Shown here: positions 1 through 41,065 of the stretch, in pieces
How positions within the stretch are numbered: the stretch's first letter is position 1
Layout of the letters: every line of letters begins with the position of its first letter
From: Anaerolineae bacterium CFX9
Lineage (GTDB): Bacteria; Chloroflexota; Anaerolineae; Aggregatilineales; Phototrophicaceae
Length of the DNA stretch: 41,065 nt
NCBI GenBank assembly: GCA_030263515.1
Contig: SZPD01000002.1
Coordinates: 1-41,065 of the forward strand
Direction of reading: 5' to 3'
The notes under the pieces: generated by a model
Seen by the model: only the letters and a program-made list of their open reading frames with translations
Told to the model about the DNA's origin: nothing
The model's database searches: none
Program-made: the position numbers and the translations under genes

Positions 1-1
1 C

Positions 2-535
2 CCGGCGATCGAAAATGCGTGGATCGGGCTGGCAGACGCGCGGATGGCTCGCGGGTTTTATGCCGAAGCCGGGCAGGCATACCGGCAGGTGATCGACCTC
101 AACCCGGATAACCTTGAGGCAGCACGTCGCCTCATCGAGGCGCTGGAGCTGTCCGGGAACGCTCAGGGCGCGGCACAGACCCTCAACGAGTTTTTGATCC
201 GCACCCGCGAAGAATTTATCGATGCGGGGCTGATCCCTGTCAAATCGAGCAAGGTGTTCGACATCGGACCGGAGCAGGCTTTCGTTCTCACGCTGGAAGT
301 ACCCACGCCGGCTCTGTTCGTCACGATCCGCGCTGAGAGCAGCGATCCGGGGGCGGATCCGGTGCTGGTGCTAAGAACCCCACCAGCAAACAGCGGATTT
401 CTCAGCAGCGATAACCTCAGCGATGTAAACCTGAACGCGGAAATCCGCACGATGCTGACAGGACCGGGACAGATTCAGATTGTGGTGGCGGTCAATAACC
501 CGGAAGGCGGCTTGGTGACCGTTTCTGTGGAGTAG
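2..535 (+). CDS. TPR-repeat protein with C-terminal PPC-like domain, 5' end missing
   Basis: The reading frame is open to the left edge, so the gene starts outside the window; the internal ATG at 44 is not a convincing start because residues before it continue the same helical pattern. The first ~50 visible residues contain a tetratricopeptide-type helix pair (AEAGQAYRQVIDLNPDN, then LEAARRLIEAL). The last ~95 residues are beta-rich and resemble a pre-peptidase C-terminal (PPC)-like sandwich (DPVLVLRTP, then GQIQIVVAVNNPEGG). TPR parts usually bind other proteins and PPC-like domains are common on exported proteins, so this is probably an envelope or secreted scaffold protein. Its exact function is unknown. 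It ends at a strong hairpin terminator shared with the convergent helicase gene. Confidence 0.7.
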   Translation, partial: PAIENAWIGLADARMARGFYAEAGQAYRQVIDLNPDNLEAARRLIEALELSGNAQGAAQTLNEFLIRTREEFIDAGLIPVKSSKVFDIGPEQAFVLTLEVPTPALFVTIRAESSDPGADPVLVLRTPPANSGFLSSDNLSDVNLNAEIRTMLTGPGQIQIVVAVNNPEGGLVTVSVE

Positions 536-540
536 CAGAA

Positions 541-586
541 AAACAAACAGCGCACAGTGCCCAAAACACTGTGCGCTGTTTTTGTT
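541..586. terminator. Bidirectional intrinsic terminator between convergent genes
   Basis: A perfect 13-bp stem is formed by ACAGCGCACAGTG (547-559) and CACTGTGCGCTGT (567-579) with a 7-base loop. It is followed by a T-run on the plus strand and preceded by an A-rich run (541-547), which gives a T-rich tail on the minus strand. It sits between the plus-strand TPR gene ending at 535 and the minus-strand helicase ending at 595, so it can end both transcripts. Confidence 0.85.
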
Positions 587-594
587 GCCAGGAC

Positions 595-1920
595 TCAGCC
601 TGTCGTCTGGCGTTCGCCGCTGGTATGACGATGGACGTGTTGCCCACCGCGTGAACCACCTTTACGCGCTATATGGCTATTTTCGCTGCGGCTGGAACGA
701 TTTGCCTGAGGCTGCCCTCTTCGGTTCTGTCCACCCTTAAACGACTTGCGAGCCTGATTCTGATGAGGTGCAGGCAGTTCAGGGAACACCGCCGCATGGG
801 GGTGATCGGTGACAACAGGGACTTTCAGCCGGATCAGCTTCTCGATATCGCGCAGATATGGACGCTCGTCGGCATCACAGAAGGAATAGGCGATCCCGGA
901 TGCGCCTGCGCGCGCCGTCCGCCCGATGCGATGGACGTAACTCTCCGGCTCATTCGGCAGATCGTAATTGATGACATGCGTGACATCCTCAACATCGATC
1001 CCACGTGCCGCGATATCCGTTGCCACCAGCACGCGCGTCCGCCCGGATTTGAAGTTGGAGAGCGCGCGTTCCCGCGCACCCTGCGTCTTGTTGCCGTGAA
1101 TGGCTTCAGCGCGAATGTGCGAACGTTCCAGCAGGCGCGTCAGTTTATCTGCGCCATGCTTGGTGCGCGTGAACACCAGCACGCGGCGAATACTGCTGTC
1201 CAGCAGCAGATGTTCGAGCAGCGCGCGCTTGTCCTGCTTCTCGACGAAGTAGACGGACTGGGCGATCTTCTCGACAGTCGTCGCCTGCGGCGTAACTTCC
1301 ACACGGACGGGATTGCTCAGGATGCTGTCTGCCAGGTCCTGAATATCCTGCGGCATGGTCGCCGAAAAGAGCATCGTCTGGCGTCTGGCGGGCAGCGCGC
1401 TGACTACCCGGCGAACGTCGTGGATGAACCCCATATCGAGCATGCGGTCGGCTTCATCCAGCACGAAGATCTCAACGGAATTCAGCGAGATGTAGCCCTG
1501 CCCCATCAGATCGAGCAGGCGTCCGGGAGTGGCGACGAGGATATCGACGCCGCGGCGCAGCGCCTGAACCTGGGGCGTCTGCCCGACGCCGCCAAAGATC
1601 ACCAGCGGCTTGAGGCGCGTGTTGCGCCCATAAGCAGAAAAGCTCTCGCCGATCTGCGTCGCAAGCTCACGAGTGGGAGAGAGAACAAGCGCACGGATGA
1701 CGCCGCCCTGACGGTTCTGATTCGCCAGATGCAGGCGCTGAAGGATAGGAAGCGCGAACGCCGCCGTCTTGCCAGTGCCCGTCTGCGCACAGCCGATGAG
1801 ATCACGGCCGGCTGCCAGATGCGGGATCGCCTGTGCCTGGATCGGCGTAGGTTCTGTGTAACCTTCCGCGCGCAGGGCGCGCAGCAAGGGATCGATCAGG
1901 TTAAGTTCTTGAAATTGCAT
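595..1920 (-). CDS. rhlE: DEAD-box ATP-dependent RNA helicase, RhlE-like
   Basis: This 441-residue protein unwinds RNA duplexes using ATP and probably acts in ribosome assembly or RNA turnover in the cytoplasm. All family motifs are visible in order: Q motif (about residues 3-32, with PTPIQ), Walker A AQTGTGKT (K51), PTRELA (82-87), DEAD (155-158), SAT (186-188), ARGIDV (305-310) and HRIGRTAR (330-337). The last ~55 residues are a basic, Gly/Arg/Ser-rich tail of the type that gives DEAD-box proteins extra RNA contact. GAGG lies four bases before the ATG. A perfect TATAAT with an extended TG lies ~130 bases upstream, so the mRNA may have a long leader. The RhlE subgroup is assigned from overall likeness; the helicase call is certain. 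Confidence 0.95.
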
Positions 1921-2056
1921 AGTGCCTCAGGTGTTAGCGTGAATATGCCAATCCCGTAGAACAACGGCACACTCACTCGGAAAACAGGATGATTTGACTG
2001 TGGAATGAACAGTGATGGGGGTGCTGCACTAATCAGTCTCAATCGCGTCGGAGAGC

Positions 2057-2065
2057 ATTATAGCA
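2057..2065 (-). promoter_or_regulatory. Extended -10 promoter element upstream of the RNA helicase
   Basis: Read on the minus strand this is TGCTATAAT: a perfect -10 hexamer with the TG of an extended -10. No good -35 is seen at 16-18 bases, which fits an extended -10 promoter. Transcription would start near 2050, leaving a leader of about 130 bases before the helicase ATG at 1920. The 185-base gap between mutS and the helicase holds nothing else I recognise. Confidence 0.5.
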
Positions 2066-2105
2066 TACTTTGACGCGAATAGTACCGAGCGAACGGGAGC
2101 GGCGG

Positions 2106-4730
2106 CTAATCGTCGGCATTCGCCAGCCGCTTCAGTTCATAAAGCTGCGTGAGCGCTTCGATCGGGCTGAGATGATCGACTTCCAGCGCTTTGAGCGCCG
2201 CCAGCGCCGGGTTTGGCTTTTCATTGAAGAAACTCATCTGCCCGGCTGCAACCGCCGCCGACTGGCGGGTGCGCTTCTGGCGGGGAAGTTCAAAATCAGC
2301 GCTCTGCGTCTCCAGCATTTCCAGCAGCGCTTTGGCACGTTCAACCACTGGGCGCGGCAGCCCCGCCAACTGCGCCACATGAACGCCGTAACTGCGATCA
2401 GCGCCGCCGGGGATGACCCGGTGAAGAAATACGACCTGATCGCCCTCTTCCGCCACAGCGACGTTGAAGTTGCGCGCCCGTGGCAGAATATTCGGCAGTT
2501 CGGTTAGCTCATGATAATGGGTGGCGAAAAGCGTCCGGCAGTTCAGGCGCGGGTTATTGTGGATGTACTCGATCACAGCGCGCGCGATCGCCAGTCCGTC
2601 GTAAGTCGAGGTCCCACGCCCGACCTCATCAAGGATCAGCAGGCTGCGCCGCGTGCTGCCGGAAAGCAGGCGCGCCGTCTCGATCATCTCCACCATGAAA
2701 GTGCTGTGCCCGGCATGAATTTCATCCTGCGCGCCAATCCGCGCAAAGATCCGGTCTACCACGCCGATCTGCGCTTCATCCGCCGGGACGAAGCTGCCGA
2801 TCTGCGCCATCAGCGTGATGATCGCGACCTGGCGAATGTAGGTCGATTTCCCCGCCATGTTCGGGCCGGTGATGATATGCACCCGCGACATGCTGTCAAA
2901 ATGCGTGTCATTGGGCACATAGCGATAGCCGCCTTCCAGCATCTTCTCGACTACCGGATGCCTGCCCGCATGGATGATCAGCAGATCGTTATCGGTGAGC
3001 TGCGGTCTTGTGTATCCCTCTCGCGATGCCACATCGGCGAGCGAAGCAAAGGCATCCAGATGCGCCAGCGCGCGCGCCGTCCGGATCAGCCGTTCCGCAT
3101 GTTCGCACAGCGCGTCACACAGTTCTTCAAACAGCCGCCGTTCCACGCTGAGGATCTGTTCCTCGGCATTCAGCACCAGCGTCTCGTATTCCTTGAGTGC
3201 CGGCGTGATATAGCGCTCGGCATTGACCAGCGTCTGCTTGCGGATATAGTCCGCCGGCACTTTATCGCTGTTGGCATGGCTGACTTCGATGTAGTACCCA
3301 AAGACCTTGTTGAAGCCGATCTTGAGCGATGCGATGCCGGTACGCTGGCGTTCAGCAGGTTCGAGATTGGCGATCCACTCGCGGGCATCGCGGGTAGCAT
3401 GATAGATCGAGTCCAGTTCTTCGGAATAACCTGCACGGATGATCCCCGTCACATTGAGGCTGGCAGGCGGTTCATCCGTGATCGCCCGCTCGACGAGATC
3501 GACGACATCCGCACAGGGATCGAGCCGCCTGGCCAGCTCACGGAGCGCAGGGCTGGACTCGATCAGCGAGCGAATCCGGGGCACAACCGAGAGGCTGCCG
3601 CGCAGCGCGATCAGATCGCGCGGGGTGGCGCTTCCCGCAGCAAGCCGGTTGCTCAGACGTTCGAGATCGCTCACGCCGCGCAGCAGATCGCGGATTTCGG
3701 CGCGGAGCATTTCATCTCCAAAAAGCGCCTGCACCGCATCAAGCCGGGCATTCAGCCGCTTCAGGTCAAGCAGCGGCTGCCCGATCCATGTCCTGAGCAG
3801 GCGCGCGCCCATGGCCGTGATCGTGCGATCAAGCACACCGAGCAGGCTGCCCTTGCTCTGGCGGTTGCGGATCGTCTCGGTCAGCTCCAGGTTGCGCCGC
3901 GTGAACGGATCCAGCACCATGAAGTCCTGCGTCGAATAGGAGCGGATGGTTGTCAGTTGAGCCAGGCTGCTTTTCTGCGTCTCGCGCAGATACTGGACGA
4001 CCGCGCCGGCTGCGCTGATCGCTGCCGGAAGTTCAGCCAGCCCCAGCCCATCAAGCGTGCTGACATTGAAGTGCGTGATGAGGGCATTCTCCGCGTGCGA
4101 ATGCTCGAAGCGCCAGTCTGCCACCGGCGTCAGGTGAATACCTGCGGGCAGCGAGACACCGCGATTTGCCCAGCCCTGCGGCAGCAGGACTTCTCGCGGT
4201 GAAAGACGCGCAAGCTCTTCCAGGACCAGCACTGCCACGTTATCGCCTGCCAGTTCGGTCACGGCGAACTCGCCCGTCGTGATCTCGGCATAGGCAATAC
4301 CGGCGCGCTGCCAGTGCCCTGTCTCCACATCACCCACGGGATGAATGGCCAGCAGATAGTTCGGCTGATTTTCCTTCAGCAGTTCTGGCTCTGTCACCGT
4401 TCCCGGCGTCACGACGCGCGTCACTTCGCGTTCGACGATCCCGCGGCCGTTCGGCTCGCTGACCTGCTCGCAGACGGCGACATGATAGCCCTTCTCGATC
4501 AGGCGAGCGATGTAGTTGTCCACCGCATGATGTGGAACGCCGGCCATCGGGATGCGCTGAGATTTGCTCACGGGACGGCTGGTCAGCACCAGATCAAGCT
4601 CGCGCGCGGCGATCTCTGCATCCTCGTCAAACGTCTCGTAGAAATCCCCCAGCCGAAAGAAAAGAATGCAGTCCGGATACTGGCGCTTCACGTCGAGATA
4701 CTGTTGACGCAGCGGGGTGACTTCACTCAT
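2106..4730 (-). CDS. mutS: DNA mismatch repair protein MutS
   Basis: This 874-residue ATPase recognises mismatches and small loops in DNA and starts mismatch repair. The N-terminal mismatch-binding motif F-x-E is present as GDFYETF (F30, E32), which marks a MutS1-type protein rather than MutS2. The ATPase domain has Walker A GPNMAGKST (about residue 620), HSTFMVEM, Walker B LILDEVGRGTSTYDG and FATHYHEL. The length is normal for the family. No mutL is present in the window, so the partner is encoded elsewhere. The gene is divergent from the ROK kinase gene, with a 108-base gap that carries a plausible minus-strand promoter. Confidence 0.98.
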   Translation of the reverse strand: MSEVTPLRQQYLDVKRQYPDCILFFRLGDFYETFDEDAEIAARELDLVLTSRPVSKSQRIPMAGVPHHAVDNYIARLIEKGYHVAVCEQVSEPNGRGIVEREVTRVVTPGTVTEPELLKENQPNYLLAIHPVGDVETGHWQRAGIAYAEITTGEFAVTELAGDNVAVLVLEELARLSPREVLLPQGWANRGVSLPAGIHLTPVADWRFEHSHAENALITHFNVSTLDGLGLAELPAAISAAGAVVQYLRETQKSSLAQLTTIRSYSTQDFMVLDPFTRRNLELTETIRNRQSKGSLLGVLDRTITAMGARLLRTWIGQPLLDLKRLNARLDAVQALFGDEMLRAEIRDLLRGVSDLERLSNRLAAGSATPRDLIALRGSLSVVPRIRSLIESSPALRELARRLDPCADVVDLVERAITDEPPASLNVTGIIRAGYSEELDSIYHATRDAREWIANLEPAERQRTGIASLKIGFNKVFGYYIEVSHANSDKVPADYIRKQTLVNAERYITPALKEYETLVLNAEEQILSVERRLFEELCDALCEHAERLIRTARALAHLDAFASLADVASREGYTRPQLTDNDLLIIHAGRHPVVEKMLEGGYRYVPNDTHFDSMSRVHIITGPNMAGKSTYIRQVAIITLMAQIGSFVPADEAQIGVVDRIFARIGAQDEIHAGHSTFMVEMIETARLLSGSTRRSLLILDEVGRGTSTYDGLAIARAVIEYIHNNPRLNCRTLFATHYHELTELPNILPRARNFNVAVAEEGDQVVFLHRVIPGGADRSYGVHVAQLAGLPRPVVERAKALLEMLETQSADFELPRQKRTRQSAAVAAGQMSFFNEKPNPALAALKALEVDHLSPIEALTQLYELKRLANADD

Positions 4731-4790
4731 TAGCGTAACTCATCGTCTTGAAGGATAATCGTTCCATAGAGTCGGTGCAGTTGAACAAGT

Positions 4791-4819
4791 ATTCTAACAG
4801 GAGCGCTGCTGGCATACAA
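4791..4819 (-). promoter_or_regulatory. Possible mutS promoter
   Basis: On the minus strand there is TTGTAT (4819-4814), a 17-base spacer and TAGAAT (4796-4791). The -10 matches consensus at 5 of 6 positions and the -35 at only 3 of 6. Transcription would start near 4784, about 55 bases before the mutS ATG. Confidence 0.35.
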
Positions 4820-4826
4820 CCAGCGC
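4803..4826. repeat. Inverted repeat in the mutS/ROK divergent region
   Basis: GCGCTG (4803-4808) pairs with CAGCGC (4821-4826), and a competing CTGG/CCAG pair lies inside. The loop contains the proposed -35 of mutS, and the repeat ends 12 bases before the ROK start codon. It could be an operator or a 5'-UTR hairpin of the ROK gene; there is no direct evidence for either. Confidence 0.3.
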
Positions 4827-4838
4827 CGAACAAAAACC

Positions 4839-5816
4839 ATGAGTCTGATTATCGGTGTTGACCTCGGTGGAACGCGCCTGCGCGCTGCGCGTCTCGACCA
4901 TGATCTGGAAGTGCTGGAGCGCGAAGAAACGCTGACGATGGCGGATGAAGGTTTCGATGCCACGTTTGAACGTATCAAAACGATCATTCAGCACCGCATC
5001 CGCGAAGGCGAAATGATCACCGGGATCGGCGTCTCGATACCGGGCCCTACCAACCCGTTCTCCGGCGTGGTTGAGTTGGGGACTAACCTGAAGGGATGGG
5101 AAAATGTCCCGCTGATGCAGTTGTTGGGCGATCACTTCCACGCGCCAGTTTACATCGGCAACGACGCCAATGTGGCGGCATTAGCCGAAACCGTCAAGGG
5201 CGCGGCGCAGAACTACCGTCATGTGATCTTCATCACCGTCAGCACCGGGATCGGCGGCGGGATCATCGTGGATGGACGGCTGCTGCTGGGGAAAAGCGGG
5301 CTGGGCGCAGAAGTCGGGCATATGGTGATCGCCACGGAAGAAGGGCACATTTCGACGCTCGAAAAGGAGTCCGCCGGACCTTCGATGGCGCGGCGCGCCC
5401 GACGGCTGATCGAGGAGGGCGCGCGCTCGATGATCACCGATCTCGTCAGCGGCGATCTGGGAAAGATCAGCGGCAAGCACATCGGGCAGGCGGCGCAGGC
5501 AGGAGACAAACTGGCGCTGGAGATCGTGCAGCGTTCCGGGCGTATCCTGGGCTACGGCGTCACCAGCCTGCTGCACATCTTCAATCCAGAGATCATCGTC
5601 TTCGGCGGCGGCGTCAGCACGCTGGGAGATCTGCTCTTTAACCCCATGCGCGAGGCGATGGAAGCGACGGTGATCGACAATGCCTACATCCGGGATCTGA
5701 AGATCGCGCGTGCAGCGCTGGGCGATAATGTCAGCCTGGTGGGGGCTGGCGCGCTGGTGATCACCCACGGCGGCGTGGAGAAGATCAGCGCGATCCGCGC
5801 GCAGCTCGATGCCTGA
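4839..5816 (+). CDS. ROK-family sugar kinase (glucokinase-like) without the zinc-binding cysteine motif
   Basis: This 325-residue protein has the actin-like ATPase fold of ROK kinases, which phosphorylate glucose or related sugars. Visible motifs are the phosphate-1 loop GVDLGGTRLR (residues 6-15), GVSIPGP, the catalytic NDANVAALAE, STGIGGGIIVDG and EVGHMV. There is no DNA-binding domain, so it is a kinase and not a ROK repressor. The usual cluster CxCGxxGCxE after EVGH is absent: the protein runs from EVGHMVIATEEGH to STLEKESAGP with no cysteine there. Substrate is not predictable beyond a hexose. No clear Shine-Dalgarno lies just before the ATG. The histidine kinase gene follows after 70 bases. 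Confidence 0.9.
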   Translation: MSLIIGVDLGGTRLRAARLDHDLEVLEREETLTMADEGFDATFERIKTIIQHRIREGEMITGIGVSIPGPTNPFSGVVELGTNLKGWENVPLMQLLGDHFHAPVYIGNDANVAALAETVKGAAQNYRHVIFITVSTGIGGGIIVDGRLLLGKSGLGAEVGHMVIATEEGHISTLEKESAGPSMARRARRLIEEGARSMITDLVSGDLGKISGKHIGQAAQAGDKLALEIVQRSGRILGYGVTSLLHIFNPEIIVFGGGVSTLGDLLFNPMREAMEATVIDNAYIRDLKIARAALGDNVSLVGAGALVITHGGVEKISAIRAQLDA

Positions 5817-5874
5817 CAGCGCCCTGATTCGTCGAACATCATCCCTTCCGATATAAATCTAATGGGCGGCATGG

Positions 5875-5880
5875 TACACT
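5875..5880 (+). promoter_or_regulatory. Possible -10 of a leaderless histidine-kinase transcript
   Basis: TACACT ends exactly six bases before the ATG at 5887, and no Shine-Dalgarno is visible before that ATG. A -10 at this distance would place the transcript start at or next to the start codon. TATAAA (5852-5857) is an alternative -10 that would give a short leader. Confidence 0.35.
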
Positions 5881-5886
5881 TCGACC

Positions 5887-7464
5887 ATGCTCACACTTCT
5901 CGATTACCGTGTCCGCCAGCGCGATTTTCTGCTGGATATCCTCCGTGCGATCACGGCTCAGCTTGACCTTGCCGAGGTCCTGAAGCTGGTTCTGAACGCA
6001 TCCAATGTCATGCTTGGTGGGCAGGCAGGCATCATTGCCCTGCGCGACCCGCTGACAGAGGAATACCGGATTCGCGCCATTCTGGGTATCGAGACGAGCG
6101 CCGTCCCCGGCTTGCAGAAACAGGTGAATGATCTGATCGCGTCGTTCGACGAGACGCAGACTTACGACGATGTTGAGCACAAGCTGGACGCGATCGCTTC
6201 GGCGCTTGATCCCCGTTTTCGCAAGGCATTTGCCATTCCCCTGGCCATCGCGGGTGAGGCGCTTGGGGTACTGATCGTTTTCCGCACCTACCGCGGCAGT
6301 GCCACCATCGACGACATTCAGGTGCTTCAGAGTTTTGCCGATCAGGCATCGATCGCCGTGCAGAACGCGCAGCTCTACCAGCGCATCGACCAGGAACGGC
6401 GGAGGCTCGGCGCGATCCTTCAGCACAGCGCAGACGGGATCATGATCCTCGACGCGAACGAGAAAATCGTCGGCTTCAACCGCCAGCTTGAAAAGATGAC
6501 GGGCTGGACAGCCCAGGACGCCATCGGCCTGCATCAGGATGAAGTCATCACATGGAAACGGCTGGAAAAAGGCGATTTCAAGCTGGCAGTCGAGGATGGA
6601 TGGCCGTTTCGACGACCTGCCGACGCGCCGGAAGAAACTCTCTATGTGGAAGGCGACCTGCAGCGCCGGGATGGAATGTCGCTGAGCATCGGCATCCGCT
6701 ATGCGCCGCTGATCTCAGCCGAAGGTGAGCTGACCAATATCATCGCCAACATCCGCGATATCACCAATTTCCGGCAGGCTCAGGAAATGCAGAACGTCTT
6801 CATTTCGACGATTTCGCACGAGCTGAAGACGCCGGTCGCCCTGATCAAGGGTTACGCTGCCACACTACGGCGGGATGATGTAGAATTCGAAGCGCCGCTC
6901 ATCCGCGAGTACAGCGGCGTGATCGAGGAAGAAGCTGATCGCCTGACCGGGCTGATCGAAAATCTGCTCACGGCAAGCCGTCTGCAAGCGGAAAGAACCC
7001 TTCGGCTCAGCATGGGCGATATTCACCTGGATGAGCTTGCCGAACGCGCCGTCGAACGCTATCGCACCCAGTCGCAGATTCACCGTTTCAGCACGCACTT
7101 TCCGCCGCAGTTCCCGACGATCAGCGGCGATGAGGTCAAGCTGCGCCAGGTTCTGGACAATCTGCTGAGCAACGCCGTCAAATACTCGCCAGAAGGCGGA
7201 AAGATTGAAGTGGGGGGCAGCTTCACCGACACGCACGTCACGCTTTATGTTCGTGATGAAGGGGTCGGGATGAGCGAAGCTGACCGCGAGCATCTGTTTG
7301 AACGATTCTACCGAGTCGATAATGCCCTCAGCCGAAAGACGCAGGGAACCGGTCTGGGGCTGTATCTGTCAAAAGCGATCATCGAAGCGCACGGCGGAAC
7401 CCTGACCGTCGAGAGCGCCATCGGCAAGGGATCCACATTTTTCGTCACCCTGCCATTGAACTGA
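5887..7464 (+). CDS. Soluble sensor histidine kinase (GAF-PAS-HisKA-HATPase)
   Basis: This 525-residue kinase senses a signal and autophosphorylates on histidine. The order is GAF domain (about 15-165), PAS domain (about 175-290), dimerisation/phosphoacceptor domain with SHELKTPV (H311), and an ATPase domain with N-box DNLLSNAVKYSPEGG, G1 DEGVGMS, F-box FERFYRV and G2 GTGLGLYLSKAI. No membrane segment is seen, so it should act in the cytoplasm. No response regulator is adjacent; the only one in the window is 9 kb away on the other strand. The CpXC-domain gene follows after 16 bases and is likely cotranscribed. Confidence 0.93.
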   Translation: MLTLLDYRVRQRDFLLDILRAITAQLDLAEVLKLVLNASNVMLGGQAGIIALRDPLTEEYRIRAILGIETSAVPGLQKQVNDLIASFDETQTYDDVEHKLDAIASALDPRFRKAFAIPLAIAGEALGVLIVFRTYRGSATIDDIQVLQSFADQASIAVQNAQLYQRIDQERRRLGAILQHSADGIMILDANEKIVGFNRQLEKMTGWTAQDAIGLHQDEVITWKRLEKGDFKLAVEDGWPFRRPADAPEETLYVEGDLQRRDGMSLSIGIRYAPLISAEGELTNIIANIRDITNFRQAQEMQNVFISTISHELKTPVALIKGYAATLRRDDVEFEAPLIREYSGVIEEEADRLTGLIENLLTASRLQAERTLRLSMGDIHLDELAERAVERYRTQSQIHRFSTHFPPQFPTISGDEVKLRQVLDNLLSNAVKYSPEGGKIEVGGSFTDTHVTLYVRDEGVGMSEADREHLFERFYRVDNALSRKTQGTGLGLYLSKAIIEAHGGTLTVESAIGKGSTFFVTLPLN

Positions 7465-7480
7465 ACCTACCGGAGAAATC

Positions 7481-8833
7481 ATGCCCAAGCGAACTGTCAT
7501 CACCTGTCCAAACTGCCGCACACAGTCCCCATTCACTGTTGAAACCGTGATCGACGCATCCCGCGATCCGGACGCCAAGGTGCGGCTGCTCTCAGGACGA
7601 ATCAACACCTTCCGCTGCCCCGCCTGCGGCGCACCGATCAATCTCAGCGCGCCGATCCTCTATCATGACCCGGCGCACGAACTGCTGATGGCTTACGTGC
7701 CGATGGAGCTGAACCTGGGCAAGGATGGCGAACAGCGGATGCTGGGCGAACTGATGAACGAGCTGAACACGCTCATCCCGCGCGATCAGTTCAAGGGCTA
7801 TATGTTCCAGCCGAAGCAGACTCTCTCGATGCAGGGCCTGATCGACGCGGTGCTGCAAGCGGACGGCGTGACGCCGGAGATGATGGCGCAGCAGAAAGAG
7901 CGAGTTCGCCTTCTGGAAACACTGCTCGGCACACCGCCTGATCAGCTTGAAACCGCCATCCGGCAGGCGGACGCCCAGATCGATATGCAGTTCATGCAGA
8001 TGCTCTCACTGATGATCCAGCGCACGGCCGCCGAAGGTCAGCAGGAGATCGCCGAGCAGATGATGGATGTGCAGGAAATGCTGATGGCGCATTCCACCGT
8101 CGGCGCAGAACTGATCGAGCAGGCGAAGCGGCAGCGCGAAACTGTGCAGACCGTCGCCGATGAACTCAACGCCTACGGCGCTAACATGACGCGCGAGGAC
8201 TTCGTGAACGTCGTCGTGAGCTATGCAGACGACGATCAGAAACTTCAGGCGCTGGTGGGGCTGGCGCGCCCGGCGCTGGATTATCAGTTCTTTGAGACGC
8301 TCACCTCACGGATCGGCAGCGCCTCGGAGGGAGACCGCCCACGGCTGGAAAGCCTGCGGGATCGGCTGCTCCAACTGACCCAGATGGTCGATCAGCAGGC
8401 TCAGGCGGCGCTGGCAGAAGCCGCGGGCATCCTGCGGGCGCTCGTCAACAGCCCGGAGCAGGATGCGCTGATCCAGCAGTACCTGCCGGCATTTGACGAT
8501 ACGTTCATGGCTGTCCTTTCTGCCAATATTCAGGAAAGCGAACGCCGCGGCGACATTCAGATGTCTGCAAAGCTCAAGGAACTCTACAGCAAGATCATGA
8601 ATGCCCTGCGCGAGACGATGCAGCCTGAGCTGAAATTCATCAACGATCTGCTGGCACAGCCCTCTGCCGATGAGGCGCTGCGCATGATCCGCGCCGACGC
8701 GCCTCAGTATGGAGCCGGGCTGCTGGAGTGGTTCGACATGGTGCAGGATGCCATCGCCCAGCGGGGCGACCCTGCCATCGCCGAACGCCTGAATCTTCTG
8801 CGTCAGGAAGTTGAGGGCGTCCTCAATAACTGA
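7481..8833 (+). CDS. CpXC-domain protein of unknown function
   Basis: The 450-residue product starts with a zinc-ribbon-like CpXC module: CPNC at residues 9-12 and CPACG at 46-50. After it comes the family pattern of a beta-rich region (NLSAPILYHDPAHELLMAYVP). The remaining ~330 residues are long amphipathic helices rich in Q, E, L and A, probably coiled coil. No signal peptide or membrane segment is seen. The CpXC domain is a putative metal-binding module; the function is not known to me. A good GGAGA lies before the ATG. The gene is 16 bases behind the histidine kinase, which suggests that the two work together, and it ends at a strong terminator. Confidence 0.85.
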   Translation: MPKRTVITCPNCRTQSPFTVETVIDASRDPDAKVRLLSGRINTFRCPACGAPINLSAPILYHDPAHELLMAYVPMELNLGKDGEQRMLGELMNELNTLIPRDQFKGYMFQPKQTLSMQGLIDAVLQADGVTPEMMAQQKERVRLLETLLGTPPDQLETAIRQADAQIDMQFMQMLSLMIQRTAAEGQQEIAEQMMDVQEMLMAHSTVGAELIEQAKRQRETVQTVADELNAYGANMTREDFVNVVVSYADDDQKLQALVGLARPALDYQFFETLTSRIGSASEGDRPRLESLRDRLLQLTQMVDQQAQAALAEAAGILRALVNSPEQDALIQQYLPAFDDTFMAVLSANIQESERRGDIQMSAKLKELYSKIMNALRETMQPELKFINDLLAQPSADEALRMIRADAPQYGAGLLEWFDMVQDAIAQRGDPAIAERLNLLRQEVEGVLNN

Positions 8834-8840
8834 TCCCTGA

Positions 8841-8875
8841 AGACCCTTCCGAAAATTACGGAAGGGTCTTTTTCT
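8841..8875 (+). terminator. Intrinsic terminator after the kinase/CpXC operon
   Basis: A 12-bp stem is formed by AAGACCCTTCCG (8841-8852) and CGGAAGGGTCTT (8860-8871), with loop AAAATTA and a T-run (8870-8874). It lies 8 bases after the CpXC stop codon. Confidence 0.9.
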
Positions 8876-8973
8876 TCCCTCAACACCGTCATAAATCCCT
8901 ACGTATCCCCTACGCAGGATGGAAATTTCTGTGGGCATCCCTTAAACTTGCGCGCTAAATGACTCCCGTTGAT

Positions 8974-8993
8974 CTGTCAGTGTACTGTCAGTG
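8974..8993. repeat. Tandem direct repeat CTGTCAGTG upstream of a glycosidase-like gene
   Basis: Two perfect copies of CTGTCAGTG (8974-8982 and 8985-8993) are set 11 bases apart, about one helical turn, 55-74 bases upstream of the start codon at 9048. That layout fits an activator or repressor site. No clear -35/-10 pair was found in this 215-base gap, which otherwise holds only the terminator at 8841. Confidence 0.35.
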
Positions 8994-9047
8994 GGCAGTC
9001 GTACAGACATCATGTCATTGAAGATGTTCGCATGAGGGTATCCGCAT

Positions 9048-10475
9048 ATGCAAAGAAATAATCGCTTGCTCCCAATCTCGCTTGGCGCACTGACGACCGC
9101 GCTGTTCATCGGCGTGTTCGTGCTGTTTGCGCAGATTGGCACGCCGATGCGTGCCAGCGCGCAGGCTATGCCAACGCCGACGCCGACCGATCAGCTTTGG
9201 CTCGCCTTCTCCGCTGTACGTGATGCGCTTGAGGAGAAGTTCAACGTCGATCTGACGATCGTCGCTCGTTACAATTGGGAACAGATGGAATTCGTCGGCG
9301 CGGGAATTGACTCCTGCCTCGATCTGGAAGATCCGAACGCCTATCGCCCGCTCTATTTCGGGTGGCGCTTCGTGATCACCTCCCTGAGCGGACGTCAGTT
9401 TGAAGGTCGTTCGAGCTTTGACTCGACGATCGTGACGGCGTGCGACCGTGTGACTGAGAACGTCGCCCCCGCCCCGGCAAACCCGCAGACCGATCCGAAC
9501 CTGCCTGCCCCGGTTGCCGGCAGCGCCGCGATCAATGGCTTCCAGCTCGGCGGTCATGTCCTCCAGTTGAACGCCAACACCATCAGCCTGATGAATCGCG
9601 CCGGCATGACGTGGGTGAAGTATCAGGTTCGCTATACCCGTGGTCAGGATCCCAGCAGCGTTGCGGGTCTCGTCCAGGGAGCGCGTGCCGCCGGCTTCCG
9701 TGTCCTGCTCGGTGTCGTCGGCAGCCCAAGTGAACTTGCCTCTGGCGGCGCTGGGTACATTCAGGACTTCGCCAACTTCCTCGGCGGTGTTGCTGCGCTC
9801 GGCACAGACGCGATCGAAGTCTGGAATGAACCGAACATCGATCGTGAATGGCCCGCGGGTCAGATCAACGGCGCTAACTATACGCAGATGCTCGCCGCCG
9901 CGTTTAACGCGATCAAGTCACGCAGCAGCGGCACGCTGGTGATCAGCGGCGCTCCGGCTCCGACGGGCTTCTTCGGCGCAGCGGGCTGCACGGATCAGGG
10001 CTGCAACGACGATGTGTTTATGCAGCAGATGGCGCAGGCAGGCGCGGCGCAGTATATGGACTGTGTGGGTCTGCACTACAACGAAGGCATCATCCCGCCG
10101 AGCGCCGGCAGCGGCGACCCGCGCGGCGGCTATCCGACCTATTACTTTGGTTCGATGACCAACCGCGGCTACTCGCTCTTTGGCGGCAAGCCGGTCTGCT
10201 ACACCGAGCTGGGCTACCTGTCTCCGGAAGGCTTTGCTGATCCGCTGCCCGCTGGCTTCTCGTGGGCGGCGAACACCAGCGTTGCCGAGCATGCGGCATG
10301 GCTGGCTGAAGCTGCTTCCATCGCTGCCAACAGCGGCCGCGTCGCCATGATGATCGTGTGGAACGTGGACTTCCCGTATTACACGGGCACTGATCCGATG
10401 GCGGGCTACGCCATGTACCGCCCTGATGGTTCCTGCCCCGCCTGCGACACGCTGGGCGCAGTGATGCGCCGCTGA
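9048..10475 (+). CDS. Secreted clan GH-A-like glycoside hydrolase
   Basis: The 475-residue protein begins with a basic stretch and a hydrophobic signal or anchor segment (about residues 14-32), followed by a small linker with PTPTPT. Residues ~40-135 are a separate globular part, and from about 155 on there is a (beta/alpha)8-type barrel. The retaining-glycosidase acid/base motif appears as VWNEPN (E261) and the candidate nucleophile as CYTELGY (E387), as expected in clan GH-A (GH5/GH39/GH30-like). Substrate is unknown; the family and an exported location suggest an outside polysaccharide. GAGGG lies nine bases before the ATG. The gene ends at its own terminator and is followed by a second glycosidase-like gene. 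Confidence 0.8.
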   Translation: MQRNNRLLPISLGALTTALFIGVFVLFAQIGTPMRASAQAMPTPTPTDQLWLAFSAVRDALEEKFNVDLTIVARYNWEQMEFVGAGIDSCLDLEDPNAYRPLYFGWRFVITSLSGRQFEGRSSFDSTIVTACDRVTENVAPAPANPQTDPNLPAPVAGSAAINGFQLGGHVLQLNANTISLMNRAGMTWVKYQVRYTRGQDPSSVAGLVQGARAAGFRVLLGVVGSPSELASGGAGYIQDFANFLGGVAALGTDAIEVWNEPNIDREWPAGQINGANYTQMLAAAFNAIKSRSSGTLVISGAPAPTGFFGAAGCTDQGCNDDVFMQQMAQAGAAQYMDCVGLHYNEGIIPPSAGSGDPRGGYPTYYFGSMTNRGYSLFGGKPVCYTELGYLSPEGFADPLPAGFSWAANTSVAEHAAWLAEAASIAANSGRVAMMIVWNVDFPYYTGTDPMAGYAMYRPDGSCPACDTLGAVMRR

Positions 10476-10521
10476 AACCGCGAGACGCTTGCGACCTTCC
10501 GCAACATGCGGAATAATCATC

Positions 10522-10555
10522 ATCCGGTTGGGTGTCTTCCCAGCCGGATTTTTTT
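10522..10555 (+). terminator. Intrinsic terminator after the first glycosidase-like gene
   Basis: ATCCGGTTGGG (10522-10532) pairs with CCCAGCCGGAT (10539-10549) through 11 base pairs including one G-T, and is followed by seven T residues (10549-10555). It lies ahead of the next gene and inside any start upstream of 10590, which supports 10590 as the real start of that gene. Confidence 0.85.
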
Positions 10556-10589
10556 ATATTGTCCATGCTGGTCATCTGAAAACGGAATT

Positions 10590-12008
10590 ATGCGCCGGAT
10601 AGTTATCTTCATCTTCCCCATCCTGCTTTTGTCGGGGGCGCCGCTGCACGCCCAGTCAGTCTCGGTCCCCAATGGCGATATTGACCGAACTTTTGGCGTC
10701 GTCGAAGCCTACTATCGTCCTGACGATGCTGTTGAACTCGGCGCGACCTGGGATCGGATGATCTTCTACTGGTACGATTTCCAGCCCAGCCATCCGCTTC
10801 AATGGCGCACCGGGCACATGGATCCGGCGATCTTCGAAGCGGCAGCCGCTGGCAACCGCACTATCGCAGGCATTGTCAAAGGCACGCCGGAATGGGCATC
10901 GCACGAGCGGCTTCCCGGCGGCGTTCCTTTCGGGCTGCACCTGCCAATCGACGACCCGCGCAACTTCTGGGCGGCGTATCTGCGCCGGCTGGTCGCAGAA
11001 TATCAGCCGCTGGGCGTGCGTGACTGGATCATCTGGAATGAGCCGGATATCCGCCCCGGCGAAGGTGGCGTCCCGGAATTTCTGGGCGACGTGGAGGATT
11101 TCTATCACATCGTGCGGGTCGCTTACCTGGCGATCAAGTCAGTCGATCCGGACGCGCATGTCAACCTGCCGGGCATGCTGTGGTGGGGAGATCGCAATTT
11201 CCGCCGCGAACCCTACCTGGGGCGGCTGCTGCGCTATATCTACAACGACCCCCAGGCCGCCGCCAATAACTACTACTTTGATGGCATCGGCATCCACCAG
11301 TTCTTCAATACAGGCAACGTCTGGAACGTCTTCATGCACAACATCCAGATTTTGCGCTCATACGGGCTGGGCAACAAGGAAATCTGGTTTGACGAATATA
11401 ACGCCAGCCCGCGCCGAGACCCGGAAGCGCGTATCCGCGCCCCACTCCAGGCAAATCTCCAGCAGCAGGCGGATTACATCGTCCAGGCGAGCGCGACCGC
11501 CCTGGCAGCCGGCGCGACACGTATTGCCGTCTACCGCCTCTACGATAACCATTTCGTACCCGGACTGAGCGAGCCGTGGGGGTTGATCCGCGGCGATGGA
11601 ACGCGCCGTCCCGCCTTCTATGCCTATCAGCAGGTGATTCAGCGTTTTCCCGGCGCGCGCGCCATCCAGCGCTATCACATCCCGGAAGGCACGCTGATCA
11701 CCTTCCTGTTTGAAGATCGCACGCTCTACGTGATGTGGAGCAACACTTTCCGCGGCGGTGAATTTCTGATCAACGCCAACCGGCTGGAAGGTGAGTTCAT
11801 CGTCACGAACGCACAGGCAGAGGAAACTGCGGTGTCCGTCGTCGTCGAAGGCGGCGCACCCATCCTGCGGATACCCGCGCCGGGCGCTGAGCGCATCGAT
11901 CTGCCGAGTGTCGTGATTGCCGGGGAAGTGCGGCTGGTGGAACTGCCGGGCGGACCCCGCACCGTGTTCTATCGCACAGAGCTGGGGGCCGTCACTCAGA
12001 TTCGCTGA
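10590..12008 (+). CDS. Secreted GH39-like glycosidase family protein, paralogue of the protein at 21714-23129
   Basis: The start at 10590 is chosen because it opens directly into a signal peptide (MRRIVIFIFPILLLSG, cleavage near HAQS) and because the ATG at 10506 lies upstream of a terminator. The mature ~450 residues have a clan GH-A barrel: IIWNEPDI with the acid/base candidate E151 and WFDEYNAS with the nucleophile candidate E269. A beta-rich C-terminal part follows. The sequence is clearly related to the recJ-linked protein: both share FGV(V/I)EA, AAANxYYFD, (E/Q)IW and NAS blocks, and the glutamate spacing is 118 versus 117 residues. Substrate is unknown. Its last 17 bases overlap the convergent nucleotidyltransferase-like gene. 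Confidence 0.82.
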   Translation: MRRIVIFIFPILLLSGAPLHAQSVSVPNGDIDRTFGVVEAYYRPDDAVELGATWDRMIFYWYDFQPSHPLQWRTGHMDPAIFEAAAAGNRTIAGIVKGTPEWASHERLPGGVPFGLHLPIDDPRNFWAAYLRRLVAEYQPLGVRDWIIWNEPDIRPGEGGVPEFLGDVEDFYHIVRVAYLAIKSVDPDAHVNLPGMLWWGDRNFRREPYLGRLLRYIYNDPQAAANNYYFDGIGIHQFFNTGNVWNVFMHNIQILRSYGLGNKEIWFDEYNASPRRDPEARIRAPLQANLQQQADYIVQASATALAAGATRIAVYRLYDNHFVPGLSEPWGLIRGDGTRRPAFYAYQQVIQRFPGARAIQRYHIPEGTLITFLFEDRTLYVMWSNTFRGGEFLINANRLEGEFIVTNAQAEETAVSVVVEGGAPILRIPAPGAERIDLPSVVIAGEVRLVELPGGPRTVFYRTELGAVTQIR

Positions 12009-12948
12009 CAGAGACGTACTCGCCGATTCTCTCTGCCCGGTGAGAATCAGCAGAGACGCCAAACTCACGGAGGCGCTCGGCGTAGCGGCGCAGAACCGGA
12101 TGCCCGTGATCATTGAAGTGTCCCTTCACATGTTCCGGGTCGATCACCGCTGCGTGATGCTTTTTCTGCATCTCGCGGTCAAAGCGCGCGCGCTTGCGGC
12201 GGTATTCCCACGCCTCAAAGCGGGTTCCCAGCGGGGTGAGCAGAAGCCGTTCCAACCCCGCCTTGAACCAGCGCCATCCTCTCCGCGGCTGATACTCTGC
12301 TGGCTGGTAAAAGGCATCGACAGCATTCGCCATGTGATCGAACACCCAGCCATTACAATCGCGCATCTGCCGGTAGATTCTGCCCCCATACACCGGAACC
12401 ATCTGTGCGACTTCGTGCGCCATGAAGATATCGTGCCGCTGCTGAAACAGCGCCGTCTCCGACAGAACGTAGTTGGGGCACAGCGTTACGCCGCGCAGCC
12501 GCGCCAGCCGGACGAGCAGAACGGCAAACGCCCGCGCCGTCCAGACGCGCCCTGAAGCCGTGACCAGCACATAATCGAGATCGTCATCATCATCGTCAGG
12601 ATTGCGAACCGAGAGCGCGCCCGTGATCGCCACCATCCGCACAAACGGCAGCCGCGCCAGCCACACCCCATAACGAAGCGCCAGCGGGAACAGGCGGGAA
12701 GCGGCAGCCTCGCGCCGCTGTCGCAGCCCGACGATCTCACTGCGATCGTGGCAGAGGACGTACTCGCCTTCCAGGCGGAACAGCCGGCTGAGCCGCGCTG
12801 AGCCGCTGAGCGCGGCGGCGATCTCATCACAGGTATAATGCTGGCGTGAGATCAGGAAGTGATGAATTTCCGGGATCGTCAGCGGGAAATTGAAGACATC
12901 GGCATACACGACAGTGCGGATGATCGCTTCCTCGATGCCGTTCAACAA
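11992..12948 (-). CDS. Nucleotidyltransferase-like protein with N-terminal winged helix
   Basis: The 318-residue product starts with a helix-rich part resembling a winged helix (about residues 5-60, VVYADVFNFPLTIPEIHHFL). Next comes a nucleotidyltransferase-like core: TGALSVRNPDDDDDDLDYV gives the G-A/S turn and D-x-D metal-binding pattern of the pol-beta superfamily. The C-terminal ~100 residues are rich in Arg, His and aromatics. The substrate is unknown; modification of a nucleotide, sugar or protein is possible. The start is TTG at 12948, backed by AGGAG seven bases before it, and no nearby ATG competes. It is the last gene of a five-gene minus-strand run, 21 bases behind the PPC/LamG-like gene. 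Confidence 0.65.
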   Translation of the reverse strand: MLNGIEEAIIRTVVYADVFNFPLTIPEIHHFLISRQHYTCDEIAAALSGSARLSRLFRLEGEYVLCHDRSEIVGLRQRREAAASRLFPLALRYGVWLARLPFVRMVAITGALSVRNPDDDDDDLDYVLVTASGRVWTARAFAVLLVRLARLRGVTLCPNYVLSETALFQQRHDIFMAHEVAQMVPVYGGRIYRQMRDCNGWVFDHMANAVDAFYQPAEYQPRRGWRWFKAGLERLLLTPLGTRFEAWEYRRKRARFDREMQKKHHAAVIDPEHVKGHFNDHGHPVLRRYAERLREFGVSADSHRAERIGEYVSVSESE

Positions 12949-12969
12949 TCCCTGTCTCCTGATTGCGAC

Positions 12970-14496
12970 TCAGCTCCAGTTCCACACCCAAAGATTGCGC
13001 AGGGAGCAACTGGTATCGACCCCTTCAAAATTGACGACGGCCGCGCCGATCTGCCCGGAAACAGCCTCCGCTTCGGCAGACCCGATCAACCGCCCGTCAA
13101 CGTAGAAGTACAGTGTATGCTGAGTTGCAATAACGAGCAAATGATGCTCACTGGCGCGCTCTGGCGGCGCGCCTTCGAAGAAGATACCCGGCGCGAAGTC
13201 TTCTCCACTGCGCTGGCTCAGACCTGCGCCGCCCGCCGAGTCAAGAAACGCCAGCCAGTAATCGGTTTCGCTGGCAAAGCGGAACACCAGCCCACAGCCG
13301 CCCACGCCGGTAGTTCCCTGATTGATGGTTACATAAGCCCCCAGAACGAATGTGGCATACCGCACCCCGCCGCCAAGCATCAGCCGGTTGACGCCGGGGC
13401 GCGCATACTGCACAGAACTTTCCGGAACGGTCAGCACGATCGAACCATCGGCTGACGCCAGGTGGCGGCGCACCAGCGCAGACGCTACCGTCTGCGCATC
13501 GCCCACCACAATGCGATCAGGCAGCACCACTTCGCCATCCACGGTGTAAGGTGTGGTGACCAGCAGATCGGCAAACTGCGCGGTCGTCGCGCTTTCCAGC
13601 GAGTTTGTCGCTGCGGCGAACACGCCGATCCGCACCGGGTCAGTCAGCGGATTACTGCTCACCGAGCCGACAAATCCATAGTTGTAGTAAATATCAAAAC
13701 CCCCGTTTCTGGAGAGCGCGCTGAGGGTGAAGGTGGTTTCGCCGGGGCGGATGACCGGGTGGGTATTCCAGTCTCGCAGCACCGTTTCCTGATCGCCATT
13801 GCGCACCGTGAAACGCCATGAGCCTGTCTGGTTGACCCAGACGGCGTAATAATTTTCAGCATCAGAAGCCAGCGCCAGCCCTGCCGCCCAGGCGTTGGCC
13901 GTGTTATCCACATCCACAATGCGTACCGAGGCGAAATAGTCGGCAAAGGCAGCCGTGTCCGGGTGATAAGCCATCGCCGAGGCGCGGACGCCAGAGACCG
14001 AGAGCGTGATCTGATTCTCGCCGGATTCCACCTCTGCCTGAGCGCCGCCAAACGGAACCGCTTCCCACCCAGATGCAGGCGCGATCGTCTCGTCAGCCTG
14101 AGGCTGTGCAAAACCGCGCGTCATCGTGAGCGTATACGCCCCCACCCCACTGCCGTAGGCGCTGACAGTGGCCGTGTAAGTATCCGTCCGCGGCATCGTC
14201 AGCGCTTCGATCAGCGAATCCACACTTTCCGGATAGGCATAATCGTCGTTGAACAGGACGACGCGCCCGTCGCTGTCGCTGATCGTCAGCACAGGATCGA
14301 GCGCTGTGCGCGATTCCACCCTGAACGAGAGCAGCTCGCTGGCGATAGCGCGAAACGTCCACGTCTGCGGCTGACCCGTGCTGAGACTGCCTTCGACCGT
14401 CACACCCGGAGTCAGTTCACCGGCTGTCTGTGCTGCCACCGGCAAAACCCCGACAGGGATCAGAATGAGCAGCACGAGAAAAATCAATCTGTACAT
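12970..14496 (-). CDS. Exported protein with PPC domain and two LamG/DUF1080-like sandwiches
   Basis: The start at 14496 is chosen because TGAGG precedes it by a few bases and the product then opens with a signal peptide (MYRLIFLVLLILIPVGVLP, cut near VAAQT). Of ~508 residues, about 25-130 form a PPC-like domain (DPVLTISDSDGRVVLFNDD, then GAYTLTM). Two later beta-sandwich modules each contain the concanavalin-like pattern of 'residue in the ligand path plus IGVFA or IGAAVVNFEG'. Such modules bind or cleave glycans or mediate contacts outside the cell. No catalytic motif is visible, so a binding role is more likely. The gene lies 38 bases after the two-helix membrane protein gene in the same operon. 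Confidence 0.7.
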   Translation of the reverse strand: MYRLIFLVLLILIPVGVLPVAAQTAGELTPGVTVEGSLSTGQPQTWTFRAIASELLSFRVESRTALDPVLTISDSDGRVVLFNDDYAYPESVDSLIEALTMPRTDTYTATVSAYGSGVGAYTLTMTRGFAQPQADETIAPASGWEAVPFGGAQAEVESGENQITLSVSGVRASAMAYHPDTAAFADYFASVRIVDVDNTANAWAAGLALASDAENYYAVWVNQTGSWRFTVRNGDQETVLRDWNTHPVIRPGETTFTLSALSRNGGFDIYYNYGFVGSVSSNPLTDPVRIGVFAAATNSLESATTAQFADLLVTTPYTVDGEVVLPDRIVVGDAQTVASALVRRHLASADGSIVLTVPESSVQYARPGVNRLMLGGGVRYATFVLGAYVTINQGTTGVGGCGLVFRFASETDYWLAFLDSAGGAGLSQRSGEDFAPGIFFEGAPPERASEHHLLVIATQHTLYFYVDGRLIGSAEAEAVSGQIGAAVVNFEGVDTSCSLRNLWVWNWS

Positions 14497-14534
14497 GGTG
14501 TTCCTCAGGTGAAGCGTGGACTGCCAGAGCGGCA

Positions 14535-15239
14535 TCAGCGCAGCGGCATCCACTCGGAAAACTGCGCTTCCAGACGCGCAAAATAGGCGACGAAATCGTC
14601 CGCGCTCATCTCAGCCCCATTCATCCAGCGATAATCCTCCGCTTCGCGCAGGCGGCGCTGCTCACCTGCCGCGCGCAGTTCCTCACGCAGGGCATTATTC
14701 GCCTGATTTTTCTGCTGTTCCTTGCGAGACTGGATCGGCTTGAAGCGCCCGGCAGCTTCAAAGGCTGACGTCTGCGCGGGCGACATGAACGTATAGGCGG
14801 TCAGGTGGCGCTCATCTTCGCGCTCCAGCGCGCACGCGAACATCGAGTACCCTTTAGGCACACGAGAACGGCGGTTGATCTTGAAAGACCACAAAATCGC
14901 GTTCACGCCATCCTCACGGGTGACCTTCAATTCCTGGGTTCCATTTTTGATGATCTGTACCGAGTGCTCATCGATGACGACCATGCGCCCGCTTTTCCAG
15001 ACCCGCTTGAGCTGGCGTTCGCCCACCATAGTGACGACGGTTGCCAGCAGAATGCCGACCAGCACGCTGAGCAGATTGATACCCGCGTCGCTGATCAGCG
15101 CGTTGGTCAGGAAAAAACCCACGAAAAACATGACGATGAACAGCCCCATCGTCGCCATGCGAATGCCGCCATGCTCACTATCGACATGATATTCGGTCGT
15201 GCCGGACGAAACTGAAATCTGATCCTCTGCCAGCGCCAT
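14535..15239 (-). CDS. Two-helix membrane protein of unknown function
   Basis: I do not recognise this 234-residue protein. Residues ~1-27 are polar, two hydrophobic segments follow (about 30-50 and 55-75), and the rest is soluble. The soluble part begins with a beta-rich stretch (RMVVIDEHSVQIIKNGTQELKV) reminiscent of a PH-like fold and continues as a charged, probably coiled-coil region rich in Q, R, E and A (about 165-205). GAGG lies six bases before the ATG. It lies 11 bases behind the methyltransferase gene and upstream of an exported-protein gene, so a role in the same envelope pathway is plausible but unproven. Confidence 0.6.
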   Translation of the reverse strand: MALAEDQISVSSGTTEYHVDSEHGGIRMATMGLFIVMFFVGFFLTNALISDAGINLLSVLVGILLATVVTMVGERQLKRVWKSGRMVVIDEHSVQIIKNGTQELKVTREDGVNAILWSFKINRRSRVPKGYSMFACALEREDERHLTAYTFMSPAQTSAFEAAGRFKPIQSRKEQQKNQANNALREELRAAGEQRRLREAEDYRWMNGAEMSADDFVAYFARLEAQFSEWMPLR

Positions 15240-15250
15240 ACCCTGCCTCG

Positions 15251-16015
15251 CTATGCACCACTCTGCTTTCGGGCGAAGAAGATCACGCGCTCTGTATGAG
15301 AAGTCGCGGGATCGAACACCTCGAAAGCCGGATTGACCAGCGCCGCCACAGAAAAACCGACTCGCTTCAGCAGCGCCGCCACCGTCTGAACACTGTAGCC
15401 GCGCGAGGTGAGGACGATTTCTTCACGCCGCCACCACGACTCCGTGTGGCTGAAGATCAGCATTCGCTTCACCAGCGCCAGCCGCTCATAATCGAAATTC
15501 TGCTCCAGTACGATATTGATATCGTTGTCTTCATAGAAGATGCCCCCCCTGCCAGACTTCATGATCAGGGCTTCCAGGGACATCATATCGAAGACGAACA
15601 GCTTGTCCTCTTCGAGCGCGCGATAGGCCTGCGCGAACACCGCCTCGATCTCGGAGAGCTTGCCCAGTTCATTGATCACATCGATCGCCAGCACCATATC
15701 GAACGTGAGCAGATCCGTATCGATGACGCGGATATCGCCCTCCCGCCACGTCAGGCTCAGCCCGCGCGTATCAATGCTGCCGCGTGCCTGAAGCAGCATG
15801 TCCGGCGAGCTGTCGATGGCGACCACGCTCACGCCGTGATTGGCGAGCCAGCGCGCGCTGGCCCCCGTCCCGCAGCCCAGATCAAGGGCGCGCCGTCCGC
15901 TCCAGTCCAGCCTTGACTGGGCAAACTGAAAAATGCGCGGCGTGACGCTCTGCGCAAAATTCGCCATGCCAATGCGCTCGTAGATCGGTGCGAGCAGCGC
16001 GTAGTGATCGGTCAT
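15251..16015 (-). CDS. Class I SAM-dependent methyltransferase
   Basis: The 254-residue protein has the Rossmann-like fold of methyltransferases that use S-adenosylmethionine. Motif I is LDLGCGTGASARWLA (about residues 44-58), followed by the acidic end of beta-2 (VVAIDSSPDML) and a motif II-like EGDIRV plus DMVLAIDVINELG. The substrate cannot be told: small-molecule and sugar methyltransferases look alike here. It starts two bases after the stop codon of the DM13 gene, and AGAGGG lies a few bases before its ATG. It is probably cotranscribed with its neighbours. Confidence 0.88.
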   Translation of the reverse strand: MTDHYALLAPIYERIGMANFAQSVTPRIFQFAQSRLDWSGRRALDLGCGTGASARWLANHGVSVVAIDSSPDMLLQARGSIDTRGLSLTWREGDIRVIDTDLLTFDMVLAIDVINELGKLSEIEAVFAQAYRALEEDKLFVFDMMSLEALIMKSGRGGIFYEDNDINIVLEQNFDYERLALVKRMLIFSHTESWWRREEIVLTSRGYSVQTVAALLKRVGFSVAALVNPAFEVFDPATSHTERVIFFARKQSGA

Positions 16016-16017
16016 CC

Positions 16018-16761
16018 TTACCCTCTCAGAAAGAGCGGCGCATATCCGTAAACCATGTCCAGCGAGGGGCTGTACAGCACCACAAACCGGTACTGACTGA
16101 GATCTTCCGCTGCCGGGATGGTATAGTTTTGCCCGCCCACCGTGCCGATGATGGGGCCAAGATCAAGAGTGGGTATCGTCCCCGCAGGATCTGCATCCGT
16201 ACCCAGCATATCATCCACCGAATCTGCCGGCGTCGGCGTCGCGCCAAGCGGAGCCGGGCGCTCGTAACCTGTCACCAGCGGATCAGCAGACCCGCTGAGA
16301 AGCACACGCATATCAGGCGCAGGCAGGACGCTGAAATTATCAAAACGCATCAGCCGGGAACCATCCCCCTGCTGATAGAGGACAACATCCCCCTGCGCCC
16401 AGCGGATGACATCGACGCGCTGGAAGATGCCCGTGCCGACGGTCACCGGGTTGCTCAGCGCGGGCGGGTCCTGCTGGTTCTGTGGAGATGGGATCGATGG
16501 AGAGATCGCCGCGCGCACCATCGCCGCCGCGTTGGCGGGCGACTCAGCGGCAATGGCGAGATAGGCATCACGCTGTTCCTGAGGCAGCATCTGGAAAGCC
16601 GCCATCTGTTCCGCAGTCAGCCCCGGCAGCAGCAGCGTCTGACCGACAGCGCCGGGATCCGGGCGCAGCGCGGTATCAACAACGGGAACCCAATAGGGAA
16701 CGGTATATGTCAGGGCGATCAGTAAGGCGCCGATGAAGACTACAAAAATGCGCAGCCGCAT
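16018..16761 (-). CDS. Membrane-anchored DM13-domain protein lacking the domain's cysteine
   Basis: The 247-residue product has one N-terminal hydrophobic segment (about residues 4-24), a linker rich in Ala, Pro and Gln, and from about residue 105 a DM13-like domain. The domain features are the initial GTGIFQRVDVIRWAQGDV, the core LMRFDNFSVLPAPDMRVLLS, the later LDLGPIIGTVGGQNY, then IPAAEDLSQYRFVVLYSPS and MVYGYAPL. DM13 domains are proposed to act in electron transfer or redox at the cell surface and usually carry a cysteine in the V-x-x-W-C block; here the block reads VVLYSPS, without Cys. It is the first gene of the five-gene run, with GAGGG ahead of its ATG. Confidence 0.75.
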   Translation of the reverse strand: MRLRIFVVFIGALLIALTYTVPYWVPVVDTALRPDPGAVGQTLLLPGLTAEQMAAFQMLPQEQRDAYLAIAAESPANAAAMVRAAISPSIPSPQNQQDPPALSNPVTVGTGIFQRVDVIRWAQGDVVLYQQGDGSRLMRFDNFSVLPAPDMRVLLSGSADPLVTGYERPAPLGATPTPADSVDDMLGTDADPAGTIPTLDLGPIIGTVGGQNYTIPAAEDLSQYRFVVLYSPSLDMVYGYAPLFLRG

Positions 16762-16800
16762 GAACCCTCACACGCTCAGAAGATGCGCCTTAGGGTAGCA

Positions 16801-16851
16801 CAAAACCCCCCTGCTCACCAGACTGCAAGGTGATGGGCGGCAGCTCAGGGG
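16801..16851 (-). terminator. Possible terminator after the response regulator
   Basis: On the minus strand CCCCTG pairs with CAGGGG (plus 16846-16851 and 16808-16813), with an inner TCACC/GGTGA pair, followed by TTTTG (plus 16801-16805). The arms are short and interrupted. This 83-base gap also has to contain any promoter for the DM13 operon, which I could not identify. Confidence 0.35.
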
Positions 16852-17531
16852 CGGCGAATGGGCATGGCGTACCCTTGCCCGGCAACAGTGACGATATAGG
16901 TTGGGTGGCGGGGGTTTTCCTCCAGCTTCTGGCGAAGCCGGGAAATATTGACGCGCAGGACGGAATAATCGCCCTCGTACTCATCGCCCCACACGGTATG
17001 GATCAGCTCTTCATGAGTGATCGTCTTGCCCGGCGTCTTCATCAGTCCGAGAAGGATGCCATACTCGATCGGTGTCAGGTGGAGCTTCTTGCCGCGAATA
17101 TAGGCCTGGCGGCGCGTGATATCCAGTTCCAGATGCCGCACGACGATTCGTGTATCAGGCGGCGGAGTCAGGTCAACACGGCGCAGCAGCGCACCTACAC
17201 GAGCCACCAGTTCCTCGCCGGCAAAGGGTTTGGCGACGAAATCGTCCGCCCCCTGCTCAAAGGCATAGATCTTTTCGCTGCCGCCGGTAAACCCGCTCAT
17301 CACGATCAGCGGCAGGGATGACTGCTGACGAATCTGCTTGAGAACATCAATGCCATCCATATCCGGCAGCCGCATATCCAGCAGCACCAGATCTGGCTGG
17401 CTGGACTGGATGCGCTCCAGCGCGGTCTCGCCATCGGCAACCGTGATAGGCGTATACCCTGCGGTTTCCAGAAGCGCACTGACCACTTCGGCAGTGTCTT
17501 CATCGTCTTCCACGATCAGGATATTGCGCAT
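16845..17531 (-). CDS. OmpR/PhoB-type response regulator (KdpE-like)
   Basis: With the start at 17531 (MRNILIVEDDED) the product has 228 residues: an N-terminal receiver domain with the acidic pair DD, phosphoacceptor LLDM (D52) and KPF, and a C-terminal winged helix that ends with VNISRLRQKLEE and YIVTVAGQGYAM. It is a DNA-binding transcription regulator activated by phosphorylation. An ATG ten codons upstream (17561) also has a GGGG stretch before it, but the receiver fold normally starts where I place it; AAGGA precedes 17531 at a short distance. No histidine kinase lies beside it. It follows the P450 gene by about 150 bases. Confidence 0.92.
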   Translation of the reverse strand: MRNILIVEDDEDTAEVVSALLETAGYTPITVADGETALERIQSSQPDLVLLDMRLPDMDGIDVLKQIRQQSSLPLIVMSGFTGGSEKIYAFEQGADDFVAKPFAGEELVARVGALLRRVDLTPPPDTRIVVRHLELDITRRQAYIRGKKLHLTPIEYGILLGLMKTPGKTITHEELIHTVWGDEYEGDYSVLRVNISRLRQKLEENPRHPTYIVTVAGQGYAMPIRRP

Positions 17532-17582
17532 GTGTCCTTCGCTGGGCGCACTGGTGAGCATATCACCCCTATGACGCTCGTT

Positions 17583-17597
17583 ACGTTTTTTTAACGT
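17583..17597. repeat. Small palindrome upstream of the response regulator
   Basis: ACGTT (17583-17587) and AACGT (17593-17597) flank a T5 spacer, 52-66 bases upstream of the response-regulator start. It could be an operator or a piece of a promoter. The 120-base gap between the P450 stop codon and this gene carries no stronger signal. Confidence 0.25.
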
Positions 17598-17680
17598 GTT
17601 AGCAACCTGTAGTTATTTAAACATGAAGCGCGTAACCGCGCAAGCAGGTTTAGACAGCAATTTCTGCTGATCGGCATAAA

Positions 17681-19009
17681 TCAGCGGCGGCGGGCTGCCA
17701 TCCAGACACCGGGTCTCGGCTCGATCGTCGCCCCCATGTGCATATGCGTATGCCTGCCCAGCGAACGCAGCTCAAAATGCTGAAAGACCCGCGCCACCAC
17801 GATCCGCATCATCACCTCGGCAAAATAACGCCCGATGCAGGTACGCCGGCCACCGCCAAACGGCACGAAATAATACGGCTGAAAACGATCCGGACGCAGC
17901 AGAACACGATCGGGATCGAAACGATGGGGATCGTCGAAGTAATCCGGGTGGCGCTGGGTCAGGAAGATCGAGTACAGCACGCGCGTGCCTTTCGGAATCG
18001 CATATCCCCTGAAGCTGAGATCATCGTCTGCCAGCCGCGCTCCCAGATGCGCCGGGGGATACAGGCGCAGTGTCTCGCTGATCACAGCGTTGAGATACGG
18101 CATGTGTCGTGAGTCAGTGTTGGCAAAATCGGGCAGCTTGCCGCCGAGCAGCCTGTCTACCTCGCCCTGGAGCCGCTCCATGACCGCCGGATGCCTGCCA
18201 AGCATCTCGAAAACCCAGGCGAGCGCTCCCGTCGTCGTATCATGCCCGGCCGTGAGCATCGTCATCAACTGATCGCGGATCAGATCATCGCCTGCCCCGC
18301 ACAGAATGAGATGAGACAGCATATCTGTCCGTTCCAGATCCGGCTCGCGCTCGATCTCTGCTCTGCGCAGCCGGATGATCTGCTCCCAGTAGCGATCAAT
18401 CTGCGCGCGGGCGGCGGCATAGCCGGGATGCGGCGCGCCTGACCAGATCAGCCACAACCCCGGCGAGATATACTTCATCAGCCGCAGGATCGCTTTCCAC
18501 AGGCGATCCATTTCCGGCGAAAAATCGACCGAGAAAAGCGTCTCCATCAGGATGATGAGCGCCATGCGGCGCACTTCCACCAGCAGATCCAGCGTGGCGG
18601 ATCGCCCCCATCCCGTCATGATCTGATCCGTGCCGCTGACCATCGCCAGCGCATAACCATCGACTGCCTTGCGGTGCAGCGCAGGGCTGAGGTACTCCTT
18701 GATCTGATCATGAAGCTCGCCATCCTCAACCAGCAGACCATGTTCCAGCAGATGGGTGATCGGCTGTTTTTCGATCCGCCAGCGCAGACTCGATGCCTGT
18801 TCCACCAGCACCCAGCGGCAGGCTTCAGGACCGACCAGCACCACAGGGCTGAAACCCGGCACGTTCAGCCGGAACACATCGCCCGTTTCTGCATGGAACA
18901 CGCGCATCGCCGAAAGCAGACTGCGCTCGGCAGCGATGGCGCGCAAAGCCCGCAGGCCTGCCTGAGGCGAAGGGGTCGGTATCGATCGGGCTGACGCAGG
19001 TGGAGCCAT
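17681..19009 (-). CDS. Cytochrome P450
   Basis: The 442-residue heme-thiolate monooxygenase inserts oxygen into an unknown substrate. Family motifs are visible: I-helix AGHDTTTG (about residue 255), ExxR as SETLRLYPPA and the heme-binding loop FGGGRRTCIG with the cysteine ligand at C391. The N-terminus is soluble, as in bacterial P450s, with no membrane anchor. No ferredoxin or reductase is encoded nearby, so electrons must come from a partner elsewhere. AGGA lies seven bases ahead of the ATG and TATACT (19051-19056) is a possible -10. The gene is divergent from the frameshifted membrane-protein gene. Confidence 0.95.
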   Translation of the reverse strand: MAPPASARSIPTPSPQAGLRALRAIAAERSLLSAMRVFHAETGDVFRLNVPGFSPVVLVGPEACRWVLVEQASSLRWRIEKQPITHLLEHGLLVEDGELHDQIKEYLSPALHRKAVDGYALAMVSGTDQIMTGWGRSATLDLLVEVRRMALIILMETLFSVDFSPEMDRLWKAILRLMKYISPGLWLIWSGAPHPGYAAARAQIDRYWEQIIRLRRAEIEREPDLERTDMLSHLILCGAGDDLIRDQLMTMLTAGHDTTTGALAWVFEMLGRHPAVMERLQGEVDRLLGGKLPDFANTDSRHMPYLNAVISETLRLYPPAHLGARLADDDLSFRGYAIPKGTRVLYSIFLTQRHPDYFDDPHRFDPDRVLLRPDRFQPYYFVPFGGGRRTCIGRYFAEVMMRIVVARVFQHFELRSLGRHTHMHMGATIEPRPGVWMAARRR

Positions 19010-19050
19010 TCTGCCGTCCTGTCAAAGCTGCAATGATGGGGAAAGTGGAA

Positions 19051-19056
19051 AGTATA
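19051..19056 (-). promoter_or_regulatory. Possible P450 -10 element
   Basis: On the minus strand this is TATACT, five of six positions as consensus. It would start a transcript near 19044 with a leader of about 35 bases. No good -35 is visible. Confidence 0.3.
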
Positions 19057-19080
19057 CCATCGGCAGGCGCTGTTCATGGG

Positions 19081-19086
19081 TACAAT
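19081..19086 (+). promoter_or_regulatory. Possible -10 of a leaderless transcript
   Basis: TACAAT lies exactly six bases before the ATG at 19093, and there is no Shine-Dalgarno before that ATG. The layout matches TACACT before the histidine-kinase gene at 5887, which also sits six bases away. Confidence 0.35.
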
Positions 19087-19092
19087 CGAGCC

Positions 19093-19857
19093 ATGTTGAC
19101 GCGCATCCGTTCCCCTCATGTTCTTGCTCTGCTCAGCTTTGCCCTGCTGACCGTGATCTTCACTTACCCGCTGATCCTCAACTTCAGCAGTCACGTCCTC
19201 AGCCTGTACGGGCGGCGGCTGGACAATATGGAATATGTGTGGAAACTGTGGTGGACAGCCACCGCCGTGCAGCAGGGGATCTCTCCTTTCTTCAACCCGA
19301 ATGTATACGTCCCGTTCGGCTATCCGATGGCCTACGGTGAAATCACGCCCATCCACACCTTCGGGCTTCTGCCGATCACACTTACCTTCGGCGAGATCGT
19401 CGCCTACAACGTGGCGGCCGTGGGCTCAACGATCCTGTCCGGATTCGCCATGTACCTGCTGGCTTGGCGCTGGATTCCTGCTGATGTACCGGTTCGGGTG
19501 CGCGGATTGGCGGCGTGGTTTGCAGGCGCTGCCTTTGCTGTGTGCGCCTATCGCCTGCAAAAGCTGACGGGGCATCTGCCGCTGTTTGATACGCACTGGC
19601 TGGTACTGGCGCTGCTGATGTTCGACCGCTGGCTGGAAACACGCCGCAGCAGCGATCTGATCTGGACGGCGCTCTGGACAAGTTTTGCGGCGCTTTCATC
19701 GTGGTACTATGCCTTCATGCTGACGCTTCTGCTGCCGCTCTACGCGCTGGCGCGCGGCGATCTGATCTCTCTGCTGCGCGACCGGCGTATCTATCCCGGC
19801 ATTGGCGCGGCGCTGCTGGTCGGGATCGCGCTTTGCCTGCCTTTTGCGCTGCCATAA
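19093..19857 (+). CDS. N-terminal part of a frameshifted multi-spanning membrane glycosyltransferase-like protein
   Basis: The start at 19093 (MLTRIRSPHV) opens into the first membrane segment; the ATG at 19000 would add a polar leader and lies in the P450 promoter region. About six hydrophobic segments follow. The large loop after the first one contains NMEYVWKLWWTATA and NPNVYVPFGYPMAYGE, as in membrane proteins that move or use lipid-linked sugars (GT-C/YfhO-like). The frame stops at TAA 19855-19857 while the sequence, one base over, continues as the rest of the same protein (next entry). Both halves are thus one gene broken by a single-base shift, real or from assembly. Confidence 0.75.
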   Translation: MLTRIRSPHVLALLSFALLTVIFTYPLILNFSSHVLSLYGRRLDNMEYVWKLWWTATAVQQGISPFFNPNVYVPFGYPMAYGEITPIHTFGLLPITLTFGEIVAYNVAAVGSTILSGFAMYLLAWRWIPADVPVRVRGLAAWFAGAAFAVCAYRLQKLTGHLPLFDTHWLVLALLMFDRWLETRRSSDLIWTALWTSFAALSSWYYAFMLTLLLPLYALARGDLISLLRDRRIYPGIGAALLVGIALCLPFALP

Positions 19858-20917
19858 CACCGGGATTGACTCCAGCGCGGCATATGTGCCCTTGAGCGAC
19901 GCCACATTCTGGGCAGTCAGCATCACCGACTATCTGATGCCGAATCCGCTGCATCCGCTCTGGGGCAGCGCCGTGCAGCGGCTGATGTGGCCCTTCCCCG
20001 GCGAAATGGTCACCGAGTTCGTCATCTCGGTGGGCTGGATCACCCTGGTGCTGATGATCGCCGGATGGCGGCAGACGGGCGGTTCGCGCTGGCGCGCTCT
20101 AAAGGTGATGATGCTGGCTGCGCTCGTGCTCAGCTTTGGTCCGATTTTGCAGCTCTCACGGCTGCCCCTCGGAATCCCCCTGCCCGCCTATCTGCTGCGG
20201 GAACTGCCGCCTTTCGCAGCGGGAATCCGGACATGGGGACGCTTCAGCATCATGGTGATGATCGGGGCCTGCGCGCTCGCCGCTGTCGGGCTGGCGCAGG
20301 TGCTGCGCTCACTGGAGAAGCGGCGGCAGGCGATCGTCTTCGGCGGGTTGGCGGCGGCGATGCTGTTCGGCGCATGGATCGGCCCGTTCCCGCTCGCCGA
20401 GGTTGCGCCGCGCCCGGTGGATGTGTGGCTGGCTGCCCAGCCCGACAGATCGCCTGTGATGGAGTATCCGCTCAACGTGGCGCTGAGCGGCTCAGCCATC
20501 CTGGCGACCCGTTATCATGGAAAGCCGGTCGTCTTCGGCTACGGAACCTATCTGCCGCTGGTCTATCGTGAGCGGCATCCGGCGCTGCTCACATTCCCGG
20601 CAGACGCGGCGCTCGATCAGCTCGCTGAATGGGACGTGCGCTATATCCTCGTGACGGTCAGCGAGCTGGCAGGCGAACCCTACACCATCGCCGAGATCGA
20701 GGCACAGCCCCGGCTGGAATACGTCACGACTGAAGGCGATGTTCGCGTGTATCAACTGCTGCGCCCAGCGGATCAATCTCCCGCGGCAGGCTCAGCAACC
20801 GGCGCTGACGCCGTTTCTTCCTCTGGCGTGGCAGTTTCGCTGACAAGCACGCGCTTGAACGCTTCGATCGCGACCTCGATCATCGACAGGTCTGGCGTGC
20901 GCGTCGTCAGATGCTGA
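19802..20917 (+). CDS. C-terminal part of the same frameshifted membrane protein
   Basis: This frame is +1 relative to the previous entry. Its family-like content starts near 19856 (NTGIDSSAAYVPLSDATFW, then DYLMPNPLHPLWG); the ATG at 19802 lies in sequence that belongs to the other half, so it is not a proven start. Several membrane segments follow, then a soluble domain with PVMEYPLN, AEWDVRYILV and VRVYQLL. The family-like part ends near 20765. The remaining ~50 residues are low in complexity and overlap the convergent DUF1385 gene by 145 bases, so the natural stop codon may also have been lost. Probably non-functional if the shift is real. Confidence 0.7.
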   Translation: MARRCWSGSRFACLLRCHNTGIDSSAAYVPLSDATFWAVSITDYLMPNPLHPLWGSAVQRLMWPFPGEMVTEFVISVGWITLVLMIAGWRQTGGSRWRALKVMMLAALVLSFGPILQLSRLPLGIPLPAYLLRELPPFAAGIRTWGRFSIMVMIGACALAAVGLAQVLRSLEKRRQAIVFGGLAAAMLFGAWIGPFPLAEVAPRPVDVWLAAQPDRSPVMEYPLNVALSGSAILATRYHGKPVVFGYGTYLPLVYRERHPALLTFPADAALDQLAEWDVRYILVTVSELAGEPYTIAEIEAQPRLEYVTTEGDVRVYQLLRPADQSPAAGSATGADAVSSSGVAVSLTSTRLNASIATSIIDRSGVRVVRC

Positions 20918-21717
20918 AGCACCAGATTGGGGATCACGATGATGCGGATGAGCGGGTGAGACATATTCTTCGCGGTGAAGCGAATGATCTCATACGCCAG
21001 CCCTGCGATCACGGGGATCAGCACCACGCGCGACAGCAGCAGCAGCAGGAACGGCGGTCTGCCCAGCAGCGAAAAGACCATCACGCTCACAAACGCGACC
21101 ATCAGCAGGAAGGCAGTGCCGCAGCGGGGATGCTCGATCGGGTACGTCGCCACCACTTCCGGCGTGAGTTCCGCGCCCGCCTCATAAGCGTTGATCGTCT
21201 TGTGCTCAGCGCCATGATACCCGAACAGGCGCTTGACATCCGGCAGCAGGCTGATCAGCGCCATATAGCCGATGATCAGTGTGAGCTGGATGACGCCTTC
21301 GATCAGGTTGACCAGAAATGGCGCTTCGTGCAGATCGAGCAGGTTCTGAATGCCGGTGGACGCGGCCGTCGGCAGCAGGAAGAACAGTCCGATGCCGAAC
21401 GCCAGCGAGATGGCGAGCGTGCCATAGCCCACAGGCCCGTTGAAGTTGACCTTCTCGTCCTCGCCGAGCGCCACATCTGCCGACCACATCAGCGCCTTGG
21501 TCCCCAAACCCAGCGCATCCCACAGCCCGACCAGCCCGCGCACAAACGGCGTTCGGCTGATCCAGCCTCGATAGAGCGTGGCGTTCAGCGGCTGCTCGTG
21601 GATGACGATCTCGCCCTGCGGATTACGAACCGCAATAGCGGCTTTGTGTGCGCCGCGCATCATCACGCCCTCGATCACCGCCTGACCGCCGTAGGAAAAC
21701 TGCTTTGGTGTGCTCAT
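20773..21717 (-). CDS. DUF1385 family membrane protein (YqhQ-like)
   Basis: The 314-residue protein begins with the family signature YGGQAVIEGVMMRG and later has YHGAEHKTINAYE and HPRCGTAFLL. Four or five hydrophobic segments are seen (about 100-125, 140-165 and 205-250). The conserved His, Glu and Cys residues have led to the idea of a metal-dependent membrane enzyme, but the function is not established. The last ~20 residues are a Pro/Ala/Glu tail that lies in the overlap with the convergent membrane protein. Its ATG overlaps the stop of the glycosidase-like gene (ATGA), so translation is probably coupled. Confidence 0.93.
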   Translation of the reverse strand: MSTPKQFSYGGQAVIEGVMMRGAHKAAIAVRNPQGEIVIHEQPLNATLYRGWISRTPFVRGLVGLWDALGLGTKALMWSADVALGEDEKVNFNGPVGYGTLAISLAFGIGLFFLLPTAASTGIQNLLDLHEAPFLVNLIEGVIQLTLIIGYMALISLLPDVKRLFGYHGAEHKTINAYEAGAELTPEVVATYPIEHPRCGTAFLLMVAFVSVMVFSLLGRPPFLLLLLSRVVLIPVIAGLAYEIIRFTAKNMSHPLIRIIVIPNLVLQHLTTRTPDLSMIEVAIEAFKRVLVSETATPEEETASAPVAEPAAGD

Positions 21718-23129
21718 AAACCTTCTGCCTCGTCAAAATTCAGCGCAGTGCTGCCTGCTGAGGAAATGACCTCAACCGCAAATGACGCTTCGGGCTGCAT
21801 CAGGATGACCGGCGACCCGCCCACCGCGCACCCATCCCGCGGATTGCAGCGCGCGCCGGGCAGCGCCAGCGTATATGCATCATTCCATGGTGCAATGTTC
21901 ATCATAGTACCATACAGATCGGCGATCTGTGCCCCCTGATCCGTGGGCGAAATGCGGATTTGCCCGCCCGCCGCAGTGCGCGCCCAGGCGACGATCATCG
22001 CCATGCCGTCCGCTCGCTGCAAACGGACGACATCCACCGTATCTGTCTGCGCGTAATCCGCGTCGATCACGCCGTTAAACTCACGGATCACAAACCGCCA
22101 GGTATCAAAAGCAGGGCGGCGGGTTTCATCGACACGGATCAGCCCGAATGCTTCTGCGCCGGGGGGCAAATTCCAGTCATAGAACTTGTAAACACCGATG
22201 CTGTCCACGCCTGCCGCCAGGCCGAGCGCCGCCGCATGGATCAGGAAAGCCGCCTGCTGCTCAAGCGTCACCTGCCAGTTAGGGCGGGTCACCGGCCAGG
22301 CAGGATCGAGATTTGGCGAGGCGTTCGTCTCAGTGATCCAGATCTGCTTATCAGGGATACCATACTGTTCCAGCAGCGCCTGCATCTCGCGCACGATAGT
22401 GTAGACCGTCTCGCTGCGAAAATAGATATGCAGCGTCAGCACATCAAAGTAATAGCCGTTGGCAGCAGCTTCCGGATCAGCCGAGAGGTGTTCCAGCAGG
22501 CGATCAACGTACAGGCGCTGCCGCGCGTTGACATCATGCCAATAGGTCGTGCCCGCCATATGGATGATGGCGTCGGGGTTGCCCTGCCGCGCCGCCCGCC
22601 AGGCGACTTCGAGCAGGCGGGCATAATCGGCAAGTGTGCCCTCAAATTCGTAGCCGTAGGTATCTTCGGAGATATCCGGCTCATTCCAGATGATGAAGCG
22701 GCGAACCCCGCGCTCAGCGTAGTATTCGGCGGCGCGGCGGATGAAGCGCGCCCAGAGATTGCCGGGATCATCGACTTCGAGATATAACCCGCGCGGAACG
22801 CCGATCAGCGGCGTCCCATCGGTTGCCCAGGCAGGCGTCGCCTTGACGATGGCGACGACTTCCCGATCGCAAGCCTGCGCCTCCCGCAGCCAGCGTTCAT
22901 CCACATTGAGCGTATTCCAGTCGTCAATTCCGGTAGGCTGGTGCTGCGCCCAGTCAAAGATGATCCGTTCCCAGCCCGCGCCCAGCTCACACGCCGCTTC
23001 CGGCAGCCAGAACGCCTCGATCACGCCGAAGATGTTCTCCCCTTGCCGCGCAGAGTCAGGCTGAGCGCTGACCGTGAGCGCGGGGCAAAGCAGTACCAGA
23101 ATCAGCAGCAGAATGCGCTTCATACTCAT
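21714..23129 (-). CDS. Secreted GH39-like glycosidase family protein, coupled to recJ
   Basis: The start at 23129 forms ATGA with the recJ stop; a second ATG two codons later is an alternative with better spacing to GAAGGA. The product (about 471 residues) has a signal peptide (MKRILLLILVLLCPALTVSA) and a clan GH-A-type barrel with IIWNEPDI (E150, acid/base candidate) and WITETNAS (E267, nucleophile candidate), then a beta-rich C-terminal part. It is a paralogue of the protein at 10590-12008. Its ATGA overlap with DUF1385 downstream and recJ upstream is an unusual setting for a secreted enzyme. Substrate is unknown. Confidence 0.8.
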   Translation of the reverse strand: MSMKRILLLILVLLCPALTVSAQPDSARQGENIFGVIEAFWLPEAACELGAGWERIIFDWAQHQPTGIDDWNTLNVDERWLREAQACDREVVAIVKATPAWATDGTPLIGVPRGLYLEVDDPGNLWARFIRRAAEYYAERGVRRFIIWNEPDISEDTYGYEFEGTLADYARLLEVAWRAARQGNPDAIIHMAGTTYWHDVNARQRLYVDRLLEHLSADPEAAANGYYFDVLTLHIYFRSETVYTIVREMQALLEQYGIPDKQIWITETNASPNLDPAWPVTRPNWQVTLEQQAAFLIHAAALGLAAGVDSIGVYKFYDWNLPPGAEAFGLIRVDETRRPAFDTWRFVIREFNGVIDADYAQTDTVDVVRLQRADGMAMIVAWARTAAGGQIRISPTDQGAQIADLYGTMMNIAPWNDAYTLALPGARCNPRDGCAVGGSPVILMQPEASFAVEVISSAGSTALNFDEAEGL

Positions 23130-24874
23130 TCGTCCTTCGGCTGATGCATGCGCACATCCTGAAGTTTGAGCTGAACGGTGCGCGAATTGTTCCATTCATT
23201 GATGTCGAGCGTATAGGCGACATCCACATAGTCGCCAACGCGCCAATCGCCGCCGCCCAGATGGAAGCCGATCGCATCGATCGGCGCAGAATGAGATCTT
23301 TCCAGCCGCAGTTTGAGGTGCTGTTCCTCCCTGCCGACCGTCCGCACATCTGAAATGCGCATGCCGCGCGTGGCGAATACCGGCGGCGGATTGTCGTGAC
23401 CGGTCGGCTCCAGCAGTTGCAGCGTTTCCGCAAGGCTGAGCGTCATATCGGCGGGGTCAAGCTCGCAGTCAATGTCGAGCGTCGGGATCAGCGCTGTCCC
23501 CTCCAGCGAACGCGCGGCGATCTCGCTCAGCTGCGCCTGCAGCGCCGGAATATTTTCATTGCGCACGGTGAAACCGGCCGCCTGGGCATGCCCGCCATGC
23601 CGCACCAGCAGACCGGCACATTCATCGAGCGCGCCTGTGATATCGAACTGCGGAATACTCCGGCAGGAAGCGCGGCTTTCCGTGTCGCCCATTTCCATGA
23701 CGATGGCAGGGCGATAAAATTCCTCTGTCAGCCGTCCCGCCACCAGACCGACGATGCCCGGCTGAAAATGCCCCGAAGCGAAGATCAGCGGCGACTGCAT
23801 CATCTCCAGATTGAGCGCTGTGCGGATCGACTCCTGCGCCGTGCGCGTAAGTTCCTGGCGCAGCGTGTTCAGATCCTGAAGCCTGCGCGCCAGCCGGTAC
23901 GCTTCCTGATCGTCATCCGTCGCCAGCAGTTGATAGGCGATCATGGCGCTTTCCAGCCGACCCGCCGCATTGATGCGAGGTCCCAGCCCAAAGCCGATGC
24001 TCTCAGATTTCACCTGACCCTGCCGAAGGCCGGCCACTTCCATCAGAGCGCGGATACCGGGGCGCTTCGCCTCGTTCAGCGCCATCAGCCCTCGCTTGAC
24101 GAGCGCGCGATTTTCACTTCGGTTCAGCGGAGCCAGATCGGCAACCGTGCCGATCGCCACCAGATCAAGCAGATCCTCCGGCGCGATGCGCGGCCCGGCG
24201 CTGCTGCGGCGGATTCCGTTGCTGCCGCTGATCGTCAGGAGCGCCTCACACAGGCGAAAGGCAACGCCGACGCCCGCCAGCATGTCTTCACTGTAATCGA
24301 GATCATCCAGCTTGGGATTGATGAGCGCGTAGGCGCGGGGAAGCTCAGGGCCGAGCGAATGATGATCCGTGATGATGATATCCAGCCCATAGCGGCGTCC
24401 CTCATCAACCTCATCAACCGAGCGAATGCCGCAGTCCACCGTGATCACAAGCCGCACACCCGATCGTGACAGCCGAAGCAGGGCCTCGCTGTTTACGCCA
24501 TAGCCCTCATCGACACGGTGCGGGATATACGGGATGACATTGGCTCCCAGACTGCGCAGCACCTGCATCATCAGCGCCGTTGAGGTCACGCCGTCAGCGT
24601 CAAAATCGCCGTAGACCGCGATCTGCTCCCCCGTTCTGATCGCCTGCTTGATGCGCGCCAGCGCGCGGTCGATCGAGGAATTGGCGGTACGCCGCAGCGA
24701 CAGAAAACTTCCCGCAGCGATCTCACCGCCATTGAGATAAGCGGGGATCTGAGCCGGATCGCTTAAGCCTCGGTTGTACAGAACCTGAGCCAGGATGGGC
24801 GATATGCTGCTGGAGTTTCGAACAAAACTACCGGGCGCGGCGGGCGCAATCCGCCACGCTTTGGGTAACGTCAT
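23126..24874 (-). CDS. recJ: Single-stranded-DNA-specific exonuclease RecJ
   Basis: RecJ degrades single-stranded DNA 5' to 3' in recombination and repair. Visible motifs are GDFDADGVTSTALM, TVDCGIRS, the DHH block ITDHHSLG, GPRINAAGRLESA and the C-terminal GHAQAAGF. The start at 24874 is an ATG, giving 582 residues; a TTG at 24892 is possible but would have AAGGA only one base before it. A plausible promoter lies in the short divergent region shared with fmt. The stop overlaps the start of the glycosidase-like gene. Confidence 0.95.
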   Translation of the reverse strand: MTLPKAWRIAPAAPGSFVRNSSSISPILAQVLYNRGLSDPAQIPAYLNGGEIAAGSFLSLRRTANSSIDRALARIKQAIRTGEQIAVYGDFDADGVTSTALMMQVLRSLGANVIPYIPHRVDEGYGVNSEALLRLSRSGVRLVITVDCGIRSVDEVDEGRRYGLDIIITDHHSLGPELPRAYALINPKLDDLDYSEDMLAGVGVAFRLCEALLTISGSNGIRRSSAGPRIAPEDLLDLVAIGTVADLAPLNRSENRALVKRGLMALNEAKRPGIRALMEVAGLRQGQVKSESIGFGLGPRINAAGRLESAMIAYQLLATDDDQEAYRLARRLQDLNTLRQELTRTAQESIRTALNLEMMQSPLIFASGHFQPGIVGLVAGRLTEEFYRPAIVMEMGDTESRASCRSIPQFDITGALDECAGLLVRHGGHAQAAGFTVRNENIPALQAQLSEIAARSLEGTALIPTLDIDCELDPADMTLSLAETLQLLEPTGHDNPPPVFATRGMRISDVRTVGREEQHLKLRLERSHSAPIDAIGFHLGGGDWRVGDYVDVAYTLDINEWNNSRTVQLKLQDVRMHQPKDE

Positions 24875-24902
24875 AGACACGAGACGGGACAATCCTTAAA
24901 AT
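24874..24902 (+). promoter_or_regulatory. Promoter of fmt
   Basis: TAGACA (24874-24879), a 17-base spacer and TAAAAT (24897-24902). Each hexamer matches consensus at five of six positions. Transcription would start near 24909, 36 bases before the fmt ATG. Confidence 0.6.
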
Positions 24903-24911
24903 ACGTTCCTA

Positions 24912-24940
24912 ATTATTCGCGGAAACAGACATTGAGACAA
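24912..24940 (-). promoter_or_regulatory. Promoter of recJ
   Basis: On the minus strand there is TTGTCT (24940-24935), a 17-base spacer and AATAAT (24917-24912). Matches are four and five of six. The start would be near 24905, only a few bases from the proposed fmt start on the other strand. Confidence 0.45.
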
Positions 24941-24944
24941 GCCA

Positions 24945-25871
24945 ATGGCAAAAATCGTCTTTATGGGAACGCCGGATTTCGCCGTCCCTGCCCTGCGCGC
25001 CCTGATCGCCGCGCACGACGTGATCGGCGTCGTCACACAGCCGGATCGACCGGCGGGACGCAGCAGGCAGATCCAGATCTCGCCGGTCAAGGCTGCCGCG
25101 CTGGAACACGGGATCCCGGTTTTCCAGCCGGAAAAGCTGCGCCGCCCTGAGGCAGTCGATACCCTTCGGCAGTGGCAGGCAGATCTCTATGTCGTAGCGG
25201 CATTCGGTCAGATTTTACCGCAGTCCGTGCTGGACATTCCAGCGCACGGCGCGATCAATATCCACGCCTCGCTGCTGCCGCGCTGGCGCGGCGCAGCGCC
25301 GATTCAGGCGGCCATCCGCGCAGGCGACGCCGAGACAGGCATCACGATCATGAAAATGGATGCCGGGCTGGACACAGGCCCCATCCTGAGCCAGCGCGCC
25401 CTGTCGATCGCCCCGGATGAAACCGGGCAAAGCCTGCACGATAAGCTTGCGCGGTTGGGCGGCGAACTGCTGATCGAAACGCTGCCCGCCTACCTCAACG
25501 GCGCGATCCGGCCGCAGCCGCAGGAAGACTCGCTGGCGACCTTTGCGCCGCGGATCGAGAAGGATGAAGGACGGATCAACTGGGCGGAACCGGCGATCGC
25601 GATCGAACGCACCGTACGCGCCTTTACGCCATGGCCCGGCACGTTCACTACATGGAAGGGTCGGCTGCTGAAGATACTCGCCGCAGAAGCGATCAGCGGA
25701 AACGGGCAGCCTGGCATGGTGCTGGAGCATAAGGATCAGCTCGTCGTGGGGACAGGCGAAGGTCTGCTGATGCCAACCCGGCTTCAGCTTGAGGGACGCG
25801 GCGCGGTCAGCGCGGCAGATTTCCGGCGCGGATACGCAGATGTGATCGGCGCGCGGCTGGGTGAAGCATGA
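24945..25871 (+). CDS. fmt: Methionyl-tRNA formyltransferase
   Basis: Fmt formylates the methionine on initiator tRNA with 10-formyl-tetrahydrofolate, which starts bacterial translation. The 308-residue protein has the signature FMGTPDFAVPALRAL at its N-terminus, the folate/catalytic block SLLPRWRGAAPIQAAI with the nearby Asn and His (AINIHASLLP), and TGITIMKMDAGLDTGPIL. The C-terminal tRNA-binding part follows (TPWPGTFTTWKG). Length is normal. The stop overlaps the start of the Sua5 gene as ATGA, so the two are translated together. Confidence 0.97.
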   Translation: MAKIVFMGTPDFAVPALRALIAAHDVIGVVTQPDRPAGRSRQIQISPVKAAALEHGIPVFQPEKLRRPEAVDTLRQWQADLYVVAAFGQILPQSVLDIPAHGAINIHASLLPRWRGAAPIQAAIRAGDAETGITIMKMDAGLDTGPILSQRALSIAPDETGQSLHDKLARLGGELLIETLPAYLNGAIRPQPQEDSLATFAPRIEKDEGRINWAEPAIAIERTVRAFTPWPGTFTTWKGRLLKILAAEAISGNGQPGMVLEHKDQLVVGTGEGLLMPTRLQLEGRGAVSAADFRRGYADVIGARLGEA

Positions 25872-26935
25872 GCGACACACGCATTCTGCCCGTCAACCCA
25901 ACCCACCCGGAAGCCGGCATCATCGCGGAAGCCAGCGCCATCCTGCTCAGCGGAGGGCTGGTCGCTTTCCCTACGGAAACGGTCTATGGACTGGGCGCAA
26001 ACGCCTTCGATGCGGCGGCGGTCGAGAAAATCTTCGCGGCCAAGAACCGCCCTGCACATGACCCGCTCATCGTGCATATCAGCGCCGCAGCCCAACTCGC
26101 TGATGTTGCAGCCGATATTCCGCCTCTGGCAGAAGCGCTGGCAGCCCGCTTCTGGCCCGGTCCGCTGACGCTGGTTCTGCGGCGCGGGCAGCGAGTTCCA
26201 CACAGCGTCACGGCGGGCACAGAGACAGTCGCCGTGAGAATGCCCGCGCACCCGGTGGCCAAAGCGCTGATCGCCGCGGCGGGCACGCCGATTGCCGCCC
26301 CAAGCGCCAACACCTTCAGCCGGCCAAGCGCCACAACCGCCGCGCATGTTCTCGATGATCTGGGCGGCAGGATCGACCTGATCCTGGATGGCGGGGCGGC
26401 CCCCATCGGCGTTGAAAGCACTGTCGTCGATCTGATCAGCGATCCGCCTGTCATCCTGAGGCCGGGCGGGGTTTCACTTGAAGCGCTGCGCATGCTCATG
26501 CCTGCGGTGCAGCTCAGACCACGCTTTATAGAGGATGCCGCCGCCAGCTCACCGGGTCAGCTTCTGAAGCATTACTCGCCGAAGGCACAGGTCATGCTCT
26601 ACACCGGCAGTGATCCTGAAACTGTGCTGGCGCGGATGATCGATCAGGGAACACGGCTGATCTACGATGGAAAGCGCGTCGGGGCGATCCTTGTGGAGGA
26701 AGATGCCGGCGTGTTTCATGAACTGGTGAGGGCAGATATCGCCGTCATCGGTTCCGAGCATGATCTGGAAAGCGTGGCGGCCGGGTTGTTTTCAGCAATG
26801 AGGACACTTGACCAGCGGGGGGTGGATGTGATCATGGTACGCGATCCGGGACGTGAGGGGATCGGCGCGGCCATCTGGGATCGCCTGCTGCGCGCCGCAG
26901 AGGGACACGTAATCGAGGTTCACCCGCCAGCGTAA
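25868..26935 (+). CDS. L-threonylcarbamoyladenylate synthase, Sua5 type
   Basis: This enzyme makes threonylcarbamoyl-AMP from threonine, bicarbonate and ATP for the t6A modification of tRNAs that read ANN codons. Residues ~10-215 form the YrdC-like domain with FPTETVYGLGANAFD, KNRPAHDPL, FWPGPLTLVL and PSANTFSRPS. The final ~110 residues are the Sua5 domain (HYSPKAQVMLYTG), which makes this the long form rather than TsaC. It is translationally coupled to fmt by ATGA; both act on tRNA used in translation. Confidence 0.95.
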   Translation: MSDTRILPVNPTHPEAGIIAEASAILLSGGLVAFPTETVYGLGANAFDAAAVEKIFAAKNRPAHDPLIVHISAAAQLADVAADIPPLAEALAARFWPGPLTLVLRRGQRVPHSVTAGTETVAVRMPAHPVAKALIAAAGTPIAAPSANTFSRPSATTAAHVLDDLGGRIDLILDGGAAPIGVESTVVDLISDPPVILRPGGVSLEALRMLMPAVQLRPRFIEDAAASSPGQLLKHYSPKAQVMLYTGSDPETVLARMIDQGTRLIYDGKRVGAILVEEDAGVFHELVRADIAVIGSEHDLESVAAGLFSAMRTLDQRGVDVIMVRDPGREGIGAAIWDRLLRAAEGHVIEVHPPA

Positions 26936-26964
26936 AACAAACGCGCCCACCGAACGGTGAGCGC
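26934..26964 (-). terminator. Intrinsic terminator after malate dehydrogenase
   Basis: GCGCCCACCG (26943-26952) faces CGGTGAGCGC (26955-26964) with one mismatch and a tight loop. On the minus strand the hairpin is followed by GTTTGTTTTA (plus 26934-26942), which fits a minus-strand terminator. Confidence 0.55.
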
Positions 26965-26989
26965 ATCTGAACAGCGGCTGAGCGCAGCT

Positions 26990-27934
26990 CTAGTAGCCGA
27001 GGACACCCACCACATTCCGCACTGCCGACGCGCTGATCTCCAGCATCGCCTTCTCTTCGTCATTGAGCTGCATCTCGATCACCCGCTCAACGCCGTTTGC
27101 GCCAAGCACGGCTGGCACGCCGATATACAGCCCGTTATAGCCATATTCACCGTTGAGATACACGGCGCTGGGGATCACGCGCTTCTGATCGCGGATGACC
27201 GCTTCGACCATTTCGACCGTGCCTGCCGCGGGCGCATACCAGGCGCTGACTCCGATCAGCCCGACGATCTCGCCGCCGCCCTTGCGCGTGCGCTCGATGA
27301 TCTGCTGGAGCTTTTCTTCAGACATCAGCTCGCGCACAGGAATGCCGGCAACGGAGGTATGCCGGGGCAGCGGAACCATCTCATCGCCATGACCGCCAAG
27401 CACGATGCCGTGAATGTCACGGACGCTCACGCCGAGTTCCATGGCGAGGAATGTCTTGTAACGCGCCGTATCGAGCGCGCCCGCCTGACCGATGACACGA
27501 TTGGACGGGAACCCGCTCTCGTGCAGCGCCACATGGCACATGGCATCGAGTGGATTCGAAACGATGATGAAGACGGCGTTCGGGCTGAGCCGGGCAGATT
27601 TCTGTACCACCTCGCCAACGATCTTCTGATTGGTGCGCACCAGCTCATCGCGGCTGGGGAACTGCCCTGTTACGGGATCCTTCTTGCGCGGCACACCCGC
27701 TGTGACCACGATCACATCGGAATTGGCGGTCATCTCGTAATCGCTGCCGCCAACGATGTTCAGGTCGAACTTCATCACCGGCGCAGATTCCGCCAGGTCG
27801 AGCGCCTTACCTTTGGCAGGTCCTTCCAGGATGTCCACCAGCACCACATCTGCCAGTTCGCGGGTGGCGATCCAGTGGGCACACGTCGCGCCGACGTTGC
27901 CTGCCCCAATCACCGTTACCTTACTGCGAGCCAT
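26990..27934 (-). CDS. mdh: Malate dehydrogenase, LDH-like type
   Basis: It reversibly oxidises malate to oxaloacetate with NAD in central carbon metabolism. The 314-residue protein has the NAD-binding GAGNVG near residue 11, the aspartate VLVDILEG that prefers NAD, the substrate-loop arginines in GVPRKKDP, VSNPLDAM, and the active-site GLVLGGHGDEMVPL-type block (VLGGHGDEMVPLPRH). The GVPRKKDP loop fits malate dehydrogenase rather than lactate dehydrogenase. GAGAGGA lies nine bases before the ATG. The ~200 bases upstream (27935-28133) have a small 5-bp hairpin behind the phosphatase gene and no clear promoter. Confidence 0.96.
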   Translation of the reverse strand: MARSKVTVIGAGNVGATCAHWIATRELADVVLVDILEGPAKGKALDLAESAPVMKFDLNIVGGSDYEMTANSDVIVVTAGVPRKKDPVTGQFPSRDELVRTNQKIVGEVVQKSARLSPNAVFIIVSNPLDAMCHVALHESGFPSNRVIGQAGALDTARYKTFLAMELGVSVRDIHGIVLGGHGDEMVPLPRHTSVAGIPVRELMSEEKLQQIIERTRKGGGEIVGLIGVSAWYAPAAGTVEMVEAVIRDQKRVIPSAVYLNGEYGYNGLYIGVPAVLGANGVERVIEMQLNDEEKAMLEISASAVRNVVGVLGY

Positions 27935-28133
27935 AGTCGCTAGTCCTCTCTCAAAGCTATCGCCAGAATACCGGGTTTAAGGATAACACCGTCCCGTATC
28001 AGATTAAAGATGACAGGATGAAAAGCGGATGAACAGGCCGGATTCATCAGGCATTGTACGGGATTGGATCGGGGTGTGGAAACGAACAGATGTTATCTGC
28101 TGACAGGACGAAGCTCACGTTTGGAGGACGCGG

Positions 28134-28787
28134 CTACTGTGCGTTGGCTTCGCCCTGATCGTTGTGCACCACGTCGGCATTCAGGTGATCGACCTGCCCC
28201 ACCCCCACCAGACGGAAGTGTTCCCCATCGTCCGTTTCAAGGGTGGTGATGCTGGTGTTGCTGATATGTACCATCGGCTTATCGATCTCATCACCGACCA
28301 GGCGGCGGAGCAGAATGCGGATCGTTCCGCCGTGGGTCACCACGACGATATCCCCATCGCCGTTGGCGGCCAGGGCATGCTGAAGCGCCTGATACGAACG
28401 TTCCTGCATGATGAGGCGAGATTCACCATTCGGAAACCGGTATCCCATGAAGTCATTATGCGAATCCTTCCATTCTCTGGGATACCGGGCGATGATCTCA
28501 TCGCGCGTCAGCCCCTGAAACACGCCCAGGTTCAGCTCACGCCAGCGAGGATCCAGCACAGGATCCAGCCCGTGTTCCCGCCCGATGATCGCCGCCGTTT
28601 CGGCCGCGCGCCGCAGATCGCTGGCGAAGATCGCGCCGAGCCGGCGATCGCGCAGGTAACGCGCAACCCGCAGCGCCTGCTCACGACCGAGATCATTCAG
28701 CTCAATATCGATCGTGCCTTGCCAGCGTCCGCTGACGTTCCAGTCTGTCTCTCCATGTCTGATCAGCAGTACCCGTTTCGTCTCCAT
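28134..28787 (-). CDS. Histidine phosphatase (phosphoglycerate mutase-like)
   Basis: The 217-residue protein has the signature LIRHGETDWN (H11 phosphorylated in the mechanism), RWQGTIDIELNDLGREQA, and later the second histidine in VVVTHGGTIRI. These features give a broad-specificity phosphatase or 2,3-bisphosphoglycerate-dependent mutase relative; the exact substrate (a sugar phosphate or alpha-ribazole phosphate, for example) is not evident. A GAGG stands close to the ATG. It is divergent from the small membrane-protein operon. Confidence 0.92.
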   Translation of the reverse strand: METKRVLLIRHGETDWNVSGRWQGTIDIELNDLGREQALRVARYLRDRRLGAIFASDLRRAAETAAIIGREHGLDPVLDPRWRELNLGVFQGLTRDEIIARYPREWKDSHNDFMGYRFPNGESRLIMQERSYQALQHALAANGDGDIVVVTHGGTIRILLRRLVGDEIDKPMVHISNTSITTLETDDGEHFRLVGVGQVDHLNADVVHNDQGEANAQ

Positions 28788-28829
28788 TGGCCTCGCTTAC
28801 CTGTAACATCGGACACAAATGACCGGCAT

Positions 28830-28861
28830 CCCGGCGAATAGGGTTGACGCGCTTCGCCGGG
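28830..28861. repeat. Perfect inverted repeat around the -35 of the membrane-protein operon
   Basis: CCCGGCGAA (28830-28838) and TTCGCCGGG (28853-28861) are perfect 9-base arms around a 14-base centre that contains the proposed -35 TTGACG. The arm centres are 23 bases apart, about two helical turns, which fits a dimeric repressor site. There is no T-run, so it is not a terminator. Confidence 0.45.
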
Positions 28862-28872
28862 AACGGCAAAAT
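28844..28872 (+). promoter_or_regulatory. Promoter of the membrane protein-era operon
   Basis: TTGACG (28844-28849), a 17-base spacer and CAAAAT (28867-28872). The start would be near 28879, just after the ATG at 28876, so that ATG cannot be the usual start and GTG at 28927 is preferred. Confidence 0.5.
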
Positions 28873-28926
28873 TAGATGGCATTGTACCAGAAGCTGCGGT
28901 CACTAGATGACCTGGGAGCGCCATCC

Positions 28927-29271
28927 GTGAAATATAACAACAAACACACCAGCAATCCGCTGAATTTTGGTATGTCGATGGTCGCCGGTCTGGGAGTCAT
29001 CGTGATGATCATCGCGCTGGCGGTCGGCGTAGTCTCAGGCGACTCAGCCAATACCGGGCTGATCGGCGTCACATTTGCCGCGGGCTTGCTGATGCTGATC
29101 AGCGGCGTGGCAGCCTGGCTGGCCGTGGTTCGCCCCTTCGAGCGCTTCGACGATATCAATGTGCCGAAGTATACCGGTCATCATGACCACCATGATGCGC
29201 ATGAGGATCACAGCCACAACGCCATCGTCAGTGCCGACGACCAGCATCACCCGGCCGGGTCTGCCCATTAA
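28927..29271 (+). CDS. Small two-helix membrane protein with His-rich tail
   Basis: I choose the GTG at 28927 because GGGAG lies eight to nine bases before it and the proposed promoter starts transcription after the upstream ATG at 28876. The ~114-residue product has a short polar start, two hydrophobic segments (about residues 15-38 and 47-70) and a soluble tail with YTGHHDHHDAHEDHSHNA, nine His in a short stretch with several Asp and Glu. This tail could bind metal ions such as Zn, Ni or Cu, but no family is recognised. The next gene starts five bases after its stop. Confidence 0.6.
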   Translation: MKYNNKHTSNPLNFGMSMVAGLGVIVMIIALAVGVVSGDSANTGLIGVTFAAGLLMLISGVAAWLAVVRPFERFDDINVPKYTGHHDHHDAHEDHSHNAIVSADDQHHPAGSAH

Positions 29272-29276
29272 GCCGC

Positions 29277-29792
29277 ATGCCGCCAGCGATTCCGCCGCGT
29301 CAGCCCGTTGAGGATCGCTTCGAAGGATACCTGTTCGACGATCAGGGAGAGACGCTGATCGCCGCTGCGCCACCTGAAGGCGTCTCTGCCCGTGCCGGTG
29401 AATGGATCGTCCGTTACGGCATCCGCTACCTCGGCAAGCCGCACCTGTCGATCATTCCGGGGCTGGTCGCCGTGGACTATGGTGAGATGCTCAACGGTGA
29501 GGAAGCCTGGCAGTTCCTGCTCCGGCGCAGCAACCTTTACCCACGAGCAGAAGTCTTCGGTTTTCGCAACGATGGACGAGACGAGATGACGTATGTCAGA
29601 AACCTCGATTTCGTTCAGCCGATCGAGGTCCTGCTTTTCGATGACCCGATGGTAAACCTGCCGTCTGCAAGACCGAAAGCCCTGATCGCCGCCGACGACA
29701 CCCAACTGACGCACACTGCCGCGCGCCTGACGGAATATCTGCCGTGTTTTGACAGCCTGGCGGCGTGGCGCGCCAGCCGCTCGCTCACCTGA
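29277..29792 (+). CDS. Conserved-looking protein of unknown function before era
   Basis: The 171-residue product is soluble and has no recognised domain. It has a beta-rich middle with GLVAVDYGEMLNGEEAWQFL and an end with LFDDPMVNLPSARP. The gene lies five bases after the small membrane-protein gene and ends 27 bases before era, on the same strand, so it is probably part of that operon. No Shine-Dalgarno is clear and translation could depend on the preceding gene. The reading frame uses the same codon choice as its neighbours. Confidence 0.6.
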   Translation: MPPAIPPRQPVEDRFEGYLFDDQGETLIAAAPPEGVSARAGEWIVRYGIRYLGKPHLSIIPGLVAVDYGEMLNGEEAWQFLLRRSNLYPRAEVFGFRNDGRDEMTYVRNLDFVQPIEVLLFDDPMVNLPSARPKALIAADDTQLTHTAARLTEYLPCFDSLAAWRASRSLT

Positions 29793-29819
29793 CCGCCCGA
29801 AAGCAAGGAATTTTCTCCG

Positions 29820-30791
29820 ATGACAGACCAGCCGCTGCCTACGCCTGACAATGAGCTTGACAGCGTTTTTGATGATAACCTGCCGCCCGATCACCGGTCT
29901 GGCGTCGTGTCGATCGTCGGGCGACCGAATGTCGGCAAATCCACACTGATCAACCGGCTGCTGGGGCAGAAGATCGCCATCGTCAGCCCCAAGCCCCAGA
30001 CCACGCGCCGCCGCCAGCTCGGCATCTACACCGATGAACGATCGCAAATCCTGTTCATCGATACGCCGGGCTTGCACAATCCACAGCACAAACTCGGCGA
30101 ATACATGGTGCGAAATGCAGAAGCCGCCTTCCACGATGCCGATCTGATCCTGATCATGCTCGATGTATCGGAAAAACCGGAACTCGCCGATCAGCACCTT
30201 GCAGATACCGTCAACCGGCTGCGCAAGGAAACGCCCGTCGTCCTCGTCCTCAACAAGGTGGATCTGCTGAAAGAGGAAACGCGAGACAGCCTGATCGCAG
30301 CGCATACCGCGCTGATCCCCAATCAGCGCGCCTTCCTGATCAGCGCGCAGGATGGAACCGGGATCGATGCCCTGCTGGACTATATCCGCGAGCAGATGCC
30401 GCTGGGTCCCCGCTACTACCCGGTGGACCAGTTGAGTGAAGTCAACATGCGTTACGTGGCGGCGGAGATCGTGCGGGAAAAGGTGATGCTCAACACCGAA
30501 CACGAGATCCCGCATTCGGTGGCGGTGGAAGTGACCAGCTACCGGGAGCGCAGCGACGATCTGACTTATATCAGCGCCGTGATCTATGTCGAGCGCGAAT
30601 CACAGAAAGGCATCATCATCGGCAAGGGCGGCGAGATGATCAAGAAGATCGGCTCTCAGGCGCGCGAGGAACTCAGCGCGATGCTGAATACCAAGGTCTA
30701 TCTGGAGCTTCATGCCAAGGTGCTGAAGAACTGGCGCAGCGACGAGGCGTTGATGAGCCGTCTGGGATACCGCCTGCCGCGTGACGACTAG
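29820..30791 (+). CDS. era: GTPase Era, small-subunit ribosome assembly
   Basis: Era binds the 3' end of 16S rRNA and helps mature the 30S subunit. The 323-residue protein has G1 GRPNVGKS (residues 34-41), G2 TTRRRQLGI, G3 DTPGLHNP, G4 NKVDLL, and a C-terminal KH domain with GIIIGKGGEMIKKIG. There is an extra acidic stretch of about 25 residues before the G domain. AAGGA stands about ten bases ahead of the ATG. Its stop overlaps the stop of the convergent ribF by four bases. Confidence 0.97.
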   Translation: MTDQPLPTPDNELDSVFDDNLPPDHRSGVVSIVGRPNVGKSTLINRLLGQKIAIVSPKPQTTRRRQLGIYTDERSQILFIDTPGLHNPQHKLGEYMVRNAEAAFHDADLILIMLDVSEKPELADQHLADTVNRLRKETPVVLVLNKVDLLKEETRDSLIAAHTALIPNQRAFLISAQDGTGIDALLDYIREQMPLGPRYYPVDQLSEVNMRYVAAEIVREKVMLNTEHEIPHSVAVEVTSYRERSDDLTYISAVIYVERESQKGIIIGKGGEMIKKIGSQAREELSAMLNTKVYLELHAKVLKNWRSDEALMSRLGYRLPRDD

Positions 30792-31720
30792 ATCACCCTG
30801 AGCGCGCTGAGATAGGCGCGGGCAGCCGCCGAATCCTCCGCAATCTGCGAGATGAGGGCGTCGATGCCGCTGAAACGCATTTCCGGGCGCAGCCGGGTCT
30901 CGAATGTGAAACCCAGTGTTTCGCCGTAGATATCCCGATTGAAATCGAGCAGATGCGCCTCGACGGTGACTGACTGACCGTTAAATGTGGGGCGCAAGCC
31001 GACGTTCGTCACCGCCATGAAGCGCTCATCGCCGAGCAGCCCCCAGCCTGCATACACGCCATTGGCAGGGATGACCAGCGACTCTGGCACGGCGATATTG
31101 GCGGTCGGAAAGCCGATTTTGCGCCCGCGCGCCTCTCCATGGACGACTTCGCCGCTCACCGCGTAGGATCGACCGAGCAGATGCCGGGCGGAGACAACAT
31201 CGCCAGCAGTCAGCGCATCACGAATCACGGTGCTGCTGATCGCGCCGCCCTCGCTGAGCAGCAGATCGATGACTTCGACCCCGAAACCTTTTTCCTCGCC
31301 CTGCTGGCGCAGAAAGGCGACGTTGCCTTCGCGCTGATAGCCAAGCGCAAAATCTGAACCGACCCACAGGGTTTCGAGCTGAAGGTACGTATTCATCTGA
31401 TCGACAAAAGCTGCCGCGCGAATGTGACGCAGATCGTCGTCGAAAGGCAGCGTGATCACGACATCGATGCCCAGTGCCATCAGGATCTCGGCGCGTTCTT
31501 CAGGCGTCGTCAGGTAATAGCGGCCGGTGATCCCCCGGATGACGACATCCGGGTGCGGATAGAACGTGATCGCGACAGATAACTGACCGCGGGCACGTGC
31601 CGTTTCAACCAGACGCCGAATGAGGTACTGATGCCCGCGATGGACACCATCAAAGACGCCGATGGTCACAATAGACGGTTTTTCAAGGCGGACTTCAGCC
31701 AGGCTGCGATAATGAGGCAT
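30788..31720 (-). CDS. ribF: Bifunctional riboflavin kinase / FAD synthetase
   Basis: RibF converts riboflavin to FMN and then FAD. The start at 31720 (MPHYRSLAEV) is preferred; the longer frame would add about 20 basic residues with no family counterpart. The N-terminal nucleotidyltransferase has GVFDGVHRGHQYLI and VGSDFALGYQREG, and the C-terminal kinase has HGEARGRKIGFPTANI and TNVGLRPTF. Length (about 310 residues) is normal. It is the last gene of the nusA operon order, 63 bases after truB. No FMN riboswitch sequence is visible ahead of it. Confidence 0.96.
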   Translation of the reverse strand: MPHYRSLAEVRLEKPSIVTIGVFDGVHRGHQYLIRRLVETARARGQLSVAITFYPHPDVVIRGITGRYYLTTPEERAEILMALGIDVVITLPFDDDLRHIRAAAFVDQMNTYLQLETLWVGSDFALGYQREGNVAFLRQQGEEKGFGVEVIDLLLSEGGAISSTVIRDALTAGDVVSARHLLGRSYAVSGEVVHGEARGRKIGFPTANIAVPESLVIPANGVYAGWGLLGDERFMAVTNVGLRPTFNGQSVTVEAHLLDFNRDIYGETLGFTFETRLRPEMRFSGIDALISQIAEDSAAARAYLSALRVI

Positions 31721-31783
31721 ACACACTCTATCCCGAAAAGTCAGTTTCTGATGGCGTTCGCTTACTCTAGCGTGATGCACTCA

Positions 31784-32674
31784 TCACGGCAAAAAAACTT
31801 TCTCCGGCTTCCATAACTCGCCGATCCCCCGCACCACGGCGATCAGTTCTCCACGCTTATCGTATGCCAACGCTGCGCGGCGCTGGTCACCTTCATCGCG
31901 CAGGATCGAACGTCCATGCGCCAGCGCTTCCGCGCTTGCGGCATCGAGAGTCAGGCGTTCCCAGCCAGCCAGTGCGCTGGAGACAGGGATCAGATGAGCC
32001 TGCCAGTCGCCGGAGAACAGCGCATCCGGATCATGCGCATCCTCAATGCGGAAACTTCCGCTGGCGGTTCGGGTCAACCCCGCAAGCGAGCCGCCAACGC
32101 CGAGCGCTTCGCCGAGGTCGTGTGCCAGGCTGCGAATGTACGTTCCTGAACTGCATCTGATGTCGAGAGTCAGCAGCGGCGCTTCCCACGCCTCGATCAC
32201 AAGTTCGTCAATGCGAACGGGGCGCGGCTGCCGCTCAACCACTTCCCCCCGCCGCGCCAGATCGTAGAGCTTTTTACCCTGCTGCTTGACCGCGCTGAAC
32301 ATCGGCGGAACCTGGAGGATCTCGCCGGTGAAGGCGGGCAGCGCAGCCTCGATCTGAGCGCGCGTCACCCCAGAAACATCCTGCTGGCGCACAATAACGC
32401 CCTCTGCATCGTAGGTGTCAGTTTCCGTGCCGAGATGCACTACTGCACGATAGCGCTTGTCTGCCCCCATCACATACTCGCTCAGCCGCGTCGCCGAGCC
32501 GATGCACAGGATCAGCACCCCCGTCGCCAGAGGATCAAGCGTGCCGGCATGCCCTACTTTCAGACTGCGGAAGCCTGAAGCACGGGCAGCACGGCGCGCC
32601 TGATCAACCGCGTCGTGGCTGGTGACTCCCAGAGGTTTGTTGAGGTTGAGGAAGCCGAACGGGTCGCCGATCAT
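31784..32674 (-). CDS. truB: tRNA pseudouridine synthase B
   Basis: TruB makes pseudouridine at position 55 in the T-loop of tRNAs. The 296-residue protein begins with GFLNLNKPLGVTSHD, carries the catalytic aspartate in GHAGTLDPLATG (D47), and has RCSSGTYIRSLAHDLG. The C-terminal part includes ALAYDKRGELIAV. It starts four bases after the nrnA stop and is followed by ribF. Confidence 0.97.
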   Translation of the reverse strand: MIGDPFGFLNLNKPLGVTSHDAVDQARRAARASGFRSLKVGHAGTLDPLATGVLILCIGSATRLSEYVMGADKRYRAVVHLGTETDTYDAEGVIVRQQDVSGVTRAQIEAALPAFTGEILQVPPMFSAVKQQGKKLYDLARRGEVVERQPRPVRIDELVIEAWEAPLLTLDIRCSSGTYIRSLAHDLGEALGVGGSLAGLTRTASGSFRIEDAHDPDALFSGDWQAHLIPVSSALAGWERLTLDAASAEALAHGRSILRDEGDQRRAALAYDKRGELIAVVRGIGELWKPEKVFLP

Positions 32675-32678
32675 GGTG

Positions 32679-33665
32679 CTAGCTGATCACCAGCTCCCCG
32701 CTGCGCACTGCATCCTTGAGCATCGGCATGACCCGCGCATACACATCGTCAAGCGTGCCCTTGACCGTTGCGCCGGACGCCTGTGTATGCCCCCCGCCGC
32801 CGAGCGCAAACGCGACCGAAGCGACGTTGTAGCCCGGCTTGCAGCGAAAACTGAGGTTGACCGCCCCATCGCTGGTCTCACGGAATGTCACTGAAACCAT
32901 CGCTTCGTTGGCAGTACACAACCAGCTCACCAGCCCGTCATCAGAGGGTTCAGTCAAGCCGAGGCTCTCCCAGACCTCCCGGCGGATCAGCGCGGAAATC
33001 ACGCCGTCCTGCAGGGTCACGGTTTGCAGCGCCTGCTTCCAGAGTTCGACCGTGCGATACGGCATACTGTTGAGCGTGCGCTGCGTGATTTCCGTGAGCG
33101 ATGCACCAGCCTCCATCAGAATCTGCGCCTGCGCCAGCGAGTACGCTGTGACATTGCTGGTGGAAAAGCCGATCGTATCGGTCACCAGCCCCGTGAGGAG
33201 CGGGACGGCAATTTCCCGCGTGATGGGGATCTGCATCTGCTGCACCCATTCCAGCACGATCTCCGTCGTAGAGACGGCTTGCGGCTTGATCAGGTGCAGA
33301 TGACCGAAGCGCGTATTCGTCGGATGATGATCCACATTGATCACAAAAGAGCTGTGCGCCCGCCCATAAGCGCCAACATCGCCGCTGCGTTCCTCATCGC
33401 TGGAGTCCAGTGAGACCATCACCGACCAGCTTCCTTCGGTCAGCTTCGGCAGCACAGTCTCCGCGCCGGGCAGGAAACGCAGATACTCCGGCAGTTCCTT
33501 ATCGACGGCGCAGTCCACCCTTTTACCCAGCGCTCGCAGCGCATTCCCCAAACCGAGCAGCGAGCCGATGGCATCGCCATCCGGGTTGAAGTGCGTGACG
33601 AGCAGGATAGACTCAGCGTTCAGCAGGATCCGGGTGGCTTCAGCATAAGGCAGGGTCTCGGTCAT
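32679..33665 (-). CDS. nrnA: DHH-family phosphoesterase, NrnA-like
   Basis: NrnA-type enzymes cut short RNA (nanoRNA) and can dephosphorylate pAp. The 328-residue protein has LLVTHFNPDGDAIGS, then VINVDHHPTN, LLTGLVTDTIGFS and the C-terminal GGGHTQASGATV. It follows rbfA in the common order rbfA-nrnA-truB. The ATG at 33665 lies after the rbfA stop by 14 bases; a GTG at 33695 inside rbfA would add ten residues. Confidence 0.93.
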   Translation of the reverse strand: MTETLPYAEATRILLNAESILLVTHFNPDGDAIGSLLGLGNALRALGKRVDCAVDKELPEYLRFLPGAETVLPKLTEGSWSVMVSLDSSDEERSGDVGAYGRAHSSFVINVDHHPTNTRFGHLHLIKPQAVSTTEIVLEWVQQMQIPITREIAVPLLTGLVTDTIGFSTSNVTAYSLAQAQILMEAGASLTEITQRTLNSMPYRTVELWKQALQTVTLQDGVISALIRREVWESLGLTEPSDDGLVSWLCTANEAMVSVTFRETSDGAVNLSFRCKPGYNVASVAFALGGGGHTQASGATVKGTLDDVYARVMPMLKDAVRSGELVIS

Positions 33666-33679
33666 CGATTTCACTTTCG

Positions 33680-34093
33680 TCAATCGTCCGCCCACTCATC
33701 ATCGGCATCTTCTGCCGCTTCCGCGCTGACTGATTCGACCGGGTCTGCCGGCGGAATATCGAGCGAGGAAAGCAGCCGGTCGATCCGATCGCTGCGTTCC
33801 AGCGAGTGATCCCATCGGAAAACCAGCTCCGGCGTCTTGCGGAGCCGAACCCGCCGGGCGATCTCGGTACGGAGAAAGCCGCGGGCATGACGCAGCCCCT
33901 GCATGACTTCTTCCTCACGTTCTTCTTCGCCCAGCGCGTTGACCCACACACTGGCGAACATCATTTCCGGATCGAGTGTCACCTCGGTAATCGTGATCCC
34001 TTGCAGTCGTGGATCGGAAACCTCACGCAGCAAAAGCTCACTCAGAATGATACGGATGCGTTCAGAGACGCGATCCTGTTTGAAACTGCCCAT
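33680..34093 (-). CDS. rbfA: Ribosome-binding factor A
   Basis: RbfA helps 16S rRNA maturation and the 30S subunit. The 137-residue protein has a KH-type fold with RVSERIRIILSELLLREV, DPRLQGITITEVTLDPEM and the later LRTEIARRVRLRKTPEL. A Glu/Asp tail lies at the end. It starts 47 bases after the infB stop and belongs to the same operon. Confidence 0.96.
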   Translation of the reverse strand: MGSFKQDRVSERIRIILSELLLREVSDPRLQGITITEVTLDPEMMFASVWVNALGEEEREEEVMQGLRHARGFLRTEIARRVRLRKTPELVFRWDHSLERSDRIDRLLSSLDIPPADPVESVSAEAAEDADDEWADD

Positions 34094-34140
34094 GGCAAAC
34101 TCCCTTCGCGAACATCAGCCGGCGGTCGATTCAACAGCGC

Positions 34141-35946
34141 CTAGCTGACCCGCTCCGAGACATAGAATTCGATGATGTCACCCACCTGATAATCGCTGAA
34201 ATTCGCCAGACCGATACCACATTCAAAACCAGCACGAACTTCACGAACATCGTCCTGCATGCGCTTGAGCGACGAAATTCCAGACCCCTCAACCAGCACC
34301 TGACCGCCTCGCTTGAGGCGTGCCTTCGCGTTGCGGCGCGCTTCGCCTTCCTTGACCATGCAGCCCGCGATCGCGCCGACCTTGCTGATCTTGAAGACCT
34401 GACGCACTTCTGCCACGCCGATCACCTTGTCCTGATAGACTGGCTCCAGCATCCCCTTCAGCGCCAGTTCAACATCTTCCAGCAGCCGGTAAATCGTGTC
34501 GTACAGGCGGATCTCCACGCCGTGCGAGTCGGCGCTGCGACGGGCGGCATTATCAACCGAGACCGTGAAACCGATGATGATCGCGCCGCTGGCGCTCGCC
34601 AGCATGACATCGCTCTCGCTGATGTTGCCGACATCGGCTTGCAGGATGCGCAGGCGGATCCCTTCGCTTTTCTCAGAAAGCTGCTCCAGCGACGACAAAA
34701 TCGGCTGAATGGAACCCTGAACGTCCACCTTGAGGATGACATTCATATCCTTCAGTTCGCCCGCCTTCACCTGGGCAAAGATATCTTCCAGGGAGACGGC
34801 GCGCGTCGGCGACAGCCGCTGATCGTTCGCCGCATTCTTGCGCTCCTCCACCAACTGACGCGCGATCTTCTCATTCTTGACGACATTGAACGTGACGCCG
34901 GAATCGGGCAGGCTGTGCAAGCCGAGCACTGAGACCGGGGTTGAAGGTCCCGCTGTCTTGACCTGCTTGCCGTTTTCGTCGTACATCGCCTTGATGCGGC
35001 CGTGGCTCGTCCCGGCGACGACTTCATCTCCCAGGCGCAGCGTGCCGTTGAAGACCAGCAGCGTCGCGATCACGCCGCGCGATTTATCGATGCGCGATTC
35101 GAGCACTGTGCCATAGGGTTCGCCATTGGGATTGGCGACGATCTCCTGCCCTTCCGCCGTCAGCAGCAGGGCTTCCAGCAGGTCTTCAATGCCTTCGCCT
35201 TCCTGGGCGGACACCGGCACGACAAACGTATCGCCGTCCCAGTCCATCGGGGTCAGCCCAATATCCGCGAGTTCCTGTTTGACGCGCTCGACATTGGCGT
35301 TGCGCTTGTCGATCTTGGTGATCGCCACCACAATCGGCACATTAGCCGCGCGGGCATGGTTAAGCGCCTCGCGCGTCGTCTGCATGATGCCGTCATCCGC
35401 CGCGACGACCAGAATGGCGATATCCGCACCCTGAGCGCCGCGCGCGCGCATCGCCGTGAAGGCTTCGTGACCCGGCGTATCGAGGAAGGTGATCTGCTGC
35501 CCGTTGTGGACAACGCGGTAAGCGCCGATATGCTGGGTGATCCCGCCAGCCTCGCCCTCGGCGACCTTTGCCTTGCGAATGGTGTCCAGCAGCGTCGTCT
35601 TGCCATGATCGACATGACCGAGGATGGTCACGATGGGAGGGCGGCGCTGGAGGTCTTCGCTCTTTTCGGAAGCGTACACCTTGCGCCACGTCTGCGCGGT
35701 GGCAGCGCGTTCCTCTTTCTCTACCTTCGCTTTGACGGCGCTCTCGCTCTGCGCTTCAAAACCAAGCTCTTCAAGGACGATCGCCGCCGTATCAAAATCG
35801 ATCTGCTGGGTGATAGACGCCATGATTCCGTTGGCGATCAGGCGCTTCATCACTTCGATCGGGCTGGCTTCGATGATCTCTGCAAGCTGGCGTACAGTGA
35901 GAAAATCGGGGATGAGTACTACTTGCTTATCTTTTTCCTGAGCCAT
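34141..35946 (-). CDS. infB: Translation initiation factor IF-2
   Basis: IF-2 places formylated initiator tRNA on the 30S subunit. The start at 35946 is chosen because GGAGG stands five bases ahead; an ATG four codons earlier has none. The ~601-residue protein has a short N-terminal IF2_N module (VRQLAEIIEASPIEVMKRL), G1 GHVDHGKTT, G2 GGITQHIGAY, G3 DTPGHEAF, G4 TKID, then the beta-barrel and C2 domain ending in YQVGDIIEFYV. It lacks the long charged N-terminal part found in enterobacterial IF-2. A 166-base gap lies between ylxR and this gene. Confidence 0.98.
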   Translation of the reverse strand: MAQEKDKQVVLIPDFLTVRQLAEIIEASPIEVMKRLIANGIMASITQQIDFDTAAIVLEELGFEAQSESAVKAKVEKEERAATAQTWRKVYASEKSEDLQRRPPIVTILGHVDHGKTTLLDTIRKAKVAEGEAGGITQHIGAYRVVHNGQQITFLDTPGHEAFTAMRARGAQGADIAILVVAADDGIMQTTREALNHARAANVPIVVAITKIDKRNANVERVKQELADIGLTPMDWDGDTFVVPVSAQEGEGIEDLLEALLLTAEGQEIVANPNGEPYGTVLESRIDKSRGVIATLLVFNGTLRLGDEVVAGTSHGRIKAMYDENGKQVKTAGPSTPVSVLGLHSLPDSGVTFNVVKNEKIARQLVEERKNAANDQRLSPTRAVSLEDIFAQVKAGELKDMNVILKVDVQGSIQPILSSLEQLSEKSEGIRLRILQADVGNISESDVMLASASGAIIIGFTVSVDNAARRSADSHGVEIRLYDTIYRLLEDVELALKGMLEPVYQDKVIGVAEVRQVFKISKVGAIAGCMVKEGEARRNAKARLKRGGQVLVEGSGISSLKRMQDDVREVRAGFECGIGLANFSDYQVGDIIEFYVSERVS

Positions 35947-35992
35947 CCTTGCCTCCATAGTTCAGGGGCGATGGGGCAGGAGTTGCTCAGGG

Positions 35993-36007
35993 CGTGTTTA
36001 AAACACG
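35993..36007. repeat. Perfect 15-base palindrome before infB
   Basis: CGTGTTTAAAACACG: perfect 7-base arms around a single central base, 47-61 bases upstream of the infB start codon. It looks like an operator and not like a hairpin terminator, as no T-run follows. Confidence 0.35.
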
Positions 36008-36026
36008 GTTATCCCTGCGGAGTCCT

Positions 36027-36050
36027 CAACCCATCGCGCGCGTAGGGTTG
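36027..36050. repeat. Short hairpin in the ylxR-infB gap
   Basis: CAACCC (36027-36032) pairs with GGGTTG (36045-36050); the loop is a CG-rich alternating stretch that may pair with itself. With the palindrome at 35993 it is the only structure seen in the 166-base gap, which holds no ylxQ-like gene. Confidence 0.3.
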
Positions 36051-36112
36051 TGTATGTGCGATAATCCGCTGATGGCGACCCGTGATCGGGCGCTGCCGCC
36101 TTGTATGGGCGT

Positions 36113-36421
36113 TCATGACGCAACAACCTGAGTCATTGCCTCTCTCAGTCGAATACGATCATCTGTCGTCAGCGGCGAACGTAAAGCCTTCGCTAAAATA
36201 TCGGTGGTCACTGCGCGTTCCCAGCAATCCTTTCGATCACACAGGTAAGCACCACGACCATTCAGTTTACCACTGCTGTCAACCTGTACGCCGTGTGTGG
36301 TGCGGACGACACGAACCAGCGCTCGCTTGGCCGCCTTCTGCCTGCACACCACACACGTGCGTACCGGAACACGTTTCTTCGGCAGCGGAGACTGCAAACC
36401 GGGATTACTCTTCCCAGTCAT
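36113..36421 (-). CDS. ylxR: RNA-binding protein YlxR (DUF448)
   Basis: YlxR is a small basic protein usually found between nusA and infB and thought to bind RNA. Recognised blocks: VPVRTCVVCRQKAAKRALVR, GRGAYLCDRKDC and a C-terminal helix. The start at 36421 overlaps the nusA end by 17 bases; a GTG seven codons earlier is possible. The conserved Cys pairs suggest a metal site. The order nusA-ylxR-infB is typical. Confidence 0.93.
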   Translation of the reverse strand: MTGKSNPGLQSPLPKKRVPVRTCVVCRQKAAKRALVRVVRTTHGVQVDSSGKLNGRGAYLCDRKDCWERAVTTDILAKALRSPLTTDDRIRLREAMTQVVAS

Positions 36422-38255
36422 CCCAGCCGCCGCGTCCACCACGATTGTCCTTGCGGAACTTCTTCTTCACAACACCGCCCACTTTTTCGTCGAAAATGAG
36501 CGTGCCGCCCTTCTTCTTCTTGCTCTTACGGTCATCCCTGTGCCCGTCGTCGTCAATGTCGCTGTCATCGACAAATTCCTCATAGACAGGCGCGGGGCGG
36601 AACTCGCGGCGCGAGCGCGCAGCAGCATCCACCGGCGTAATTTCCGGCACATCTGGGAATGCTGCCGGGGTTTCCTCAGCCGCATCCTGCCCTTGAGGAG
36701 CAGCTTCAACAGCAGCCACAGGCGCTTCTGCGGCGGGCGCTTCCTCAATAAACTCAGGGATCACCAGCGTATCCAGGGCGTCCTGTAGTTCCTTGAGCGC
36801 AGTGGGTGGCGCTTCACGCAGCGCATGCTTGACGCGATTCTCGTCGATCAGGAAGCGGAGCATGATCTCGCCGACATTCTGGAACTCGGCGGCAAGCGCT
36901 TCGGTGATGGATTCGCTCAGGCCAAGCGCAGAAACCGGCATATTGAATGCCCCCTGCGGCAGCGTGGCACGGACGGCGTTGATCTCGGCAATCCGCTTCT
37001 GGCGGACGACCGCGCGCGCTTCGAGGATCTTGCGCTGCGCCATGTCTGCAAAGCGGCCCAGCAGCGTATATTCTTCTGGCGTCACCACGCGGTTGTTGGC
37101 CTTCTTGTCCATGATGCGCGCGGCTTCAGCGATCAGATCGGGATTGGTCGTCTTGAGCGCGTTCAGCGGCGGGCGATCGATCGCATCGAGCGCTTCCTGC
37201 ACAGCCTCGGTCACACTCTTGATGTCGATGCGCCAGCCTGTGAGCTTGGCAGCAAGGCGTGCGTTCTGCCCTTCCTTGCCGATCGCCTGGGACAGGTTGT
37301 CTTCCGGCACGATCACAAGGGCCGTGCGCCCGGTATCAGGGTCGTCTTCCAGATAAACACCGCTGGCACGCGCCGGGCTGAGCGCCTTGGAGATGAACAC
37401 TTCCTGATTGGGACTCCACTCGATCACGTCGATGCGCTCGTCGTGGAGTTCCTTAGTGATATTCTGGATGCGCGTCCCCTTGATACCGACACATGCGCCG
37501 ACGGCGTCAATCCCTTCCTGAAGGGCGACGACAGCGACCTTCGAGCGATGCCCTGCTTCACGGGCAATATTCTTGATCTCGACCTGGCCGTTATAGATTT
37601 CGGGAACTTCGTATTCCAGCAGGCGGCGGAGCATGTTGCGGTGCGCCCGGCTGACGATGATCTTGGGGCCGCGATTGCCGCGCTCAACTTCTGCGATATA
37701 GACGCGGATTTTGTCGTGCGGCTTGTAACGCTCGCCCGGAATCTGTTCCTTCTTCGGCATGGTCGCTTCTGCGCGGCCGATCGTCACGGTGACGACGTTG
37801 GCATTGGCGCTCTGCACGGTGGCAACGGTGACCTCACCTTCGCGTGCCGAGAACTCGTCAAACAGCGCCATCCGCTCCGATTCGCGAATTTTCTGAAGCA
37901 CGATCTGCTTCGCCGTCTGCGCAGCGATGCGCCCGAACTTCTTGGTAGTTGAGCCTTCGAGGGCGACCATCACCACATCGCCGTAGTTCGCCTCAGGGTG
38001 ATAGAAGCGCGCCGTCTCCAGATCGACCTCTGTCCGGTCATCCTGAACTTCATCGACGACTTCTTTTTCCACCAAGATACGAACTCGCCCGGTGTTGGGG
38101 TCGATGGTGACCTCCACCGCCTGTGCCTTGCCGATGCCTGCATCCTTGCGGTAAGCGTCTACAAGCGCCTTGCTGAGCGCATCGAGGACCGCTTCCGGAG
38201 AAAGCACACGCAACTCGGCGATTTCATTAAACGCGAGTTCAAACTCACTCTTCAT
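36405..38255 (-). CDS. nusA: Transcription elongation/termination factor NusA
   Basis: NusA binds RNA polymerase and nascent RNA and modulates pausing, termination and antitermination. The 616-residue protein has the N-terminal polymerase-binding domain (to about residue 130), an S1 domain with [13 protein letters not shown], and two KH domains with [15 protein letters not shown] and [16 protein letters not shown]. The region after ~390 includes a helix-hairpin-like repeat ([19 protein letters not shown]) and a long acidic, then basic, tail that ends with KDNRGGRGG. The length is greater than the common ~350-500 because of this tail. GGAAG lies before the ATG. The leader contains a strong hairpin. 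Confidence 0.97.
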
Positions 38256-38316
38256 GGACTTGCTTCCACTCCCGTCAGGTCTGGGGATTGATGAACGACT
38301 GAAACCCGGCTACGTA

Positions 38317-38348
38317 GCAAAAAAGTGGGGGTTGCCCACTTTTTTTGC
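38317..38348 (-). terminator. Intrinsic terminator between the Agl23-like gene and nusA
   Basis: AAAAAAGTGGG (38319-38329) pairs with CCCACTTTTTT (38335-38345) with a 5-base loop, and the outer GC pair extends it. Read on the minus strand it ends in T6. It lies 66 bases behind the Agl23-like stop and about 60 bases ahead of nusA. Confidence 0.8.
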
Positions 38349-38370
38349 CGCCCACAGATTTACAAATGTC

Positions 38371-38399
38371 AGGATAGCATAGTTTTCTACCCCTGACAA
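38371..38399 (-). promoter_or_regulatory. Possible promoter of the nusA operon
   Basis: On the minus strand there is TTGTCA (38399-38394), a 17-base spacer and TATCCT (38376-38371); matches five and four of six. The start would be near 38364, upstream of the hairpin at 38317-38348, so that hairpin would be transcribed as a leader. Confidence 0.4.
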
Positions 38400-38413
38400 G
38401 ATGATTCTGCCGT

Positions 38414-41065
38414 CTAGCCAGCGCCTTCCAGCGCCTCAGTCGCCTCGCTTCCGACCGCTTCCGTCTGCTCTGCCGCAGCATCGCTGGAAGCCGCCTGACC
38501 TGCCCCCGGCAGATCTGCCATCGCCTGATCCGGAAGCGCGCCATCGCCAACCGGAGCATCACCGAAATCGGACACAACCTCTTCCAGAACGCCGGAGAGC
38601 TGCGGCAGCTCTACGAACGGATCGAATTTGAGGATGCGCCCGGCTTCCGAATCGGTCACATAGACGAAGCCCTGAGAGTCAACCGCGATACCGCCAACCG
38701 TCTGGAACTGGCTGGTATCCACAGCTCTGTCCGCCGGCTGACCGAACGAACCGACACAGTTGCCCTGCGTATCGAACACCAGAATGCGCCCGGCATCGGG
38801 ATCGGTGACGTAGAGCAGATTGCGCGCCGGATCGAGCGCGAGATACGGTCGGCTTGCGCCCGTCTCATACCATCCGCGCACGTTGAAGACATACAGGGGA
38901 ACCCCATCCGTGCTGAACACGGATACGCGCCGGTTCCATGTATCCGCCACGAAGATGCGCCCGTCCGGGCTGATGGCGATGCCGCTCGGCTCATCAAGCT
39001 GACCGATGTTGGCCCCCGCGGAGCCGATATCGCGCAGGAATGTGCCATCCGGCGCATACACACGGATACGCTTGTTGCCGGTATCCGAAACGTAGATATT
39101 GCCTTCCAGATCGACTTCGACATCGCGTGGACCCCAGAAGCCGTCGGTCGGCTCTGTGAGCACGGCAGCGCCTTCAAGGACGGGCTGCCCCCAGCCGCGA
39201 GCGAAATTGCCCATCACATCGAGGACATTAACACGGTAATTCCACGTATCCGCAACGATCAGCTCGCCTGACAAGCCTGCTGCCACGCCATTCGGGCGGT
39301 TAAAGCCGGAGCCGCCAGACAAGCCGGTGAAGCTGGTCACGTACTGACCCTGTGACGTGAATTCCAGGATGCGATTATTGAACTCATCAGCGACGAACAC
39401 GCGCCCATCAGCGCTGACATCGATATCCATCGGATTGCTGAGCCGGATTTCCTCCGGCAGAGTGAACGAGAACTGAGCGCGCCTGGGTTGCCAGTTTTCT
39501 GTGCAGACGTTGACGGTTTGCAGCGCGGCGGTATCGAGCGGATTGAGCGCCATCCCCTCGCCCACGCCGAGATTCCAGACCTGCGCGGCGATATCCTTGC
39601 GCACATAGAAGTACAAGCGCTCGCCCGGATTCCAGTTCTGCGGGCTGTAGTCCTCACCGACAGCGCGCCCATAGCGGCTGTAATCACGCGCCCAGAAGAT
39701 ATCCCAGATGCCGTGGCGAATCTCGGCAGCCTGCGTATTGGCCGGCGAAAAATCGAGCGCATTGGCGACGCGCGTCGCATTCAGATTGAAGTAGTTCCAG
39801 CTTGGCCACCACATCCGCATGTATTCGAAGCGGTAGTAGCGATCCTCAAGCAGCGGCTCCACGCGGGATCGAATATCCTCACTGGCGTAGACCGCGACGG
39901 CATCCCTGACCGCGTCAGGTGTTGGATTCCCCGCGAAGAACGACTGGTTCGTCAGATCGCGGAAATACCATGTCACAGGCCATGAGTTGCCACCCCAGGC
40001 AAAACGCATGCTCATGCCGCCGGAAACGCGCCGGCTCAGTTCCTCGATCTGCTCCATCATCAGCTTGATGCCGGGCGCGCCATGCGCATAGACCAGATAT
40101 TCCGTGGCGTAATCGTAATTGATGAACGATGCCATCCATGCGGTGCGGAACGTGAGCAGTGAGAGCGCCACCAGTGCGGCAACGCCGATCATATGGCGAA
40201 GATGCAGCCACCCCACCCGTCTGACGACCAGATAGATCAGATAGCCGATCACGCCGATCAGGATCAGCATGGCGATCCACTGATTGAGCTGCGAGAGCTG
40301 CGCCTGCTGCAGGCCGGCAAATGGATTCTGCCCGATCAGGAACGGCGCGATCGTCTGGAAAACGGCGACCGCGAACAGCGGGATCAGCAGCAGCAGCAGC
40401 CAGCCCCGGCTGCGGAAGCGCGCCCAGTCCGTATTCTCGAACACACGCCCGAAATACCACGCAGCGACGAAGCCCATCGGCAGGGTCAGGTGCGTCCCCA
40501 GCCAGGGCATTTTCTCGCCTGCCAGGGTGTAGGCGATGAAGATATAGATCGCCCAGAATGAGACGAAGAGCGGGAAGGACAGACGACGCAGGCGACCTTC
40601 GCCCCACAGCGCCTTCTGCCGTTCGCGCTTGTTGTCTTCGACCATGCGCTCGATCGCGGCGTCGGTATTCACCTCATCGCTGGCAGCGCCTTCCGCGGCG
40701 AGGGCATAAGCGTCACGATTTTTCTCTTCAAGCCGATCGCGCCGGAAGCTCCAGAAGCGCGTGAAGCCCGCCAGCATCGCCAGAAAACTCCCGATGATCG
40801 GCAGGTACTCGTAAATCGGCATGATGATCAGTTGATAGTAGTACTGCGGCTGTCCACCGCGACGAACGCCCTGCTGATCCAGCCAGTAGCCCAGGCTGCC
40901 GATCATCCCCGTGAACAAGCCGCCCGGATTGGTGAACATGGTGGTGAAGAAGAATACGAACAGGACATGAAACACGATCGCGCTGATCAGCCAGCGTTTC
41001 CAGTTCCACACCAGGCCGGAAAAGATCATGACAGCCAGGAAGGGGATCAGCACCAGCAGGGTGCG
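38414..41065 (-). CDS. Agl23-like membrane protein with C-terminal NHL propeller, 5' end missing
   Basis: The frame is open to the right edge, so the N-terminus lies outside. The first ~330 visible residues contain about seven hydrophobic segments and the block LAGEKMPWLGTHLTLPMGF, typical of Agl23-like/PMT-type GT-C membrane proteins in bacteria and archaea. A soluble domain follows (about 330-550), then about six NHL repeats (for example GRIFVADTWNRRVSVF, GNIYVSDTGNKRIRVY) that form a propeller for binding protein or glycan, and an Ala/Glu-rich tail. Agl23 is associated with lipid-linked glycan flipping; the actual reaction here is unproven. Confidence 0.88.
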   Translation of the reverse strand, partial: RTLLVLIPFLAVMIFSGLVWNWKRWLISAIVFHVLFVFFFTTMFTNPGGLFTGMIGSLGYWLDQQGVRRGGQPQYYYQLIIMPIYEYLPIIGSFLAMLAGFTRFWSFRRDRLEEKNRDAYALAAEGAASDEVNTDAAIERMVEDNKRERQKALWGEGRLRRLSFPLFVSFWAIYIFIAYTLAGEKMPWLGTHLTLPMGFVAAWYFGRVFENTDWARFRSRGWLLLLLIPLFAVAVFQTIAPFLIGQNPFAGLQQAQLSQLNQWIAMLILIGVIGYLIYLVVRRVGWLHLRHMIGVAALVALSLLTFRTAWMASFINYDYATEYLVYAHGAPGIKLMMEQIEELSRRVSGGMSMRFAWGGNSWPVTWYFRDLTNQSFFAGNPTPDAVRDAVAVYASEDIRSRVEPLLEDRYYRFEYMRMWWPSWNYFNLNATRVANALDFSPANTQAAEIRHGIWDIFWARDYSRYGRAVGEDYSPQNWNPGERLYFYVRKDIAAQVWNLGVGEGMALNPLDTAALQTVNVCTENWQPRRAQFSFTLPEEIRLSNPMDIDVSADGRVFVADEFNNRILEFTSQGQYVTSFTGLSGGSGFNRPNGVAAGLSGELIVADTWNYRVNVLDVMGNFARGWGQPVLEGAAVLTEPTDGFWGPRDVEVDLEGNIYVSDTGNKRIRVYAPDGTFLRDIGSAGANIGQLDEPSGIAISPDGRIFVADTWNRRVSVFSTDGVPLYVFNVRGWYETGASRPYLALDPARNLLYVTDPDAGRILVFDTQGNCVGSFGQPADRAVDTSQFQTVGGIAVDSQGFVYVTDSEAGRILKFDPFVELPQLSGVLEEVVSDFGDAPVGDGALPDQAMADLPGAGQAASSDAAAEQTEAVGSEATEALEGAG

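Follow-up and report, generated by a model that had tools for sequence, protein, structure and literature searches.

Gene organization of the locus

The window, by which we mean the whole 41,065-nt stretch of DNA analysed from Anaerolineae bacterium CFX9, carries on its minus strand a run of five ORFs transcribed in the order DM13, MT, MEM, PPC and NT (Table 1). The first-pass annotation had placed these genes on a single strand with gaps of 2, 11, 38 and 21 nt, and the same values were obtained when strand and gaps were re-derived from the ORFs. The five-gene run it described is real, but the true unit is longer by one gene. It is well supported that the operon is a real and conserved unit of six genes whose first member, RR, had been overlooked; RR lies 83 nt from DM13 on the same strand. 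The six genes are probably carried on a single transcript. The next gene upstream of RR encodes a cytochrome P450, which had no counterpart in 60 other loci compared.

Table 1. Genes of the operon and the convergent kinase gene in the window.
Gene	Product	Position	Strand	Basis or remark
RR	OmpR-type response regulator (receiver + winged helix)	16845-17561	-	Pfam; first gene of conserved operon
DM13	DM13-domain protein, N-terminal membrane anchor, no cysteine	16018-16761	-	PF10517, alignment
MT	class I SAM-dependent methyltransferase	15251-16015	-	PF13649
MEM	predicted TM hairpin inside cytoplasmic PH-like domain, conserved C-terminal helices	14535-15239	-	AlphaFold2, structure comparison
PPC	exported protein, PPC-like + LamG-like domains, two invariant cysteines	12970-14496	-	weak Pfam, alignment
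NT	predicted winged helix + nucleotidyltransferase-fold protein	11992-12948	-	AlphaFold2, structure comparison
HK	soluble GAF-PAS histidine kinase, convergent gene group	5887-7464	+	HisKA, HATPase_c, GAF, PAS

The start of PPC was taken as ATG; the alternative GTG at 14553 would run into MEM. NT starts with TTG, in agreement with the starts of its homologues. Overlaps between PPC and MEM appeared in 35 of 38 cases and were rejected as a sign of translational coupling, being an artefact of longest-ORF calling: the signal-peptide start lies further in. A promoter and terminator scan of the region gave counts near expectation. An exported glycosidase-like protein is encoded at 10506-12008, and a gene of the same family follows MEM in two loci (L134 and L135) of family f2, one of the families labelled f1 (the window's own) to f8.

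Conservation and modular structure

A five-gene run on one strand is by itself common. What goes beyond chance is its conservation, because the genomes that share it are strongly diverged. Relatives in named records are MAGs, most of them titled as Aggregatilineales, Anaerolineae or Chloroflexi, and over the named loci the median identity was 64% for RR, the best-conserved gene, 54% for NT, 41% for MT, 39% for PPC, 38% for MEM and 37% for DM13. Of 42 named loci, nine have the arrangement RR-DM13-MT-MEM-PPC-NT, 15 have RR-MT-MEM-PPC-NT and 18 hold other subsets, some of them cut by contig ends. RR belongs to the MEM run in 33 of these loci, counting a weak match in L206, and the five downstream families occur together in 11. 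The gene maps come from a simple longest-ORF caller, by which some genes are lost or misnamed.

A second census covered 121 genomes of the order Aggregatilineales; the named loci overlap this set (e.g. L168/G088) and the two censuses are not independent. PPC was found in 119 genomes, with many weak paralogues, DM13 in 114, also with paralogues, MT in 76 at 1e-12 and NT in 46. Matches on the same strand less than 1000 nt apart were joined by coordinates into adjacent pairs, with only the top row or rows of each genome retained for PPC, DM13 and MT and weaker paralogue rows dropped. The pairs numbered 68 for MEM>PPC, 32 for DM13>MT, 30 for MT>MEM, 29 for PPC>NT and 5 for DM13>MEM, with the reservation that DM13 matches are often partial, which makes gaps look too long, and that MEM-PPC pairs of f3 are missed, the best PPC match there being a second copy. 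In the f3 loci that were read a PPC pair follows MEM in six of six, one MEM (L130) being placed by match alone. All five families stand in order in 11 of the 121 genomes, namely 10 of the 11 genomes of the window's genus (the window included) and G109. The first-pass annotation had held that a joint system would be unlikely if the five families were found together in no other genome; they do recur together.

Elsewhere the genes separate into smaller groups. DM13-MT is a separate pair in 12 of 18 f3 genomes and PPC-NT in 6 of 10 f8 genomes. Three modules (MEM+PPC, DM13+MTase and PPC+NT) make up the unit and are joined in f1. DM13, MTase and NT are each lacking in many operons, which makes the arrangement modular rather than a single fixed pathway. 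Within f1 the convergent neighbours GHa, CpXC, HK, ROK and MutS are also syntenic beside the run; because CpXC, ROK and MutS share this behaviour, synteny within f1 is weak evidence when taken alone.

MEM, a membrane protein family nearly confined to Aggregatilineales

MEM was present in 114 of the 121 genomes of the order and in 4 of 400 genomes sampled across the phylum, two of these belonging to the window's family and two to one other family of the class. The family is thus nearly confined to Aggregatilineales. No Pfam model passed its cut-off for MEM, and no NCBIfam model did among the matches listed. In titles and abstract openings returned by a literature search, neither the operon nor MEM was named.

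The AlphaFold2 model built from 39 sequences (pLDDT 91.4, pTM 0.84) predicts one strand, a two-helix hairpin (residues 24-48 and 52-80), six strands, a helical insertion and a final helix. The hallmarks of a PH-like domain are a seven-stranded sandwich and a C-terminal helix cap; MEM, whose model has strands and a final helix, is a candidate for this fold. PTB and PH-like domains were the best Foldseek matches, at E 0.02 or worse. Nearly all the structural rows obtained for MEM (VIA, n = 50) were PH, PTB or FERM-F3 folds, most of them over 79-103 residues, with PH-like Z scores of at most 6.7, below the safe level of the tool (8). Searched against PDB sequences, the MEM and NT profiles produced matches at chance level only.

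The hairpin loop contains no Lys or Arg, and several lie in the stretch past the second helix. Positively charged segments of membrane proteins lie on the cytoplasmic side (the positive-inside rule), so this distribution places the folded domain of MEM in the cytoplasm. The C-terminal motif E..R...G.E recurs in 35 of 36 members. It is also kept in members from f7, where no receiver adjoins the gene, and therefore does not track the receiver. The first-pass annotation had cast the membrane protein as one that exposes a substrate. Judged by its model, MEM looks instead like an adaptor with a cytoplasmic PH-like domain and a link to receivers, which does not support that proposal.

Several known families resemble MEM in part. 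In YcxB (PF14317), as read from three YcxB sequences, a hairpin leads into a small domain, as it does in MEM; membership of that family was rejected on an hhalign probability of 0.8% against three YcxB proteins. Like the bacterial PH proteins of PF08000, MEM is small with a predicted PH-like fold; neither PF14317 nor PF08000 appeared for the 39 MEM members among the Pfam families listed (25 of 31). A further precedent is CheF of archaea, which an excerpt of its published description presents as a protein of PH-like domains whose helical tail binds activated CheY (PMC9126983). MEM combines a predicted PH-like domain with C-terminal helices at the membrane, and we propose that it may work in a like manner as the partner of a stand-alone receiver. 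CheF differs in having two PH-like domains, where the model of MEM shows one, split by the TM hairpin, and MEM was seen with no motility genes alongside. An assignment of MEM as a CheF was rejected on the single PH-like domain of the model and on the absence of CheF from the PDB profile search. CheF was also not among the structural rows of MEM, which excludes nothing.

Receiver genes adjoining MEM

RR scored 101 bits for Response_reg (cut-off 30.2) and 85.5 bits for Trans_reg_C (cut-off 26.2). Of 64 f1 genomes, 29 encode a regulator of some 235 residues no more than 2.5 kb upstream of MEM, and 26 or 27 of these 29, depending on the residue, keep the catalytic residues. In the other 35 none was found over that distance; two of the 64 genomes had too little contig. 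Of the 25 named loci with HK (E below 1e-100), 22 carry it on the opposite strand; HK is a possible kinase of RR.

Outside f1 we scored a receiver as linked when its gene lay directly upstream of MEM, on the same strand and less than 300 nt away. With a receiver profile built from receivers of these same loci, 27 of 50 MEM-bearing genomes in four families were linked (f2 5/7, f3 14/17, f4 0/4, f5 1/1, f6 0/2, f7 0/11 and f8 7/8), one of the 23 unlinked genomes having merely 7 nt of contig upstream. In a control on 20 non-f1 loci, which used the same profile, a receiver stood directly upstream of 10 of 17 called MEM genes versus 0 of 316 other genes. Around other genes, in 20 loci centred on them, none of 341 genes had a receiver directly upstream.

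These receivers are of a different kind from RR. Four of four proteins scanned with Pfam have Response_reg and no output domain, and the catalytic residues are intact in 27 of 27. Orthology with the f1 regulators was rejected: the two groups form separate clades in the tree, with a median identity of 26-30% between them, and a search of f1 genomes brought up no receiver of the stand-alone type that scored higher than background. With the A7 profile of the stand-alone type, three MEM-adjoining receivers in 12 genomes scored 205-219 bits, being themselves members of the profile, and all other matches at most 128. Another 20 genomes, none of them represented in the profile, gave 150-202 bits for seven MEM-adjoining receivers and at most 126 for all other matches. 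From this gap in score, the stand-alone type lies beside MEM only, in the genomes searched.

Stand-alone receivers are common, and receivers without an output domain work by binding a partner; to our knowledge, their targets have mostly not been established. That one membrane protein is accompanied by receivers of two lineages speaks for a functional link. MEM may also work without a linked receiver, since 17 genomes of f4, f6 and f7 and 35 of the 64 f1 genomes are unlinked.

The exported proteins and the methyltransferase

Two of the family names given in the first-pass annotation stand at Pfam cut-offs, those of the DM13 protein and of the methyltransferase. The names PPC/LamG hold solely as "like", and the nucleotidyltransferase-like protein belongs to no Pfam family. 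Against NCBIfam, none of the five proteins had a match over the cut-off among those listed (for MT, 25 of 48).

Like other DM13 proteins, the product of DM13 has the domain over the cut-off (30.3 bits versus 25), and its sequence begins with an N-terminal anchor. Unlike some relatives, which keep a cysteine in the last strand, it has a serine there in the alignment and no cysteine at all. The conserved cysteine of DM13 domains presumably serves redox chemistry, so its loss makes a redox or electron-transfer role unlikely here, and from its sequence the protein is best called DM13-like and not a redox DM13. An excerpt of a study of insect Knickkopf gives the function of DM13 domains as not known (PMC11354708).

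MT scored 63.3 bits for Methyltransf_25 (cut-off 27), with Methyltransf_11, 12, 31 and 23 also over their cut-offs. The PPC protein begins with a signal-peptide-like stretch. It stays below the cut-offs for LamG_3 (26.4 bits versus 27.6) and PPC (13.5 versus 25.9), and a relative from f3 passes both, at 34.1 and 26.8 bits. Its two invariant cysteines in the alignment are C401 and C497. Lying directly downstream of MEM, exported lectin-like proteins of this kind are the strongest candidates for the part of the system at the cell surface.

The NT protein

The AlphaFold2 model of NT from 28 sequences (pLDDT 89.5) predicts a winged helix followed by a nucleotidyltransferase fold. It matched ANT(4'') with Z 7.6 over 112 residues at 9-11% identity, under the safe Z of 8, and MntA in Foldseek with a probability of 0.96 but an E of 0.11. 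Like the MNT/ANT-type nucleotidyltransferases, NT combines the predicted fold with a G...D-x-D motif, of which G110, D123 and D125 are invariant in the 28 sequences. Unlike them, it has an N-terminal winged helix and an invariant C157-P158-N159, which we take to lie near the place expected for the third catalytic carboxylate; an invariant E179 follows further on. NT may be catalytically active.

Among the 400 genomes sampled from the phylum NT was found in 29, in two of them as a weak match. At 27 NT loci outside the window, 14 of them in its order, a B12-radical SAM gene lies within three genes downstream on the same strand in 14. In two clusters (L242 and L251) NT adjoins genes for Wzy_C (O-antigen ligase-like), a polysaccharide flippase, a methyltransferase and a glycosyltransferase, as named by cluster, with Pfam backing for L242 and for one L251 protein. 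These polysaccharide genes adjoin relatives of NT and not the operon, so that NT, and not yet the operon, is tied to surface polysaccharide. A defence system was also considered and rejected, PADLOC having returned generic methyltransferase matches only (mad2 and DrmMII). A toxin-antitoxin role, suggested by the MntA-like fold of NT, drew no support from the gene maps.

A proposed receiver-controlled envelope operon and its alternatives

Taken together, these results suggest a signal-controlled cell-surface system. Our preferred reading, which we advance as tentative and a little short of an even chance, is that Aggregatilineales carry a receiver-controlled envelope operon passed on by vertical inheritance. 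The receiver encoded at the operon head would be phosphorylated by a histidine kinase, for which the convergent GAF-PAS enzyme is a candidate. In the window's family this receiver would be the OmpR-type regulator, which probably also controls the operon; elsewhere it would be the stand-alone receiver. The state of the receiver may then pass to MEM by direct contact, with the PH-like domain and C-terminal helices forming a docking adaptor at the membrane, comparable to the part that CheF plays for archaeal CheY. MEM would in turn set the activity of a surface module, in which a surface glycan is bound by the exported proteins (PPC/LamG-like and DM13-like), and MT and NT may modify precursors of this putative glycan inside the cell. 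A bolder version, which we regard as doubtful, is that MEM represents a new membrane family that receives response-regulator state at the membrane (CheF-like, outside motility), and that one lineage swapped the stand-alone receiver for a DNA-binding regulator and built a surface-glycan operon around it.

The envelope theme itself goes back to the first-pass annotation and stays plausible, given the signal peptide of PPC, the anchor of DM13 and the polysaccharide clusters around NT relatives; what is not supported is the single fixed pathway. In that pathway MT and the nucleotidyltransferase would alter one envelope substrate presented by the membrane and exported proteins, and the regulator would switch transcription only. 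Exported proteins do stand amid two group-transfer-like enzymes, NT relatives share polysaccharide clusters with a methyltransferase, and the f1 receiver bears a DNA-binding domain. Yet many operons with MEM-PPC lack MT, and many lack NT. Plain transcriptional control also fails to explain the linkage elsewhere, because the MEM-adjoining receivers scanned there lack a DNA-binding domain (4/4). We consider such a pathway unlikely.

Somewhat more improbable still is a frozen neighbourhood, in which genes of separate function have been kept together by rare rearrangement of this part of the chromosome in the family. The convergent f1 genes GHa, CpXC, HK, ROK and MutS are likewise kept beside the run, and DM13, MT and NT come and go, as such an account would expect; against it, the sub-pairs DM13-MT and PPC-NT survive in f3 and f8 where the rest has moved, and the receiver-MEM arrangement recurs in four other families versus none of 316 neighbouring genes. 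We give little credence to a last alternative, that MEM is an envelope-stress PH protein which oligomerises at the membrane under stress and that the receivers sense the same stress without touching it. An excerpt of work on the bacterial PH proteins of PF08000 describes rings and a link to envelope stress (PMC2817789), and 3dcx, a PF08000-type protein, is among the structural rows of MEM, but a receiver without output domain directly before MEM is left unexplained.

The preferred reading, a receiver-controlled envelope operon, offers a first functional hypothesis for a protein of 114 of 121 genomes in an order known mostly from uncultured members. With receiver genes of two lineages directly before it in different families, MEM is a concrete candidate for a receiver target, and the pair consists of two small proteins.

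Receiver domains of the regulators

Among the 29 response regulators examined in the window's own family (f1), the phosphorylatable Asp was replaced by Asn in two, and further members lacked the Lys or an acidic residue. Because of these replacements and losses in their sequences, some f1 regulators may have become independent of phosphorylation. In another family of the same order, f8, the receivers encoded ahead of the membrane protein gene (loci L145 and L146) carry a long Pro-/Ser-rich tail in place of an output domain.

Genes flanking the operon

As shown by the gene maps, the convergent gene group beside the operon adjoins it in many f1 loci too. The first of the two paralogous glycosidase-like genes (10506-12008) and the nucleotidyltransferase-fold gene overlap tail to tail by 17 nt at their 3' ends, and a relative of the former follows the membrane protein gene in two loci of family f2. 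The cytochrome P450 gene had a counterpart in none of the 60 compared loci. Among the compared loci, the six-gene run was found upstream of the operon, in unchanged order, in L124 (genome G071) only.

Features of the window and of the f8 loci
Feature	Position	Strand	Remark
MutS, ROK kinase, GAF-PAS histidine kinase, CpXC protein, glycosidase-like exported protein	2106-10475		convergent gene group
Exported glycosidase-like protein	10506-12008	+	first of two paralogues
Cytochrome P450	17681-19009	-	upstream of regulator RR
Exported glycosidase-like protein	21714-23195	-	second of two paralogues; Glyco_hydro_cc (Pfam) over cut-off
Six-gene run	31784-38255	-	clusters c52-c57
f8 receiver ahead of membrane protein gene	L145:6239-7015	-	
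f8 receiver ahead of membrane protein gene	L146:8405-9148	+
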